Shown in pieces: positions 1 to 64,000 of a stretch of DNA of 64,000 nucleotides. Position 1 is the first letter of the stretch. Every line of letters starts with the position of its first letter. The notes under the pieces are model-generated. The model was given only the letters and a program-made list of their open reading frames with translations. It was not told where the DNA came from and did not search any database. Origin of the DNA: Arenibacter algicola (GTDB lineage: Bacteria > Bacteroidota > Bacteroidia > Flavobacteriales > Flavobacteriaceae); contig NZ_JAHKPO010000007.1 in assembly GCF_018860365.1 (NCBI RefSeq), positions 62,001-126,000 on the forward strand. Reading direction: 5' to 3'. The translations under genes were made by a program, and so were the position numbers.

Positions 1-1316
1 AGGGAATGCGTTTTGATCAGGCCTATCTTACGGCCAGTTCATGTAGTCCTAGTAGGACAAGTATTATTACCGGACTCTATCCCCATAATACTAATGCAGA
101 ACAATTACATTGGCCCCTGACACCGGATAAGATAACTTTCGTGGAAAAGCTCAAAGCCTCTGGCTACTGGACAGCCCAGGCCGGCAAGTGGCATATGGGG
201 GATGCCATTAAGGATCGATTCGATGAGGTCTATGATGTAGGTACCTCTGGCTTTCAATTGGCACCTGATGGTACTAAGGCCAAACAAAAAGGTGACGGCA
301 GTGGTTGTGAAAATTGGGTTCCCGTGCTGCAGGCACGGCCAAAAGACAAACCTTTTTTTCTTTGGCTGGCCGCTGTTGATCCGCACCGACCCTATACTGA
401 TAATATTGTGGAGCATCCACAGACCATTGAAGATGTGATTGTACCTCCATATATGCCGGATACAGAAAATGTGCGAAAAAACTTTGTGTACTATTATAAT
501 GAAATTTTAAGGTTGGATGACTATGTCGGTAAGGTAGTGGAGGAGTTGGGTAGTCAAGGGATTTCCGAAAATACCATGATTCTTTTTATTAGCGATAATG
601 GGAGACCTTTTCCAAGAGACAAGACAACCCTGTACGACGGTGGTATAAAAACGCCATGGATAGTAAAATGGCCCCAAAAAGTAAAACCTAAGTCGGTCTG
701 TAATAACCTGGTAAGTGCTGTGGATATTGCCCCTACATTTCTAAAGTTGGCTGGGTTGGAAAGCCTTCCCTCCTTTGAAGGACAGGATTTTTCCGATTTG
801 TTGACCAATCCGGAAGCAAAAATAAGGGATATGGTCTATGCCGAAGATCATTGGCACGACTACGAGGATTACACTAGGGCCATAAGGACAAAAAAGTTAA
901 AATACATACGTAATTTTTATCCGGACCTTCCAAATACACCTTCGGCGGATGCCTTTGTCAGCGGCACATTTACCGATATGCTCAAAATGAAGGAAAAGGG
1001 AGAGCTCACTGAAGCACAATTGGCCTGCTTTATTATTCCACGCCCAAACGAAGAGTTGTATGATATGGTCAAGGATCCATACGAACTCAATAATTTGGCT
1101 GGAAACGCCGATTATCAGGAAAATTTGGAGGCCATGCGTTCAGAAATGAAAAAAATTAGACGACTTACACAAGATAGTTTGCCAGCTTTTAGGACTCCGG
1201 ATGAATTTGATAGGGAAACAGGTAAATCAAATTCATTTAGGCGACGTCCACGCCCTTCCAAAAAGGAAATGGAAAAAATTATTTTGGAAACAGCTCAGCC
1301 CAATAAAAAGGGATGA
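1..1316 (+). CDS. Sulfatase, 5'-truncated by the window edge
   Basis: Type I (formylglycine-dependent) sulfatase that would hydrolyse sulfate esters on a glycan, probably in the periplasm. The reading frame is open to the window edge, so the signal peptide and the first metal-binding motif lie upstream; the first ATG at 6 is internal. The motif CSPSR sits at the visible N-terminus (Cys codon 42-44) and is the site converted to formylglycine. Further family marks are GKWHMGD, DPHRPY, and SDNGRPFPRDKTTLYDGG, which supplies a metal-binding Asp-Asn and a basic residue. The pattern resembles the heparan-N-sulfatase-like branch, shared with the sulfatases at 12758 and 14456. The C-terminus is intact, ending in a basic tail. 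It precedes the ECF sigma/FecR/SusCD set and is likely part of the same locus. The exact substrate cannot be read from the sequence. Confidence 0.93.
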   Translation, partial: GMRFDQAYLTASSCSPSRTSIITGLYPHNTNAEQLHWPLTPDKITFVEKLKASGYWTAQAGKWHMGDAIKDRFDEVYDVGTSGFQLAPDGTKAKQKGDGSGCENWVPVLQARPKDKPFFLWLAAVDPHRPYTDNIVEHPQTIEDVIVPPYMPDTENVRKNFVYYYNEILRLDDYVGKVVEELGSQGISENTMILFISDNGRPFPRDKTTLYDGGIKTPWIVKWPQKVKPKSVCNNLVSAVDIAPTFLKLAGLESLPSFEGQDFSDLLTNPEAKIRDMVYAEDHWHDYEDYTRAIRTKKLKYIRNFYPDLPNTPSADAFVSGTFTDMLKMKEKGELTEAQLACFIIPRPNEELYDMVKDPYELNNLAGNADYQENLEAMRSEMKKIRRLTQDSLPAFRTPDEFDRETGKSNSFRRRPRPSKKEMEKIILETAQPNKKG

Positions 1317-1382
1317 ATTAATGCTAAACTCGGCAATTAAATATGTCAGCATCTCCTAATCCATAAACCTTGCGATTAAAAT

Positions 1383-1423
1383 AAATTTTACATGTAAATT
1401 TTACATTTAATAAAATTTTGTAT
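1383..1423. repeat. Three short direct repeats upstream of the ECF sigma gene
   Basis: AAATTTTACAT occurs exactly at 1383-1393 and 1396-1406, and a third copy with two changes (AAATTTTGTAT) lies at 1413-1423. The first two copies create the palindrome TTTACATGTAAA at 1387-1398. The block is 60-100 bp upstream of the sigma factor start and could be a regulator-binding site. The region is very AT-rich, so chance is possible. Confidence 0.35.
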
Positions 1424-1481
1424 ATTTAGCTGATATATTGGTAATTAAACATGTTTAAGTTTATGTAATTCTTAATTCATA

Positions 1482-2087
1482 ATGGAGAAAGAGCATTTAA
1501 GTTTGACAGATTTTCGCTTCCTACAATTTAGGGAAGGAGATCGCCGTGCTTTCGAATATTATTTTAAAGAATATTACAATAGTATTGTTGGGTTTGGAAC
1601 TCAGTTTATAGGGGATAAGGACAAAGCTAGAAGCGTTGCACAAGACGCTTTTATCAAGCTATGGGAGAACCGGGAAAAAGTGCAAAAAATTAATGGAATC
1701 CCATCCTTTTTGTATCAGTCTGTAAAAACGGATTGTTTAAACCTAATTAGGCACCATAAGGTTGTACGGAAGTACAAATCCAGACAATTGCAGGAAAGGG
1801 AGAGCAACTTGCATACTGAAATTTTGAACTCCTTGAATTTTGATTCCGTAACCTTTTCGGAATTGGAAAATCTTATTGAAAAGTCAATTGAGGAATTACC
1901 GGACAAATGCAAGCAGGTATTTTTGAAAAAGCGATTTGAAAATAAGAAGAATAAAGAGATTGCTCAAGAATTGGGAATTACCATCAAAGCTGTTGAAGCC
2001 AACATAACACGGGCTACGAAATTCCTTAAATTGAGAATTGCAAACTACGTAATCATTACTTTTTTTTATGCTTTTTTGCATTTTTGA
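1482..2087 (+). CDS. ECF-family RNA polymerase sigma-70 factor (FecI-like)
   Basis: A 201-residue extracytoplasmic-function sigma factor of the Bacteroidetes FecI-like group. Region 2 spans about residues 20-90 (AFEYYFKEYYNSIV, then ARSVAQDAFIKLWENR). Region 4 spans about residues 130-185, with the helix-turn-helix NKEIAQELGITIKAVEANI. It would direct RNA polymerase to promoters of the adjacent glycan-uptake genes once released by the FecR protein encoded next (2162). The downstream SusC-like receptor carries an STN domain, the usual outer-membrane input of this three-part signalling route. The last 15 residues (VIITFFYAFLHF) are hydrophobic, which is common in this group. Function is assigned from family and context; its target promoters are not visible. 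Confidence 0.93.
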   Translation: MEKEHLSLTDFRFLQFREGDRRAFEYYFKEYYNSIVGFGTQFIGDKDKARSVAQDAFIKLWENREKVQKINGIPSFLYQSVKTDCLNLIRHHKVVRKYKSRQLQERESNLHTEILNSLNFDSVTFSELENLIEKSIEELPDKCKQVFLKKRFENKKNKEIAQELGITIKAVEANITRATKFLKLRIANYVIITFFYAFLHF

Positions 2088-2161
2088 TAAAAAAAATTAA
2101 AAATCAATGTAGGGTAAAGTACTTCTAAGGTGTACTTAATTGGAACGCAAAATTCCAGTTA

Positions 2162-3295
2162 ATGGATTACGATTTAATTTCTAAGTATCTTTCAGGAAAT
2201 GCCACGGAAGAGGAAGTCGCATTGATCTTTCAATGGATAGACGATTCCCCCGCGAATAAAAAGGCTTTTATACAATTCAAAAAAACCTGGGCCTTTAAAG
2301 CAAAGAGCGATGAAGATTGCGAAATGGCTTGGCAGGAACTGGAATCAAAACTGGACAACAATAAGTCGAAACCTAGGTTTTCAGGATTCATAAAGTATGC
2401 CGCTATCTTGGTACTTGTTGTGGGCATAGGGTATTTCTTTACCCAACAAAAATTAAGTTCTGATCTGCCGGTCATTGATAAGAACGCCATTACCTTGGAA
2501 TTGGGCAATGGAAATATTCAGATAATAACCGAGAAAGAGCAAAGTGCCATACTTGACAAGAACGGAAAGGTGGTTGGGAAGCAGCAGGGAAGTGTTTTAT
2601 CCTATAAGGATGTTGCCAATGAGGTTGTTTCTGCAGCACCTATTTACAACGAATTGACCATACCCTATGGAAAAACCTTTAAGTTGATTTTGTCCGATGG
2701 CACAGTAGTACATTTAAATGCAGGTAGTTCCATAAAATATCCAGTAAAATTTATAGAAGGTACAAAAAGGGAAGTATTTCTTCATGGGGAAGCCTTTTTT
2801 GATGTCACCAAAGATGCAGACCATCCTTTTGTAGTAAATGTAAATGATTTAAATGTTAGGGTTTTGGGAACAAAATTCAATGTTTCTTCCTATCCTGAGG
2901 AGGAAAATGTCAGCACCGTCCTTATTGAGGGGTCTGTGGCACTGCACGGGAAGGACAACGATTTTAATTCGGCAAATACAGTTTTATTGGAACCTGGATA
3001 TAAAGGGGAATGGAATCAAAAATCAAAAGAAACATCCATAACAGAGGTGGATACAAAAATGTATACCAGCTGGGTGGAAGGAAGAATGATCTTCAGAAAT
3101 ACCCCATTTAAAATCATCAGAAAGAAACTGGAAAGGCACTACAATGTCTCTATTAAAAACAATAATAAAATTCTGGAGGAGAAGACCTATAATGCGGTTT
3201 TTGATGTTGAAAGTATAGACCAGGTGTTGCGAACTTTAAATGAAATTTATTCTATTGAGTACATCATTGATCAAAATGAAATAGTAATTAATTAA
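2162..3295 (+). CDS. FecR-family anti-sigma factor
   Basis: A 377-residue inner-membrane anti-sigma protein pairing with the ECF sigma factor 74 bp upstream. The N-terminal cytoplasmic part (about 1-75) resembles the sigma-binding segment. A single membrane span lies near residues 76-93 (YAAILVLVVGIGYFF). The periplasmic FecR domain follows (about 165-275), with YGKTFKLILSDGTVVHLNAG and FLHGEAFFDV. A C-terminal DUF4974-type domain (about 305-377) contains FKIIRKKLERHYNV. In this system the periplasmic domain senses the STN domain of the cognate SusC-like receptor (3441) and controls sigma activity across the membrane. Length and domain order are typical for Bacteroidetes FecR proteins. Confidence 0.94.
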   Translation: MDYDLISKYLSGNATEEEVALIFQWIDDSPANKKAFIQFKKTWAFKAKSDEDCEMAWQELESKLDNNKSKPRFSGFIKYAAILVLVVGIGYFFTQQKLSSDLPVIDKNAITLELGNGNIQIITEKEQSAILDKNGKVVGKQQGSVLSYKDVANEVVSAAPIYNELTIPYGKTFKLILSDGTVVHLNAGSSIKYPVKFIEGTKREVFLHGEAFFDVTKDADHPFVVNVNDLNVRVLGTKFNVSSYPEEENVSTVLIEGSVALHGKDNDFNSANTVLLEPGYKGEWNQKSKETSITEVDTKMYTSWVEGRMIFRNTPFKIIRKKLERHYNVSIKNNNKILEEKTYNAVFDVESIDQVLRTLNEIYSIEYIIDQNEIVIN

Positions 3296-3362
3296 TCTTA
3301 AAACAATTAAATATGAAGTGAATTTTTAGAGTCTAGGACACAATCTACTTTATAAAAAAAAA

Positions 3363-3389
3363 CCAGAAAATGCTTGCGACATTTTCTGG
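3363..3389. terminator. Strong hairpin between fecR and susC
   Basis: CCAGAAAATG (3363-3372) pairs perfectly with CATTTTCTGG (3380-3389) around a 7-nt loop. A run of nine A precedes it, so on the minus strand it would be an intrinsic terminator. On the plus strand the following sequence is AT-rich but lacks a clean T-run. It may separate the sigma/anti-sigma transcript from the susC transcript, or act as an attenuator or an RNA-stability element. Confidence 0.5.
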
Positions 3390-3440
3390 CAGATTAAAGT
3401 GATTAAAATTTTTATTAACCACCAAACGTATTACTAAATT

Positions 3441-6400
3441 ATGAAAAAATTTAACAAACCACGGAATCGTAATGGTTGTCCATGGCGATTCGATTTGAAA
3501 ATGAAATTAACAACCCTATTTTTATTAGTTGCACTTTTTCAAGTTAATGCAAGTACCTATTCCCAAAGCACAAAAATAGACTTGAATCTTAACAATGTTA
3601 AGGTGTTTGACGTTCTCAATGAAATTGAATCCCAGACGGAATTTAAGTTCTTTGTGGACACCAAAGAAGTGGATTTGGAAAGAATGGTTTCCATAAAAGT
3701 GAAAAGGGAAACTATTGCCAAGATATTGGAGAAAGTGTTTAAGGGAACCAATATTGTTTATAAGGTTTTGGACAAACAAATAGCCTTAAAACCTGGGGTT
3801 AAAGAAGATAATGTTGACCAAAGTAGCACGCAGGAAATGGGATTGCAGCAACCTACCATTTCAGGTACTGTTGTGGACGATACCGGGACGCCATTGCCAG
3901 GGGCAAATATTGTGGAAAAAGGAACCACGAATGGGGTAACAGCCGATTTTGACGGTAATTTTTCTATTGAGGTAGCAGATGCCAACGCCACGTTGGTAGT
4001 TTCCTATATTGGATTTTCCACTATTGAAGTACCTTTAGATGGGCAAACCAGCCTTAGTATTACCCTTCAAGAAAGTGCGGCAGGATTGGATGAGGTTGTC
4101 GTAGTAGGTTATGGAACCCAGAAGAAGATCAACGTAATTGGCTCCATATCACAAGTATCTTCCAAGGACATTGAAAATAGGCCTGTAACACAGGCGTCCC
4201 AAGCAATAACGGGGCAGATGCCGGGAGTTACGGTAATACAAAGATCGGGAAGACCCGGACAAAGTGGAGGGGAGATCCGCGTTAGGGGAGTTGGTTCATT
4301 TGGAGCTGATGCCAATGCCCTTGTTTTGATAGATGGCATAGCAGGTACCATGAATGATATTAATCCAGACGACATTGCTTCCATCTCCGTTCTTAAGGAC
4401 GCTTCTTCGGCAGCTATCTATGGTGCCAGATCTGCCAATGGGGTAATTTTAATTACTACTAAAAGCGGCAGTAACAAGAAATTTTCAGTTAGCTACAATA
4501 GCTATATTGGTGTTAACGAAGCCACTGAACTTCCCGAATTTGCCAACTCTTGGGAGTATGCGGAAATGTACAATATAGCTTCAGGGAGTACTAGTTTTAC
4601 TGCTGATGACATTGACAGATACAGGGCGCAAAACGATCCTGATAATTATCCCAATACAAGGTTCTTGGAAGATCTGTTTTCTAGAAATGGAATTCAGACC
4701 TCCCACACCCTTACCGTAAATGGTGGTGATGAAAACAACAAGTACTATGTATCTGCAGGTATTTTGGATCAACAGGGGATAGTACCTAAGAATAGCTTTA
4801 ACCGCTATAACTTTCGTATGAATCTCAATAATAAGTTGGGCGAAAAATTTGAATTGAACTCTAGATTTTTTGGAGCCTTGGAAGAACGAAAAGAGCCACA
4901 GGCCACGGCAAATAAAGGAGGTGGATTTTTAGATCAACTTGTTCAAAATGCAGTGCGTTATCCGGCAACTTTCTTGGGCCGGGATTCCCAGGGCAATTAC
5001 GGAATAGGACCGGAAAGTGGAGGAACTCCAGTTGCTTGGTTGGATTCCAAGTCCTATTTGACCAATCCTACAACTAGGGTCGGGGTAAATGTAAAATTGG
5101 ACTGGAAGCCTAATGATGATTTGGTCTTTTCCGCTATTGGAGGTTATAATTTTACGCTTTATGAGGAGCGCTCCTATCTGGGATCCCAAAGACTTAATGA
5201 GGATGTGTTTTTAGGTCAATCGTATTTAAATCAACAGAGCAACAAAACTATTTTTAAGACCATGCAGTTTACCGGGGAGTATTCCAAGGAATTTGGGTCG
5301 CACGATTTTAGCTTATTGGCTGGATATTCCTTTGAAAATGAAGAGCTATCCCTTTTCAATGGTTACCGTCAAGATTTTGCGAGCAATGACTATACTGTAA
5401 TGGATCTTGGAAGTGCCGAAAATCAGCAATCTGGGGGCTATGACGCGGAATGGGCCTTGCAATCCTTTTTCTCCCGTCTTAAATACAGTATAGACCAAAA
5501 ATATCTTTTTGAGGCTACTATGCGGTATGACGGATCATCGCGTTTTCCGGAGAATAATAAATATGCATTTTTTCCCTCTGCGGCTGTGGGATGGCGTATT
5601 TCCCAAGAAGACTTTATGCAAGGGGTATCTTGGATGTCCAATTTAAAAGCAAAGGCTTCATGGGGTATATTAGGAAACCAAAATATAGGTAATTATCCTT
5701 ATCAAACGGTTTTGGCCTCAGGAAGGGATTATTCCTTGGGAGGTGGACTTGCAACTGGGGCAGCATATGCCAATTATAAGGATGCCAATATTAAATGGGA
5801 ATCCACTGAAACTATTGACATAGGAATCGAATCCGGTTTTTTTGACGGACAGCTAACTTTTAATGCTACCTATTTCAATAGAAACACAACAGATGTACTA
5901 TTTAAGCCTTCTGCAAGTGTATCCTCGGTCTTAGGAGTTGGTATAAGTGAGACCAATACCGGAGAAGTTAAAAATACGGGATGGGAATTTGACTTGGGCC
6001 ATCGTGGAAAAGCTGGAGATTTTGGATATTCCATCAACGCTAATTTTTCGATCATCAATAATGAGGTTGTTACCTTGGGACTTGGTAATGTAGAGCAGCC
6101 CAATGGGTTTGTAGGAAATGGTTCCGACTTGTTTATAGGCTATCCCATGCAAATGTACTACGGCTATAAAGCCGATGGTGTGTTTTTAAATGATGGTGAG
6201 GTAGATAGCTGGCCAGATATGTCAGCGGTAAATCCTACCGCACAGGCAGGTGATTTTAGATATAAGGATATCAGTGGACCGGACGGGGTTCCGGATGGTA
6301 AGGTAGATCCTACTTATGACCGGACCTATTTGGGAAGCCGTATCCCTAAATATACTTTTGGAGCTAATCTAGGCTTTAACTATAAAAACTTCGACCTATC

Positions 6401-6830
6401 CGTTTTATTACAAGGAACGGCAGGGGTAAAAGGCCAATTGGACGGTTATGCCGGTTATGCTTTCTTTAATCTAGGGAATATTCAAACTTGGCAAATGGAC
6501 GGTAGGTTCGATCCCGACAGCCCAGTCCGTTATCCAGATTATCCTAGACTGGAAGTATTGACCAATAGCGGATCGGCCAATACGGAAACATCGGACTTTT
6601 GGGTCATCAATTCTGGGTATTTGCGTATTAAGAATATTCAGATGGGATATAATTTTCCTGATGCGGTCAATGAAATTCTAGGGATAGATAATTTAAGATG
6701 TTATTTGGGCGCGGAGAATTTGCATTCCTTTAATTCCTATAGAAAGGGATGGGACCCAGAAATAACTGGGGGCGGAGCATATTATCCCATATTAACTACC
6801 TACACTTTTGGTATAAACCTAAAATTTTAA
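3441..6830 (+). CDS. SusC-like TonB-dependent outer-membrane receptor with STN signalling domain
   Basis: A 1129-residue outer-membrane transporter importing glycan fragments with the SusD protein encoded 4 bp downstream. After an extended N-terminus (the signal core MKLTTLFLLVALFQV begins at residue 21) comes an STN (secretin/TonB short N-terminal) domain at about 45-115, then a carboxypeptidase-regulatory-like domain (about 139-212; ISGTVVDDTGTPLPGANIVE). The conserved DEVVVVGYGTQKK segment precedes the plug domain (VRGVGSFG, VLKDASSAAIYGARSANGVI), and the long barrel ends in TYTFGINLKF. The STN domain is the usual partner of FecR/ECF sigma systems, which lie directly upstream. The longer start is kept because this group typically has a charged stretch ahead of the signal peptide. 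The substrate is inferred from neighbours to be a sulfated, galactose-containing glycan. Confidence 0.96.
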   Translation: MKKFNKPRNRNGCPWRFDLKMKLTTLFLLVALFQVNASTYSQSTKIDLNLNNVKVFDVLNEIESQTEFKFFVDTKEVDLERMVSIKVKRETIAKILEKVFKGTNIVYKVLDKQIALKPGVKEDNVDQSSTQEMGLQQPTISGTVVDDTGTPLPGANIVEKGTTNGVTADFDGNFSIEVADANATLVVSYIGFSTIEVPLDGQTSLSITLQESAAGLDEVVVVGYGTQKKINVIGSISQVSSKDIENRPVTQASQAITGQMPGVTVIQRSGRPGQSGGEIRVRGVGSFGADANALVLIDGIAGTMNDINPDDIASISVLKDASSAAIYGARSANGVILITTKSGSNKKFSVSYNSYIGVNEATELPEFANSWEYAEMYNIASGSTSFTADDIDRYRAQNDPDNYPNTRFLEDLFSRNGIQTSHTLTVNGGDENNKYYVSAGILDQQGIVPKNSFNRYNFRMNLNNKLGEKFELNSRFFGALEERKEPQATANKGGGFLDQLVQNAVRYPATFLGRDSQGNYGIGPESGGTPVAWLDSKSYLTNPTTRVGVNVKLDWKPNDDLVFSAIGGYNFTLYEERSYLGSQRLNEDVFLGQSYLNQQSNKTIFKTMQFTGEYSKEFGSHDFSLLAGYSFENEELSLFNGYRQDFASNDYTVMDLGSAENQQSGGYDAEWALQSFFSRLKYSIDQKYLFEATMRYDGSSRFPENNKYAFFPSAAVGWRISQEDFMQGVSWMSNLKAKASWGILGNQNIGNYPYQTVLASGRDYSLGGGLATGAAYANYKDANIKWESTETIDIGIESGFFDGQLTFNATYFNRNTTDVLFKPSASVSSVLGVGISETNTGEVKNTGWEFDLGHRGKAGDFGYSINANFSIINNEVVTLGLGNVEQPNGFVGNGSDLFIGYPMQMYYGYKADGVFLNDGEVDSWPDMSAVNPTAQAGDFRYKDISGPDGVPDGKVDPTYDRTYLGSRIPKYTFGANLGFNYKNFDLSVLLQGTAGVKGQLDGYAGYAFFNLGNIQTWQMDGRFDPDSPVRYPDYPRLEVLTNSGSANTETSDFWVINSGYLRIKNIQMGYNFPDAVNEILGIDNLRCYLGAENLHSFNSYRKGWDPEITGGGAYYPILTTYTFGINLKF

Positions 6831-6834
6831 GATC

Positions 6835-8505
6835 ATGATCAAAATATATAACAAACATTCATCTAAATCAAGGGTTCTGGGATTACTTCTTCTAGGAATT
6901 GTCTCCTTGGGAACAGTAATTTCCTGCGATAAGGAATTGGAACAATTTCCCAGTAACGCCTTTGCGGCCGATAATTTCTGGACTTCGGAGTCCAATGCCA
7001 ACATTGCGCTGACAGGAGCCTACAGAGGGGCCGTGGAATATAGTACACAGGTTGTGCCTTCGGATTGGTGGACCTATTGTGGCATTGTGTTTATGGAATT
7101 TGCTACGGACAACGCCTATGATCGAAGAGGTGATAATTCCACCCAGAACCGATTGACAAATGGTACTTTGCTACCAAATAACAACGTTGTTAACGGATAT
7201 TGGCAAGGGTCTTATAAGCGTATCGCCATTTGCAATGATTTCCTGGAAAATATTGAAAAAGTAGATATGGAACAGGCTAAGATTGATAGAATGAAGGCCG
7301 AAGTACAGTTTCTAAGGGCTACACAGTATTTTTATCTATCACAGTTTTGGGGTAGCGCTCCTTTAGTTACGGCTACTTTAACACCTGATGAGGCCAATAA
7401 CGTGGATAAGGCCTCTAAAACGGAATTGGTGACATTTGTTGAGAATGAGCTTAAGGCTGCTGCAGCAGCACTTCCGGCATTCGGCGATTTAAAAGCAGGG
7501 GAAGCTGGTAGGGCCAGTAAACAGGCAGCATTGGCTTTTTTAGGGAGATTGTATCTCGGGGAGAAGAGATTTCCTGAAGCTTCTGTAGCATACAAACAGA
7601 TTATAGATATGGGCGATAATATTATTGATCCAGATTATAGCTCACTTTTTATTCCTTCCAATGAAAATAGCAGTGAAAACATTTTTAGTTCCCAATATTT
7701 TGGTGGTCAGGCAGGTAATTCATTACCCCAGCACGCCTATCCGGCAGTTGCTTCGGGCTGGCATATCGTAAACCCTTTGGGTAGTCTTGCCGATGCCTAT
7801 GGTTTTAATGATGGTACCCCTTTGTCCTATGATGACCCTAGATTTGACTATAACGACATGGGTGCAAACAGGGATCCAAGATTTAGGTACAATTTTATTT
7901 GGGATGGTGCTACGTTTGCTGGCAGGACCTATGATTGTAATCCGGATTCAACTGGTTCGGTAGATCAATTGACCTATTCCAAGCAGGCTACCAGGACAGG
8001 ATATGGTTTAAGAAAATTCTTTGACGAGTCGTTCAGCGGTAACCTAAGGACCGATTATGGTGGCAATATTCCTATTATCAGGTATGCCGAAGTATTGTTG
8101 AGCTATTTGGAGGCCGAACTCGAAGCGGGTAATGCCATTACCCAACAATTGTTGGATGAAACTATCAATGCCGTTAGGGGTAGGGAGTCCGTAGGGTTGC
8201 CGGCTATTATGGAAACCAATGCGGATGCTCTTAGACCACTATTAAGAAACGAGCGAAGAATTGAGTTGGCTTTGGAAGGGCAACGTTTGTGGGATATCTT
8301 TAGATGGGGAATTGGAGATGAAGTGTTAGTGGGAGATTTCTGGGGTGCACCATTCCCAAACTCCACCTTATATCCAACCACATCAAAAAAAATAGATCCA
8401 CAGTCTAGGTGGTATGTTACCACCAAGAATTTCCGGGAAGGTGTAGATGATGTATGGCCGATTCCAGAATCGGAAATCAATGTAAATCCTAAGTTAGGTA
8501 ATTAA
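6835..8505 (+). CDS. SusD-like (RagB/SusD) glycan-binding lipoprotein
   Basis: A 556-residue surface lipoprotein that caps the SusC receptor encoded 4 bp upstream and captures the glycan. The signal peptide ends in a lipobox-like VISC (Cys about residue 31). The N-terminal half has the tetratricopeptide-like helical pattern of the family (KAEVQFLRATQYFYLSQFWG), and the C-terminal part carries the SusD signature (IPIIRYAEVLLSYLEAELE, RNERRIELALEGQRLWDIFRWG). The start at 6835 fits the close coupling to susC. Length is normal for the family. Confidence 0.96.
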   Translation: MIKIYNKHSSKSRVLGLLLLGIVSLGTVISCDKELEQFPSNAFAADNFWTSESNANIALTGAYRGAVEYSTQVVPSDWWTYCGIVFMEFATDNAYDRRGDNSTQNRLTNGTLLPNNNVVNGYWQGSYKRIAICNDFLENIEKVDMEQAKIDRMKAEVQFLRATQYFYLSQFWGSAPLVTATLTPDEANNVDKASKTELVTFVENELKAAAAALPAFGDLKAGEAGRASKQAALAFLGRLYLGEKRFPEASVAYKQIIDMGDNIIDPDYSSLFIPSNENSSENIFSSQYFGGQAGNSLPQHAYPAVASGWHIVNPLGSLADAYGFNDGTPLSYDDPRFDYNDMGANRDPRFRYNFIWDGATFAGRTYDCNPDSTGSVDQLTYSKQATRTGYGLRKFFDESFSGNLRTDYGGNIPIIRYAEVLLSYLEAELEAGNAITQQLLDETINAVRGRESVGLPAIMETNADALRPLLRNERRIELALEGQRLWDIFRWGIGDEVLVGDFWGAPFPNSTLYPTTSKKIDPQSRWYVTTKNFREGVDDVWPIPESEINVNPKLGN

Positions 8506-8518
8506 TACTATTGCTAAA

Positions 8519-11044
8519 ATGGTTTTAAAGAGAAGAAATTTTATTCAAAAAGTAGGGTTGGCAATTCCAATAATTGCCAACCCTTTCTCCAATATATTCG
8601 CCCAAAGTGGTGTGTTGGATAATGAGCTAAAAAGTAGTTCTGGAAAATCCATTGCCTTTAATTTTGAAAATTTAAATGAGAGAGTTTGGATTGGAAAGGA
8701 TTTTTGGAGTATTCCCATGGAAGATTGGGAAATTGGAAATAAAAGGCTGGAGTTTAAAGGGACTATGCGAAATGCCCGTCTTCATCTATTGACTTATGTG
8801 CTTAAAAAGGACATGGGAGATTTTCGCATTAAAAGTAGAATTGGGATTTTAAAAAATAATAATGACAAAGGGAGTGTCGGTTTTTCTACCGGAATAAAGG
8901 ATGCTACCGATCCAAAGAGTGTAAAAGCGGCCTGTTATTTTGGTGAAGGATTATCTACAGGTATTTCCTTGGAAGGCAAATTGTTTGTGGCCGACAAAGA
9001 AGCTGAGCTTCCGGAAAATTTCAATTTTAGCGATTTTACTCTGGAATTGGGGGTGTCACCAAAAAATGGAGATTACGAATGTACCTTGATCGCTGTGGAC
9101 AAGGATGATCGTAAAGCGGAATTGGCATATCGCCACGCCGGAGAGATCGAAGGCCTGGTGGCTTTGGAACAGAACATGAACGAAAAGGAGGGGAGTACCT
9201 TCTGGTCTCGGTCAATTGCCCTTGATGGCACAAAGGTTGAATATGTCCCCGATAACAGTTTTGGACCTATCCTATGGGCCATGTACACGCTTTCAAAAGG
9301 GAAGCTTAAATTAACGGCGCAACTACCTCCTGTAAGCAACAGAGATTCACAAAAGGTGGAGCTTCAATTTTTTAAGAAGGGTAAATGGGTCAAGGAAGAA
9401 AAAGGCGAAATTGATCCTGTATCCTACAGTACTATTTTTTCAATAGAAAATTGGGATTCAGCCCAAGATACACCTTATCGTTTGGTCTATTCCATAGACA
9501 AGGAAAAGCATTATTATAAAGGCGCTATAAGACAAGAGCCAAATGACCGGCCACTGCGATTTGGAGGTTTAACCTGTCAGGAATGGGCAGGATATCCATA
9601 TCGTCCCTTGGTGGAGAATCTTGAAAAATCCAACCCGGATATGCTTTATTTTTCGGGGGATCAATTGTACGAGGGCAATGGAGGATATCCTATAAAAAGA
9701 CAGCCAGAGGACAGCGCAATTCTAAACTATTTGGGAAAATGGTATATGTTTGGTTGGGCTTTTGGAAATATTATGCGCGACCGGCCTACAATCTGCACGC
9801 CCGATGACCACGATGTTTATCAAGGCAATCTTTGGGGAGAAGGAGGTGAAGGCATTTCATTTGAAGCTTGGGAAAAGGTAAGGGATGCCCATGGCGGACT
9901 TGTGCAGACACCCAATATGGTCAATGTGGTTTTTCGCACCCAATGTGGTCACCTTCCAGATCCTTATGACCCATCACCTTTACCATCAGGGATTACCAAT
10001 TGGTTTACCCAAATGGTTTACGGGAAGGTTAGTTTCGCTATTGTGAGTGATAGATTATTTAAATCCGGTCCAGAGATGCTTAGGAGTGGGGAAGGTAGGA
10101 TAGATCATCTTACTGCCCCGGCCAAACCGGAAGAACTTGATTCAAATGACCTGGATTTCATTGGAAATCGACAAATGGAGTTTTTGAATGGCTGGATCGA
10201 AGATTGGCAGGGAGCGAATATGAAGGTGCTGTTAAGTCAGACTTTATTTTCCAATGTAGGTACCCATCATGGTCCCAAAAAGCAATTCTTATTTGGTGAT
10301 TTGGACTCGGGAGGTTGGCCAAAATCGAAACGGGATGAGGTAATACGGACCATTAGAAAAGCTTCTGTTTTTCATATCAACGGAGATCAGCACCTGCCTT
10401 TTATGGTACAATATAGTGTTGATGAAGTACGGGATGGGGGCTGGACCTTCTGTACCCCGGCCATTTCAACGGGTTACCCAAGATGGGGACAGCCAGATTC
10501 GGTCAATGTACCTTTTACGGATAGACCAGCACATGGGCTGCCCAATACGGGTAGCTATCGAGATGGATTTGGAAATACTAATTATATCTATGCCGTTGGG
10601 AATCCGACAGATGATTTTGACCTAGAGAAAAACAGATATTTGAAAGCACAGAAAAAGGCATCCGGTTTTGGGATAATTACTTTTGATACCGGAGCAAGGA
10701 CTATAAAAATGGAAGCAATTCGATTTTTGGCAGACCTTGATGTGGATTCCGAAGACAATACCTACCCGGGATGGCCATTGACCATTGCCCAAGATGACAA
10801 CGATGGCAGAAGGGCCTTGGGCTACCTGCCTAGATTACAGCTTAAGGAATCTAACCAAGTTGTTAGGATTATTAATGAAGAGACCAATGAAATGGTAAAA
10901 TCGTTGAGGGTTAAAGGAAAGGAATTTGTGCCAGAAGTATACTCTTTGGCCAAATATACCTTGATCATAGGGGAAGGGCAAAATGAAAAAGTCATTAAAT
11001 CGGTTGCAATAAGTACGGACCCAAAGGAGGTTATGAAGGTCTAG
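8519..11044 (+). CDS. PhoD-like metallophosphatase with large N-terminal extension
   Basis: An 841-residue exported protein of the PhoD/alkaline phosphatase D type. The N-terminus has a twin-arginine-like motif (KRRNFIQK) before a hydrophobic stretch ending near NIFAQS, suggesting Tat export. Residues about 40-330 form an extension with no motif I can name. The phosphatase core runs from about 345 to 740: FGGLTCQEW, FSGDQLYEG, CTPDDHDVYQGN, LLSQTLFSN and HINGDQHLPF, which hold the Asp, Asn and His ligands of a binuclear metal site. It follows susD after 13 bp, so it is probably co-transcribed. A phosphoesterase inside a sulfatase-rich locus could remove phosphate from the glycan, or could use its metal site on another ester. 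Confidence 0.85.
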   Translation: MVLKRRNFIQKVGLAIPIIANPFSNIFAQSGVLDNELKSSSGKSIAFNFENLNERVWIGKDFWSIPMEDWEIGNKRLEFKGTMRNARLHLLTYVLKKDMGDFRIKSRIGILKNNNDKGSVGFSTGIKDATDPKSVKAACYFGEGLSTGISLEGKLFVADKEAELPENFNFSDFTLELGVSPKNGDYECTLIAVDKDDRKAELAYRHAGEIEGLVALEQNMNEKEGSTFWSRSIALDGTKVEYVPDNSFGPILWAMYTLSKGKLKLTAQLPPVSNRDSQKVELQFFKKGKWVKEEKGEIDPVSYSTIFSIENWDSAQDTPYRLVYSIDKEKHYYKGAIRQEPNDRPLRFGGLTCQEWAGYPYRPLVENLEKSNPDMLYFSGDQLYEGNGGYPIKRQPEDSAILNYLGKWYMFGWAFGNIMRDRPTICTPDDHDVYQGNLWGEGGEGISFEAWEKVRDAHGGLVQTPNMVNVVFRTQCGHLPDPYDPSPLPSGITNWFTQMVYGKVSFAIVSDRLFKSGPEMLRSGEGRIDHLTAPAKPEELDSNDLDFIGNRQMEFLNGWIEDWQGANMKVLLSQTLFSNVGTHHGPKKQFLFGDLDSGGWPKSKRDEVIRTIRKASVFHINGDQHLPFMVQYSVDEVRDGGWTFCTPAISTGYPRWGQPDSVNVPFTDRPAHGLPNTGSYRDGFGNTNYIYAVGNPTDDFDLEKNRYLKAQKKASGFGIITFDTGARTIKMEAIRFLADLDVDSEDNTYPGWPLTIAQDDNDGRRALGYLPRLQLKESNQVVRIINEETNEMVKSLRVKGKEFVPEVYSLAKYTLIIGEGQNEKVIKSVAISTDPKEVMKV

Positions 11045-11146
11045 GGCAATTGAATAAAATATAAGTAAAGGTGCGAATCAAAAATATATGGGTTGTACCT
11101 TACTAGCTTATAAATCCAAAATCATTAAAATTAACTAAATAGAAAA

Positions 11147-12709
11147 ATGAAGATTATTAAAAGGAATTTGTTCCATACCGCCATAATTGTGTTGCTTTTG
11201 GTGGGATGTAAATCCAAGGAAGAGAAAGTAGTCGCTACTGATGAAACTGCTAAAAAGCCCAATATTGTATTTATTTATATGGATGATCTTGGGTATGGCG
11301 ATATGAGTGCCTATGGGGCAACGGAAATCAGTACCCCTAATATGGATGCATTGGCAACGGGCGGTGTACAATTTACAAATGGTTATGCCTCCTCAGCTAC
11401 TTGTACGCCAAGTAGGTATGCCATATTAACAGGTAGGTATCCCTGGCGTAATAAAGATGCCAAAATATTGCCAGGAACAGCTCCTTTGATAATTGATACG
11501 GCACAAATAACAGTGCCCAAAATGTTGCAGGGGGAAGGTTATGCCACCGGTATTGTGGGTAAATGGCATTTGGGACTTGGTAGCGGAAATGTGAATTGGA
11601 ATGAAAGGGTGTCACCTGGCCCCAATGAAGTTGGTTTTGATTATTCCTATATTCTTGCTGCAACCCAGGATAGGGTGCCAACGGTGTATATTGCCGACGG
11701 TCACGTAGACGGTTTGGATCCAAATGACCCCATTGAAGTTAGCTACGAGAAAAATTTTGAAGGGGAACCCACGGGATTGGACAATCCTGAACTGACTACT
11801 ATGAAATGGCATCACGGTCATAACAACAGTATAGTGAATGGAGTTCCAAGAATTGGCTTTATGAAGGGTGGGGAGTCTGCTAAATGGAGCGATGTTGATA
11901 TGGCGGACCATTTTTTGGCCAAAGCCCAACAGTATGTAAAAGAGCATAAAAACAAACCTTTCTTTTTGTACTATGCCTTGCAACAGCCACATGTACCACG
12001 TACACCGCACCCGCGTTTTGCCGGAAAATCTGGAATGGGTCCAAGAGGGGATGTTATTTTGGAGGCCGATTGGATGATAGGGGAGTTTATGAAAACCCTG
12101 GAAGATGAAGGAATCCTTGAGAATACATTAATTGTCTTCTCAAGTGATAACGGCCCAGTAGTCAACGATGGTTATTATGACGACTCCGAAGAAAAATTGG
12201 GCAATCATACCCCAGCAGGAATTTTAAGAGGAGGTAAATATAGTTTGTTCGATGCTGGTACCAGGGTTCCATTTATTACCTATTGGAAAGGTACAATAGC
12301 CCCAGGTAAATCTGATGCCTTGGTATGTCAGTTAGACTTGCTTACTTCAATGGCCGCTTTGGTTGGAAGTGATAAGACAGGTGAGGATAGTGAGAATCTT
12401 TTGGATGCATTTATGGGTAAATCCAAGGACGGAAGGGAAGAGTTGGTATTGGAAGCAACCTCCAGAACAGCCTTTAGAAAAGGTAATTGGGCTATGATTC
12501 CTCCATATAAAGGACCAGCGATAAACAAAATGGTGAACATTGAGTTGGGTAATGCTGAAGAGTATCAATTATATAATCTGGAAAACGATCCAAGTCAAAA
12601 GGAAAATCTGGCTAAATCCAATCCTGAAAAACTTCAGGAATTAATTGCGGACTTTGAAAAAATCAGAGGCAATTCAAATGACGGAATCCAAGACTTGGAA
12701 CTCAAATAA
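11147..12709 (+). CDS. Sulfatase (arylsulfatase A-like lipoprotein)
   Basis: A 520-residue formylglycine-dependent sulfatase. The signal peptide ends in the lipobox LVGC, so the enzyme is probably a lipoprotein. The first metal site is MDDLGYGDM, the modified Cys is C86 in CTPSR, and GKWHLGLG, PHVPRTPHP and SSDNGPV complete the active-site set. The central part (GILRGGKYSLFDAGTRVPF) resembles bacterial galactose/GalNAc-6-sulfatases of the S1_15 kind, but that subfamily is a guess without a profile search. It lies about 100 bp after the phosphatase gene in a run of same-strand sulfatases. The C-terminus is complete. Confidence 0.94.
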   Translation: MKIIKRNLFHTAIIVLLLVGCKSKEEKVVATDETAKKPNIVFIYMDDLGYGDMSAYGATEISTPNMDALATGGVQFTNGYASSATCTPSRYAILTGRYPWRNKDAKILPGTAPLIIDTAQITVPKMLQGEGYATGIVGKWHLGLGSGNVNWNERVSPGPNEVGFDYSYILAATQDRVPTVYIADGHVDGLDPNDPIEVSYEKNFEGEPTGLDNPELTTMKWHHGHNNSIVNGVPRIGFMKGGESAKWSDVDMADHFLAKAQQYVKEHKNKPFFLYYALQQPHVPRTPHPRFAGKSGMGPRGDVILEADWMIGEFMKTLEDEGILENTLIVFSSDNGPVVNDGYYDDSEEKLGNHTPAGILRGGKYSLFDAGTRVPFITYWKGTIAPGKSDALVCQLDLLTSMAALVGSDKTGEDSENLLDAFMGKSKDGREELVLEATSRTAFRKGNWAMIPPYKGPAINKMVNIELGNAEEYQLYNLENDPSQKENLAKSNPEKLQELIADFEKIRGNSNDGIQDLELK

Positions 12710-12757
12710 GGTGTGTTAATTACCCATAGCCAAGAAGAAAGAATTGAATCTTGATAT

Positions 12758-14284
12758 ATGAAAAAATCTGCCTTACATACCTTGTTGATCGGATGCTTGT
12801 TCCTGACTCTGGTAGCGAACGCTCAAAAAAGTAAGGAAAGGCCCAATATCCTGTTTTGCATTGCAGACGATGCATCCATGAAGAGTTTTGGAGCCTATGG
12901 GGATACTTTTATCCATACGCCTTCTATAGACAGCCTGGCCAAAGAAGGGGTTGTTTTTAATAATGCGTATAACGGCAATCCAAAATGTTCCCCGGCACGG
13001 GCCTGTATTCTTACAGGAAAATACAGTTGGCAACTCAAGGAGGCGGCGGATCACAATGGCCGTTTTCCTTCCGAGTTCAAGACCTATCCGCAATTATTGG
13101 CAAATGAGGGGTATAATGTAGGTTTTTCTGGTAAAGGATGGGGTCCTGGGGTGTATGATACTGCCGATAATCCGGCCGGACCGGAATACAACAGTATAAA
13201 AATAACACCCCCGTATGAGAATATAAGTAATATAGATTATGCCGCCAACTTTGGTGCATTTTTGAACGAAAAGGGAGAGGAAAAACCTTTCTGTTTTTGG
13301 TTGGGAGCCAAGGAGCCCCATAGGGCCTATGAACTGGATTCTTGGAAAAAGGCAGGGCGTGAATTGAAAGAAGCAGTTGTGCCCCCCTTTTATCCGGATA
13401 ACGACATAGTTCGTGGAGACCTATTGGATTATGCCAATGAGGTGGAATGGTACGATACCCAAGTGGGTAAGGCCATACAAATATTGAGGGAAAAAGGTTT
13501 GTTGGAAAATACCATGATTGTGGTTACCTCAGATCATGGGATGCCATTCCCTAGGGTAAAAGGACAAATATACGAGGAAGGCTTTCACATTCCATTGATC
13601 TTTTATTGGAAGGGTAAAATCTACCCTGGTCGTACCGTCAACGATTTTGTGAGTTTTTCCGATTTGGCACCAACATTTATGGAAGTAGTGGGGGCTCTAC
13701 CACATCGGCAAATGACTGGAGGAAGTCTTATAAAACAGTTACTCTCTCCAAAATCTGGACAAATAGACCCTTCCCGTGATCATGTATTATTGGGCAAGGA
13801 ACGTCATGATGTTGGTCGGTCCAATGAGGACGGGACAGATTTGGCCTATCCCGTCCGTGCCATTCGGAATGATTCGTTACTCTACGTTCATAATATAAAA
13901 CCAAAAAGATGGCCTGTTGGAAATCCCGAATACGGGTTTTTAAACTGCGATGGATCCCCAACCAAAACTTATCTTACAGATTTAAAACCTGGGGATAAGG
14001 AATACTTCTTTTTTGAGATGAATTTTGATAAAAGGCCGGAGCATGAGTTGTATAACATTCAAGAAGATCCACATTGTATCAATAATTTGGCCGATCTTCC
14101 CGAATATGCTGTGCAAATAAAAAAACTCCGCACTCAAATGGAAACAGAGCTTATAGCTCAGGGAGACCCACGAACCTTAGGTAATGGCGATATTTTTGAT
14201 AATTATATCTACTACGGAAAGCGGTTGGATTATAAAACAGGGGAGCGTATATCTCCTTTGAATTATGTGAAGCAGGATGAATAA
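12758..14284 (+). CDS. Sulfatase (heparan-N-sulfatase-like)
   Basis: A 508-residue type I sulfatase with a cleavable signal peptide (MKKSALHTLLIGCLFLTLVA, cleavage after NAQ). The first metal motif is CIADDASMKSFGAYGD. The formylglycine Cys is C77 in CSPAR. GAKEPHRAYE and TSDHGMPFPRVKGQIYEEG follow; a His replaces the usual Asn in the DxG metal motif (SDHG rather than SDNG), a variant also known in active sulfatases. The layout matches the truncated sulfatase at the window start and the one at 14456, so these three look like paralogues. Spacing of 48 bp from the previous sulfatase suggests one operon. Confidence 0.93.
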   Translation: MKKSALHTLLIGCLFLTLVANAQKSKERPNILFCIADDASMKSFGAYGDTFIHTPSIDSLAKEGVVFNNAYNGNPKCSPARACILTGKYSWQLKEAADHNGRFPSEFKTYPQLLANEGYNVGFSGKGWGPGVYDTADNPAGPEYNSIKITPPYENISNIDYAANFGAFLNEKGEEKPFCFWLGAKEPHRAYELDSWKKAGRELKEAVVPPFYPDNDIVRGDLLDYANEVEWYDTQVGKAIQILREKGLLENTMIVVTSDHGMPFPRVKGQIYEEGFHIPLIFYWKGKIYPGRTVNDFVSFSDLAPTFMEVVGALPHRQMTGGSLIKQLLSPKSGQIDPSRDHVLLGKERHDVGRSNEDGTDLAYPVRAIRNDSLLYVHNIKPKRWPVGNPEYGFLNCDGSPTKTYLTDLKPGDKEYFFFEMNFDKRPEHELYNIQEDPHCINNLADLPEYAVQIKKLRTQMETELIAQGDPRTLGNGDIFDNYIYYGKRLDYKTGERISPLNYVKQDE

Positions 14285-14455
14285 TTTAGCACAGTTAAAG
14301 ATATTGCTATGTCCCTATTCACACCAATGCTGCTGGTTCTCCCTGAATTAGGTCAGAACCTACTATTGCATAAGCCCAATGTGGTTTTGATTTACAACCG
14401 GATAGCGAGCGGAAGAAATTATGACTCTTGTTTATTCTATTTAAAACGATAATAT

Positions 14456-15922
14456 ATGAATTTTAGGCTAATTATTATATCCGCTTGTTTTGGTTTATTG
14501 TTGACGGGCTGTAATGAGAAAAAGGAAACACAGGCAGCCTCACAGAAGCAGGTAGAGAGGCCCAATATAATACTCTTTGTTGCTGATGACCATGGAACCG
14601 ATGCCCTCGGGGCATACGGGAATAAGGTAATAAAAACCCCGAATCTGGATAAATTGGCCTCTGAAGGTGTACGTTTCAACAACGCCTATTGTACCACTGC
14701 CAGCTGTGCTGCCAGTAGATCGGTAATTCTTACCGGACTCTATGGCCATGCCACCGGTTCTTATGGTCATGTACACGACTATCATCATTTTAGCACCTAT
14801 GACATCGTAAAATCCCTGCCCGTGCTGCTTGAAAAAGAAGGGTATACCACGGCTAGGATAGGAAAATATCACGTGGCTCCGGAATCCGTGTACCATTTTG
14901 AACAAGAGTTGAAGGCCGACCCTAGAAGTACCGTGGCCATGGCAGAAGAATGCAAAGATGTTTTGACATCCGACAAACCATTTTTTTTGTATTTCTGTAC
15001 AGATGATCCGCATAGGGCAAATTCTACAGATCCCGAACAATGGGATGCCCCAAACAGTTTTGGGAACAAGTTGGAAGGCTATCCAGGGGTAGAGACTATT
15101 GTTTACGATCCGGCTGAGGTTGTGGTTCCGGATTTTTTGCCGGATACTAATGAAAGTAGGGAAGAAATTGCCCAGTACTACCAAAGTGTTTCCAGAATAG
15201 ATCAGGGTTTTGGTAAGTTGATGCAGATGCTTCAGGAGTCGGGCAAGGCAGACAACACTATAGTTATTTATATATCTGATAATGGCATGGCATTTCCTGG
15301 TGCCAAAACCACCTTATATGAGCCAGGGATGAAACTGCCCTGTATTATTAAGGACCCTTTCTCCAAGTTGAAGAATACCACTTCGGATGCTATGATTTCT
15401 TGGGTAGACCTTACACCTACCATTTTGGACATGGCGCAAGTGGAAACAAAAGGATACTCGTTTCATGGGCGTTCTTTTAAAGAGGTATTGGATATTAAGG
15501 AACCTGAAGGCTGGGATGAAATATACGCCTCCCACACCTTTCATGAAATCACCATGTATTACCCCATGCGCGTGGTGCGGGACAAAAATTACAAGCTTAT
15601 AAGGAACATAGCATGGCGATCGGAATATCCCTTTGCATCGGACTTATGGGCGGCTTCTACATGGCAGGAGGTATATAGAAACAAAAAAGAGTATTTCGGT
15701 AAAAGAAAGGTACAAGATTACCTGTTTCGCCCTGAATTTGAATTATTCGATTTGGAAAAAGATCCCGATGAAATAGTGAACCTGGCCAACGACCCCAATT
15801 ATAAGGAAGTAATGGATGAAATGATAAAAAAAATGAAAGCCTTTCAAATTAAAACCCGTGATCCCTGGCTAATTACTTGGGATCATGATAACTCTCTCCA
15901 GGGCACAGGGGTAAATTTATAG
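14456..15922 (+). CDS. Sulfatase with CxAxR active-site variant
   Basis: A 488-residue sulfatase lipoprotein (lipobox LTGC). The first metal motif is VADDHGTDALGAYGN. The modification site reads CAASR (Cys at residue 84), with Ala in place of the usual Pro; C-x-P/A-x-R is the tolerated consensus for bacterial formylglycine formation, so it is probably still active. Other marks are GKYHVAPES in place of the usual GKWH, DDPHRAN, and SDNGMAFPGAKTTLYEPG. It is closest in layout to the sulfatases at 1 and 12758. It follows the previous sulfatase after 171 bp in which I see no gene. Confidence 0.92.
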   Translation: MNFRLIIISACFGLLLTGCNEKKETQAASQKQVERPNIILFVADDHGTDALGAYGNKVIKTPNLDKLASEGVRFNNAYCTTASCAASRSVILTGLYGHATGSYGHVHDYHHFSTYDIVKSLPVLLEKEGYTTARIGKYHVAPESVYHFEQELKADPRSTVAMAEECKDVLTSDKPFFLYFCTDDPHRANSTDPEQWDAPNSFGNKLEGYPGVETIVYDPAEVVVPDFLPDTNESREEIAQYYQSVSRIDQGFGKLMQMLQESGKADNTIVIYISDNGMAFPGAKTTLYEPGMKLPCIIKDPFSKLKNTTSDAMISWVDLTPTILDMAQVETKGYSFHGRSFKEVLDIKEPEGWDEIYASHTFHEITMYYPMRVVRDKNYKLIRNIAWRSEYPFASDLWAASTWQEVYRNKKEYFGKRKVQDYLFRPEFELFDLEKDPDEIVNLANDPNYKEVMDEMIKKMKAFQIKTRDPWLITWDHDNSLQGTGVNL

Positions 15923-16137
15923 AGTAACAATAAGTTCAAATCGCAATTAATAACTATAAGCTTCTCACATGTAGTCTTAATCTTTTTACTAGAAGTGAAC
16001 TGGCAAAGGCTTATGACTGTTTAACCTGAGCAAAAAGGCAATAATTAGATTGTTAGTTTAGCCATAGGGAACATTTCTGATAGTGCATTGTAAAAGAAAC
16101 AGAAATTAAGGAGAAACAAAGGTTTTAAAATAAGGAA

Positions 16138-18054
16138 ATGAGAAAATTTCAACTATTAAATAGAAGTCCAAAAAATTACAAAATTGTGATGCTACTTGTC
16201 ATTTCCCTTTTGTGTGGGACTGGTTTTTCACAATCGGAGGGGCTACTTTCGGAAAATGTAGTGTTCACAACTGAAATAGCCGAGGACGCTTCCCCAGCTG
16301 TTTTGGCCAGAATTCGTCAGGCAAAGGAATATCCCATTTCCAAAATTAAATTTGAAAAGGGAACCTATCATTTCTATCCGGACAAGGCCTTCGAAAAATT
16401 TACCCGTATTTCCAATCATGACGATGTGTTGGCGAAGACTGCCATGCCTATATTTGGGATGCAGGGCTTGACCATTAATGGCCAAGGTTCTACTTTTATC
16501 TTTCACGGGAGAATGATTCCATTTCTAATTGAGGATTCAAAAAATATTACCATTACGAATGTTACTGTCGACTGGGCAGTGCCTTTTCATAGTGAGGGAC
16601 TAATAGTGGCCAATGATGTGAACAACAATTCCTTTGACATGGAGCTTTCAGAGGAGTATCCTTATGAGATTAGAAATGGTCAGTTGATTTTTGTAAAGGA
16701 GTATTACGAGCATAACTTGGGACAGTCCATTCTTTTTGATCCCGCCCGGAATGCCATCGCCTTTAATACCGAAGTTTATACACCAATATCCGCCACACGC
16801 AACTCTAGTGTTCAGCACAATCTTGATAAAATAAAATATAAGTATAAGACCGATCCCCGTTCCAAGGTGGAAAAAGTCCGTGGAAAAGAGGATAATTTAA
16901 GGGTAGAGGAAGTTAAGCCGGGTACTGTCCGTATTTTTAATCACAAACAGAAATTGCCCCCCGTGGGAATGGTTTTGGTCTGCAAGGGCGATCAGAGTCT
17001 AAACCGCCTGGCACCTGCCTTTCGGATTACGGGAACAGAAGGCTTTAATGCAAAAAATGTGAATGTCCACCATGCAGGAGGAATGGGGTTGATTGCAGAG
17101 AATTCATCAGACCTCATTTTGGACAGCTTTAATGTTACTCCTTCCCAGGGAAGAATGGTCTCTACCACAGCCGATGCTACCCATTTTGTTGGTTGTAGGG
17201 GCAAAGTGGTACTAAAAAATTGCACGTTTAACAATCAGTTGGACGATGCCACTAATGTCCATGGCACCTATCAGGAAGTGATGGATGTCATAGGTAAAAA
17301 CAGCATCGGTGTCCGTATGGGACATGCCCAGCAACAAGGATTTACTATAGGGCGTGCCAACGATACTATTGGACTGGTGAGATTGGCGACTTCCTTTTTT
17401 CCGTATGATTATCTTACCCTAAAAAGTACAGAATATATAAACGGTAGGTACCAGATAATAAGCTTTAACGAAGATCTGCCAGCGGGGCTAAAGGTTGGCG
17501 ATTTAATTGAAAATGTAGAGGGCTATCCAGAACTATTGGTGCAAAATTGTAATATTAGCCGTAATCGAGCTAGGGGACTTCTTATTTCCAATCCAAAGAA
17601 AACAGTTATTGAAAATAATTATTTTAGTACAGAAATGGAAGCCATTCTTATTCCTGTGGAAAGCAGTCATTGGTTTGAATCTGGTAATGCTGCCAACCTT
17701 ATTATTAGGAATAATACTTTTCAGGACAATCAGCACAGCGGATTTAATAGGGGGGTAATTCGTTTTGTTACCGATAATGAAAATCACAATATAGCATTCA
17801 AAAATATTGAAATAACGAATAACCAGTTTCATCAATTCGACAATCTTATTTTGGAGATTTCGAATGTTGATGGATTGTTGTTTCAAGGGAATACGATAAC
17901 CAATTCTGGCAGCTTCCCCATACTGTACCCCGATAATCCCGCCATTACGGTAAAAGCATCAAAAAATATCGTGTTCAAGAAAAACAAATATATGGGCAAG
18001 GCGAAACAAATACTATTGAAAGACGAATTGCTTCACAACCTTAAATTTAAATAA
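16138..18054 (+). CDS. Right-handed beta-helix glycosidase, probable GH110 alpha-1,3-galactosidase
   Basis: A 638-residue exported protein (signal sequence after a basic N-terminus, cleavage near GFSQSEG) made of short parallel beta-helix coils such as LTINGQGSTFIF, KNITITNVTVDW and NIEITNNQF. The stretch NNQLDDATNVHGTY (Asp pair D369/D370) and the overall length match what I recall of GH110 enzymes, which remove terminal alpha-1,3-linked galactose and rely on aspartates on the helix face. No lyase-type Lys/Arg cluster is obvious. The gene sits among sulfatases and upstream of a galactose mutarotase, consistent with exo-removal of galactose after desulfation. The GH110 call rests on motif memory and context; another beta-helix glycosidase family is possible. 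Confidence 0.75.
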   Translation: MRKFQLLNRSPKNYKIVMLLVISLLCGTGFSQSEGLLSENVVFTTEIAEDASPAVLARIRQAKEYPISKIKFEKGTYHFYPDKAFEKFTRISNHDDVLAKTAMPIFGMQGLTINGQGSTFIFHGRMIPFLIEDSKNITITNVTVDWAVPFHSEGLIVANDVNNNSFDMELSEEYPYEIRNGQLIFVKEYYEHNLGQSILFDPARNAIAFNTEVYTPISATRNSSVQHNLDKIKYKYKTDPRSKVEKVRGKEDNLRVEEVKPGTVRIFNHKQKLPPVGMVLVCKGDQSLNRLAPAFRITGTEGFNAKNVNVHHAGGMGLIAENSSDLILDSFNVTPSQGRMVSTTADATHFVGCRGKVVLKNCTFNNQLDDATNVHGTYQEVMDVIGKNSIGVRMGHAQQQGFTIGRANDTIGLVRLATSFFPYDYLTLKSTEYINGRYQIISFNEDLPAGLKVGDLIENVEGYPELLVQNCNISRNRARGLLISNPKKTVIENNYFSTEMEAILIPVESSHWFESGNAANLIIRNNTFQDNQHSGFNRGVIRFVTDNENHNIAFKNIEITNNQFHQFDNLILEISNVDGLLFQGNTITNSGSFPILYPDNPAITVKASKNIVFKKNKYMGKAKQILLKDELLHNLKFK

Positions 18055-18075
18055 CAACCAAATAATTTATAGACA

Positions 18076-20199
18076 ATGTTTTACTTTAAAATAAGAAATC
18101 GCTACTCATTACCAATTGTTGTTTTAATGATAATGGGATTAGGCGGGAAAATAGCTTATGCCCAAGAGGCTGGGGCTATGGCCAATGATCAAAAACCAAA
18201 CATTATATTTATCCTTACCGATGATTTGGGATATGGCGATGTGGGGGTATTTTTTCAAAATCAAAGACAGAAGATCAACGACCGCAGTGAACCTTGGGTC
18301 TTGACGCCCAATCTGGATAAAATGGCTTCTGAGGGCGCATTAATGCCCCATCACTATTCAGCTGCACCGGTTTGTGCCCCTTCTAGGGCTTCCTTATTGT
18401 CCGGTTTAAGTCAAGGACATGCCAATGTTAGGAATAATCAGTTCGACAAGGCCTTGGCGGATAACCACACCATGGGCAACGTACTTCAGAAATTGGGCTA
18501 TACTACTGCCGCCATTGGAAAATGGGGTCTAATGGGTTCCAATAAATGGTCCGAAGATGGAGATAGTTGGCCTGCTCATCCCATAGATCGTGGGTTCGAC
18601 TACTATTACGGCTATATGCGGCATAGGGATGGACACGAGCATTATCCCAAGGAAGGTCTTTATAGGGGAGCAAAGGAAGTCTATGAAAATAAAACAGAAG
18701 TAAGTAAGGATCTGGACAAGTGTTATACCGGAGACCTATGGACCGCCGTGGCCAAAAAATGGATTGTAGAACAAACAAAAGGTAAAGGGGGAAAACAACC
18801 CTTCTTTATGTATTTGGCCTTTGATACTCCACATGCCGTTTTAGAACTGCCCACCCAGGCCTATCCCGATGGGGGAGGATTAAATGGTGGGTTGCAATGG
18901 ACAGGGAAGCCTGGTCAAATGATCAACACGGCTTCGGGAACCATAGATTCCTGGGTACATCCAGATTATAGCGACGCTACCTATGATCATGACAACAATG
19001 AAACTACGCCAGAAGTGGCCTGGCCCATTGTCTATAAGCGATATGCCACGACTACCCGGAGAATCGATGATCAGGTAGGTGATATTTTAAAGCTATTATC
19101 CGATTTAAATATCGATCAAAACACCTTGGTGGTATTTAGTTCTGACAATGGGCCCTCCATTGAATCATACCTGGACAATGAGCCCTATAAGGCCAATTTT
19201 TTTAACAGTTTTGGTCCGTTTGATGGAATTAAAAGGGATGTCCTGGAAGGGGGGGAGCGATTGCCCACTATTGCCAAATGGCCGGCACGGATCAAGGCTG
19301 GGCACGTGGTTGAATCGCCTTCAGTATCCTATGACTGGTTGCCGACTTTTACTGCTGCAGCGGGTACTCCTGCACCTGTAAATACTAACGGAGTTTCCTT
19401 GCTACCGTCCTTGACGGGAAAAGGGGACCAACAACAGAGTCTTATCTATGTGGAATATACCCAAGGTAACCATACACCAAATTATGACGAATTTGCACCC
19501 AATAATCGCGGTAGACTGAGGAAGGAAATGCAGATGATGCGAATCGGGGACCTGGTCGGACTCCGATATGATATTAAAAATGCCGATGATGATTTTGAAA
19601 TATACAATGTTATCAACGATACACAACAGGCTAATAATTTAGCGGGTAATGGCAATATGAGAGAGTTACAGCAAACTTTTAAAGAAAGAGTACTGCAGGT
19701 GCGTATGCCAGATACTACCGCCCAAAGGCCATATGACAATGCCCCTATAGCTGCAAGTTCTGGGGAAGGACTGATCAACGGACTTAGTTGGAAAGCCTAC
19801 CAAAATTCGGCTCCTTGGTTGCCGCAATTAAATTTGTTGCCGGCTACTGCAATGGGTAAAGTTACATCCCTTGATCCAGCAGGAATAAAGTTGAATAAAG
19901 GGGAGTTGTTACTTTTTGAGGGATACATTAATATTCCTGTGAATGGAGAATATACTTTCTCCATGAAGTCCGAAACTAAAGGTTTTTTAAAAATTCATGG
20001 GGCAAGTGTTATTGATGCGGATTATGGATATGAAGCTGGCACAATAAGAGAAGGGAGCATTACCCTTAAAGCAGGTTATCACCCTATTAAGATTTACTGT
20101 GGTAGAAATTCTAAGAGTCCCAACACTCCCGAATTAAGCTGGGAAGGTCCAACTTTTTCGAGAACCAAAGTCCCTGAAAATGCATATTTCACCAAGTAA
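18076..20199 (+). CDS. Sulfatase with C-terminal PA14-like domain
   Basis: A 707-residue sulfatase with an N-terminal signal peptide (cleavage near AYAQ). The metal motif is LTDDLGYGDVGV, the modified Cys is C100 in CAPSR, then GKWGLMG, FDTPHAVLELP and SSDNGPSIES. The catalytic part ends near residue 555. The remaining roughly 150 residues form a beta-rich module (LLLFEGYINIPVNGEYTFSM, GYHPIKIYCGRN, PELSWEGP) typical of PA14 domains, which often bind carbohydrate. It follows the beta-helix gene by 21 bp, so the two are likely co-transcribed. Confidence 0.93.
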   Translation: MFYFKIRNRYSLPIVVLMIMGLGGKIAYAQEAGAMANDQKPNIIFILTDDLGYGDVGVFFQNQRQKINDRSEPWVLTPNLDKMASEGALMPHHYSAAPVCAPSRASLLSGLSQGHANVRNNQFDKALADNHTMGNVLQKLGYTTAAIGKWGLMGSNKWSEDGDSWPAHPIDRGFDYYYGYMRHRDGHEHYPKEGLYRGAKEVYENKTEVSKDLDKCYTGDLWTAVAKKWIVEQTKGKGGKQPFFMYLAFDTPHAVLELPTQAYPDGGGLNGGLQWTGKPGQMINTASGTIDSWVHPDYSDATYDHDNNETTPEVAWPIVYKRYATTTRRIDDQVGDILKLLSDLNIDQNTLVVFSSDNGPSIESYLDNEPYKANFFNSFGPFDGIKRDVLEGGERLPTIAKWPARIKAGHVVESPSVSYDWLPTFTAAAGTPAPVNTNGVSLLPSLTGKGDQQQSLIYVEYTQGNHTPNYDEFAPNNRGRLRKEMQMMRIGDLVGLRYDIKNADDDFEIYNVINDTQQANNLAGNGNMRELQQTFKERVLQVRMPDTTAQRPYDNAPIAASSGEGLINGLSWKAYQNSAPWLPQLNLLPATAMGKVTSLDPAGIKLNKGELLLFEGYINIPVNGEYTFSMKSETKGFLKIHGASVIDADYGYEAGTIREGSITLKAGYHPIKIYCGRNSKSPNTPELSWEGPTFSRTKVPENAYFTK

Positions 20200-20238
20200 A
20201 AAAAATATAGGCAATAAATAACCTAAAACTCATTTCCT

Positions 20239-21708
20239 ATGAAAAATAGATTGGCATTGTTCTCTCTAATGTTGTTTGCCTTTTCCATGGTTGCACAAGA
20301 GCGTCCCAATATTATTTGGCTTATGGCAGAAGACATGAGTTTGGATCTGGAATGCTATGGTATGAAAGGAGTGAAAACGCCCAACCTAAATAGAATGGCC
20401 GAGGAGGGTGTGCGATTTGATAATTGCTTTGTTACCAATCCCATCTGTTCACCAAGTCGGTCGGCGATGCTCACCGGTACACACCAGTTAAAGATCAATG
20501 CCCACCACCATCGAAGCAATCGAGATGTACCCCTTAATGAAAATTATAAACCTTTTACCTTTTGGTTACGCAAAGCGGGATATACCACTATCCTTGGCCA
20601 TCACGGGGTTATGGGTAAAGGGCGTAAAATAGATGCCAATTTTAAGCACGAAGCTTTAGGGCCTTGGGACGGAAAGACCCAATTTGGAATTTTTGATAAA
20701 TACGATGAGTTTGAGAAAAAGGATGAGCCATTTTTTGCCCAGATTCAGTTATTGGCTAGCCATAGGGGCGATTGGTGGAACAAAGTTAGGGAGGAATCCA
20801 AGCACCCTGTAGATCCCGAGGAGGTGGAATTGCCCGCTTTTATGGCAGATGACCCTGTAATTAGACTGGATTGGGCCAAATACCTGGATCAGATAGAATA
20901 CCTGGACAACGAAGTGGGCATGATCTTTAAGGAATTGGAGGAAAAGGATATGGCGGATAACACCGTGGTTATTTTTATAGGGGATAATGGCCGTTGTAAT
21001 ATCCGTGGAAAGGGGTATCTGCATGATCCGGGCCTGCATATTCCCTTTATTGTGTATTACCCCAAGGGGATAGAAGGAGGCCAAATCCGAAAAGATGTGG
21101 TAAGCGCGACTGATATTACAGCCACTGTATTGGATTTTGCAAAGGTGAAAGTACCGGATTACATGACCGGAAAGCCCGTGTTTGATAAGAAATTTGATAG
21201 GGACTATGTATAAGCTGCAAGAGACCTTTGGGACGAAGTGGAGGAAAAGTCAAGGGCGCTTACTTCGGGCAACTGGAAATACATCAGAAATGATAGACCT
21301 GAAATTCCCTTCGATGCACATCAGGCTTATTTGGAGTTTTATCGGCCAGCAGTCCATGTTATGCGCCGGTTAAAGGAGGAAGGCAAACTAAGTGAGCACG
21401 AAAGTATTTTCTTTGAACCGCATAAACAGCCCGAAGAATTATATAATTTAGTGGAGGACCCACAGGAATTGAACAATCTTGTGAATAAGCCTGAGTGTGC
21501 CAAATTATTGAAAGATCTTAGAAAAATGATCGTTCAATATGATAAAAAAATGAAGCCGGTAAGCAATATCTATCACCCTGTACATGCCAATGCCGTAGAT
21601 TTATTGGAATGGGTTAAAAAGGATAGACCCGAACTGTACCAGCAAATGTTGGATGGTGTTGAAATAGGTTTTCAGACCCTTTCCAAGGAATATAAGGGTG
21701 TGAAATAG
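20239..21708 (+). pseudogene. Sulfatase interrupted by one in-frame TAA stop
   Basis: A sulfatase coding sequence of 490 codons broken by TAA at 21211-21213. Upstream, codons 20239-21210 encode a signal peptide, LMAEDMSLDLECYG, active-site Cys C70 in CSPSR and GDNGRCNIRGKGYLHDPG. Downstream, from 21214 to the stop at 21708, the same frame continues with AARDLWDEVEEKSRALTSG and the normal C-terminal segment (QPEELYNLVEDPQELNNL). No frameshift is needed: both halves are in one frame, and TAA is one base from TAT or TAC (Tyr), which would suit this position. A GTG at 21238 could restart translation, but the C-terminal piece alone cannot be catalytic. It is either a recent nonsense mutation or a sequencing error. 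Confidence 0.88.
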
Positions 21709-21819
21709 GCGAACGGGCGCAAGGTTTTAGAAAAGCGCAGGTTTCAACTTAGGGCCTAAAATCTACAAGCTTTTATGTAAGAGATTGCATTAAAATTTAG
21801 AACCAAATCCATAAATGGT

Positions 21820-21827
21820 TAATTTTG
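21820..21827 (+). promoter_or_regulatory. Bacteroidetes-type -7 box (TAATTTTG)
   Basis: TAATTTTG matches the TAnnTTTG consensus. A start of transcription about 7 bp downstream would fall at or after the ATG at 21831, which favours the internal ATG at 21852 as the real start of the PAP2 gene. The -33 element is weak. Confidence 0.5.
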
Positions 21828-21851
21828 CACATGAATAACGCCAAGGTTTTA

Positions 21852-22694
21852 ATGAATTTGAAATTCCAAGTTTTAATTTTTAGTTTAATCTTTTTTTTGG
21901 GCCTTCCAAAGTTGGAGGCGCAGACCCAAGCTCATGACACCATCAGTACTTGGGAAATGTTGGGGTATGACGGGGCAAGTGCCTTTGGAGGGTTAAAACA
22001 TGCCTACTCCAGACCTTTTCATTGGGAAAAGGACGATTTTATAACCGCAGGCGCTATTATCTTGGGAACCGGGGCGCTGTATGCCTTTGATGAAGACAGC
22101 TCCGAGTGGTTTCGGAATCAGGAAGAGGACGTTCCTGGGGTATTAAAGGAGGCCGGCTATTACCTAGGAAAACCACTTTATAACTACTCCATCAACGGCG
22201 GGGTGTATTTAATTGGGCTTTTTACGAAGAATGAAAAATGGAGAAAAACAGGGGTGCTCCTAATTTCCTCGGCCACTACGGTAGGATTACTTCAATCTGT
22301 GAGTAAAACTTTTGTTGGGCGGGCCAGGCCTATAGCCAATGTGGGAAAAGGAAGCTTTAAGCCATTTAGCAATGAAGCTGCCTATCACAGCTTTCCCTCG
22401 GGGCACACTATATTGGCATTTACTACATTTTATGCCATAGGCAAGCAATTTAAAAATCCATGGGCCAAAGGTGGGTTTTACGCTTTGGGGCTTCTTTCTC
22501 CCGTTACAAGACTTTGGAGCGGTGCCCATTGGCTAACAGATGTAGCCTTGAGTGTAGCTGTAAGTGTAGTGGTGGTAGATTCAATAGATAAATACCTTAA
22601 TAAGGAGCGGTATCCCGGGATTATGTCAAAGGACAAAATTAGCTGGAGACTTCAAGTTGGGCCTGGAACCATAGGCCTAAGAGGGACTTTTTAG
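21852..22694 (+). CDS. PAP2-family (type 2 phosphatidic acid) phosphatase
   Basis: About 280 residues from the chosen ATG, which opens a clean signal peptide (MNLKFQVLIFSLIFFLGLP, cleavage near LEAQ); an in-frame ATG at 21831 is the alternative. The three PAP2 motifs are present: KTFVGRARP, SFPSGHT, and SRL-like TRLWSGAHWLTDV with the catalytic His pair. Enzymes of this family remove phosphate from lipid or sugar phosphates at the membrane or in the periplasm. Several hydrophobic segments flank the motifs. A promoter box directly upstream suggests its own transcript, so it need not belong to the sulfatase operon. Confidence 0.88.
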   Translation: MNLKFQVLIFSLIFFLGLPKLEAQTQAHDTISTWEMLGYDGASAFGGLKHAYSRPFHWEKDDFITAGAIILGTGALYAFDEDSSEWFRNQEEDVPGVLKEAGYYLGKPLYNYSINGGVYLIGLFTKNEKWRKTGVLLISSATTVGLLQSVSKTFVGRARPIANVGKGSFKPFSNEAAYHSFPSGHTILAFTTFYAIGKQFKNPWAKGGFYALGLLSPVTRLWSGAHWLTDVALSVAVSVVVVDSIDKYLNKERYPGIMSKDKISWRLQVGPGTIGLRGTF

Positions 22695-22720
22695 TTTTTT
22701 AAAAAGTGAGTTCTTTTTTT
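22686..22720 (+). terminator. Possible intrinsic terminator after the PAP2 gene
   Basis: ACTTTTTA (22686-22693, overlapping the stop codon) pairs with TAAAAAGT (22700-22707), followed within a few bases by a T-run. The stem is AT-only, so it is weak. Confidence 0.35.
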
Positions 22721-22797
22721 AATGAAAATATAGTGTTTGTGGGTTTTGTATATTACCATTTATTTCAACACCAACTTTAATCTGCCAAGTAAATAAT

Positions 22798-23967
22798 ATG
22801 AAGTTTATAAAACAGTTTTTTTATGGCCTATCCTTATTAGTGATAGTGATTTTTAGCGTAATGTGTAAAGACGAAAAGAAAAAGGAAGTGACCCAAAAGA
22901 TTGAAAAAGTGAGTATTGAAAAAAACGAATTTGGGACTACGCCAGATGGTGGGAAGGTAGACCGCTATACCCTTAAAAATAGTTCAGGAATGACGGTGGA
23001 TATAATAACCTATGGTGGAATTATTACTTCCATCAAAGTTCCAAACAAAGAGGGTGTTTCGGAAGATGTGGTTTTAGGGTACGATAACCTTGGACAATAC
23101 CTAGAAAGTAGCCCGTATTTTGGTGCAATTATTGGTAGATATGGAAACAGGATAGCCAAAGGAAAATTTTCTTTGGACGGAATGGAATATAGTTTGGCCG
23201 TTAATAATGGAGAAAACCATCTGCATGGAGGTATTAAGGGTTTTGATAAAGTGATCTGGGAGGCATCCGAGGAAACGGGCGAAAATTATGCAGCCTTAAA
23301 ATTGGTTTATTTGAGCAAGGATATGGAAGAAGGCTATCCCGGGAGCTTGAATACCACGGTTACATACACGCTTAAGGAGGACAATTCTTTGGATATGGCC
23401 TATGAGGCAACCACAGATAAGAAAACAATAGTAAACCTTACCAATCACAGTTATTTTAATCTTTCAGGGGATTTTTCCAAAACTGTTCTTGATCAGGTCC
23501 TTAGTTTGAATGCGGATAAATATCTTCCGGTAGACAATACCTTGATCCCCACAGGGGAAATTGCTGATGTGGAAAACACTCCGTTCAATTTTAGAGAACC
23601 AACACCCATCGGAAGCAGGATCGAGGCGGACGATGATCAATTGAAGAAGGGCGGCGGTTATGATCACTGCTGGGTTTTAAACGGTCAGGACAAAGGACAT
23701 CGATTGATTGGAACGGTCTATGATCCAGGAAGTGGCCGGGTTTTGGAAGTGTTCACCACTGAACCAGGGGTACAGTTTTATTCTGGTAATTTTCTGGATG
23801 GCACCCTTCCTGCCAAGCAGGGGGGAACCTATAAAAAAAGAAGTGGCTTTTGTTTGGAGACCCAGCATTATCCAGATTCACCCAATCAATTGGATTTTCC
23901 ATCGGTGGTTCTAAATCCTGGAGAAAAGTATAGCTCAAAAACCACCTTTAAATTCTCTACTAAATAA
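22798..23967 (+). CDS. galM: Aldose 1-epimerase (galactose mutarotase) lipoprotein
   Basis: A 389-residue GalM-family enzyme interconverting alpha and beta anomers of galactose or glucose. The N-terminus has a lipobox-like VMC at about residue 22, so this copy is probably a periplasmic lipoprotein, not cytosolic. Family motifs include YGGIITSIKVPNKEG, GRYGNRIAKGKF, NNGENHLHGG (His), NLTNHSYFNLSG (His), GGGYDHCWVL (Asp) and CLETQHYPDSPNQ (catalytic Glu). Placement at the end of the sulfated-glycan locus fits handling of galactose released outside the cytoplasm. Confidence 0.93.
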   Translation: MKFIKQFFYGLSLLVIVIFSVMCKDEKKKEVTQKIEKVSIEKNEFGTTPDGGKVDRYTLKNSSGMTVDIITYGGIITSIKVPNKEGVSEDVVLGYDNLGQYLESSPYFGAIIGRYGNRIAKGKFSLDGMEYSLAVNNGENHLHGGIKGFDKVIWEASEETGENYAALKLVYLSKDMEEGYPGSLNTTVTYTLKEDNSLDMAYEATTDKKTIVNLTNHSYFNLSGDFSKTVLDQVLSLNADKYLPVDNTLIPTGEIADVENTPFNFREPTPIGSRIEADDDQLKKGGGYDHCWVLNGQDKGHRLIGTVYDPGSGRVLEVFTTEPGVQFYSGNFLDGTLPAKQGGTYKKRSGFCLETQHYPDSPNQLDFPSVVLNPGEKYSSKTTFKFSTK

Positions 23968-24050
23968 GGGAAACATAGCCTTTAAGGCTGTGGTCATTTC
24001 CTATTGTATGGGGTTTTTCACATCCAATCCCTTCATTTTTACGTAAATAG

Positions 24051-24950
24051 GTGTTGTGTATTCAATTTTATTTTAAAAAAATCGTTATACGTAGTAACCC
24101 CAATCTACTAAATGAGGAACGATTGAAAAAATCAATACACACGGCATATATTATATTGATGGTTGCAATTACCGTAGTAGCCACGATTTACTTATTTTAC
24201 ACGGGTTATAGTTACTACAACACCTCTTTGGAGGAACGGTTTTATCATCCCCGCCATGATTGGTTTAAACCAAGTGGTATCTATGGTCAAGGTCTGGGTA
24301 TTCTTGGAACCTTTATGATAGTTTTTGGGGTAGGGATTTATATAGCTAGGAAGCGTTATAATTTTTTGGCAAAACAAATACGGCTAAAATATCTATTGGA
24401 GTTCCATATTTTTCTTTGCACTTTAGGTCCCATATTAATATTGTTTCATACCGCCTTTAAGTTTGGAGGCATAGTCTCCGTTGCTTTTTGGAGTATGGTG
24501 GCTGTTGTTTTGAGTGGCGTTATTGGCCGATTTATTTATAACCAGATTCCTAAGACCATAGAGGGCAGGATAATGAGCATGACCGAAGTCCAGGAAATGA
24601 AAACCGATATGGCGGTAGTACTACATCAAAAATTTCACCTGGAATCGAATACTATAGAGATCGTCACCAATTTGATCAGTGAAGAAAATACCCAGGATAA
24701 GACCAAAAATTTTAGCTATTTGCGTAGGGTGCTTAGCCGAAAGGACCTGCCCAAATCAGAAAGAAATGCCATTTTAAAAATGGTAAAACATGAAATAAAG
24801 CTATCTAAAAAAATTGCCAGATTACAGACGATGCAAAAACTGTTCAAATACTGGCATGTAGTTCACATGCCATTTGCGTTGATCATGCTTATTATTGTCG
24901 TGATCCACGTGGCGGTAACCCTGGCCTTTGGCTATAAATGGATTTTCTGA
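24051..24950 (+). CDS. Membrane protein resembling a b-type cytochrome
   Basis: A 299-residue protein with about five hydrophobic spans. Histidines occur inside or next to the spans in a way that suggests bis-His haem ligation: LLEFHIFLCTL and LILFHTAFKFGG in the central pair, VVHMPFALIML and VVIHVAVTLAF in the last two. A soluble charged segment of about 90 residues lies between the third/fourth and last spans. I cannot name the family with certainty; ferric-reductase-like or quinol-oxidising cytochrome b folds are candidates. The start is uncertain: GTG at 24051 opens the frame and TTG at 24123 is an alternative. Its stop overlaps the next start (TGATG), indicating translational coupling to the ferredoxin/FAD oxidoreductase. 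Confidence 0.72.
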   Translation: MLCIQFYFKKIVIRSNPNLLNEERLKKSIHTAYIILMVAITVVATIYLFYTGYSYYNTSLEERFYHPRHDWFKPSGIYGQGLGILGTFMIVFGVGIYIARKRYNFLAKQIRLKYLLEFHIFLCTLGPILILFHTAFKFGGIVSVAFWSMVAVVLSGVIGRFIYNQIPKTIEGRIMSMTEVQEMKTDMAVVLHQKFHLESNTIEIVTNLISEENTQDKTKNFSYLRRVLSRKDLPKSERNAILKMVKHEIKLSKKIARLQTMQKLFKYWHVVHMPFALIMLIIVVIHVAVTLAFGYKWIF

Positions 24951-26290
24951 TGGAAGAGGTAATGTTGGAACAAATAGTGGTTTATGGGGCTGTATTTTTA
25001 CTTTGCGGCATTATTATCCTGTTCTACCTTCGGCGGAAAAAGGGGAAATCGGCTGTAACAGAAAAAAAAGTGGAGGTGGCCAAGGAAGAAGGTCTTTTCG
25101 AGCCCATTTCGTTATATCCACACATTGATCTTAATCTCTGCATTGGCAGTGGGGCATGTATCACGGCCTGTCCTGAGAAGGACATTTTAGGCATAGTAGA
25201 TGGGGTGGCTACCGTTATAAATACCTCCAATTGTGTAGGTCACGGAGCTTGTTTCCATGCTTGTCCCGTTGAAGCAATTACCTTAAGGATAGGAACAGAA
25301 TCTAGGGGAGTGGAATTGCCACATGTCAGTGAGGATTATGAAACCAACATTAAGGGAATGTATATTGCAGGGGAATTAGGTGGGATGGGCCTGATTAAGA
25401 ATAGTGTGGAACAAGGCCAACAGGCCATGAAGAATATTGCAAGTACAAAAAAACCATCTAAGGAAAATATTTTGGATGTTGTGATAATAGGTGCTGGACC
25501 GGCAGGGATCTCGGCCGCACTTGAAGCAAAAAAACAATGCCTTAGTGCCATTACTTTAGAGCAAGATTCATTGGGAGGGACGGTGTATACCTTTCCGAGA
25601 TCCAAAATTGTTATGACGGCGCCTATGGACCTTCCCCTTTATGGTAAAGTCAAGCTATATGACACTTCGAAGGATGAACTTTTACAACTTTGGAAAAAAG
25701 TAATCAAGGAGTACGACTTGCAAATATTGGAAAATACGAAGGTAGAAAGAATAGTTCCTATAGAAAACGAGACTTTCAAGATAATAACCAACACTGGACA
25801 GGAGTACATTTGTAACCAAGTATTGTTATCCATAGGAAGAAGGGGTACCCCAAGAAAGTTGGGAATCCCAGGTGAAGATTCGCAAAACGTTGCCTACCGC
25901 TTGTTGGAACCAGAGAATATATCAGGAAAAAAAATTATGGTTGTTGGTGGTGGGGACTCCGCAATAGAGTCCGCTTTATTGCTTAAAGAGGCCAATGAAG
26001 TAGTTCTTTCCTATAGAAAAGACCAATTTGCTAGACTCAAACCAAAAAATAAGGAAAAAATAAAGAATTCTATAGAAGATAAATCAATTGATGTAATTTT
26101 TAATTCTAACTTAGTATCTATAAGCGCCAAAAGCGTGCTGTTAACTTCTTCAGAGAGCAGCGAAAGCAAGGAAATTGAAAATGACCTTGTCTATATATTT
26201 GCAGGCGGGGAATTACCTACCAAATTTTTACAGGATGTAGGTATTAAAGTGGCCAAACGATTTGGTCACATTATGAAAAAACACAAATAG
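24950..26290 (+). CDS. Membrane-anchored ferredoxin/FAD/NAD(P) oxidoreductase
   Basis: About 446 residues from the ATG that overlaps the previous stop codon; an upstream in-frame ATG at 24938 is less likely. An N-terminal span (IVVYGAVFLLCGIIILFYL) anchors the protein. Residues about 60-115 hold a two-cluster ferredoxin domain (CIGSGACITAC with a following Pro, and CVGHGACFHAC). Then come a thioredoxin-reductase-like FAD fold with VVIIGAGPAGIS near residue 178 and a second dinucleotide site MVVGGGDSAIESA near 330. No CxxC redox pair of true thioredoxin reductase is seen. It would move electrons between NAD(P)H, FAD and two [4Fe-4S] clusters at the inner membrane, plausibly exchanging with the cytochrome-b-like neighbour. 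The electron direction cannot be read from sequence. Confidence 0.86.
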   Translation: MEEVMLEQIVVYGAVFLLCGIIILFYLRRKKGKSAVTEKKVEVAKEEGLFEPISLYPHIDLNLCIGSGACITACPEKDILGIVDGVATVINTSNCVGHGACFHACPVEAITLRIGTESRGVELPHVSEDYETNIKGMYIAGELGGMGLIKNSVEQGQQAMKNIASTKKPSKENILDVVIIGAGPAGISAALEAKKQCLSAITLEQDSLGGTVYTFPRSKIVMTAPMDLPLYGKVKLYDTSKDELLQLWKKVIKEYDLQILENTKVERIVPIENETFKIITNTGQEYICNQVLLSIGRRGTPRKLGIPGEDSQNVAYRLLEPENISGKKIMVVGGGDSAIESALLLKEANEVVLSYRKDQFARLKPKNKEKIKNSIEDKSIDVIFNSNLVSISAKSVLLTSSESSESKEIENDLVYIFAGGELPTKFLQDVGIKVAKRFGHIMKKHK

Positions 26291-26295
26291 ATGTT

Positions 26296-28134
26296 TTGCA
26301 TGGCATATTAAAACATATTATTCTTCTGGCATTTTTGTCATTTACTTGTGGATATGGGCAAATATCCCCTGGTGATCTTTCACAATCCCATGCCAAATTG
26401 GAAGGGATGACCAACTGTACACTTTGTCATGAACTTGGCAATAAGGTTTCTGATAAAAAATGTTTGGAATGTCATAAGGATATCCAATCCCTAATCAATA
26501 AAAAAAGCGGTTATCATGCAAATGCAGATGTAATTAAGCAAGACTGCTTTGAATGTCATAGTGAACATCATGGACGTAAATTCGACATGGTGCGTTTTAA
26601 TGAAGATGCCTTTGATCATGACCTTACAGGATACGAATTGGAAGGAAAGCATGAGTCGGTAGATTGTAAAAAATGTCATGTTTCGGAAAACATTGCGGAT
26701 AAGGAATTACAAAAGCGCGCAAAAACATTTCTCGGATTGGATGAAAAATGTCTCTCCTGCCATGAGGATTATCATCAGAATACTTTATCGAATACCTGTG
26801 TGGATTGCCACAATATGGAAGCCTTTAAACCTGCGCCAAAATTTGATCATGACAAGGCCGATTTCCAGTTAAAGGGAGAGCATATAAATGTGGATTGCAT
26901 AGAATGCCATAAAATGACCACTAAGAATGGTCAGGAATTTCGGGAATTTACGGATATCCCCTTTGCCAATTGCGTTTCATGCCATGAAGACCCTCACAAG
27001 GGGCAATTGGAAGGTGCCTGTGTACAATGTCATACCGAAACTGCGTTCAGTGACTTTAAGGGGCTAGGTAATTTTGACCACAACAAAACGGACTTCACTT
27101 TAAACGGTAAACATAAGGACATTGACTGTTTTAGCTGTCATTCATCAACAAGCGAACCACTCCGTGTTTTTCAGGATAGGAAGAATATCGATGAAAACAA
27201 CTGTGTAAAATGTCATAAGGATGAACACGATGGTAAATTTGGTACGGATTGCGTAAAATGCCATCGTGAAAGTAGCTTTTTGTCCCTGCGTTCCATGGAT
27301 TTCTTTGACCATACCAAAACAGATTACCCATTGGAGGGCGAACATGTACAGGTAGATTGTAAGGAATGCCATAAAAAGCGATTTACAACTCCCATAGATT
27401 TCTCGGCATGCAATAATTGTCATAAGGATTATCATAGGGGAGAATTTATGGCAAATGGCGTTTCCCCGGATTGTGTGGAATGCCATGTTCTGGAACAAGG
27501 CTTTGATTATAGCCTTTTCACTTTAGAGGAACACCAAAAGACCAATTTTCCATTGGAAGGAGCACACACTGCAACTCCTTGTTTTGCCTGCCATGTTAGC
27601 GAAAAAGATAAACGCTGGACATTCCGTAACATGGGTTCCGAATGCGTAGATTGCCATACGGATGTTCATGAGGGCTACATTAGTGAGAAATTCTATCCGG
27701 ATAATGAATGTGCCATGTGCCATGTTAATGATGCTTGGACATCGGTTGATTTTGATCATAACAAAACCGATTGGCCATTAACCGGAAAACATACCGAAGT
27801 AAGTTGTAGAGAGTGTCATTTCAACGAATTAAGTGATATTAAAACACCTAGGGAACAAAAATTCGCTACCTTGGAAACAGACTGTGTTACCTGTCATGAA
27901 AATGTACACGGCGATACCTTTAGTGTTGATGGAATAACGAATTGTTCCGAGTGTCATGTAACGAACAGTTGGTTCCCAAAACGCTTTAACCACGATTTAA
28001 CGAACTTTCCTTTAGAGGGACAACACGCCAAAATTGCTTGTAACTCCTGTCATGAAGTTGCCAATGCAAAAGGTGAAATTGAAGTAGTGTACAAAATACA
28101 AAAGTTCAGATGTATAGACTGTCACTTGCAATAA
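26296..28134 (+). CDS. Giant multihaem c-type cytochrome, 23 CxxCH motifs
   Basis: A 612-residue exported protein (signal peptide ending near CGYGQ) with 23 haem-binding CxxCH motifs, beginning with CTLCH and ending with CIDCH. A module occurs seven times: an FDHxKTDFxLxGxH-type segment, four residues, then CxxCH. Its spare histidines are good candidates for distal haem ligands, giving bis-His, c3-type haems. No catalytic domain was recognised, so an electron-wire role is more likely than an enzyme role. The start is TTG at 26296, 5 bp after the previous stop, because no in-frame ATG precedes the signal peptide. The last 25 bp overlap the next gene. Haem attachment probably depends on the CcsBA protein encoded convergently at 32196. 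Confidence 0.93.
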   Translation: MHGILKHIILLAFLSFTCGYGQISPGDLSQSHAKLEGMTNCTLCHELGNKVSDKKCLECHKDIQSLINKKSGYHANADVIKQDCFECHSEHHGRKFDMVRFNEDAFDHDLTGYELEGKHESVDCKKCHVSENIADKELQKRAKTFLGLDEKCLSCHEDYHQNTLSNTCVDCHNMEAFKPAPKFDHDKADFQLKGEHINVDCIECHKMTTKNGQEFREFTDIPFANCVSCHEDPHKGQLEGACVQCHTETAFSDFKGLGNFDHNKTDFTLNGKHKDIDCFSCHSSTSEPLRVFQDRKNIDENNCVKCHKDEHDGKFGTDCVKCHRESSFLSLRSMDFFDHTKTDYPLEGEHVQVDCKECHKKRFTTPIDFSACNNCHKDYHRGEFMANGVSPDCVECHVLEQGFDYSLFTLEEHQKTNFPLEGAHTATPCFACHVSEKDKRWTFRNMGSECVDCHTDVHEGYISEKFYPDNECAMCHVNDAWTSVDFDHNKTDWPLTGKHTEVSCRECHFNELSDIKTPREQKFATLETDCVTCHENVHGDTFSVDGITNCSECHVTNSWFPKRFNHDLTNFPLEGQHAKIACNSCHEVANAKGEIEVVYKIQKFRCIDCHLQ

Positions 28135-29777
28135 TTGTATTTCTAGGTTTTTGGCCCCTGTTTGCCCAATCTCCCCATGGTGAGGAGTTAAGGATGGATT
28201 GTGCAAAATGCCATAATCCTTCAAGTTGGACCATCAATTATCGAACCGTCCAATTTGACCATGACAAGACAGATTTTCAATTGGAGGGAACCCATGCCTT
28301 AACCGATTGTAAACTTTGCCATTCCTCATTAGTATTTAGTGAGGCCCCAATGGATTGTGCTTCTTGCCATGTGGACATACATAGTCAATCTGTAGGCAAT
28401 GATTGCGTTCGCTGTCATACTTCCGAGACTTGGTTGGTAGATAATATTCCGGAATTGCACGAAGAAAACGGTTTCCCTTTAATTGGTTCCCACAGTAATT
28501 TAAGTTGTGTGGAATGCCATACATCCGAGACTACTTTGCGTTTTGATCGCGTAGGCAATGAGTGTATTAGTTGCCATAGGGATGATTACGCTGCTACCCA
28601 GAGCCCGAATCACGAAACTGGAGGATTTTCTACCAATTGTATTGAATGTCATAGTCCTCTAGGATTTGGTTGGGATTCGGAAAGTATAAACCACGACTTT
28701 TTCCCATTGACACAAGGCCATGATATACAGGATTGCGCCCAATGCCATACCACAGGGAATTATTCCGATGCCTCTCCGGATTGCGTGTCTTGTCACCAAG
28801 ATGAATATGCAGGTACCCAAAATCCAAATCACGGTACTTCAGGCTTTTCCACGGACTGTGTTTCCTGCCACACTACTAATCCAGGATGGACGCCAGCGGT
28901 AATAAACCACGACTTTTTCCCATTGACACAAGGCCATGATATACAGGATTGTGCCCAATGCCATACCACGACCAACTATGCTGATGCCTCTCCGGATTGC
29001 GTTTCCTGCCACCAAGATGATTATGCAGGAACCCAAAACCCCAATCACGGTACTTCAGGCTTTTCCACGGACTGTGTTTCCTGCCATAGCACCAATCCAG
29101 GATGGACGCCAGCGGTAATAAATCACGACTTTTTCCCATTGGCACAAGGCCATGATTTGCAGGATTGTACCCAGTGCCATACCACGGCCAACTATGCGGA
29201 TGCGTCACCGGATTGTGTTTCCTGTCACCAAGATGATTATGCGGGTACACAAAATCCAAATCACGGTACATCAGGCTTTTCTACAGACTGTGTTTCCTGC
29301 CATACTACCAATCCAGGATGGACGCCAGCGGTAATAAACCACGACTTTTTCCCATTGACACAAGGCCATGATTTACAGGATTGCGCCCAGTGTCATACCA
29401 CGGCAAATTATGCGGATGCGTCGCCGGATTGTGTTTCCTGCCACCAAGATGATTATGACCAAACCAATAATCCAAACCATATTGCGGCTAATTTTCCAAC
29501 GGATTGCGTTGCTTGCCACACAACAAACCCAAATTGGACACCAGCGACCTTTGATCACGACGCGCAATATTTTCCCATATATACGGGAAAACATAGAGAA
29601 GGAGAAGCATGGGACAATTGTGTAGAATGCCATGCAAATCCAGCCAGTTATGCAGATTTCACATGTTTCACTTGCCATTCCAGACCAGATATGGATGATA
29701 AGCATTCCGAAATGAATGGTTATGCCTACGTGAGCAGTGTTTGCCTACAATGCCATCCCGATGGTACTAAGGATTAA
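28110..29777 (+). CDS. Giant multihaem c-type cytochrome with tandem 72-residue repeats, 22 CxxCH motifs
   Basis: A 555-residue exported protein (signal peptide MYRLSLAIIVFLGFWPLFAQ) with 22 CxxCH motifs. The N-terminal part shares the FDHDKTDFQLEGTH module with the upstream cytochrome. Residues about 158-446 are four tandem units of 72-73 residues. Each runs from D(D/E)YAxTQxPNH through CVSCH, NHDFFPL and CAQCH to CVSCHQ, giving three haems per unit; a diverged fifth unit follows. The C-terminus ends in a CLQCH motif close to the stop. It overlaps the previous gene by 25 bp and is followed after 2 bp by the beta-barrel gene. An extracellular or periplasmic electron-wire role is inferred. Confidence 0.93.
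   Translation: MYRLSLAIIVFLGFWPLFAQSPHGEELRMDCAKCHNPSSWTINYRTVQFDHDKTDFQLEGTHALTDCKLCHSSLVFSEAPMDCASCHVDIHSQSVGNDCVRCHTSETWLVDNIPELHEENGFPLIGSHSNLSCVECHTSETTLRFDRVGNECISCHRDDYAATQSPNHETGGFSTNCIECHSPLGFGWDSESINHDFFPLTQGHDIQDCAQCHTTGNYSDASPDCVSCHQDEYAGTQNPNHGTSGFSTDCVSCHTTNPGWTPAVINHDFFPLTQGHDIQDCAQCHTTTNYADASPDCVSCHQDDYAGTQNPNHGTSGFSTDCVSCHSTNPGWTPAVINHDFFPLAQGHDLQDCTQCHTTANYADASPDCVSCHQDDYAGTQNPNHGTSGFSTDCVSCHTTNPGWTPAVINHDFFPLTQGHDLQDCAQCHTTANYADASPDCVSCHQDDYDQTNNPNHIAANFPTDCVACHTTNPNWTPATFDHDAQYFPIYTGKHREGEAWDNCVECHANPASYADFTCFTCHSRPDMDDKHSEMNGYAYVSSVCLQCHPDGTKD
28581..29447 (+). repeat. Four tandem 216-219 bp repeats inside the multihaem cytochrome gene
   Basis: Unit boundaries are at 28581, 28800, 29016, 29232 and 29448: one unit of 219 bp, then three of 216 bp. 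The last three units are near-identical at DNA level, differing mostly at synonymous sites; the first is more diverged and a degenerate fifth follows. Each unit adds three haem-binding motifs, so copy number directly sets haem number. Confidence 0.93.
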
Positions 29778-29779
29778 TT

Positions 29780-31369
29780 ATGAACTTTAAATATAGTTTA
29801 ATACTAGGATTTATAATATTGACCTACAGCGGCTATGGGCAAGACAATGATGAAATACTTACTGGACAGATTTCATTTTTAACTTCCAATAACATATATG
29901 TACAATTTGATACTACCTCCAAGATCAGCCCTGGTGATACCCTACATTTATCCAATACCAATTCCGCTTGTCTATTATTGAAAAGTAAATCTTCAAGTTC
30001 TTGCGTGTGTTCAATTATCAATGATTGTGAAATAAAAAAAGGGGACAAGGTATATTTTAATTATTCCAATAAAGTAGAGGCTCAGCCCATTGAGAAACCC
30101 GTTGCTAAAACAGTATCCTTAGAGCGAGAACAAAACGTTGAGGAAGTGGAACCCTTGTATACGGAAAAAATAAGGGGAAGGCTATCCGCATCTACTTATA
30201 GCACTATATCCAGTGACAGGGAGGATAGACACAGGGCTATGTCCAGTTTTTCCATAAATGCCAATCATATTAATGATTCCAAATTTTCCTTTAATTCCTA
30301 TTTAAATTATAGATACATTTTAGATAATTCAGAAAGTTCAAGCCTTCAAAAAAATAGTATTCTTCGGGTTTATAACTTGGGTCTTATCTATGACATAACT
30401 CCTACATTGTCCGCCACTATTGGTAGAAATATTAACCCTAAAATATCATCTGTGGGTGCCATTGATGGTCTGCAGGTGGAGAAATACTTTGGTAAGAATA
30501 ATTATGCCGGAGCCATTTTAGGCTTTAGGCCCGACATTTATGATTATGGGTTTAATTCTAATTTGCTTCAATTTGGAGGTTATGTGGGAAAGGCTCTCAA
30601 TAAGGAAAATCTCTACATGCAGACTACCATGGGATTTATAGAACAGCGCAATGGGGGTGAAACGGATAGACGTTATGCCTATTTTCAACATTCGAGCACT
30701 TTCTCAAAAAACCTTAACCTTTTTTCCTCATTAGAGGTTGATCTATACAGGAAGTTAAATGACGAAACGAGTTATGGTTTTCAGCTTACCAATTTATATG
30801 TTGCTGCCAGATATAGGTTTAATAGAAAGATAAATATGATGCTTTCTTATGATTCCAGGAAGCGGATATTATACTATGAAACCTATCAAACGGAAATTGA
30901 ACGATTATTGGACGATGATATAGCCAGACAGGGTATACGCGCTCGACTTAATATAAGGCCGTTTAAAAACATATTGGCGGGGGCAAGTTATAGCAAAAGG
31001 TTCCAGAATGATTCTGAGAACAAATCGGATAATATTTATGGTTATTTAACTTTGTCAAGAATACCTGAAGTTGGCGGAAGATTATCCCTTACCTTTAATA
31101 TGAATAGTTCCAATTATTTGGATAGTAAAATTGCTTCTGTTAGGCATTCAAGGGAATTTTTCAACGGTAGGTTAAATGCAGACCTGTACTATAGATTGGT
31201 ATTTTATAATTATACAAGTAGTCCGGAGTCTTTAACGCAAAACTATTTTGGTTCCAGTATGTCTTATAATATAAATCGGAAGTTGCTCTTTAGCCTCTCT
31301 GGGGAACTGACTATGTATAATGACGAAAACAATATTAGAATCTATGCTAGGATTGTACAACGCTTTTAA
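29780..31369 (+). CDS. Outer-membrane beta-barrel protein of the cytochrome cassette
   Basis: A 529-residue protein with a signal peptide (cleavage near YSGYGQ). Residues about 25-90 form a small domain with four cysteines near SACLL and CVCSIINDC. From about residue 130 to the end the sequence alternates hydrophobic and polar residues in beta-strand style (FSFNSYLNYRYIL, AGAILGFRPDIY, MMLSYDSRKRILY) and ends with IRIYARIVQRF, a terminal aromatic typical of outer-membrane barrels. It starts 2 bp after the multihaem cytochrome gene. The position suggests the outer-membrane sleeve of a porin-cytochrome conduit, but there is no recognised homology to MtrB-type porins. Confidence 0.75.
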   Translation: MNFKYSLILGFIILTYSGYGQDNDEILTGQISFLTSNNIYVQFDTTSKISPGDTLHLSNTNSACLLLKSKSSSSCVCSIINDCEIKKGDKVYFNYSNKVEAQPIEKPVAKTVSLEREQNVEEVEPLYTEKIRGRLSASTYSTISSDREDRHRAMSSFSINANHINDSKFSFNSYLNYRYILDNSESSSLQKNSILRVYNLGLIYDITPTLSATIGRNINPKISSVGAIDGLQVEKYFGKNNYAGAILGFRPDIYDYGFNSNLLQFGGYVGKALNKENLYMQTTMGFIEQRNGGETDRRYAYFQHSSTFSKNLNLFSSLEVDLYRKLNDETSYGFQLTNLYVAARYRFNRKINMMLSYDSRKRILYYETYQTEIERLLDDDIARQGIRARLNIRPFKNILAGASYSKRFQNDSENKSDNIYGYLTLSRIPEVGGRLSLTFNMNSSNYLDSKIASVRHSREFFNGRLNADLYYRLVFYNYTSSPESLTQNYFGSSMSYNINRKLLFSLSGELTMYNDENNIRIYARIVQRF

Positions 31370-31381
31370 AAATGAATAGAA

Positions 31382-32185
31382 ATGGATACAATGTATAAAT
31401 ATGCTTTACTCACCATAACTCTGTTGGTGATGTTCAGCTGCAATAACGGACCAAAGGTAATAAGCCCCTCAACGGAAGATGGGAACACCCAAACGAAAAG
31501 CGGAATTTTTTCAGTTGATCCAGAAACTCAAGTGACCCCCAATAACAATGCTGCAATCAGCAATGATTTTCACAAGGTGGTAGTAAATGAAGTTCTGCCT
31601 ACCTCAAGGTATGTTTATCTCCGGGTTACGGAAGGCGGGGAGAAATTTTGGATCGCTACCAGAAAACAGGAGGTTGAGAAAGGCGAAGTCTATTTTTACA
31701 GAAACGGACTCCTTAAAACTAATTTTGAAAGTAAGGAATATAACAAGGTATTCGATACCATATATTTAATTTCTAATTTGGTGGCGGAAGATCATGCCAA
31801 ACATGTTGGTAATTTGCCGCCCAATACTGCCAAAACAGTTAAGACAAATACGCAGAAAGAGGACATACCCACACATACTAACAAAGTAGTGGAACACAAG
31901 GGTACTCTTAAAATAGCAGAACTGGTCAAAGATTTTAAAAAGTATGAAGGACATACGGTTCAAATAAGTGGTAAATGTGTAAAATCCAATGCAAATATTA
32001 TGGGGCGAAATTGGATACATATCCAAGACGGCAGCAAAAACGATTTTGATCTGGTGGTAACCTCCAATACCTTTGTTCCTGAGGGTGAAGTGGTCACTTT
32101 CCGCGCAGTTGTGGGACTTAATAGGGATTTTGGTGCAGGTTATAAATATGACCTCATTTTAGAAAATGGAACCTTGGTTCAATAG
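31382..32185 (+). CDS. Lipoprotein with C-terminal OB-fold-like domain
   Basis: A 267-residue lipoprotein (lipobox MFSC) starting at ATG 31382, or at 31391 for a tighter signal peptide. A first domain (about 55-130) contains VLPTSRYVYLRVTEGGEKFW. After a polar Thr/Lys-rich linker, the C-terminal 95 residues have an OB-fold-like pattern (GTLKIAELVKDFKKYEGHTV, then GRNWIHIQDG and FRAVVGLNRDFGAGYKYD). Repeats of this fold accompany multihaem cytochrome genes in some bacteria, where they may bind haem protein or substrate; here the role is unassigned. It ends the plus-strand cassette, 10 bp before the convergent CcsBA gene. Confidence 0.72.
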   Translation: MDTMYKYALLTITLLVMFSCNNGPKVISPSTEDGNTQTKSGIFSVDPETQVTPNNNAAISNDFHKVVVNEVLPTSRYVYLRVTEGGEKFWIATRKQEVEKGEVYFYRNGLLKTNFESKEYNKVFDTIYLISNLVAEDHAKHVGNLPPNTAKTVKTNTQKEDIPTHTNKVVEHKGTLKIAELVKDFKKYEGHTVQISGKCVKSNANIMGRNWIHIQDGSKNDFDLVVTSNTFVPEGEVVTFRAVVGLNRDFGAGYKYDLILENGTLVQ

Positions 32186-32195
32186 GCAGTTATCC

Positions 32196-35100
32196 CTAAG
32201 AAATAATCTTGAATTTTCGCTTTTTAAAATAGGCTATAGTACTAATTATGACAATTGAAACAACCACAATGTATACCCATTGGGGTATGGGGACCGGATC
32301 TCCTGTGGCATAGGAATGTAGTCCGGACAGGTAATAATTTACTCCATAGTAGGTCATAATTACGGAGGCCATTCCAAAAATTGTAGCTAAATTATACGCA
32401 AAGAGCCCAGTTAATTTAGGTATGATTCTCATATGTAAAATAAATGCATAAACCAGTATTGTTACCAATGCCCAGGTTTCTTTAGCATCCCATCCCCAGT
32501 ATCGTCCCCATGATTCGTTGGCCCAAACGCCACCCAAATAGGTGCCAATACTCACCATGAACAAACCGCCAACCAAGGTCAGCTCACTAATGTAGGTCAT
32601 TTCTTGTACGATGCGCTTTATTCTTATTTTATTGGACTCCCTTAGGAATATCATCAATATTAAATTGATCAATCCAATAATTGCGCCCAGCATCAGGAAT
32701 CCGTAACTACCGGCCTCCAAGGATACGTGTATAGTTAGCCAATAAGATTTTAAAACGGGAACCAAAGGGGTAATCTCGGGATCCAGAAAACTCAGGGTAG
32801 AAACAAAAAGTATGGTCGCAGCAAGCACCATTGTTGCTGCCAAACCACCAAACGATTTTCTGGTAAAAAGTATTCCGGCCAAGGTTGAGGTCCAGGCAAT
32901 ATATATCATGGATTCATAACCATTGCTCCAAGGGGCCCGGCCCGAAACGTACCATCTCAATCCAAGGCCAATGGTATGAAGGACAAAGCCTAAAACGATT
33001 AAAGAAAATAAAACGAGATATATTTTTTTTAATTGAATGTTCGGTTTGAAAACGGATAGGAACAAAAAGAACAATAGCGCAATCCCCAATATGATATACA
33101 AGCCTGCCAAACGTGTAAATACATTCATTTTATTGAGTAGTATTTCGGCTTTAATTTTTGTTGTGGATGGTAAAACAGCACCTCCATTTTTATTTTGGTA
33201 CTCCTTTAACTCTTGTAAAAGATGTCCAGCTTGGGAGTAGTCGTTGGTTGTAACTGCTTTTTGTAGTGCAGCGGTGTAGGCACTAAAAAATTTGTCGGCC
33301 ACGCTGTCGTGATTATGACCGTCATGATTGGAATGTGCATGGGAAGAAGTTGAAACCCAAGTATTGTTGGGGTCATTTGGGATGGGGACCAATTTAAGAA
33401 GACTGCCGGAAAATACCATGCTCAGGATATTGACCTTTTCATCTATTTTTAAAAGCTCCTTTTCATAGACTCCCCGATCTATGTTATCCAAACCATATAC
33501 CCTCCTCACTTCATCATGCAGCTTGTATTCCCCATTGGTGGCAAAAAAATCTTTATAGGATGCGTATTTCCCACCAACGCTTAATTTCTTTTTAATGTCA
33601 TTGTGCTCTCCCAATTTTAATACCGGCGCCCCATACCATTCCTGTTTGTTTATGAACATACTCAGAATAATCTGATCGGCGCTCAGCCCAAACAGGCTTT
33701 CCTTTCTGGCCAATTTCCGCATTATTTCACGTGAGAGGGTATGCATAGGTTTCATTCGGCCTTTAAAATCCTGAACGGCAAGTTTGCTAAAGGCATCAGC
33801 GTGTTCAATATTTACGGCGTGAGCTGCATAAGCTTTGTTTTCTGTTGATTGGGCAAATGAAAATGTAGAAGTTAAAAACAGGGCTATTACAAAAGTGGCG
33901 CTCTTGGCCCTTAATTTTTTAATTTTTTGGCTTACTTGATAAAATCGCGTTTTCCTACTGAAAAGCGTCCAAATCATTCCAATGGTCAATAGGGCATATC
34001 CCAAGTAAGAAATCCATGTGCCCCAAAAATCACTATTTACACTTAAATAGGTGCCCTTTTCATCCTTGTCAAAAGAGGACTGAAAAAACCGAAAGCCGTC
34101 GTAGTCAAGAATGTTGTTCATGAAAATTCTATAGTCGAAGGTTTCATTTTTTCTTTTGTCTATTAGGGTAACTTCACTGGCGTAGGAAGAGGCACTATTG
34201 GTACCTGGGTATTTTTCTAGGATAAATTCGTTCAACTTTATCTGAAAGGGTAATGTTGTTTCCTTGGATCCATAAGAAATGGATAAGCTTAAATCATCAA
34301 AATTCAGCACTTCCGGTCTTCCTTCCATTCCCCTACTTCCGTAAATGTAAACAGGGGTTGTATTACCATTTACAGTAACATCCATCAAAAGTGCGGTAAG
34401 GCTTTCGTTTCTCACCTTAGGGTCTTCGGACTCGATTCGCACAACTCCACTTTTGCTAAAGTCGGAAAAAACAAAACTGTTTACCCCATCAGTGTAAAGG
34501 GAACGCAGTATTAACGGTCTATAGGATCCAGAGGGATATATTGTGTCCCTCTTTTGAGTTGCCATTACAGTTTGTGTTAAGGTTTTGCTAGAGCTAAATA
34601 CCAGCGAATCCTTTCGATATATAATGTTTATAGCGTCGGCTAAAGGTGTTTCCTTGAAGTTGTAAATTACATTGCCTATACGCTTGGTTTGTCCGGCTGT
34701 GATAAAATATTCTTCCCGACCATTGGATCCGGCAATAACAATTTTTAATGTTGGTTTTCCTTCAATGCTTTCGCTCAGCACTTGTTTGGGGTTGGCAATA
34801 AACTCCTTTACTTTGAAATCTATCAATGCGTTGTCTACCAAATAGGATTCATGCCAAGCGTTGTTGCCCAAGGCTGCAAATAGTACAGGCTCATCAAAAT
34901 TGTAGGTCTGATTGTTTTTGTTTACTACAAATTTTAAATGAGTATTTGATGATAGGAAAGTATTTGCAGTGTTGTTTTCTCGTATGTGCATTACACCCTC
35001 ATAACCAAAATACCGCGTAACACCCGCTCCTATCAAAATGATAATTATTGCTCCATGAAATAGAAGAAGGGACCATTTCTTTTGCGGAATCATGCGAAAC

Positions 35101-35321
35101 CTAAAAATATTTGTGATTATGGTTATTCCAAATAAAGCGAGAAGAAGTTCAAACCACCACGATTTAAAAATAAGTTTTTGGGCGGCGCTGGTCCCATAAT
35201 CATTTTCAATAAAGGTAGCTAGGCCTATGGCGGCTGCAAAAAGAATCAAATAAAGTCCAGCTGCCTTGGTATTGAAGAAAGGAGTGAGCAACTTTTCAAT
35301 TTTTACAATAACGTTTTTCAT
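32196..35321 (-). CDS. ccsBA: Fused ResB-CcsA cytochrome c synthase (System II)
   Basis: About 1041 residues, joining ResB (CcsB) and CcsA parts into a complete System II haem-delivery and ligation enzyme. The N-terminal ResB part has membrane spans (AAGLYLILFAAAIGLATFIE, LLLFHGAIIIILIGAGV) and a long periplasmic domain. A further span precedes a periplasmic stretch with a His-rich loop (SHAHSNHDGHNHD, about residue 657). The C-terminal CcsA part has several spans and the haem-binding WWD motif (WGRYWGWDAKETW, about residue 935). The start at 35321 is chosen because a TAnnTTTG box lies just upstream; the longer frame from 35345 would begin inside that promoter. Convergent with the multihaem operon, it probably matures its 45 haem sites. 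Confidence 0.93.
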   Translation of the reverse strand: MKNVIVKIEKLLTPFFNTKAAGLYLILFAAAIGLATFIENDYGTSAAQKLIFKSWWFELLLALFGITIITNIFRFRMIPQKKWSLLLFHGAIIIILIGAGVTRYFGYEGVMHIRENNTANTFLSSNTHLKFVVNKNNQTYNFDEPVLFAALGNNAWHESYLVDNALIDFKVKEFIANPKQVLSESIEGKPTLKIVIAGSNGREEYFITAGQTKRIGNVIYNFKETPLADAINIIYRKDSLVFSSSKTLTQTVMATQKRDTIYPSGSYRPLILRSLYTDGVNSFVFSDFSKSGVVRIESEDPKVRNESLTALLMDVTVNGNTTPVYIYGSRGMEGRPEVLNFDDLSLSISYGSKETTLPFQIKLNEFILEKYPGTNSASSYASEVTLIDKRKNETFDYRIFMNNILDYDGFRFFQSSFDKDEKGTYLSVNSDFWGTWISYLGYALLTIGMIWTLFSRKTRFYQVSQKIKKLRAKSATFVIALFLTSTFSFAQSTENKAYAAHAVNIEHADAFSKLAVQDFKGRMKPMHTLSREIMRKLARKESLFGLSADQIILSMFINKQEWYGAPVLKLGEHNDIKKKLSVGGKYASYKDFFATNGEYKLHDEVRRVYGLDNIDRGVYEKELLKIDEKVNILSMVFSGSLLKLVPIPNDPNNTWVSTSSHAHSNHDGHNHDSVADKFFSAYTAALQKAVTTNDYSQAGHLLQELKEYQNKNGGAVLPSTTKIKAEILLNKMNVFTRLAGLYIILGIALLFFLFLSVFKPNIQLKKIYLVLFSLIVLGFVLHTIGLGLRWYVSGRAPWSNGYESMIYIAWTSTLAGILFTRKSFGGLAATMVLAATILFVSTLSFLDPEITPLVPVLKSYWLTIHVSLEAGSYGFLMLGAIIGLINLILMIFLRESNKIRIKRIVQEMTYISELTLVGGLFMVSIGTYLGGVWANESWGRYWGWDAKETWALVTILVYAFILHMRIIPKLTGLFAYNLATIFGMASVIMTYYGVNYYLSGLHSYATGDPVPIPQWVYIVVVSIVIISTIAYFKKRKFKIIS

Positions 35322-35342
35322 TGAATATGTGTCGGGGCATAT

Positions 35343-35350
35343 CAAAGTTA
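35343..35350 (-). promoter_or_regulatory. Bacteroidetes-type -7 box (TAACTTTG) for ccsBA
   Basis: On the minus strand TAACTTTG matches TAnnTTTG, and transcription would begin about 15 nt ahead of the ATG at 35321. It helps decide the ccsBA start. Confidence 0.5.
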
Positions 35351-35694
35351 AACTAATTATTTTAAAAATATGGAAACCAATGAGTTGGTCGAACGCCTAA
35401 CGGATTAAAGTAAAAAAAATCAATGTAACCAATAAATTATCTTTGGGGTAACCTACCTTGGTAAATCCCTAATGCTATGGTCTTAATTGATTATTTGATG
35501 TTGTTTTGGGTTGGTCAATGGCTTATTTGCCAACGGTAGAACTGCTTAATAAAATTACCTTGAAGTTTCAGTGAATTGATGAGGTCCTGACCATATTAGG
35601 GTCACTTTTTAGGATGGAGATTTAGGCTATATGCCAATAATGTAATTAGCTTTATTTATTAAATAGGGTTGATTTAGGGAATAAAAAGGAAATA

Positions 35695-35731
35695 AAAAGG
35701 GGAAGTGCATAAAGGCATTCTTCCCCTTTAA
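35695..35731. terminator. Hairpin terminator after the small membrane-protein gene
   Basis: AAAGGGGAAG pairs with CTTCCCCTTT across a roughly 13-nt loop. A-rich sequence on its left becomes a T-run on the minus strand, immediately 3' of the 40-residue ORF. It is also usable on the plus strand. Confidence 0.6.
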
Positions 35732-35738
35732 TAATTAT

Positions 35739-35861
35739 TTAATAGGTCCTTCTTTTAACTATTTTGTAGGTAATTAACGCTAAGGCTACAAGTAGACAAA
35801 ACACAATAGAAATGAAAGGGTTATTGTCTATAAGCTTTACGATTGGGGCTACTATTTCCAT
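35739..35861 (-). CDS. Small single-span membrane protein, 40 residues
   Basis: A short minus-strand ORF encoding 40 residues: MEIVAPIVKLIDNNPF, then a hydrophobic span (ISIVFCLLVALALITY) and a basic tail KIVKRRTY. The topology would be N-out, positive-inside. A strong hairpin terminator starts 8 bp after the stop, which supports expression as a separate gene. No family is recognised, and no clear promoter box was found upstream. Confidence 0.5.
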   Translation of the reverse strand: MEIVAPIVKLIDNNPFISIVFCLLVALALITYKIVKRRTY

Positions 35862-36114
35862 AACATATAATGATTTCTGATTATCTAACAATTAGAGCAA
35901 CTATCAACGATTTTTTTACTTAGATATTTTATCTGTACAAAGGTTGCTCCAAAACTTCTTAAATAAATTGCAAAACACTCCAAAACTTTGTTAAAACTGA
36001 TTGGAATGCTACTGAAATATAGTTGGTGCAACAATTCCTTGGTAATAGTATGGGCAATTAAAAAGCGCTGAGGTGTTGTCTTGTTGTGCTGTTATCGGCC
36101 TCTTTGGAAATACA

Positions 36115-36145
36115 AAAAAGGGGCATTTAAAACACCCCTTTTTTA
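36115..36145. terminator. Bidirectional intrinsic terminator
   Basis: AAAAAAGGGG (36115-36124) and CCCCTTTTTT (36136-36145) form a perfect stem around an 11-nt loop, ending with U-runs in both directions. It sits 40 bp after the stop of the PorP-like gene on the minus strand. Confidence 0.75.
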
Positions 36146-36184
36146 ATAAATTGGTACTAGGTACTAAAGATTTGCCTTTGTTAC

Positions 36185-37072
36185 TTAAAACACAAACCTC
36201 AGGAACAGCTCATTGGTGTTCTTGGCACTAGCCAGTTCACTTCTGGTACTTACCTCATAGGCAAATCCTAGGGTAAGTCGTTTCTGGATACTCAGGTTAA
36301 CCAGGCCCGCAAAGGCCGAGTCGGTCCTGTAACTTGCCCCCAGTTCAAAGTCGTTGTTAAAGGAGAGCATGGTATTGAAATCGACCGACAACGGTGCCCC
36401 GCTTACTTGACGTAACATGGCCGAAGGTTTCAACATTAGGTTGCCGTTGTTGCCAAGGGGCAGATCATAGCCCACTGTGGCGTAAAGGTGGGGCTTGGCC
36501 ACGGTGGCCGTGGCCGTACCGTTGCTGTTCTCCGCTCTGTCCGTGCTCAGCATCCTGGGCATGGCCAAAGAAAGGAACAGCGCCTCCCGTTTAAAGAGGA
36601 TTCCCGCCCCTATATTGGGGTTGAAATCGGAGATCGATGTTATGCTGGGATCCGACTGAATATTATAGGTCTCCAGGCCAGCCGTATTTACGGAATAGGA
36701 ATTACCGCCCGCCTTTAGCCCTAGGTACAGTTCCATTTTTTCTGACAACTGGAGTTTGTAGGAGTAGTCGATTCCAATAAAGGTCTGGCTCTCCACAAAG
36801 GTCTTGTCGTTCATTACGGATACCCCAAGGCCGGTCTTTTTTCCCAGTCGGGTGCCAAAGGAGACCACTATGGTCCTTGGCGCCTCTTCCACTCCCGTCC
36901 ATTGTTGGCGGAAGCTGGAAGTAATGGCCGTCTTCCCCTCTGGGGAGACATAGGCTGGATTATAGGCGTTCATATGGTAACGATAATTGGTCAATAGCCC
37001 TTCCTGTTGGGCGAACAAGCTGCCCCCCGCTATAAAAATTAGGCCTAAAATAATTTTATTTAATATCTTCAT
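36185..37072 (-). CDS. PorP/SprF-family type IX secretion-associated outer-membrane protein
   Basis: About 295 residues from the ATG at 37072, which opens a clean signal peptide (MKILNKIILGLIFIAGGSLF, cleavage near AQQ); the frame extends 60 bp further up without a better start. The conserved opening LLTNYRYHMNAYNPAYVSPE and FRQQWTG are hallmarks of PorP/SprF proteins, and the rest is a 14-strand-like barrel ending LFLRFVF. Proteins of this family act as partners for T9SS cargo with a type B C-terminal domain. Its upstream operon partner (37108) carries exactly such a domain, with 35 bp between the genes, so it likely serves export or surface anchoring of that protein. Confidence 0.93.
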   Translation of the reverse strand: MKILNKIILGLIFIAGGSLFAQQEGLLTNYRYHMNAYNPAYVSPEGKTAITSSFRQQWTGVEEAPRTIVVSFGTRLGKKTGLGVSVMNDKTFVESQTFIGIDYSYKLQLSEKMELYLGLKAGGNSYSVNTAGLETYNIQSDPSITSISDFNPNIGAGILFKREALFLSLAMPRMLSTDRAENSNGTATATVAKPHLYATVGYDLPLGNNGNLMLKPSAMLRQVSGAPLSVDFNTMLSFNNDFELGASYRTDSAFAGLVNLSIQKRLTLGFAYEVSTRSELASAKNTNELFLRFVF

Positions 37073-37107
37073 TTTATTGATTTCTTTTACTGTAAATAAT
37101 AGTTTGG

Positions 37108-40100
37108 TTAATGTGAAGTGATATATAGCCATCCGTCCTGGTCTACTTTGCCATCACCCTCATAATCGATCTGGAAGTAATAGGAGCTTGCATCCGGAAG
37201 TTTAGCTCCAAGGTCTTTGTAATGGCCATCCCACGTATTCTGGTAGTTCTTGGCCGAGAACACCTCCTTGCCCCAACTGTTAAATACACGAACAATGTTA
37301 TTGGGGTAGTTCTCTAATCCGTAGATCGTCCAGGTATCGTTTATACCGTCCCCATTGGGAGTAAAGGCCTGGGATATTTTCACCGCATTTTCTTCAACCT
37401 CATCAATATCGCCCCCTGAGGTTTCACCGCCCACAGTTTCATCTTCGTCAGCTTCTTTTTGACTATCGGAACAACCTTCTGCATCCACGGTTTCTCCGGC
37501 CGGGGTGTCTGAACAATTATCCTCGGTATCGGCAACGCCGTCCCCGTCATCATCGGCATCGGCATTGTTGCCCGTGCCATCCCCATCGGTATCGGTATCC
37601 TCATTGGCATCCAATGGGAAAGCGTCCTCGGTATCCGGGGTACCGTCGTTGTCATCATCGGTATCTTCCCCATCTGCAGTACCGTCACCGTCCGTATCCT
37701 TTTGGCTATCGGCACATCCGTTGGCATCCACGGCCTCGTCTTCCGGGGAATCCGGGCATTGGTCCTGGGCATCGCTAACCCCGTCAAAATCAGTATCCTT
37801 TTGACTGTCCGAACAGCCTTCCGCATCTACTTCTTCTCCTAACGGAGTTTCAGGACAATTATCCTGGTCATCGGCCACGCCGTCACCATCGGTATCTTTT
37901 TGACTTGCAGAACAACCTTTTGCGTCAACTATCTCACCCGTTGGTGTAACTGGACACATATCCATAGCATCGTTCACACCATCGTCATCATCATCGGTGT
38001 CGGCATTATCACCCGTACCATCGCCATCGGTGTCGGTATCCTCGTTTGCATCCAATGGGAAAGCGTCTTCCGCATCCGGGGTACCGTCATTGTCATTATC
38101 GGTGTCCGCATTGTCACCCGTACCATCACCATCGGTATCGGTATCTTCATTTTCGTCCAATGGGAAAGCATCTTCCGAATCCGGGGTGCCATCATTATCG
38201 GTATCTTTTTGGGAATCGGAACAGCCATTGGCATCTACGGTTTCACCTGCAGGGGTGTCTGCACAGTTATCCATATCATCTGACACACCGTCTTCATCCG
38301 AATCGACAATGATACAGCTTAGACCAGCATCTGTAATCGTCCAACCATAGGTGTCAATTAAAGATTGTCTTGCTGTTGCTCCTTCACAGTAGATACTATT
38401 ACCGCCTTCGAATGTGATTCCTGTTGGTATTTGTGTTTCCCCTGCGGCTGTATCTAAAGTGTTCCAGCCTATTAAGGTGTTGTCGTAATTCTCCTGTGAT
38501 AAGCTAGTGGCATCGAACATTTCCTCCATATTCGTTACATTACTAATATCCCAACTACCTAAATCTTGGTCAAAAGCGGTTGTCCCTTGAAACAATCTGG
38601 ACATATTCGTTACATTGCTTACATCCCAACCACTGATGTCTTGATCAAAAGCTACAGCATTAGAAAACAAACCACGCATGTTAGTCGCATTACTAACATC
38701 CCAACCACTAATATTTTGGTTAAAAACAGTTGTTCGTGAGAACATATAATTCATCTCAGAAACATTACCGACATCCCAATCGCTAATATCTTGATTAAAA
38801 GCATCAGTGCTATAAAACATAGACGACATATCGGTCACGTTGCTCACATTCCAACCACTAATATCTCCATTAAATTTAGTAGCCCTATTGAACATGGATT
38901 CCATGTTAGTTACATTACTTACATCCCAGCCGTCAATATTTTGTTTAAATCCTGATGCCTCTTGAAACATATAACTCATATTGGTCACATTGCTCACTTC
39001 CCAACCGCTGATATCTTGGTCAAAATTTGAAGCACCGCTGAACATAGATTCCATATTGGTTACACTGCTTACATTCCATCCAGCAATATTTTGATTAAAA
39101 GCTGTTGCATTAGAAAACATAAAAGCCATATCGGGCACATTGCTCATTTCCCAACCGCTAATATCCTGATTAAAAACTGCTGCCTCATTAAACATGGCAC
39201 GCATATTATTCACATTACTTACATTCCATCTACCAATGTCTTGATTAAAAGCTGTTGCTCCGTTAAACATAGCAGGCATGTTGGTTACATTGCTTACATC
39301 CCAATCACTGATATCCTGATTAAAAACTGTTGCATTTTGGAACATATAACCCATATCGGTCACATTGCTCACATCCCAATCACTGATATCTCCATTAAAT
39401 TTAGAGGCGTAGGAGAACATACTATTCATATTATTAACCAAAGAAAGATCTGGCACATCATTGGCATTATATTCTAAATTTGAACAATTTATAAAACTAC
39501 CGGACATACTTTTCCATTGTTGCGTTCCCCATTGTTCTATGGATACTATTTCTTGTGACCCGTTAGTTTTCGCGAAATTAATTTGTGGGAAGGTACCCGT
39601 AATAGTTACAGTATAAATGCCCTGTTCAGCATAAGTATGACTTACATCACCATTATAAGTTGTATTATCCTCAGAACCATCACCCCAGTCTACTGTATAA
39701 TTATAATAAAACGATGAGCTTGTAGGAATTGTAATCGATTGGTTCGGGTTATCCGTTTTCCAAGTGGTAATAAAAGGTAAAGAACAATCCTCGCCACCAT
39801 CGGTAATGGTCCAGCCATGCGTAACTTCTAAATTTTGTCTTGCAGTTGCTCCTGAACAATATATACTATTACCACCATTAAAAGTAATATCTGTTGGTAT
39901 TTGGGTCTCTCCTGCAGCGGTATCCAATGTGTTCCAGCCAATTAGGGTGTCGTCATAATTTGCAGTGGAAAGTCCTGCATTATTGAACATATCGTACATC
40001 CCGGTAACTTGGCCAATATCCCAAGTACTTAAATCCTGATCAAAAGAAGTTGCTCCTTGAAACATTCCTTGACCTATTCGAAACCCTGGTGGCATCATAG

Positions 40101-41193
40101 ATTCCTCTACAGACCCCATATTTAAAACATTACTAACATCCCAACCACTTATGTCCTGGTTAAAGGCTGTTGCGTCCGCAAACATGCCACCCATTCCTAA
40201 TACATGACTTACATCCCAATTGCCAATATTTTGGTTAAAAGCAGTTGCTCCTTCAAACATTCCCCTAGATGCCATTGCCATCCCCATGTATGGATCTAAA
40301 TAAGTCCCCATAATTGTTACGTTACTTACATCCCAATTACCGATATCCTGGTTAAAGGAAATAGCATCTGCGAACATACCGGACATATCCTCTACTTTCG
40401 AGACATCCCAATTTCCGATATCTTGATTAAAACTGTTTGCACCATTAAACATATCTTCCATTTCTTCAACATTCGCTACATCCCAATTACCTATATCTTG
40501 GTTAAATTCATAAGCGTGTGTAAACATGTTGGACATGTTGGTAACATTACTGACGTTCCAGCTGCTAATATTTCCATCAAAAACGATAGCAGAATGAAAC
40601 ATAGTTTGCATATTAGTCACCTGGGATACATCCCAACCATTGAGGTCCTGATTAAAAGCAGAGGCCCCAGTAAACATTCTGTACATATTGGTCACATTGC
40701 CCACATTCCAAGAACTTATATCCCCATTAAAGGCTTTGGCCTGACTAAACATACTGCTCATATCGGTTACCTGAGAAAGATTAGGAACATCAATCGCATT
40801 GACCTGAACATTGGAGCAGTAATAAAAACTCTGTTCCATAGATTGCCAAATTTGGTCTCCCCATTGTTCTACAGAAAGTATCTTGTCATGATCTGAGTAA
40901 TAAATGAATTTTAAATGCGGAAAATCCCCGCTGATACTTACCATATAAGTGCCTGCAGTTGCATAGGTATGGGTGGCATCACCCGTATACACGTTAGTAT
41001 CGGTACTGCCATCGCCCCAATCTACAGTATAGGCAAAAGTGCCATTACCGGTAGGAATGGTAATTTGGTTGTCATTGGATTCTCCATCATTATCCGTTTT
41101 CCAGGTGGTGATGAACTCATCTTGTGCCTGCAGAAAGCCGAAGCTTAACAAAGCTAATAGGATAAGCAGGGGGTTTTTAAGATTCTTTTTCAT
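37108..41193 (-). CDS. Giant surface protein: BspA-like (DUF285) repeats, TSP type 3 repeats, T9SS type B C-terminal domain
   Basis: A 1361-residue secreted protein (signal peptide ending SFGFLQAQ). Two large modules (about 25-470 and 473-955) each begin with a PKD-like segment (FITTWKTDN, VDWGDGS, HTYA). They continue with 25-residue DUF285/BspA-like units of the FNQDISGWDVSNVTNMSYMF type (about 9 in the first, 12 in the second) and end with a shared block containing LIGWNTLDTAAGETQIPT. Residues about 960-1255 are Asp-rich, calcium-binding thrombospondin type 3 repeats (DTDGDGTGDNADTD, CPDSPEDEAVDANGC). Residues about 1268-1361 are the gliding-motility-associated type B C-terminal domain (ISQAFTPNGDGINDTW), which directs T9SS export. 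An adhesion or surface-recognition role is inferred; no enzyme domain is visible. Confidence 0.93.
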   Translation of the reverse strand: MKKNLKNPLLILLALLSFGFLQAQDEFITTWKTDNDGESNDNQITIPTGNGTFAYTVDWGDGSTDTNVYTGDATHTYATAGTYMVSISGDFPHLKFIYYSDHDKILSVEQWGDQIWQSMEQSFYYCSNVQVNAIDVPNLSQVTDMSSMFSQAKAFNGDISSWNVGNVTNMYRMFTGASAFNQDLNGWDVSQVTNMQTMFHSAIVFDGNISSWNVSNVTNMSNMFTHAYEFNQDIGNWDVANVEEMEDMFNGANSFNQDIGNWDVSKVEDMSGMFADAISFNQDIGNWDVSNVTIMGTYLDPYMGMAMASRGMFEGATAFNQNIGNWDVSHVLGMGGMFADATAFNQDISGWDVSNVLNMGSVEESMMPPGFRIGQGMFQGATSFDQDLSTWDIGQVTGMYDMFNNAGLSTANYDDTLIGWNTLDTAAGETQIPTDITFNGGNSIYCSGATARQNLEVTHGWTITDGGEDCSLPFITTWKTDNPNQSITIPTSSSFYYNYTVDWGDGSEDNTTYNGDVSHTYAEQGIYTVTITGTFPQINFAKTNGSQEIVSIEQWGTQQWKSMSGSFINCSNLEYNANDVPDLSLVNNMNSMFSYASKFNGDISDWDVSNVTDMGYMFQNATVFNQDISDWDVSNVTNMPAMFNGATAFNQDIGRWNVSNVNNMRAMFNEAAVFNQDISGWEMSNVPDMAFMFSNATAFNQNIAGWNVSSVTNMESMFSGASNFDQDISGWEVSNVTNMSYMFQEASGFKQNIDGWDVSNVTNMESMFNRATKFNGDISGWNVSNVTDMSSMFYSTDAFNQDISDWDVGNVSEMNYMFSRTTVFNQNISGWDVSNATNMRGLFSNAVAFDQDISGWDVSNVTNMSRLFQGTTAFDQDLGSWDISNVTNMEEMFDATSLSQENYDNTLIGWNTLDTAAGETQIPTGITFEGGNSIYCEGATARQSLIDTYGWTITDAGLSCIIVDSDEDGVSDDMDNCADTPAGETVDANGCSDSQKDTDNDGTPDSEDAFPLDENEDTDTDGDGTGDNADTDNDNDGTPDAEDAFPLDANEDTDTDGDGTGDNADTDDDDDGVNDAMDMCPVTPTGEIVDAKGCSASQKDTDGDGVADDQDNCPETPLGEEVDAEGCSDSQKDTDFDGVSDAQDQCPDSPEDEAVDANGCADSQKDTDGDGTADGEDTDDDNDGTPDTEDAFPLDANEDTDTDGDGTGNNADADDDGDGVADTEDNCSDTPAGETVDAEGCSDSQKEADEDETVGGETSGGDIDEVEENAVKISQAFTPNGDGINDTWTIYGLENYPNNIVRVFNSWGKEVFSAKNYQNTWDGHYKDLGAKLPDASSYYFQIDYEGDGKVDQDGWLYITSH
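38310..41110 (-). repeat. 75-bp coding repeats (25-residue DUF285 units) in two arrays
   Basis: Degenerate 75-bp units encode FNQDI(S/G)xWDVSNVTNMxxMF. Nine units in the N-terminal array and twelve in the second are separated by a duplicated cap (GWNTLDTAAGETQIP) and PKD-like segment. The units vary too much to be recent copies. They are protein repeats, not CRISPR. Confidence 0.85.
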
Positions 41194-41331
41194 AAAATAA
41201 TTAATTGGTTTTGGATTAATCTGTACATACTGTATTGATTATACATTTTACTTAGAAAAACACTCATGTTATTTTCGCTCGATTTAGAACGGAGCATAAA
41301 AGAGAATGATATATATGGGACTTGGCGAATA

Positions 41332-41356
41332 TGTGCCAACATCCGATTTGGACCCA
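41332..41356. promoter_or_regulatory. Operator-like inverted repeat, imperfect copy
   Basis: An imperfect version of the palindrome at 41501-41525: left arm TGTGCCAACATC, right arm GATTTGGACCCA. The two copies lie 169 bp apart, close to a whole number of helical turns, so one protein could bind both on the same face. Confidence 0.4.
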
Positions 41357-41500
41357 AAAATCAACCTATAAAAGGAAAGAAAAGAAAGAGGTTTCTTACA
41401 ATTCAAAACATTGTAAACAAGTAATTTAAATGCCTTTACAACCACTTGTAAAAAAGCAATACTTTGATAAAACCTTGCATTAAATATTCACCCATAAATA

Positions 41501-41525
41501 TGTGTCCAAATCGGATTTGGATACA
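41501..41525. promoter_or_regulatory. Operator-like inverted repeat, near-perfect palindrome
   Basis: The core TCCAAATCGGATTTGGA is a perfect 8-1-8 palindrome. The symmetry continues outward to a 25-bp dyad with one mismatch (outer arms TGTG and TACA). There is no T-run, so a protein-binding site is more likely than a terminator. Neighbours are the surface-protein operon and an AraC-type regulator. Confidence 0.5.
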
Positions 41526-41625
41526 TAAAAATGTAAATGAGCGTCAAAAATAGACAGGTTAACGGGGTTATTTTACACTCTAGACTCCGAAGGTCTTGGT
41601 GATAATTTTATTAATTGGGCAATGA

Positions 41626-41705
41626 GGTCTCGACTGCGCTCGCCCTGACAAACCTCGACTGCGCACGACCTGACAGACCCAAACCAAGCCCGACCTGATA
41701 AACCC
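41626..41705. repeat. Short extragenic repeat with CTCGACTGCGC units
   Basis: Three consecutive imperfect units: TCTCGACTGCGCTCGCCCTG, then CCTCGACTGCGCACGACCTG, then a diverged CCAAGCCCGACCTGA. Composition is richer in G+C than the flanks. It resembles intergenic repeats common in flavobacterial genomes, recalled from general knowledge and not searched. Confidence 0.6.
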
Positions 41706-41782
41706 CCACAGTAGCACGTTTGAAAAACCTTCTACAGGCATATCCCAAACACATTTATTACCAAAAAGATGAGCAAGGGCTT

Positions 41783-42934
41783 TTATCGACTATTAGAGCT
41801 AAATTCGGTTACGTTCAGGGTGGTAACTTTTTTAAAAGTCTTACTAAAAGAACTTCTATTGGCAAAGCCACATTGCTGTGCAAGGGCTTCCATGGTATTC
41901 CTATCAAGGTAGCCGAGATTGATCAATGCTTTGGCGTTATCTATGCGTACTTTGTTCCTGTAGGCTGAAAAGCTATGACCATGGTGCTGGTTCAGGAAAT
42001 AGGATAAATGGTGTGGGGGAATTTCCATGGCCTTGGCGCATTGGGTAAGATCAAAATCCTTATTTAAAAACAGGCCTTCTTTTTGTAACTCTTTCAGTTT
42101 CTCATCTAAGGCGTCAACATCCAACCCAAATTTAAAATCCTCATCTTTTTTTAAAGATGGGTCTATGGCCGATTTATTTTTTTTGGTTCTTGGGTAGCCT
42201 TGTAAGATGGAGGGAAAATAAATGGGTATTATACCTATGGCAAATAGCACTACATAAAATACAAAGTTGACGGCTCGTAAAATTGGTCCGGTAGAACCTA
42301 AGAAATTAACCTTCAACAATTTTTCAAATGCGAACATTGTCGCCAATAAGGACATTATTAGAAATAAGACAAATAAAGAAATCGTCCAGAAAATTAATTT
42401 TCTATCTTTCTCTTTATACAAGTTTCGAATAAAATTAATCATTAAAGGCAATAAGCTGAGCAGTGACAAAAATTGCCATAAAAAACGCATGGCATAATGT
42501 TGGTTTATATTAAAAATTCCATACTGGACAGCAAGTCTTTCCCCTGGTTTTAAATTCGCATTATTAATGATGGTGTCATATACCTCCTGCGGCTTGGAAT
42601 AAACATTCAACACATCAATAAAACCAATGATAAAGGGGGCAAATAAAATTAGATACCTCCAACGCCAAACAAAATCATCTTTGATAAGACTTACAAAATA
42701 AAAAAATATAGGTACGGCTATTAAATTATAAATGGGCAAGGGCCAAACATAAAACCAACGGAACTTTAAAAGTAGTCCGGATTCAATAATGTAGGTTTGA
42801 AATGTATAAATAGAGAATATGATATAAAATGCCCCTAAGAAGAAAGCGGAATTTCTATTAACGGATTTTCTGGTAAAAAATGAAATTGCCAATACCAACC
42901 CGAAAACAGCTAAGATTAAGAAAAAATTTTGCAA
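41783..42934 (-). CDS. AraC-family transcriptional regulator with membrane-spanning N-terminus
   Basis: A 383-residue protein. The N-terminal half has about seven or eight hydrophobic spans (NFFLILAVFGLVLAISFF, AFFLGAFYIIFSIYTF, YLILFAPFIIGFIDVL and others). The C-terminal 110 residues are an AraC-type double helix-turn-helix: DLTQCAKAMEIPPHHLSYFL, then ALAQQCGFANRSSFSKTFKK. Membrane-embedded AraC regulators of this layout are common in Bacteroidetes; the signal is unknown. The start is TTG at 42934, since no ATG precedes the first span. A TAnnTTTG box lies 37 bp upstream. The gene runs toward the surface-protein operon on the same strand, with two operator-like palindromes between them. Confidence 0.88.
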   Translation of the reverse strand: MQNFFLILAVFGLVLAISFFTRKSVNRNSAFFLGAFYIIFSIYTFQTYIIESGLLLKFRWFYVWPLPIYNLIAVPIFFYFVSLIKDDFVWRWRYLILFAPFIIGFIDVLNVYSKPQEVYDTIINNANLKPGERLAVQYGIFNINQHYAMRFLWQFLSLLSLLPLMINFIRNLYKEKDRKLIFWTISLFVLFLIMSLLATMFAFEKLLKVNFLGSTGPILRAVNFVFYVVLFAIGIIPIYFPSILQGYPRTKKNKSAIDPSLKKDEDFKFGLDVDALDEKLKELQKEGLFLNKDFDLTQCAKAMEIPPHHLSYFLNQHHGHSFSAYRNKVRIDNAKALINLGYLDRNTMEALAQQCGFANRSSFSKTFKKVTTLNVTEFSSNSR

Positions 42935-43416
42935 AATGTAAGGTATTACTTGTGTATTACAGTATTGGGCAAATTTAATTCTTTAAACCAAAAATAGACA
43001 ATAAGTAGAATAGAATTAAGGATAAAAAACAATTTAATACCAATGGATTCTTTATAATTCGGTTTCTAATGGAACCCTGTATTTATCTCCAATTCCGTTA
43101 TAAACCTTCCTTAAATTTGCTTTGACCCCAAAAAAACATACCAAATCAATCTATGTGTTGACCACTTCTATCAATTTTGTGCCAACGGGCAATAGCCTTC
43201 TTCCAATTTTTGGGCATCTGTTAAAACTAAATTGAAGCGGCTAAAGATGTTATTGGAAATGTTGGATAAAACTAATTCAGCCCTTAATGACCAGTTATTT
43301 TTGGTTTTTAAAAGAAGGGGAGTAAAAACCAATTGTCTCCAGATCTTTGTCTTTGGACCAGTTTTTAGTTTTAGGGACTTTACCCTAGGGTTGTTGGAAT
43401 ACCTGAATAGGGATTA
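42935..43416. other. 482-bp gap upstream of the AraC-type regulator
   Basis: Mostly AT-rich and non-coding. It contains the regulator's probable promoter box and a TGTGCCAAC sequence near 43178-43186 that matches the left arm of the operator-like site at 41332. The 62-residue plus-strand frame starting at 43232 has no recognisable features. Confidence 0.55.
42971..42978 (-). promoter_or_regulatory. Bacteroidetes-type -7 box (TAAATTTG) for the AraC-type regulator
   Basis: TAAATTTG on the minus strand matches TAnnTTTG and would give a leader of about 30 nt before the TTG start at 42934. No convincing -33 element is visible. Confidence 0.45.
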
Positions 43417-43860
43417 CTAATTGAGCAACCTATTTCCTTTGTCCTTTTTCATGACTTTGGAAACCAATTTAAATAGGCGCGATTTAAGTTCCCTGTATTG
43501 AACAGAGTACCTCGCCATTTCAGAATTCAATTCCCAATGGGTTTCCGTATATGCTTTTTCCATTTTCAACTGATCTATTTGATCCAGCATTATTTCCAAT
43601 TGGTTCTCATGGGCTTGGACTTTTTTCATCAGTACGATTACCTCTTTTTCGGCAGTGGCGATGGCTCCTATGATTTCCTTACTTTCGTTGAACACGGCCG
43701 TATCCGTCAACTGTAAGGTGTATGATTTTACCAAATCATTTAAGAACAGTTGTTCATCCCTAATAAATTTTAATTCCGACATCCATTTTAGACTAGCCTC
43801 GTGCATTTCGTTGGGGTCCAGCCATTCAATCATTCTCTTTTTATTAATTGCAGCGCTCAT
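43417..43860 (-). CDS. Hypothetical coiled-coil protein, 147 residues
   Basis: Soluble, highly charged and mostly helical. It begins MSAAINKKRMIEWLDPNEMHEASLKWMSELKFIRD and continues through long heptad-like stretches (VIVLMKKVQAHENQLEIMLD, YSVQYRELKSRLFKLVSKVM) to a basic C-terminus. No signal peptide, no membrane span and no known domain. It has a normal start and codon use, and no overlapping alternative gene is credible. Function unknown. Confidence 0.65.
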   Translation of the reverse strand: MSAAINKKRMIEWLDPNEMHEASLKWMSELKFIRDEQLFLNDLVKSYTLQLTDTAVFNESKEIIGAIATAEKEVIVLMKKVQAHENQLEIMLDQIDQLKMEKAYTETHWELNSEMARYSVQYRELKSRLFKLVSKVMKKDKGNRLLN

Positions 43861-44367
43861 AATGTTGTGTTTTAGATTAAATACATGACTCTTTAGGTTT
43901 TGATGTTCCCAATATTTGCCAGCTTAATTTGTGATGCCAAAAGCTGGGAATGGATAAAAATGGTCGGTAGTTGTAAATTTTATACCTGCAACCTTAAAGT
44001 TAGTAAATTGAAAAGCGCAGGTAAATGATTTTGGTCATTTTTAGGGATTGATCTTAACTTTTTTCTTACTTGTCAATGGACTTCCTTATTACCCGTGTCT
44101 TGGAAAGGTTTTGACTGTTATTTTTGTTGGTGATGCACAAGAAGAGAATAAAATATCCTTAACTTTTATATTCTCTTTCTAATCAAGAACTGTGGTTAAT
44201 TAGTGGAAAATCAATAAATTAGATTGATTTTGAGCAGTATTAACAAATTCTTACCGTTTCATATTTTAGGGCAAAGGGTAAGTATTTTTAATTTTGGCGT
44301 ACTAATGATAAAAAATCCCAAGTAATAAGTAATGGGTATTATTTGGAATACTTAAATCAACAACAGG
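43861..44367. other. 507-bp divergent intergenic region
   Basis: Lies between the coiled-coil gene (minus) and the acyltransferase gene (plus). Apart from a promoter box at 44289-44296, nothing structured was found. Confidence 0.55.
44289..44296 (+). promoter_or_regulatory. Bacteroidetes-type -7 box (TAATTTTG)
   Basis: TAATTTTG matches TAnnTTTG, with a TTTTAG about 20 bp upstream as a weak -33 element. The predicted leader to the ATG at 44368 is about 65 nt. Confidence 0.5.
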
Positions 44368-45276
44368 ATGAAATACCTTTCAAGATTTAAATTTCTCCCC
44401 TTTTACGCTATTTCCTTACTTCCGATGTGGGCTCTATATAGGGTCTCGGATTTAATGTATTTTTTAGTATATCACGTTGTTGGCTACCGAAAAAAGGTTG
44501 TATTCAATAACTTAAGGAATTCTTTTCCCTCTAAGAATGATGATGAAATAAAACAAATAGCCAAAGATTTTTACAGGCATTTCTGCGATATTGTTTTGGA
44601 ATCCTTTAAAAGGTTGACAATAGGGGAGAAGGCTATAAAAAAACGTTTGCTCATTAAGAACCCGGAGTTGATCCAGCAATATGTGAATGAGGATAGAAGT
44701 ATTCTCATGTATACAGGTCATCAGGGCAATTGGGAATGGTTGGTTTTTTTGCCATTGATGTTTCCCTATAGTTCAAATACGTTTTACAAACCTATCAAAA
44801 ACAAATATTTTGAGGAGTTGTTCAAAAATATGCGGGAAAGGTTTGGTGTAAATTGTGTGGAATCGGACAAGGGATTTAGGACCATTATAGACAATCATCA
44901 AAGGAAGGTGCTTACCTTAAATTGTATGATCGGCGATCAAAGTCCAACTAAAAAGAGTTCCAAATACTGGTATAATTTTTTAAATCAGGAAACCGCCTTT
45001 TTTGTCGGTGCCGATAAAATTGCCAAAAAAACAGATCAGGTAGTTCTTTTTCCGTTCTTCAAAAAACTAAAAAGGGGTTATTATGAATTGGAATTTCGAA
45101 TTATAGAGGATCACCCACAAATAAGAAACAATTTTGAAATTTTGGAGAAATACGCCCAACAATTGGAACAGGCCATTGTTAGTGCACCCGAGTTGTGGTT
45201 GTGGAGCCATAGACGATGGAAGTTGAAAAGGGAGGACTTTCCGGTTGTAGATAAATTGGAATATGTTACTAAATAA
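44368..45276 (+). CDS. LpxL/HtrB-type lipid A acyltransferase family protein
   Basis: A 302-residue inner-membrane-associated acyltransferase. The N-terminus has a hydrophobic segment (FLPFYAISLLPMWALYRV). The catalytic HxxxxE motif occurs as HQGNWE within YTGHQGNWEWLVFLPLMF, followed by FYKPIKNKYFEEL and NCMIGDQSPTKKS; the C-terminal LWLWSHRRWK matches the family's WxHRR(W/F)K ending. Family members transfer a secondary acyl chain to lipid A; in Bacteroidetes the acceptor could also be another lipid. It is monocistronic and convergent with the creatininase-like gene. Confidence 0.88.
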   Translation: MKYLSRFKFLPFYAISLLPMWALYRVSDLMYFLVYHVVGYRKKVVFNNLRNSFPSKNDDEIKQIAKDFYRHFCDIVLESFKRLTIGEKAIKKRLLIKNPELIQQYVNEDRSILMYTGHQGNWEWLVFLPLMFPYSSNTFYKPIKNKYFEELFKNMRERFGVNCVESDKGFRTIIDNHQRKVLTLNCMIGDQSPTKKSSKYWYNFLNQETAFFVGADKIAKKTDQVVLFPFFKKLKRGYYELEFRIIEDHPQIRNNFEILEKYAQQLEQAIVSAPELWLWSHRRWKLKREDFPVVDKLEYVTK

Positions 45277-45341
45277 AGAAGGTGTACAGCCCTTGGATAG
45301 ACCTCCTAATTACAAATTGAAGTTTTATTAAAAAATTATTG

Positions 45342-46115
45342 TTATTCGTACATATCATCTAAATCGGCATGGTGCAGCTCTACAAAAAAATCTGCAATAC
45401 CGTCTGTCACTGCCCTAAAGTAGTTTGCTCCATTTTCCGGGCTGGCCATTTTAGGATTTCCTACACCAGTATCCTTTGTTACCGCAGTCCATTTACGTTG
45501 AGCGGAAACCCAACCCTCTTTTAATCCATTTATTTTGAAAGTTTTGGCGTTTCCATCTCCAGCTTGGTCCAAAGGCAATACCAAATCTGGGGTTAAGTGC
45601 ATTACTACGGCTGTTTCCAATTCCCCGGCATGATCGCCTGGTTCGGTAAAAAATTGGGACCCATCTTTTACCTGCCACCAATTTAGGGAGCAAACAAAGA
45701 CAGTGGGATATATTATGCTCAGTTCTCTAATAATCTGCTTGAAATTATTGCCTCCGTGTCCGTTTACGATAACTAATTTGTGAATACTATTGGCTTCCAG
45801 GACCTGAACCAAATCTTTTAATACTGCCATTTGAGTACTTGGATTCATGTTTATACACAGATCAACATCCATTTGTCCAGTATTGACCCCAAAAGGAATA
45901 TTGGGCAGGACTATTACCTTCGCCTCTTTGGACCAGGCCTTTTTAGCAGCTTCAATGGCAGCATTTTCAGCTAAGATATTATCAGTTCCATAGGGTAAAT
46001 GGTAGTTGTGGGCCTCAGTAGCACCCCATGGCAATATGGCCACAGTATATTCCTCTGTCTTTACATTTTTCCAATTGGTTTCGGCAAGTACGTAGGGTCT
46101 TGGATCAGACTTCAT
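45342..46115 (-). CDS. Creatininase-family amidohydrolase
   Basis: A 257-residue cytosolic protein of the creatininase fold. Metal-binding motifs are present: LPWGATEAHNYHLPYGTDN (Glu, His and Asp ligands), NGHGGNNF, and DHAGELETAVVMHL (His/Glu). Members hydrolyse cyclic or linear amides such as creatinine or formamides; the substrate here is unknown. It is the last gene of a minus-strand run behind a phytanoyl-CoA-dioxygenase-like gene (50 bp gap) and a sialidase. There is no creatine-related gene nearby, so a role on an N-acyl or amide-bearing sugar or small molecule is more plausible. Confidence 0.87.
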   Translation of the reverse strand: MKSDPRPYVLAETNWKNVKTEEYTVAILPWGATEAHNYHLPYGTDNILAENAAIEAAKKAWSKEAKVIVLPNIPFGVNTGQMDVDLCINMNPSTQMAVLKDLVQVLEANSIHKLVIVNGHGGNNFKQIIRELSIIYPTVFVCSLNWWQVKDGSQFFTEPGDHAGELETAVVMHLTPDLVLPLDQAGDGNAKTFKINGLKEGWVSAQRKWTAVTKDTGVGNPKMASPENGANYFRAVTDGIADFFVELHHADLDDMYE

Positions 46116-46165
46116 AATAAGGTTACTAAAGGTTTGATGAGTATTTTAACATTGAACTTATTGCT

Positions 46166-47047
46166 TTATTTTCCGGAATATAATTTTGGAAAGAACTTGC
46201 CTTCCATTTTATTGCCTTTGGGTACTCTGGGAACTCCTGCCAAAAGTTCATCGTCCGTATTGCTAACCGTGCCATCGGCAAACACATTAAGTACGAACGC
46301 CCGCCTACTTCTTTCCGACTTGTTTTCATAGGAGCCGTGTACCATAAGTGGATGATGAAATGTTGCATAGCCTTTTTTTAATTCGATGGGGGTGGGCTTA
46401 AATTGCTCTTTTTGTTCCGGGCTAAGATATTTCATTAGCCCGTCCATATCACCTGCCAATGAAGGCGCATCCAAAAGACCCCATTTATGGCTTTTGGGGA
46501 TATAGTGAAGGCAGCCATTTTCTGTGGTGGCATCATCCAATCCCGTCCAGCAGGTAAGGTGTTGCATGGCTATTGTCCTGGTCCAATAGGAGTAGTCTTG
46601 GTGCCAAGCTACTACACCACCGTGAAGAGCAGGTTTACAGAATAATTGGTCGTGCCAAAACCTAACTGATTTGTTTTCCAATAATTGATGTGCGGCCATA
46701 GTAAAAGCTGGATTCCACAATACATCATGAAACCCGGGGGTTATCCGCCAATGTCCTAGGGAATGGAATAAAACTGAGTTTGGGTCTTGGGATTCGTTAC
46801 TGTGAAATTCATAGAACAAATCATGTGCAGGATGATCTGGATCCATTATTTCTGCCAATTCCCGGTTTAACAAATCTACCTGCCATTCTTCCAAAAGTTT
46901 TATGCCGGAAACATAGCCGAATTCGTGAAAGTGGGCCAGCTGTTCATCGGATAATTTGTATTGTTCCCATTCCTCAGCTGTTTTGGGCTGTTGAAACATA
47001 TCCGAGACAGGACTATGCCTATCTGCTAAATCTTTTATTGCTGACAT
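46166..47047 (-). CDS. Phytanoyl-CoA dioxygenase (PhyH)-family non-haem iron oxygenase
   Basis: A 293-residue cytosolic protein of the Fe(II)/2-oxoglutarate-dependent PhyH family. Iron ligands appear as the HxD motif in AWHQDYSYW and a distal His in FHHPLMVHGSYENKS, followed by RRAFVLNVF with the Arg likely binding 2-oxoglutarate. LAHFHEFGYVSGIKLL at the N-terminus is the usual opening of the fold. Substrates in this family are very diverse. It lies 18 bp after the sialidase gene and 50 bp before the creatininase-like gene, so the three are probably co-transcribed. Confidence 0.88.
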   Translation of the reverse strand: MSAIKDLADRHSPVSDMFQQPKTAEEWEQYKLSDEQLAHFHEFGYVSGIKLLEEWQVDLLNRELAEIMDPDHPAHDLFYEFHSNESQDPNSVLFHSLGHWRITPGFHDVLWNPAFTMAAHQLLENKSVRFWHDQLFCKPALHGGVVAWHQDYSYWTRTIAMQHLTCWTGLDDATTENGCLHYIPKSHKWGLLDAPSLAGDMDGLMKYLSPEQKEQFKPTPIELKKGYATFHHPLMVHGSYENKSERSRRAFVLNVFADGTVSNTDDELLAGVPRVPKGNKMEGKFFPKLYSGK

Positions 47048-47065
47048 AAATACGGATTTTAAATG

Positions 47066-48190
47066 TTATTTATTCGGTTTTTTGTATGTGTCTTTTCCAT
47101 CGGTCAACCAATTCAATGAAAAGCTTACAAAGGCATTTTCGGTATGGTCGTCCTTTTCAAAAAACAGACCAATATCGCCATTGTCCATAATGGTCATAGA
47201 GGAATAGGCGGAATCACCCTCATAAATCGTTTTACCCTCGGACCAGGTTTTGCCCTCGTCATAACTTATTCTAACAGTCATGTTAACACGATCTTTATCA
47301 CTTTTGGCATTGGAGAATAACAATCTATTTTTGTTATAACCATCTGCCTTGGCAGTAAAGCGAATAATACTGGCGTTGCATCCGGGATCGATCAAAAAAG
47401 GTTCCTCAATTGTTTTCCAGGATTTGCCTTCGTCCTGGGACCTGTGGATATGGCGAATACCAGTGTTGTTTGACCTTGAATTTACCATCCAGCTGCCATC
47501 AGCAAGTTCCACTATTTTGGATTCATCTGCGGGGAAAAGTGGGGTATCTCTAAAAAACCAAGTTTTACCATGGTCATTACTGCCAAAAACACGTAGCCCG
47601 TTATTTAGATTTACCATGCAGTGGAGAAGGGCACCAGATCTGGTCTGTATGCCACGACCGGAGGTGATAAACTTAAAATCGTTGTGCCATTCCTCTTTCG
47701 TAATTTGAGGGGTAATATCTTCCGGCTGGCTCCAGGTCTTTCCGTTGTCCTTACTCTTTATAACATGTAAGTAATATACGTCTTTCTCATTGTTCAAATC
47801 CATAAAATTGTAAAACAGAAATATTTCCTTGGTGATATTGTCCACGATCATAGAGGGGTCGGAAGCTGATTTTCCTGGTGGGAAATCTACTATTTTTTCT
47901 ATTTCCGACCAGGTTTTACCGTTATCGGAACTTCTTCGAATCACAATATTGATATCCTTGCTCCATTTTAAATCGCCACAGGATGGTACCCGTTCATCAA
48001 TGGCCGCAATAAGGTCGCCGTTGGCAGCGGTGGCCAAGGCAGGAATACGGTAGCAAGAGACATTGGGGTTATTGGAGGAGTTAAATAAATCCAGGTAATT
48101 TAATACTCCGTCTGCAATTTGGAAGTTTTTGTTCTGCCCAAATAAAGTAGCGACCATAAGAAGGAATATAATAGTGGATGTTTTTTTCAT
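47066..48190 (-). CDS. Exported sialidase-like exo-glycosidase (BNR/Asp-box protein, GH33-like)
   Basis: About 374 residues from the ATG at 48190, which opens a signal peptide (MKKTSTIIFLLMVATLFGQ). YRIPALATAANGDLIAAIDE carries the sialidase (F/Y)RIP arginine. Five Asp-box motifs give the six-bladed propeller: SSDNGKTWSE, SKDNGKTWSQ, SNDHGKTWFF, SQDEGKSWKT, SYDEGKTWSEG. It would release terminal sialic-acid-like sugars (Neu5Ac or Kdn) in the periplasm. No sialic-acid lyase or transporter is in the window, so another acidic sugar is possible. It is the first gene of the minus-strand run with the PhyH and creatininase-like genes. Confidence 0.88.
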   Translation of the reverse strand: MKKTSTIIFLLMVATLFGQNKNFQIADGVLNYLDLFNSSNNPNVSCYRIPALATAANGDLIAAIDERVPSCGDLKWSKDINIVIRRSSDNGKTWSEIEKIVDFPPGKSASDPSMIVDNITKEIFLFYNFMDLNNEKDVYYLHVIKSKDNGKTWSQPEDITPQITKEEWHNDFKFITSGRGIQTRSGALLHCMVNLNNGLRVFGSNDHGKTWFFRDTPLFPADESKIVELADGSWMVNSRSNNTGIRHIHRSQDEGKSWKTIEEPFLIDPGCNASIIRFTAKADGYNKNRLLFSNAKSDKDRVNMTVRISYDEGKTWSEGKTIYEGDSAYSSMTIMDNGDIGLFFEKDDHTENAFVSFSLNWLTDGKDTYKKPNK

Positions 48191-48461
48191 GAGTGGAATC
48201 ACTTTTTTTCGTGCAATATTAAATGGCTAAATAAATTATCATTTAAAGATATTTTGAAAATATCACATTTGCTAATAAGGTTATTGCATATTCGTTTTTT
48301 TAAGTTCTCTGGGTAGATCAAAGGTTCTTCATAGGGTCTGCGCATACGGGTTTGTTTAAAAATCAGTTTCCCCACAACCTTTTTTGCTGCTTTTACAACA
48401 AAAATGTGGTCTGTTTTAAGGAAGACCCTAGATTTATGCCAACCAACAAAAACCAACATTT

Positions 48462-48962
48462 ATGAAAAAAGTACTTGCAACCTTTGTTTTGGCACTTTTA
48501 AGTCTAGGCTTGTATGCCCAACAAGGAATGAAACTAGGAATCCATGGCGGTCTGCCATTGGATGAATTCCAGGATCAACTTAGCCTAGTTGCGGGAGTGG
48601 ACCTTGGGTATCGCTGGGGTCTAAGCGAAATTGTAGACCTAGGGGTAATGGTAGGTTTCGTAAATGGATTTCCGGAGAAATATGATAGGGACCTCTTTGC
48701 CGAGGATCTGCCCAACATCCAATTTGTGCCCCTCGCCGCTTCGGTCAGATTTTGGACATCCAATTCGTTCTCTATTGGGGGAGATGTTGGTCAGGCTATA
48801 GGAATTAACGACGGCAATGACGGCGGATTATATTATAGGCCAACCATAGGTTATTTAATGGGGGCCCAGACAGAAGTGAATATTTCCTATACCGGGATAG
48901 CGTTGGATGGTGCTACTTGGTCCACCCTTACCCTAGGGGTGCTATACACTTTCGATTTTTAA
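48462..48962 (+). CDS. Small outer-membrane beta-barrel protein
   Basis: A 166-residue protein with signal peptide MKKVLATFVLALLSLGLYAQ and a beta-rich, Gly/aromatic pattern (MKLGIHGGLPL, VAGVDLGYRWGLSEIVDLGV, GYLMGAQTEVNISYTGIALD) ending in LGVLYTFDF. It resembles small OmpA/OprF-type eight-stranded barrels without a peptidoglycan-binding domain. It is divergent from the sialidase operon; a near-consensus box TAGATTTA lies at 48429-48436. Function unassigned. Confidence 0.78.
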   Translation: MKKVLATFVLALLSLGLYAQQGMKLGIHGGLPLDEFQDQLSLVAGVDLGYRWGLSEIVDLGVMVGFVNGFPEKYDRDLFAEDLPNIQFVPLAASVRFWTSNSFSIGGDVGQAIGINDGNDGGLYYRPTIGYLMGAQTEVNISYTGIALDGATWSTLTLGVLYTFDF

Positions 48963-49768
48963 AAGGCTTGTCTTAATAGGTAGGTCAAGGGGGTCAATAT
49001 TCATTCTGAATACCTTATTGGTTATCCACTAGGGGTATTGTTTTGCCCAGATACTAAATAGAATTATTCCCCAATGCTCCCACTCAATTGGTTTGAGCCT
49101 TTTTACATTTCACCAAAACAACATGGTCAATACACTATAATGTTAAGTTAGGGTTACCGTGCCAAAAAAGTGAATACAAGTTACCGCAAAGGAATTGCAA
49201 CCAGCCTGCTTCTTTGGGAAACATCACCATAAGAGCCCTAGAATGAACCACATGTGGTAAAAATTTAAATTTTTGACCGTATCTACTGTGCAAATCCATT
49301 TCTTTCCAATACCTATATATGTTGATTTTAAAAATGTTCTTGCAACAAAACCAGGCCGTTGTTATTAAAACGTAAAGCCAAGGTAAAATCATAAAACAGC
49401 TTCATTTTCGTACTTGCATTTATATAGTTTTGCCCCGATTAACCAAATAGCAATAATTAATCGGTAAAGATTTTTTGGGTCTTTTGTGTTTGGCTATTGT
49501 GAATTACTTTTTCTAGGTTAGAAAGGAAGAAGATCAAAAATGCAGCAATAGTTTGGAAATTTACTTTGTACTTGGATTCGAGGCCTTGATTAGAAGGACT
49601 AACCGGTACGGAAATTGTATCTGGGAATATGGTAATCATAACTGTAAGAAATTTCTGCCCAACTAGCAACATGCAAACCTTTGCATTGCTTTTGAAGCCT
49701 TAAAAATTCCGATATCGTTAATTTAGTGTTAAATTGGTTATGACAAAACTAATTTAAACCGTAAAAAT
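48963..49768. other. 806-bp intergenic region before the second susC
   Basis: No supported gene. Two minus-strand frames (49135-49392 and 49457-49672) have no family resemblance, no signal and no promoter, though their codon content is not obviously random. The region ends with a LacI-type operator-like site (49672-49685) and the susC leader. Confidence 0.5.
49672..49685. promoter_or_regulatory. LacI-type operator-like site upstream of susC
   Basis: TGCAAACCTTTGCA is an inverted repeat with 6-bp arms, as expected for a LacI-family operator. The identical 17-bp string TGCAAACCTTTGCATTG recurs at 55888 before the iol operon. It ends 83 bp before the susC start. The LacI gene at 54828 is the obvious candidate regulator. 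Confidence 0.7.
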
Positions 49769-52741
49769 ATGAAGAAACTGAAATTTCTGATGTTTGTCTT
49801 TGCGATAAGCACAGCTATGACATCATGGGCACAGACTACCGTTAGTGGTACGGTGTCCGATGAGCAAAATGTTCCTTTGCCAGGAGCCACAGTGCTGGAA
49901 AAAGGAACTAAGAATGGAACAACGACAGACTTTGATGGTAATTTTACCATACAAGTGTCGGATGCAAACGCAGTACTTGCGGTGTCTTTTTTAGGATATG
50001 CTACCAATGAGATTCCTCTAAACGGGCAAACCAATGTGAGTGTAGCCTTGCAGGAAGACTCATCATTGTTGGACGAAGTAGTAGTAGTAGGTTACGGCGT
50101 TCAAAAGAAATCTGACGTAACCGGATCTATCGCTTCCGTTAAAAGTGAAGATTTTAATAAAGGAGTAGTGGCCAATCCCGGTCAGCTTTTGCAAGGTAAA
50201 GTCTCGGGTGTCAATGTAACTTCCGTAAGTGGGGAGCCCGGGGCATCACAGAACATTATTATCCGTGGATTGGGAAGTTTGCGATCAGGGACTACACCAC
50301 TATTTGTCATAGATGGCTTTGTAATAGATAATAGTGGTACAGGAGTTGCCTCAAATCCACTAAACTTCATCAATCCTCAGGATATTGCCTCAATGGATGT
50401 TTTAAAAGATGCTTCGGCTGCTGCCATTTACGGAGCACGGGCCGCCAATGGAGTTATCGTTATTACGACTAAAAAAGGAAGGGATGGTAAATCTGAAATG
50501 AACTTATCCGTTTCTACAGCAATGGCCACCTTGAGCAATAAAATGGACGTCTTCAGTGCCGATGAATTTAGACAGCAGGTTCCTGCTGTAGGAGGAGTTT
50601 TATTGGATGGAGGTGCCAATACGGATTGGCAGGATGAATTAACTAGAACAGCCATTTCAAAGAATGTTAACTTTGCCATGAGTGGTGGGGCTGCAGATAA
50701 GTTTTCCTATTATGTCTCCACTGGGGTAGACGATCAAAAAGGGATTTTTAATACCAGTTCCTTAAAACGATACTCAGGAAGGGTTAATCTGACCCAGAAA
50801 GCACTGGACGGACGTTTTAATGTTGACTTAAATCTAACGGCTTCAAGAACAGTGAATGATAGGCCTAATATAGGTGATATGACGGTGGATATGCTTCAGT
50901 TGAACCCTACTATACCTGTTTATACAAATGGAGAGCCTACCTTGTTCGATGACAGATTAAATCCCATTGTCCGTAACCAGATTTATAGTGATGTTTCCAA
51001 TAGTAACCGTATCTTGGCCAATATTGCTCCTTCCTTGGAAATTTTCGATGGGCTGACGTATAGGGCCAATCTCGGGGTAGATTACTCGGCAACGGATAGG
51101 GATGTTCAGACAAATCCGTATCCTATATTGGAAAGTTTGGTAGAGGGTACGCTTAGCTCATATTACACCAACAATAGGAACTCGCTGATAGAGAACACCT
51201 TAACTTACACCTATAATGAAGGTGTTCATAATTTTACCTTGTTGGCAGGACATTCCTATCAAGAAATTTATGTTCAGCAAAAACGATTCGATCTTAGAGG
51301 CTTCGCTACGAATGATATAGATCCTAAATTTCAGGATCAGATTAGTAGCCAGGAGAACCCAACGAGCCTGAACAGTTATGCATATAAGAATGAACTTCAG
51401 TCTTTCTTTGGTAGGCTTAATTATGGCTATGCGGACAAATATCTGTTAACAGCTACCATGCGTGCCGATGGTTCTTCAAAATTTGGTGCCAACAACAAAT
51501 ATGGATATTTCCCATCTGTAGCATTGGGCTGGAATATTAGCAAGGAAGATATACTGGCGGATAGCGATGTTGTCAACAATTTAAAGCTTCGTGCTAGTTG
51601 GGGACAAACGGGTAACCAGGAAGGAATTGATAATAAAGTAAGTCTGGCAAGTTATATAGACAGTAAGGCGGATAATGATACCTACCCTCTTGATCCAAAT
51701 GCTAGTACCATAGATGATTATCCTTTTGGTACGGTTCCAGCCCGAACGGCCAACCCTGATCTTAAATGGGAAGTTTCTACACAGACTAACATTGGATTGG
51801 ATTTTGGTTTTTTCAATAGTAAGTTGACCGGTACCTTGGATTATTTTCACAAAGTTACCAGTGATGTGGTACTGTTGGCCAATAGAATAGACCCCATACA
51901 GCCTACACCAAAAATCTGGACCAACATTCCGGATATGGAAATTATAAATTCCGGAATTGAATTTGCCTTGGATTATAGAATAATGCTCGCGGAGGATTTT
52001 ATGTTTAATTTGGGAGGTAATATGAGTTTTACGGACAATACAGTTGAAAACTCCCAATTTGAGGTGATTACTACTGGTGCTGCCCAAGGAGCAGGGCAAA
52101 CAGGAGCCACTATTAATGGGTATCTCAACAACGAACCTGTAGGTGCGTTCTATATGAAAGAATTTATGGGTATTGGTTCTGATGGCCTAAATCAATACAG
52201 GGATGTTAACGGTGATGGAGAAATTTTGGATAATGACCGTATAGTGGTGGGGAGTGCCCTCCCGGATTTCATCTATGCTTTCTATTTTAAATTCAACTAT
52301 AAAGATTTTGACCTTGGCCTTAACTTTAATGGAGTTTCTGGCAACAAAATCTATAACCACACGGCCATGTCCCTATTTTCAAAAGGACAGTTGAGTAGAA
52401 ATTTGAACGCCACGGATTTTGCAGTAGAATTCGCAAACGAGGACAACAGCAACTCTAATGAAGTGTCTACCCGCTATTTAGAGGATGGTAGTTTCCTTCG
52501 CTTAAACAATGCAACCTTAGGGTATAACTTAAAACCGCAAAAACTTGGTTTAGGAGATTTGATAAGTAATGTCCGTTTTACATTAACAGGCCAGAACTTA
52601 TTTGTGGTTACTGATTATTCCGGATTTGATCCCGAGATCAACACCGGAAGTACTATAGACGGTATTCAAACTTTTGGGATAGACCGCTTCACTTACCCAT
52701 CTCCAAGAACATTGCTTTTTGGCTTAAACGTATCATTCTAA
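49769..52741 (+). CDS. SusC-like TonB-dependent outer-membrane receptor of the inositol locus
   Basis: A 990-residue outer-membrane transporter (signal peptide MKKLKFLMFVFAISTAMTSW, cleavage near AQTTVSG) without an STN domain, unlike the receptor at 3441. A carboxypeptidase-regulatory-like domain (about 24-100; SGTVSDEQNVPLPGATVLE) is followed by DEVVVVGYGVQKKSDVTGS, the plug (VLKDASAAAIYGARAANGVI) and the barrel ending LLFGLNVSF. The susD gene follows after 18 bp. Absence of a nearby sigma/FecR pair, and a LacI-type operator upstream, indicate repressor control instead. Together with the downstream iol genes it probably imports inositol or an inositol-containing compound. Confidence 0.95.
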   Translation: MKKLKFLMFVFAISTAMTSWAQTTVSGTVSDEQNVPLPGATVLEKGTKNGTTTDFDGNFTIQVSDANAVLAVSFLGYATNEIPLNGQTNVSVALQEDSSLLDEVVVVGYGVQKKSDVTGSIASVKSEDFNKGVVANPGQLLQGKVSGVNVTSVSGEPGASQNIIIRGLGSLRSGTTPLFVIDGFVIDNSGTGVASNPLNFINPQDIASMDVLKDASAAAIYGARAANGVIVITTKKGRDGKSEMNLSVSTAMATLSNKMDVFSADEFRQQVPAVGGVLLDGGANTDWQDELTRTAISKNVNFAMSGGAADKFSYYVSTGVDDQKGIFNTSSLKRYSGRVNLTQKALDGRFNVDLNLTASRTVNDRPNIGDMTVDMLQLNPTIPVYTNGEPTLFDDRLNPIVRNQIYSDVSNSNRILANIAPSLEIFDGLTYRANLGVDYSATDRDVQTNPYPILESLVEGTLSSYYTNNRNSLIENTLTYTYNEGVHNFTLLAGHSYQEIYVQQKRFDLRGFATNDIDPKFQDQISSQENPTSLNSYAYKNELQSFFGRLNYGYADKYLLTATMRADGSSKFGANNKYGYFPSVALGWNISKEDILADSDVVNNLKLRASWGQTGNQEGIDNKVSLASYIDSKADNDTYPLDPNASTIDDYPFGTVPARTANPDLKWEVSTQTNIGLDFGFFNSKLTGTLDYFHKVTSDVVLLANRIDPIQPTPKIWTNIPDMEIINSGIEFALDYRIMLAEDFMFNLGGNMSFTDNTVENSQFEVITTGAAQGAGQTGATINGYLNNEPVGAFYMKEFMGIGSDGLNQYRDVNGDGEILDNDRIVVGSALPDFIYAFYFKFNYKDFDLGLNFNGVSGNKIYNHTAMSLFSKGQLSRNLNATDFAVEFANEDNSNSNEVSTRYLEDGSFLRLNNATLGYNLKPQKLGLGDLISNVRFTLTGQNLFVVTDYSGFDPEINTGSTIDGIQTFGIDRFTYPSPRTLLFGLNVSF

Positions 52742-52759
52742 TAAAAAAAATGCTTAGTA

Positions 52760-54502
52760 ATGAAAAATAAACTTATAATAACAATATTGGTGTATTGTTC
52801 CTTGTTGAACTGGAACTGTACGGACCTAAAAGAGGAATTATTCGATGAAACCCTTACGGGTGCACAAGCCGAAGTAATTAGTGGAGCCATTGCACCTGCC
52901 TACGGTTATGTTTCATGGACATGGAGACATACCAATTACTACGGACTTCAGCTTATTTCCTCGGATGAGGCCATTCTTCCTTACCGAGGCGGAACCGACT
53001 GGTTTGATGGGGGTAAATTTTTGGCCACACATTCGCACACCTACACCCCGAGTAATGATTTGATTTCCAGTAGCTGGAACGAACTTACTACTAATATTTC
53101 CAGAACATTGGCGGCCATTGAGGTGTTAACGCCATTGGCGGATGAAGGCAATATGGAAGCCGCTGGAGCCTTGTACGAAATGAAAGCGCTTAGGGCCTAC
53201 TTAAACTTGTTGATGTTGGATAGTTGGGGAATGGTGTTAAAAAAGGAAGCATCCAATCAACTTTCAGAAGTGTTAAGGACCCAGGACGCCATAGATTATA
53301 TACAAAATGAATTGTTGTCCGTGGTAGATGTCATTAATACAGATAAAGGACCGGGAAGGATGACACAGGCCGCAGTTTGGGGCTTTTTGGCAAGGTTACA
53401 CCTCAATGCAGCTGTGTACAGGGATCCTTATGGCACGCCAAACTTTACGGATGCGGATATGGATAAGGTTATCGAGTACACCAATAACATTATCAATTCT
53501 GGGGACTTTGCATTGTCGCCTGAATATTTTGACCTTTTCAATGACGATAACAATAGTAACTCCGAGCTCATATTTGCCTTGGATCAACGAGGGGTGTTGA
53601 AAAATGAGGAGAGCCGTTGGTCTTATTGGTCTATAGCCGGATCCGTATGGGGAAGATTGGAATATCCTAGCTCCGATGGTACAGATGGTCCCGCAATAAC
53701 CTCGGATTTTTATCAGACTTGGGTAGAAGCCTATGGTGCTGTGGATCCTGCCGAGGCGGATGCTAGATTCTATCAGCAAAACCAACAGATTCCAGCAGAG
53801 TTAATGGATTTAACAGGGCTTTCGCCTTTGAATGATGAAGATCATTATTATTGTGCTGATGTAGCCACTTATGAAATGAACCGCGGTATATTGCGCGGAA
53901 TACAATGGGGTCCCAGAAAGGATTCCGGTGGTTCGTTTTTTACTTGCGACGGTGGGGTAAGGATCTATCCTGTGAAACAAATAAAAGGAAATGGTCCTGA
54001 TAGGGATGTAGGTTATGTTAATCATACCGAAGAAATTAATTTTACCAATGAAGGTTCGTTGCACAATACGGGATATCGTGTTTCCAAATATCAATTTAGT
54101 AGAACTTCCAACAACGCCAATAATTTTAGCAGTATAGATCTTGTAATGATGCGATTGGGGGAAATATACTTGATGCGCGCAGAAGCAAAATTGAGGAAAA
54201 ATGATGCTGCTGGAGCCTTAACTGATGTGAACTTTGTGAGGACCTCAAGAACATCGCGCCCAGATCAAACTCCCGAGGCTTTAACTTCTATTGATTTGGA
54301 TACTATGTTCCGTGAGCGTGGTTTTGAATTGTACTGGGAAGGCTTTAGAAGGGGCGATCAAATACGGTTTGGTAAATACGAGGATTCTTGGACTGAAAAG
54401 ACAGATTCCGATGTAAACAAGCGATTGTTTCCAATACCACAGAGTGCAGTGGATGCAGCTTCAGGTATTGATGGTTTTCTTCAGCAAAACCCTGGTTATT
54501 AG
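52760..54502 (+). CDS. SusD-like (RagB/SusD) lipoprotein of the inositol locus
   Basis: A 580-residue surface lipoprotein (lipobox WNC near residue 20) forming the capture lid of the receptor encoded 18 bp upstream. Family marks are EMKALRAYLNLLMLDSWG in the helical half and MRLGEIYLMRAEAKLRKND and FRERGFELYWEGFRRGDQIRFG in the C-terminal half. A strong hairpin terminator follows, so susCD is probably a two-gene transcript. It has no glycoside hydrolase partner, which is unusual for a SusCD pair. Confidence 0.95.
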   Translation: MKNKLIITILVYCSLLNWNCTDLKEELFDETLTGAQAEVISGAIAPAYGYVSWTWRHTNYYGLQLISSDEAILPYRGGTDWFDGGKFLATHSHTYTPSNDLISSSWNELTTNISRTLAAIEVLTPLADEGNMEAAGALYEMKALRAYLNLLMLDSWGMVLKKEASNQLSEVLRTQDAIDYIQNELLSVVDVINTDKGPGRMTQAAVWGFLARLHLNAAVYRDPYGTPNFTDADMDKVIEYTNNIINSGDFALSPEYFDLFNDDNNSNSELIFALDQRGVLKNEESRWSYWSIAGSVWGRLEYPSSDGTDGPAITSDFYQTWVEAYGAVDPAEADARFYQQNQQIPAELMDLTGLSPLNDEDHYYCADVATYEMNRGILRGIQWGPRKDSGGSFFTCDGGVRIYPVKQIKGNGPDRDVGYVNHTEEINFTNEGSLHNTGYRVSKYQFSRTSNNANNFSSIDLVMMRLGEIYLMRAEAKLRKNDAAGALTDVNFVRTSRTSRPDQTPEALTSIDLDTMFRERGFELYWEGFRRGDQIRFGKYEDSWTEKTDSDVNKRLFPIPQSAVDAASGIDGFLQQNPGY

Positions 54503-54827
54503 TGAAATAAATTAGAACAGGCTTTAAATTGAGGCGGACAAATATTTGTCCGCCCCAATTCTTTATGGGACTTGGCAGTTCATCTATTTAGTTATAAAAA
54601 TTAGGATTCAGTGCTCCTTTTTAATAGTGCTTCCATCTATCTTTCTGCTTTATTTATCTTGAGTTCCACTCACCTGGTCCATATAGAAATTTTGTTGTAT
54701 TTTGTCTTGAATGTTCAATTCCATAATTTGTTATTATAATTAAAGTAGGTTGGGGTCCAAAGAGACTGCATTTTATAATGAATGTGAATATGATAAGGGA
54801 AGTAAGGATTGTAAATAGGGGCTTATT
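54503..54827. other. 325-bp gap between susD and the LacI gene
   Basis: Contains the susCD terminator (54527-54560). The rest is AT-rich with no further gene or repeat; it should hold the lacI promoter, but no clear box was found. Confidence 0.55.
54527..54560 (+). terminator. Intrinsic terminator after susD
   Basis: GGCGGACAAA and TTTGTCCGCC form a perfect 10-bp GC-rich stem. It extends outward to AATTG/CAATT with one mismatch, and TCTTTAT follows. It closes the susCD transcript. Confidence 0.75.
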
Positions 54828-55853
54828 ATGAGGAAGGGGCGCGTTACAATTACAGATATAGCAAGAGAGCTCAAAATAGCTCCCTCTACAGTATCTAGGG
54901 CCTTGAACGATCATCCTGCTATAAAAAAAGAGACTAAGGATGCGGTTAAGGCACTGGCGGAAGCATTAGATTATCAGCCCAATCTTTTGGCATTGAACCT
55001 GCTGCAAAAAAAATCCAATACCATTGGGGTGATAGTGCCAGAGATTACCGGCCACTTTTTTTCCGCAATAATTACCGGGATTCAGGACGTAATTGTTGAT
55101 TCGGAATACAATATCATGATTTGCCTGTCCAACGAATCCTATGAGGAGGAGCTGACCATTGTAAAGCGCTTATCAAAAATCCAGATAGATGGGGTCTTGG
55201 TGGCGCCCTCATCCGAGACCAAGAATTTTGATCATTTCCGTAGGCTTCAAAAAAGCGGTATTCCCGTGGTGGTTTTTGATAGGGACTGTCCAGGTTTGGA
55301 AGCCGATAAAGTATTGGTAAATGATTATTTTGGGGCATTCCAGGCTGTGGAGTACCTCATTGGCACGGGTTGTAAGAACATAGCGCACCTAGGAGGTCCT
55401 TTAAATCTTAGTACTACAGAACAAAGGCTTCAGGGCTATTTGGATGCTCTTGACAAAAATAAGGTTCCCATAAATAGTGATTTTATTGTACATGTTCCGG
55501 GGTTTTCCCATAAAGACGCTGTAAAGGCCACAAAAAAATTATTGGAATTGAAAGATCGGCCGGACGCCATATTCGCCTACAATGATAAAATTGCCATTTC
55601 GGCCATGCACATCGCCAAAAAAATGGGTTTGAAAATACCCGATGAGGTCTCCGTCATAGGGTTCGATGATGAGCCTCATTCGTCTTTTATTACGCCCTCT
55701 TTGTCTACCGTTTGGCAGCCGGTTTATAGTATGGGAATGCTCTCTGCCAGAATTTTGTTAAGTCATTTGAACAACAAGAATTCCATACTCGAGTTTCGAA
55801 AAGAAGTCTTTAAACCAGAACTCGTTATAAGGGCATCTTCCAAAGTAAATTAA
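54828..55853 (+). CDS. LacI-family transcriptional regulator
   Basis: A 341-residue regulator. Residues 6-30 form the LacI helix-turn-helix (TITDIARELKIAPSTVSRAL), followed by the hinge (ALNLLQKKSNTIGVIVPE) and a periplasmic-binding-protein-like effector domain (FFSAIITGIQDVI, DGVLVAPSS, PVVVFDRDC, PDAIFAYNDKIAISAM, VIGFDDEP). It lies between susCD and the iol operon, each preceded by the same LacI-type inverted repeat, so it probably controls both, with an inositol catabolite as the likely effector. Whether it represses or activates is not visible. Confidence 0.93.
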   Translation: MRKGRVTITDIARELKIAPSTVSRALNDHPAIKKETKDAVKALAEALDYQPNLLALNLLQKKSNTIGVIVPEITGHFFSAIITGIQDVIVDSEYNIMICLSNESYEEELTIVKRLSKIQIDGVLVAPSSETKNFDHFRRLQKSGIPVVVFDRDCPGLEADKVLVNDYFGAFQAVEYLIGTGCKNIAHLGGPLNLSTTEQRLQGYLDALDKNKVPINSDFIVHVPGFSHKDAVKATKKLLELKDRPDAIFAYNDKIAISAMHIAKKMGLKIPDEVSVIGFDDEPHSSFITPSLSTVWQPVYSMGMLSARILLSHLNNKNSILEFRKEVFKPELVIRASSKVN

Positions 55854-55887
55854 GTGATACTCCCTTAGTCGAATATTTCTTTAATTG

Positions 55888-55901
55888 TGCAAACCTTTGC
55901 A
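55888..55901. promoter_or_regulatory. LacI-type operator-like site upstream of the iol operon
   Basis: TGCAAACCTTTGCA, identical to the site at 49672 and in the same orientation, ends 93 bp before the first operon gene. It lies 35 bp after the lacI stop codon. A further perfect palindrome, TTTGCATGCAAA, overlaps the start codon at 55995 and could be a second half-operator. Confidence 0.7.
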
Positions 55902-55994
55902 TTGACTTTTAATATGATATTCTTCGAAACATCAATTATTTATTGTTATTTGTATAAAATATTAAGGCTATAAATAATTATATCTAAATTTTGC

Positions 55995-56936
55995 ATGCAA
56001 ATTTCGCCCAAAAGTTTATTTGAACACTGTTATGGTAAATATGCCATTGCAGCCGTCAATGTTTTTACCATGGAACAGGTTCACGGACTTTTTAGCTCCG
56101 GGGAAAAGGCCAATGCACCATTTATGGTGCAAATTACACCGGCAGCACGGAATTACGCCCATCCTGAAATGCTTATGGCCATGATTACCGCGGCCTCCAA
56201 AATATATCCCAAAGTGGTCTATTCCGTTCATATGGACCATGGGAACGAGGAACATGCTTTTAATGCGATACAATCCAATGATTATGACTCTATAATGATC
56301 GATGCTTCCCATGATAGTTTTAATGGGAATGTAAAAAGGACAAGAGCGGTGGTGGTGGAGGCCCATAAAAAAAATATTGTTGTTGAGGCGGAACTGGGAG
56401 TACTGAGTGGGGTGGAAGATGATCTGTCCGTGGACGAAAAACACGCAAAATATACCCAGCCGTCAGAAGTTCAGGAATTTGTAGAATTAACAGGGTGTGA
56501 TAGTTTGGCGGTGGCAGTGGGCACCAGTCATGGAGCTTATAAGTTTTCTGGTGGAGACGGTATTCAGTTTAAAATATTGGAAGAGATTCAAAGAAGATTG
56601 CCCAAATTCCCTATAGTGCTGCACGGCGGCTCTGCCGTTAATTTAGAGGAAATAGACCGGATAAACAAGGCTGGAGGGCATTTGAATGAAGGTGCCTCCG
56701 GGGTTTCGCCGGAAGAGATTGTCAAATCCATTGCCTATGGAGTTTGTAAAATCAATATCGCCACAGATACCAGACTATTGTGGACTAGGGTGCATAGAGA
56801 GTTTTTTAGGGATACTCCAGAGCTGTTCGACCCCGTAATTCCAGGGAAGACCTATATGGCGGAGTACGAAAAATTTATGCTGGAAAAGTTCGATCTCTTG
56901 GGCGCCACTGGGAAAGTAAGCGACATGAAATTTTAA
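55995..56936 (+). CDS. iolJ: Class II (zinc) aldolase, probable IolJ-type
   Basis: A 313-residue class II fructose-bisphosphate-aldolase-family enzyme. Zinc and catalytic residues are seen in SVHMDHGN (Asp81, His82), VEAELGVLSG, TSHGAYKF and VLHGGSAV; GVCKINIATDTR binds the phosphate. In inositol catabolism the IolJ-type member splits 2-deoxy-5-keto-gluconate 6-phosphate into dihydroxyacetone phosphate and malonate semialdehyde. That step matches the presence of IolC (makes the substrate) and IolA (uses malonate semialdehyde) in this operon. It is the first gene of the operon, 11 bp before iolB. A plain glycolytic aldolase is the alternative, made unlikely by context. Confidence 0.87.
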   Translation: MQISPKSLFEHCYGKYAIAAVNVFTMEQVHGLFSSGEKANAPFMVQITPAARNYAHPEMLMAMITAASKIYPKVVYSVHMDHGNEEHAFNAIQSNDYDSIMIDASHDSFNGNVKRTRAVVVEAHKKNIVVEAELGVLSGVEDDLSVDEKHAKYTQPSEVQEFVELTGCDSLAVAVGTSHGAYKFSGGDGIQFKILEEIQRRLPKFPIVLHGGSAVNLEEIDRINKAGGHLNEGASGVSPEEIVKSIAYGVCKINIATDTRLLWTRVHREFFRDTPELFDPVIPGKTYMAEYEKFMLEKFDLLGATGKVSDMKF

Positions 56937-56947
56937 AATTAAAAATT

Positions 56948-57823
56948 ATGGAACATAAGTCACATTTGCAGATAAAACCAAAATCCAAAACAGGGGTATA
57001 CCATCAAATTACACCGGCATCTGCCAACTGGGAATATCTCAATTTTGAGGCAAGGTTAATGAACAAGGGGGAAACTTGGCAACACGATACCAAGGATAAT
57101 GAAATGGTCATAGTGCTGTTAAGCGGCAATTTTAAGGTGGAAAGCGATAAGGGAAACTGGGAAACAAAAAATGGCAGAAGGGATGTTTTTAGCGGGGTGG
57201 CCCATACCCTTTACCTCTCACGCAATAGCAAATTCACTTTAACGGCAATGAGTGATACCTTGGATATTGGATATGGTTGGTGCAAGGTAGATGAAGATTT
57301 TCCTGCAAAATTTGTAACTCCAGAGGATACGCCCGTGGTTATTTTTGGTGGTGACAATGCTACCCGACAGTTCAATGATCTGGTGCCACCAGGTTTTGGT
57401 TGTAGCAAAATAGTGGTGCGTGAGGTATATACCCCTTCAGGCAATTGGAGTTCCTTTCCGGCCCATAAACATGATGAGCGCATAGTAGATGCAGACGGTA
57501 CGGTTTTGGAGCCAATACAGGAGGAAACGTATTTCTATAAATTTCAAAAACCGGAGGCTTATGCCATACAGCAGGTCTATACCAAGGATAGATCCCTGGA
57601 CGAGATAGTAAGACCTAGACATAATGATGTGGTGATGATACCCAAGGGTTTTCATCCCGTAGTAGCGGAACACGGATTTCATTGCTACTACCTTAATTTC
57701 TTGGCCGGCACGGACCAATGCTTGGCCAATACCACAGACCCGGACCATGAATGGATCTATGATTCCTGGACATCAAAAGATAAACGATTGCCCTTGGTAA
57801 CGGCGGAAATGAATAAACAATAA
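56948..57823 (+). CDS. iolB: 5-deoxy-glucuronate isomerase
   Basis: A 291-residue cupin-like enzyme of the KduI/IolB family that converts 5-deoxy-glucuronate to 2-deoxy-5-keto-gluconate. Metal-binding motifs are SSFPAHKHDER (two His), EETYFYKFQKPEAYAIQQVY with the conserved Glu, and PKGFHPVVAEHGFHCYYLNF with the last His. The segment VYTKDRSLDE is characteristic. The length is a little above the usual 270 or so. It lies between the aldolase and iolC with gaps of 11 and 6 bp. Confidence 0.93.
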   Translation: MEHKSHLQIKPKSKTGVYHQITPASANWEYLNFEARLMNKGETWQHDTKDNEMVIVLLSGNFKVESDKGNWETKNGRRDVFSGVAHTLYLSRNSKFTLTAMSDTLDIGYGWCKVDEDFPAKFVTPEDTPVVIFGGDNATRQFNDLVPPGFGCSKIVVREVYTPSGNWSSFPAHKHDERIVDADGTVLEPIQEETYFYKFQKPEAYAIQQVYTKDRSLDEIVRPRHNDVVMIPKGFHPVVAEHGFHCYYLNFLAGTDQCLANTTDPDHEWIYDSWTSKDKRLPLVTAEMNKQ

Positions 57824-57829
57824 TTTAAA

Positions 57830-58843
57830 ATGAGCGATAAAAAGTTTGATGTAATCACGTTTGGAAGATCTAGTATTGATCTTTATTCACAGAATATTGG
57901 TTCGCCATTTAATGATATTAAAGGGTTTGATGCCTTTGTGGGAGGATCTCCGCTCAATATAGCCGTGGGATGTGCAAGATTGGGGGTCAATGCCAGTCTT
58001 TTAACTGCGGTAGGTAATGACAAGGTTGGTGAGTTTATTCTAAACTTCTTGAATGGGGAGGGAGTAAACACACATTGTATTCCCGTAAAAAATGGGACTA
58101 GGAGTAGTGCGGTTGTCCTGGGAATAGAACCTCCTGATAAATTTCCCTTGGTGTATTACAGGGATAATGCGGCCGATAGTCAGGTGGATATCGATGACGT
58201 GGACAAAGCCAATATTCCGGATTATAAAATATTGTTGATCAACGGTACTGCGCTAAATGTAGAACCTACTAGGAGTGCTACTTTTTATGCCACTGAAATC
58301 GCTAATAGAAATGATGTCGACGTAGTTCTCGATCTGGATTTTAGAGCGGACCAATGGCACGATTACAGGGCTTTTGGCTTAACCGTTAGAGCTATTTTGC
58401 CCAGGGTTAAAATGGCCATTGGCACGGAAGAGGAGATTCTTGCCGCCACCCTTATCGATTCCTCACAGGTGACCATTAAGGAACAACAGATTTCCGCTCC
58501 GGAAATCAAAGGGGATATAGATGTATCTATTAAGCAATTGCTATCCTCTGGCATAGAGACATTGATCGTGAAGCGAGGGGAGAAGGGCGCCAGCATATAC
58601 CAAAAGGATGGTTCCAGGGAAGATGTTCCCGGGTTTCCCGTTGAGGTTTTGAATGTGCTGGGTGCAGGTGATGCCTTTGCCAGCGGATTCCTATATGGAA
58701 TACTACAAGGGTGGGATTTGAAAAAGGCATGCCGAATGGGTAATGCCAGTGGTGCGCAAGTGGTTACTAAAAAGGGTTGTGCCAACTTTATGCCAACCTT
58801 GGAAGAATCCATGGACTTTATAAAGCAGAAGGGCGGATTTTAA
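57830..58843 (+). CDS. iolC: 5-dehydro-2-deoxygluconokinase
   Basis: A 337-residue PfkB-family sugar kinase phosphorylating 2-deoxy-5-keto-gluconate. ITFGRSSIDLYSQNIGSPF and FVGGSPLNIAVGCARLGV form the first PfkB signature, and VLNVLGAGDAFASGFLYGIL (about residues 274-293) the second, with the catalytic Asp. The opening FGRSSIDLY is typical of IolC within PfkB. It is followed by a 100-bp spacer before iolD that contains a small hairpin. Confidence 0.93.
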   Translation: MSDKKFDVITFGRSSIDLYSQNIGSPFNDIKGFDAFVGGSPLNIAVGCARLGVNASLLTAVGNDKVGEFILNFLNGEGVNTHCIPVKNGTRSSAVVLGIEPPDKFPLVYYRDNAADSQVDIDDVDKANIPDYKILLINGTALNVEPTRSATFYATEIANRNDVDVVLDLDFRADQWHDYRAFGLTVRAILPRVKMAIGTEEEILAATLIDSSQVTIKEQQISAPEIKGDIDVSIKQLLSSGIETLIVKRGEKGASIYQKDGSREDVPGFPVEVLNVLGAGDAFASGFLYGILQGWDLKKACRMGNASGAQVVTKKGCANFMPTLEESMDFIKQKGGF

Positions 58844-58857
58844 TTTTATAAGCGATG

Positions 58858-58877
58858 AAAAGCCCATTAACGGCTTT
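58858..58877 (+). other. Hairpin in the iolC-iolD spacer
   Basis: AAAGCC and GGCTTT pair around a 7-nt loop (58858-58877). This is the only long spacer (100 bp) in the operon. It may be an mRNA-processing or partial termination site that lowers downstream expression. It has no T-run. Confidence 0.3.
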
Positions 58878-58943
58878 ATCAAGCCAACCGATATGTTCTC
58901 AGGGCATTCCTTCTGACCTATTAAAACAAATAAAGAAGAACAG

Positions 58944-60803
58944 ATGAAAACAAAAAGACTTACGGTGGCCCAGGCCACAATTGAATATCTTAAGAACCAA
59001 TATGTAGAGCGCGATGGCGTTCAGAATAAATTTTTTGCCGGTTGTTTGGGAATTTTGGGGCATGGAAATGTTGCGGGAATAGGACAGGCATTGCATCAAA
59101 ATCTCGACTTCCCATTTTACGTGGCTAGGAATGAACAGGGAATGGTGCATACGGCAGCGGCATTTGCACGAGTAAAGAATAGGTTGCAAACCTTCGTCTG
59201 TACTTCGTCCATTGGTCCGGGAGCTACCAATATGCTCACCGGTGCTGCAGCGGCCACCATTAATAGGATACCGGTCCTTTTGATTCCTGGGGATATATTT
59301 GCTACCAGACAGGTTGCCCCGGTATTGCAGCAATTGGAATCTAACGTAACCCAGGATATATCGGTCAATGATTGCTTTAAGCCCGTTTCCAAATATTGGG
59401 ATAGGATCAATAGACCGGAACAACTTATCACCTCCTTGCCAGAGGTTATGCGGGTACTCACCTCCCAAGCCGAAACAGGAACGGTTACCTTGTGCATTCC
59501 ACAGGATGTTCAGGCGGAAGCCTTCGATTTTCCGGTAGAGATGTTTCAGAAGCGTGTTTGGAATATAGGGAGAACTATGCCAGATCAAACGCTATTGGCA
59601 AGGGCAATTGAGCAAATCAAAATAAGTAAAAGACCAATAATCATTGCGGGTGGTGGTGCTATTTATAGCGATGCAACGGCAATATTAAAAAAATTGGTCA
59701 ATAGAACGGGGATACCTGTGGCCGAAACCTTTGCGGGGAAGGGATCGTTGGATTATAACGAACCGCAGAACCTTGGAGCGGCTGGGGTAACAGGAACACC
59801 TGGGGCCATTGAGATAGCCAAGGAGGCCGACCTGGTCATAGGGGTAGGTACAAGATATAGCGATTTTACGACCATCTCCAAATCCGCATTTCAAGATCCC
59901 AATGTCCGTTTTATCAATATAAATATTACGGAATTCGATTCCTTCAAGCATGGGGCACTTCCCCTGGTAGGCGATGCCAAGGCCATATTGGAAACCTTGG
60001 ATAAGGAGCTGTCCAATTTTAAAGTAAGCCCGGATTATCGTGAAAAAGTAGAAAACTTTAATAAGAGCTGGGATCAATTTGTAGCGGATATCTATGCCGA
60101 AAAGAATGAAGTGCCGGCATTTCAAGGGGAAGTGATCGGAGCTGTAAATTCATTTTCCAACCCAGAGGATATAGTCCTTTGTGCTGCAGGTAGCCTACCT
60201 GGAGACCTTCATAAATTGTGGCGTACCCGAAACCCAAAAGGCTTCCATCTGGAATATGGTTATTCCTGCATGGGTTATGAGATTGCCGGAGGTTTGGGTG
60301 CTAAAATGGCCCGTCCGGATAGCGAGATATATGTAATGGTTGGTGATGGAAGTTACCTAATGATGTCCCAAGAGATAGTAACATCGATCCAAGAAAAACA
60401 GAAAATGACCATTATTCTTTTGAACAATGATGGTTATTCCAGTATAGGAAGCTTGTCCAGTTCTCTAGGTAGCGAAGGATTTGGGACATACTACCGTTAC
60501 AGGAATGAGGAGACCGATCAATTGGACGGAGGATTGTTGCCCATAGATTATGCGGCCAATGCAGCAAGTATGGGTGCCCATGTTATAAAGGCCTCCAATG
60601 CAGAGGAATTAAATGCCGCCCTTAAAAAGGCAAAAACCATAGACAGGACCACGGTAATCTACATTGAGGTGGATCGTAAAAAAGCGGTTCCCGGATTTGC
60701 CTGGTGGGATGTGGCCGTAGCCGAAGTATCCGAGAAGGATGCTGTGAAGAGTTCATTGAAAACCTCTCTGGAAAACAAAAAGACCCAGAAATACTATTTA
60801 TAG
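58944..60803 (+). CDS. iolD: 3D-(3,5/4)-trihydroxycyclohexane-1,2-dione acylhydrolase
   Basis: A 619-residue thiamine-diphosphate enzyme that opens the inositol-derived ring to give 5-deoxy-glucuronate. The N-terminal part has GHGNVAGIGQAL, VARNEQGMVHTAAAFAR (catalytic Glu region) and SIGPGATNMLTGAA; the cofactor-binding motif is MVGDGSYLMMSQE near residue 465, continuing to ILLNNDGYSSIGSL. Length fits the family (about 620-640). It precedes the symporter by 19 bp. Confidence 0.94.
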   Translation: MKTKRLTVAQATIEYLKNQYVERDGVQNKFFAGCLGILGHGNVAGIGQALHQNLDFPFYVARNEQGMVHTAAAFARVKNRLQTFVCTSSIGPGATNMLTGAAAATINRIPVLLIPGDIFATRQVAPVLQQLESNVTQDISVNDCFKPVSKYWDRINRPEQLITSLPEVMRVLTSQAETGTVTLCIPQDVQAEAFDFPVEMFQKRVWNIGRTMPDQTLLARAIEQIKISKRPIIIAGGGAIYSDATAILKKLVNRTGIPVAETFAGKGSLDYNEPQNLGAAGVTGTPGAIEIAKEADLVIGVGTRYSDFTTISKSAFQDPNVRFININITEFDSFKHGALPLVGDAKAILETLDKELSNFKVSPDYREKVENFNKSWDQFVADIYAEKNEVPAFQGEVIGAVNSFSNPEDIVLCAAGSLPGDLHKLWRTRNPKGFHLEYGYSCMGYEIAGGLGAKMARPDSEIYVMVGDGSYLMMSQEIVTSIQEKQKMTIILLNNDGYSSIGSLSSSLGSEGFGTYYRYRNEETDQLDGGLLPIDYAANAASMGAHVIKASNAEELNAALKKAKTIDRTTVIYIEVDRKKAVPGFAWWDVAVAEVSEKDAVKSSLKTSLENKKTQKYYL

Positions 60804-60822
60804 ACCATAACCAACCAGCCTT

Positions 60823-62421
60823 ATGAACTCTGATCTCATCATCATTTTAACTTCATTCCTGATTTTTACGGGAGGAGTTGCCTTTTTTACTTGGTACAGT
60901 CTTAGAAAAACGAATCTAACCTCGTCCGACGGTTATTTCCTTGGAGGTAGAAGTCTAACGGGAATAGTCATTGCAGGTTCCATGTTGCTGACCAATATTT
61001 CCTCGGAACACCTTATAGGGATGAACGGTAATTCCTATGTTAATGGTTTTATTGTTATAGCTTGGGAAGTTACTTCCTCTATTGCGCTGGTAATTGCGGC
61101 CATTTTCTTTGTTCCCAAATATTTAAAAATGGGATTGACCACCATACCCCAGTTTTTGGAAAGTAGGTTTGATGGCATGACAAGGACCATGGTGGCTGCC
61201 ATCCTAATATTTTCATTTGTGGTTACCCTTTTGCCCATAGTCCTATATTCTGGTGCCATCGGCATTGAAAGCTTGTTTGGGGTTTCCGAGGCTCTAGGGG
61301 TCAGTAAATCCGAAGGATTATGGATCACAGTGGTCATTATTGGGGTCATAGGGTCTATATATGCCATCTTTGGAGGCTTAAAGGCTGTGGCCTATTCCGA
61401 TACCATTAATGGCTTTGGACTTTTATTGGGAGGTTTGTTGATACCAATATTGGCGTTGATGGCCATAGGAGATAACAACATCTGGGACGGATTGGTGAAG
61501 GTATATGATTATGCCCCGGAGAAATTCAATGTGGTAGGGGCAAGGGATTCCGTATTACCCTTCGAAGTGCTTTTTACGGGCCTGATCATTAATCAGCTCT
61601 ATTTCTGGGGAATGAACCAGACAATCATCCAAAGGGCCTTGGGGGCGAAAAATTTGAAGGAGGCCCAAAAGGGACTTTTAATAACGGGTCTTTTTAAGAT
61701 CTTGATTCCCTTAATAATTGTGCTGCCCGGGGTAATTTGTTACTATTATTTTCAGGATACCTACTTTGACCAACAGGACACGGTTTATCCACAATTGGTC
61801 AAAAAGGTTTTACCTGTTTGGTTGATAGGCTTTTTTGCTGCCGTAATCATGGGAGCGGTATTGAGTACCTTTAATTCGGTATTGAATTCGGTGGCCACCT
61901 TGTTCAGTATGGATATTTATAAGAAGCACATTGCAAAAAATGTCAGTGATACCAAACTGGTAAAGATTGGAAAAGTTACTTCCGCAGTATTGGCGGTAGC
62001 GGCCATCTTCGCAGCTCCCATGGTGGCCAATGCCTCGGACGGACTGTATCAATTGCTGCAAGAACTTAACGGAATATTTTTTATTCCTATTGCCTCCATT
62101 TTATTGGCAGGGTTCTTTATGAAAAAAGTCTCGGCAACCGGGGCTAAAGTGGCCCTAATATTTGGGCTCTGTTTTTATATTTTTATGACTTGGGGCTACA
62201 CTAGCCACGGTATCCATTTTGTACATCTATGGGGCATAGAATTCGTGCTGAATGTAGCTATAATGTATTCGGTGTCCTATTTCTATCCCAACAAGAACTT
62301 GTATGAAATTACCGATGTTGGCGCTGTAAACCTAAAAGCTTGGAAATACACTGTTCCCATGTCCATTGGACTGTGCGCCGTTACTGTATTAATATATGTT
62401 TTGCTCTGGAACAACCAGTAG
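60823..62421 (+). CDS. Sodium:solute symporter (SSS/SLC5 family), probable inositol transporter
   Basis: A 532-residue inner-membrane transporter with about 14 hydrophobic spans. Family marks are GYFLGGRSLTGIVIAGSMLL near the N-terminus, GGLKAVAYSDTINGFGLLLG in the centre, and VLSTFNSVLNSVATLFSMDI with the residues around the second sodium site. SSS members with this pattern (glucose/galactose/myo-inositol class) couple sugar entry to sodium. Position inside the iol operon between iolD and iolA makes inositol, or a close derivative, the likely substrate. It complements the SusCD pair, which handles the outer membrane. Confidence 0.92.
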   Translation: MNSDLIIILTSFLIFTGGVAFFTWYSLRKTNLTSSDGYFLGGRSLTGIVIAGSMLLTNISSEHLIGMNGNSYVNGFIVIAWEVTSSIALVIAAIFFVPKYLKMGLTTIPQFLESRFDGMTRTMVAAILIFSFVVTLLPIVLYSGAIGIESLFGVSEALGVSKSEGLWITVVIIGVIGSIYAIFGGLKAVAYSDTINGFGLLLGGLLIPILALMAIGDNNIWDGLVKVYDYAPEKFNVVGARDSVLPFEVLFTGLIINQLYFWGMNQTIIQRALGAKNLKEAQKGLLITGLFKILIPLIIVLPGVICYYYFQDTYFDQQDTVYPQLVKKVLPVWLIGFFAAVIMGAVLSTFNSVLNSVATLFSMDIYKKHIAKNVSDTKLVKIGKVTSAVLAVAAIFAAPMVANASDGLYQLLQELNGIFFIPIASILLAGFFMKKVSATGAKVALIFGLCFYIFMTWGYTSHGIHFVHLWGIEFVLNVAIMYSVSYFYPNKNLYEITDVGAVNLKAWKYTVPMSIGLCAVTVLIYVLLWNNQ

Positions 62422-62456
62422 CAATACCATGATCAAAATTATTAAATAATTAAAAA

Positions 62457-63932
62457 ATGGAAATTCTAAAAAATTATATCGATGGAGCTTGGACACCAAG
62501 CACATCCAAAGAAACAATAGATATTGTAAACCCTGCTACCCAGGAAATCTTGGCCAAGGTGCCTTATGGAAAGGGTACCCAAAAAGATATTGATTTGGCG
62601 GTAGCTTCAGCGTCCAAAGCATATCAAGAATGGAGTAAGGTTCCGGTGCTTAAAAGGGTTCAAGTGCTATATCGGTTAAAGTCCCTAATGGAGGAAAATA
62701 CCGAGGTACTTGCCGAAATTATTACCAAGGAATCTGGTAAAACCTATGGGGAATCCGTAGGGGAAATTCAAAGAGCAATCGAAAATATTGAGGTAGCCTG
62801 TGGAACGCCTATGTTAATGGCGGGAGATGTTATTGAGGATATTGCTACGGGAATAGACGAGATGATGATCAGGCAGCCTATAGGCGTGGCAGCTTGTATA
62901 ACCCCGTTCAACTTTCCCAGTATGATTGTTTTTTGGTTCTTGCCCTATGCCATTGCAACGGGTAATGCCTTTGTGGTAAAACCTTCCGAAAAGGTGCCCA
63001 TGACCATGATGAAGATTTTTGAGTTCATAGATCAGTTGGATATACCCAAAGGGTTGGTCAGCTTGGTGCACGGAGGCAAGGATTCTGTGGATGCCATTTT
63101 GGAACACCCTACTATTAAAGCAGTCAGTTTTGTTGGTAGTACTCCGGTGGCCAGGTATATATATTCCAAGGGCACGGCCAATGGAAAGAGGGTACAGGCA
63201 CAGGGTGGGGCCAAAAACCCGGTAGTGATCCTGCCCGATGCGGATATTGAAATGTCCACAAGAATAATCGCGGATTCCGTTTATGGATGTGCGGGCCAAA
63301 GATGTTTGGCCGCTTCTACGATTATCACTGTGGATGACCAAAAAAGACAGATAAAGGATGCTCTCTATGAAACCGTTAAATCCAGAACTACCGGTTACGG
63401 TTTGGACAGGGAGGTTAATATGGGGCCTGTAATTACTCCTGAAAGTAAGGCGAGAATAACTGGATTGATACAAAAAGGAATAGATGAAGGTGCCAAAATA
63501 CTATTGGACGGTCGAAATGCTTCCATTGCGGGCTATGAAAAAGGAAACTTCCTAAACCCTACTATTTTGGAGAACGTAGCCTTGGACAAGGAACTTATTA
63601 GGACGGAGATTTTTGGCCCCGTGATGAGTCTTATATCCATGAAAAATATAGATGACGCCCTAAAGTTTGTCAATAGTGGGAATTACGGAAATATGGCCTG
63701 TTTATTTACCGGTAGCGGTGCCAATGCCAGAAGGTTTAGAAATGAGGCCGATGCCGGAAATATTGGAATCAATATAGGGGTGGCGGCCCCTATGGCCCAA
63801 TTCCCCTTTAGTGGTTGGAAGGATAGCTTTTTTGGTGACCTGCACGGTCAGGGCAAACATGCTATAGAATTCTTTACACAGACCAAGGTAATTATAGAAA
63901 GATGGCCGAATATTTGGTCAAGAAAATTTTAA
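62457..63932 (+). CDS. iolA: Methylmalonate/malonate-semialdehyde dehydrogenase (acylating)
   Basis: A 491-residue aldehyde dehydrogenase of the MmsA/IolA type that converts malonate semialdehyde, with CoA and NAD+, to acetyl-CoA and CO2. ITPFNFPSMIVFWFLPYAIA and VVKPSEKVPM bind cofactor. The catalytic Cys is C283 in YGCAGQRCLAAS. Asn replaces the general-base Glu in the QGGAKNP segment, as is normal for acylating MMSDH. It is the last complete gene; iolE begins 12 bp later. Confidence 0.94.
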   Translation: MEILKNYIDGAWTPSTSKETIDIVNPATQEILAKVPYGKGTQKDIDLAVASASKAYQEWSKVPVLKRVQVLYRLKSLMEENTEVLAEIITKESGKTYGESVGEIQRAIENIEVACGTPMLMAGDVIEDIATGIDEMMIRQPIGVAACITPFNFPSMIVFWFLPYAIATGNAFVVKPSEKVPMTMMKIFEFIDQLDIPKGLVSLVHGGKDSVDAILEHPTIKAVSFVGSTPVARYIYSKGTANGKRVQAQGGAKNPVVILPDADIEMSTRIIADSVYGCAGQRCLAASTIITVDDQKRQIKDALYETVKSRTTGYGLDREVNMGPVITPESKARITGLIQKGIDEGAKILLDGRNASIAGYEKGNFLNPTILENVALDKELIRTEIFGPVMSLISMKNIDDALKFVNSGNYGNMACLFTGSGANARRFRNEADAGNIGINIGVAAPMAQFPFSGWKDSFFGDLHGQGKHAIEFFTQTKVIIERWPNIWSRKF

Positions 63933-63944
63933 TCGGATTATAAA

Positions 63945-64000
63945 ATGATGAAAATCGCAAATGCTCCATGCTCATGGGGCGCCTTGGAATTTGACCTGGA
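63945..64000 (+). CDS. iolE: Inosose dehydratase, 3'-truncated by the window edge
   Basis: Only the first 18 codons are present: MMKIANAPCSWGALEFDL. APCSWG at the start of a TIM-barrel (xylose-isomerase-like) protein is typical of IolE, which dehydrates 2-keto-myo-inositol to the substrate of IolD. The position 12 bp after iolA supports the call. Either of the two adjacent ATG codons could be the start. An iolG-type inositol dehydrogenase is expected further downstream but is outside the window. Confidence 0.72.
   Translation, partial: MMKIANAPCSWGALEFDL

Follow-up and report, generated by a model that had tools for sequence, protein, structure and literature searches.

A conserved, mobile seven-gene block of Bacteroidota with a probable role as electron conduit across the cell envelope

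Analysis of a 64,000-nucleotide stretch of Arenibacter algicola DNA (the window) revealed a seven-gene block that probably forms an electron conduit through the cell envelope, self-contained and horizontally mobile, that leads from NAD(P)H or quinol to the outside. The architecture of the block is well supported; we infer electron flow in the outward direction, NAD(P)H as the donor, a cytochrome inside the barrel, and minerals, humics or other cells as the extracellular acceptor. In the proposed path cytosolic NAD(P)H would reduce the FAD of a membrane-anchored oxidoreductase, whose two Fe-S sites would pass the electrons to the two haems b of the membrane protein cytb; these haems may also exchange electrons with quinol. 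Cytb would carry the electrons over the inner membrane to mhcA, which with its 20 or 23 predicted bis-His haems and near-constant length would span the periplasm. From mhcA they would reach a second cytochrome, mhcB, with its constant part in or at a 22-strand barrel and a variable array of three-haem modules that would lengthen the wire outward. Haem attachment would be performed by the block's own CcsBA, and the lipoprotein would be an accessory component.

Layout, conservation and mobility of the block

An ORF check and a six-frame scan of the whole window confirmed the initial annotation with respect to six contiguous plus-strand genes, spaced by -25 to +12 nucleotides, two frames with 23 and 22 CxxCH motifs and a convergent CcsBA gene. 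The 45 CxxCH sites are not due to chance, because only two other stop-to-stop frames longer than 60 aa contain any motif, with one each. The CcsBA gene lies at 32196..35345 on the minus strand if a TTG start is used; the previously given end at 35321 corresponds to an ATG start. Its product unites a ResB and a Cytochrom_C_asm domain (PF05140, 68.3 bits; PF01578, 128.2 bits) in a single polypeptide and scores 171.8 with TIGR03144, under the cut-off of 187.6. This gene is the second CcsBA copy of the genome. A second copy was found in 3 of 18 genomes of the genus, the same three that possess the barrel, and both were present or absent together in 18/18, which agrees with the description of the synthase as dedicated-looking.

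For the survey of named genomes the best 80 of at least 499 relatives were used; beyond the Bacteroidota the search covered the plasmid collection. Within these 80 loci the recurring order is cytb, Fe-S/FAD protein, mhcA with 20 or 23 haems, mhcB, barrel and lipoprotein. Where the stretch leaves room, adjacency was recorded for cytb in 75/77 loci, for the first and second multihaem gene in 70/74 and 63/63, for the barrel in 40/43 and for the lipoprotein in 35/36; CcsBA was part of the locus in 28/29. The two misses of cytb, the three of the barrel and one of the four multihaem misses (L065) are actually adjacent genes with start-choice overlaps in the scoring. Deviations include a cytb without the rest of the block (L151), other genes between flavoprotein and cytochromes (L038 and L083) and a first flavoprotein ORF followed by a second (L057). 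In a sample of the phylum cytb was present in 40 of 395 genomes and 33 of 171 genera. Among 20 genomes fetched from this survey, two multihaem genes stood beside cytb in 19, the flavoprotein in 18 and the barrel in 17, and in two of the three genomes without a barrel the fetched sequence covers about 10 kb and runs out at a contig end. For six of the proteins (cytb, flavoprotein, mhcA, barrel, lipoprotein and CcsBA) the pairwise distances are correlated with each other (r 0.69-0.90, given as such with no species-tree baseline). Together, the named loci, the survey genomes and the distance correlations bear out the conservation of the block as a unit.

The hosts include cultured Arenibacter echinorum, Yeosuana, Lutibacter oceani, Ulvibacter antarcticus, Hanstruepera and Emticicia oligotrophica. 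Many of the named hosts are marine heterotrophs described as aerobic, which counts against a conduit.

All seven genes of the Arenibacter window are located on an insertion of about 11.7 kb (24006..35669) with its own CcsBA, at a site downstream of galM that lacks the block in related genomes. In all five block-less genomes compared (L190-L194) homology to the window breaks off at 23967-24005 and begins again at 35670-35749, and these genomes have 54 to 206 bp at the insertion site. PorP follows the site in two of them (L190, L191), and homology jumps next to ~43.4 kb in the other three. Emticicia carries the block on a plasmid. The insertion within the genus and the plasmid location are signs of mobility.

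Cytb and the flavoprotein at the inner membrane

Conserved His residues and hydrophobic regions characterize cytb (24123..24950, plus strand) as a candidate five-helix di-haem b-type membrane protein. The frame is open from GTG 24051; TTG 24123 is the more likely start, judged from a GAGGA just upstream and a product of 275 aa, which is the commonest cytb length (26 of 82 relatives found). Six His are invariant in 40 aligned sequences, and Pfam b561 matched below the cut-off only. Motif scan and inspection found no CxxCH in cytb; a single chain of the CbcL/MtoC/MtrH type, with c-type haems and a b-type domain, is thereby ruled out. A search of the plasmid collection showed that two homologues from Pseudomonadota with 25% identity conserve H119/H133 and H272/H286. 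Both are flanked by a FAD/NAD/2Fe-2S oxidoreductase on one side and a C7-type cytochrome on the other, a context that independently suggests a role of cytb in transfer from NAD(P)H to periplasmic cytochromes. FNR-type sites upstream of cytb occurred in 20/75 sequences vs a shuffled mean of 23.0 and lend no support to such a regulation.

The next gene (24938..26290, plus strand) encodes the membrane-anchored Fe-S/FAD/NAD(P) oxidoreductase, as judged from Pfam, NCBIfam, a fold match, hydrophobicity and a Cys alignment. The protein has one N-terminal hydrophobic helix and two Fe-S motifs with three Cys each, followed by FAD and NAD(P) Rossmann domains. Profile and structure-database comparison revealed the YpdA/TrxR/FNR2 fold as the nearest group, which is NADPH-oxidising. 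Scores stayed below the NCBIfam equivalog cut-offs for YpdA (164.3 vs 339.9 bits) and TrxR (96.8 vs 343.45), which rejects a full thioredoxin or bacillithiol disulfide reductase, and inspection found no CxxC pair in the FAD half. The second Cys is missing from both Fe-S motifs in 83/83 aligned sequences; its position is occupied by Ser (80), Thr (2) or Val (1) in motif 1 and by His in all 83 in motif 2. Pfam Fer4_10 matches over the cut-off despite the missing Cys. A canonical 2[4Fe-4S] ferredoxin with two CxxCxxCxxxCP motifs is therefore ruled out; the earlier reading as a two-[4Fe-4S]/FAD/NAD(P) protein stands for the FAD and NAD(P) domains and the presence of two Fe-S motifs, and needs correction in that the motifs are non-canonical.

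It is unlikely that the same conduit works inward, with extracellular donors (reduced humics, Fe(II) or other cells) feeding mhcB, mhcA and finally quinone or NAD(P)+, for example for N2O or oxygen respiration. The parts are formally reversible, and CbcL/MtoC/MtrH homologues have been proposed to be bidirectional in the accessible part of PMC6295460. A NosZ-domain match in 18/18 genomes of the genus also means that an internal electron sink probably exists, but NosZ does not track the block, which is present in only 3 of these 18. The affinity of the flavoprotein to NADPH-oxidising enzymes also counts against inward flow, and no gene of lithotrophy could be recognised within the seven-gene insertion.

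The multihaem cytochromes and the barrel

The first cytochrome, mhcA (26296..28134, plus strand), is a predicted exported 23-haem cytochrome c, according to the CxxCH scan, Pfam and an alignment of spacing and His. It carries 20 or 23 haems, with closely similar spacing throughout the relatives and near-constant length. In an alignment of 69 sequences selected for having 20 or 23 motifs, 23 non-motif His, for 23 haems, are conserved wherever the position exists, and all haems are predicted from sequence to be bis-His. The structural model of mhcA is weak (pLDDT 74.7, pTM 0.32), and the lack of a Foldseek fold match with it says little.

CxxCH scan and Pfam identify mhcB (28110..29777, plus strand) as a predicted exported cytochrome c with 22 haems, in which the number of three-haem modules varies between relatives. 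It is built of caps around a repeated 72-residue unit. A repeat search located the tandem array at 28686..29457 on the plus strand, with 3.6 copies of a 216-nt unit (72 aa, three haems) and 90% matches. The initial annotation did not mention this repeat. Signal sequences of both cytochromes were judged by inspection; a hydrophobic segment exceeded the threshold in mhcB only. In a comparison relevant to polymeric cytochrome nanowires (OmcS, OmcE, OmcZ), neither cytochrome matched a PDB sequence at 0.01. Domain searches found no recognisable catalytic domain in either, as noted initially. A search of the genus with the PF14522 profile did not pick up the window's own cytochromes and was set aside.

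For the haem counts 193 multihaem ORFs with at least 8 motifs were collected, including 165 complete ones; the loci L004 and L005 were excluded as repeats of L012 and L017. Complete mhcB genes contain 10 to 94 haems, counts that are approximate because short-read assemblies can collapse near-identical units. Three genes cut at the end of the stretch (90, 88 and 87 motifs) had 94, 91 and 88 when fetched whole. After removal of 85 ORFs with 20 or 23 motifs, the count equals 1 modulo 3 in 73 of 80 complete ORFs, a pool that is not pure mhcB, with L147 and L155 each adding a 19-motif mhcA. The seven exceptions include L031 (42 motifs), L157 (38) and L049, with 12 motifs beside a second, partial cytb. 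Apparently split mhcA genes account for L039 (12 and 11 motifs, adding up to 23) and L152 (14, next to a 5-motif piece), and the 14 irregularly spaced motifs of L156 belong to a different cytochrome.

Such extreme and variable haem numbers would suit a capacitor, in which both cytochromes retain electrons, in the periplasm or at the surface, during redox shifts while the barrel only assembles or exports the two proteins. "Capacitor-like" roles were suggested for secreted many-haem proteins, many of them from Saprospiraceae, in the part of PMC11495043 available. We consider this improbable; it does not explain why mhcA hardly varies in length, nor why cytb, flavoprotein and barrel constantly accompany the cytochromes.

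A more specific form of the conduit, which we put forward only tentatively, is a length-tunable haem nanowire made of a single polypeptide. Recombination between the near-identical 216-nt units would add or remove three haems at each step, so that the reach of mhcB past the outer membrane would be evolvable and perhaps strain-variable, with mhcA as a fixed periplasmic ruler. This wire would be driven by NAD(P)H via the Ser/His-substituted Fe-S sites and would have moved among Bacteroidota as a cassette of seven genes that includes an enzyme for haem attachment. Inspection of mhcB revealed neither a clear surface anchor nor a T9SS C-terminal domain, which counts against a conduit.

The barrel gene (29780..31369, plus strand) was assigned by AlphaFold2 and structure comparison as a predicted outer-membrane beta-barrel. 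The model (pLDDT 82.8, pTM 0.63, 44 sequences) contains 22 long strands between residues 130 and 528 and a small N-terminal beta domain at residues ~26-94, with no plug of the size found in TonB receptors. This predicted fold supports the placement of a barrel beside the cytochromes. Foldseek indicated a generic barrel likeness only, with the FimD usher as best match and a query TM of <=0.47 among the 50 matches listed. Folds of MtrB or cytochrome nanowires were not among the Foldseek matches listed for the barrel and mhcA models, a result that excludes neither. No Pfam or NCBIfam family matched the barrel gene at E <= 0.1, so the search did not identify it as an unrelated transporter or porin. 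The MtrB/PioB profile (PF11854) gave no barrel match in hmmscan at E <= 0.1 and was found in 0/18 genomes of the genus; membership in this family was ruled out. The lack of a Pfam or MtrB/PioB match to conduit barrels, like the merely generic Foldseek likeness, counts against the conduit reading. The lipoprotein gene (31382..32185, plus strand) encodes a lipobox-like FSC|NN, read by inspection, and, where the initial annotation had named an OB-fold, a GW-like domain in Pfam (PF13457, 24 bits vs a cut-off of 21).

It is decidedly improbable that the block supplies electrons to a reductase, encoded outside the block and acting on one soluble substrate beyond or at the outer membrane, with the barrel as the channel for this substrate. 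Marine glycan degraders would presumably meet many soluble acceptors, and the lipoprotein could act as a binding partner, but no reductase was seen to recur beside the block in maps with most neighbours unannotated. As to a known terminal reductase partner, the one candidate searched for, NrfA (PF02335), was over the cut-off in 0/18 genomes of the genus, with a sub-threshold match in 1/18. A redox relay confined to the periplasm and accompanied by an unrelated porin, conceivable as far as the crossing of the outer membrane is something we infer, is highly improbable given that the barrel stays beside the cytochromes in 40/43 loci and 17/20 genomes.

Significance and comparison with known systems

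Taken together, the conserved block, the barrel fold and the tracking of CcsBA partly support the conduit reading of the initial annotation; its Fe-S assignment needed correction, and conduction across the outer membrane, direction and partner are retained as proposals. Bacteroidota are better known for degrading glycans and proteins. If the outward conduit is correct, extracellular electron exchange would be a widespread, horizontally spread trait of this phylum, and the block would provide an electron outlet for polymer degraders in oxygen-poor sediment, sludge or biofilm. The natural length series of mhcB in an otherwise constant module would allow conduction to be tested against wire length.

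The initial annotation could not match the gene set to a nameable conduit. This holds insofar as a description of the operon was not found in the open-access full-text literature (preprints and supplements lay outside this scope), nor in the accessible parts of PMC13374861, PMC12480950 and PMC8446621; the set is a Bacteroidota-wide module. Outside the phylum, the cytb homologues on the Pseudomonadota plasmids share the four haem His and the flanking pyridine-nucleotide oxidoreductase and C7-type cytochrome. They differ in the oxidoreductase families, in a cytochrome of 253-254 aa and in metal-resistance genes nearby, and no barrel is annotated within the stretch except copper resistance protein B (L196).

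The secreted Bacteroidota/Saprospiraceae proteins of PMC11495043 share with the block the phylum, very high haem numbers and a possible function in extracellular electron transfer, and probably overlap with mhcB; the part of that source available mentions neither an operon nor partners, nor does it describe a modular repeat or a fixed partner cytochrome. The Bacteroidetes_1 anode cluster (PMC8258643) also combines a beta-barrel with multihaem cytochromes in Bacteroidota, but its seven genes, as far as that source was accessible, are six multihaem cytochromes and one barrel, with no flavoprotein named. CbcL/MtoC/MtrH quinol oxidases likewise use a b-type membrane cytochrome to feed multihaem cytochromes, whereas the block encodes its b-type and c-type cytochromes in different genes and includes a FAD/NAD(P)/Fe-S protein as well (PMC6295460, accessible part).

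With the Mtr and Pcc conduits (MtrCAB; OmbB-OmaB-OmcB) the block shares a barrel gene, here for a predicted outer-membrane barrel, beside genes of multihaem cytochromes, here putatively exported, and inner-membrane cytochrome genes are often alongside. By comparison with the PF11854 profile its barrel stands outside the MtrB/PioB family. The haems number 20 or 23 plus a variable number, in contrast to 8 plus 12 in Pcc (PMC4245776) and 10 plus 10 in Mtr (PMC8415449), according to the accessible parts of these sources. The inner-membrane entry differs as well, consisting of a di-haem b protein and a pyridine-nucleotide flavoprotein, often with an own CcsBA. By analogy, we favour the view that the block would work like the Mtr and Pcc conduits.

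Gene content of the block

The initial annotation had placed six genes on the plus strand and a convergent gene for CcsBA at this site and had counted 23 and 22 CxxCH motifs in two cytochromes, and both the ORF analysis and a frame scan of the window agreed with it. The genes encode a cytochrome b-like membrane protein (cytb, 24051-24950, or from 24123 with the alternative start), a membrane-anchored Fe-S/FAD/NAD(P) oxidoreductase (flavoprotein, 24938-26290), the multihaem cytochromes mhcA (23 motifs, 26296-28134) and mhcB (22 motifs, 28110-29777), a barrel protein (29780-31369) and a lipoprotein (31382-32185); CcsBA is located on the minus strand (32196-35345). Pfam supported the flavoprotein domains, the ferredoxin-like motifs, C7/C3-type cytochromes and CcsBA, and the barrel protein gave no Pfam or NCBIfam family match at E <= 0.1. 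Elsewhere in the 64-kb window CxxCH occurs in two further frames of more than 60 aa, with one motif each.

Outside the block, a sulfatase-like frame (20239-21708) is broken by a stop codon into two ORFs of the same frame. At 36185-41193 a PorP/SprF gene lies beside a gene for a 1361-aa protein with repetitive matches to relatives, and the closest PorP copies of three related genomes (G010, G016, G017) have a stop inside the match.

Conservation and possible mobility

Scanning named genome records with the flavoprotein revealed at least 499 relatives. The best 80 loci, which were analysed, belong to Flavobacteriaceae, Saprospiraceae, Cyclobacteriaceae, Chitinophagales and other Bacteroidota, with a few titled just "bacterium". 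Among these best 80 of at least 499 loci, adjacency was scored only if the stretch was long enough to show it. Cytb lies upstream of the flavoprotein in 75 of 77 and a multihaem gene downstream of it in 70 of 74; a second multihaem gene is present in 63 of 63, the barrel comes next in 40 of 43 and the lipoprotein after it in 35 of 36, and 28 of 29 loci include a CcsBA. Six misses (L048, L050, L043, L053, L075, L065) are adjoining genes for which the start choice gave an overlap beyond the limit. Other genes separate the flavoprotein and the cytochromes at L083 and L038, L057 carries two full-length flavoprotein ORFs in tandem close to the contig end, and the misses at L041 and L023 stay without explanation.

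In a phylum sample cytb was detected at E <= 1e-20 in 40 of 395 genomes, representing 33 of the 171 genera; 38 of the 40 genomes fall outside the window's class by kinship label. Its neighbours in 20 fetched genomes include two multihaem genes (19/20), the flavoprotein (18/20) and the barrel (17/20); the flavoprotein is positioned after the barrel in eight of these loci (L156-L163), and among the stretches fetched a match to the lipoprotein or to CcsBA was seen at L145 alone. The block, whose conservation the initial annotation had proposed to check, recurs in both collections. L151 encodes a cytb relative on its own, with no other gene of the block; its neighbour is a protein of 459 aa containing two CxxCH motifs. 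The pairwise distances calculated for cytb, flavoprotein, mhcA, barrel, lipoprotein and CcsBA are correlated with one another (r 0.69-0.90; 0 of 999 permutations in all 15 gene pairs), by a statistic that ignores species kinship.

A GTAGGGTA-like element, possibly a regulator site, is enriched in the 200 bp preceding cytb and occurs there in 18 of 75 loci, among them L035, L043 and L048. Related 7-mers were found in 18 of 75 loci, and an 8-mer of the element within 250 bp upstream of cytb in 13 of 75 compared with 0.2 in shuffles. The element was not found in the window.

Two more Arenibacter, Arenibacter echinorum and Arenibacter sp. F20364 (L012, L017), possess the block. The barrel was found in 3 of 60 relatives, all within the 18 genomes of the genus, and a second CcsBA is confined to these same three of the 18; the other, housekeeping CcsBA is present in 18 of 18. 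Between the window's genome and the two other Arenibacter the block CcsBA is 77-78% identical and the housekeeping CcsBA 91-94%, and the flanking DNA did not match in the stretches compared. In all five block-less genus genomes fetched (of 15) the two flanks are contiguous: homology ends at 23967-24005 and restarts at 35670-35749, with 54-206 bp in between. The simplest reading is that the seven genes were gained separately in these Arenibacter as a cassette; loss of the block from the other genomes, combined with relocation, appears less likely. The Emticicia oligotrophica plasmid pEMTOL02 contains consecutively ccsA, cytb, flavoprotein, 23-haem and 40-haem cytochromes, barrel and a GW lipoprotein. 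A NosZ propeller domain occurs in 18 of 18 genomes of the window's genus.

Cofactor sites and haem numbers

Roughly five hydrophobic regions were counted in cytb after overlapping segments had been merged by eye, and six His are invariant across 40 sequences. The members of the pairs H119/H133 and H272/H286 are 14 residues apart, a spacing that fits two bis-His haems b. Both pairs are retained in distant homologues from plasmids of Acetobacter (25% identity) and Methylophaga (24%), whose genes are flanked by those for an FAD/NAD/2Fe-2S oxidoreductase and a C7-type cytochrome. That one cytb family adjoins two distinct pyridine-nucleotide oxidoreductase families is the strongest indication obtained that NAD(P)H is the donor. 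On two Pseudomonadota plasmids (L196, L197) a small redox module made up of an FAD/NAD/2Fe-2S protein, a cytb homologue and a C7-type cytochrome lies close to metal-resistance genes.

By sequence, the closest solved relatives of the flavoprotein are YpdA/Bdr, thioredoxin reductase and ferredoxin-NADP reductase. Both ferredoxin-type motifs of the initial annotation are present, but neither is a canonical [4Fe-4S] site, since the second Cys is missing from each. Among 83 sequences this position is Ser (80), Thr (2) or Val (1) in motif 1 and His in all 83 in motif 2; where the flavoprotein is encoded behind the barrel, all eight relatives retain Cys in motif 1 and likewise have His in motif 2. 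These replacements may indicate three-iron or Ser/His-ligated clusters.

Haem spacing in mhcA is closely alike among the genes tabulated. Complete ORFs comprise 59 with 23 and 26 with 20 haems, and mhcA of L147 and L155 has 19. In 69 aligned mhcA, selected for having 20 or 23 motifs, 23 extra-motif His are kept in every sequence that has the position. This equals one per haem of the window's 23, so none of the haems seems to be left for catalysis.

In the mhcB genes tabulated the haem spacing is mostly 36,16,16,34,19,25 at the N-terminus and near 38,15,26 at the C-terminus, with repeats of about 32,16,25 (three haems per 72 residues) in the middle; the N-terminal set is incomplete in 10-haem forms. 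Complete genes contained 10 to 82 haems in a first count, and 94, 91 and 88 once three cut genes were completed. These three sit directly before the barrel, in two Saprospirales records and one Bacteroidota MAG that each have a second, 13-haem mhcB (L072, L087, L089; L206, L207, L208). The Arenibacter mhcB genes have 22, 25 and 16 haems. With 20/23-motif ORFs set aside, the haem count is 1 modulo 3 in 73 of 80 complete multihaem ORFs, a pool that is not pure mhcB. Outside the 20/23-motif class, 47 of 106 genes contain DNA-level tandem arrays (one, L056, a 24-nt repeat); within the class the single case among 85 genes is an 8-nt repeat. Haem numbers, spacing and arrays argue that mhcB changes length by duplication of near-identical units, whereas mhcA barely changes.

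Proposed electron path and comparison with published systems

Judged from gene order and cofactors at every step, electrons from NAD(P)H or quinol would enter the flavin and Fe-S centres of the flavoprotein, pass to the di-haem b of cytb and then to mhcA, and leave the cell through mhcB inside the barrel. The block is probably an outward electron conduit, as the initial annotation had proposed with 45 haem sites; the same conduit running inward we consider unlikely.

No published account of this operon was found in the open-access full-text literature searched, and in a large scan (PMC11475568) "Bacteroid" occurs 0 times in the main text. Related work covers Pcc clusters (PMC4245776), quinol oxidases (PMC6295460), conduits in Ignavibacteria (PMC7399161) and a Bacteroidetes cluster enriched on an anode, with six multihaem cytochromes and a barrel (PMC8258643). 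Secreted Bacteroidota proteins with >100 haem motifs, many of the large ones from Saprospiraceae, are described in PMC11495043, where extracellular transfer or a function as capacitors is put forward as speculation.
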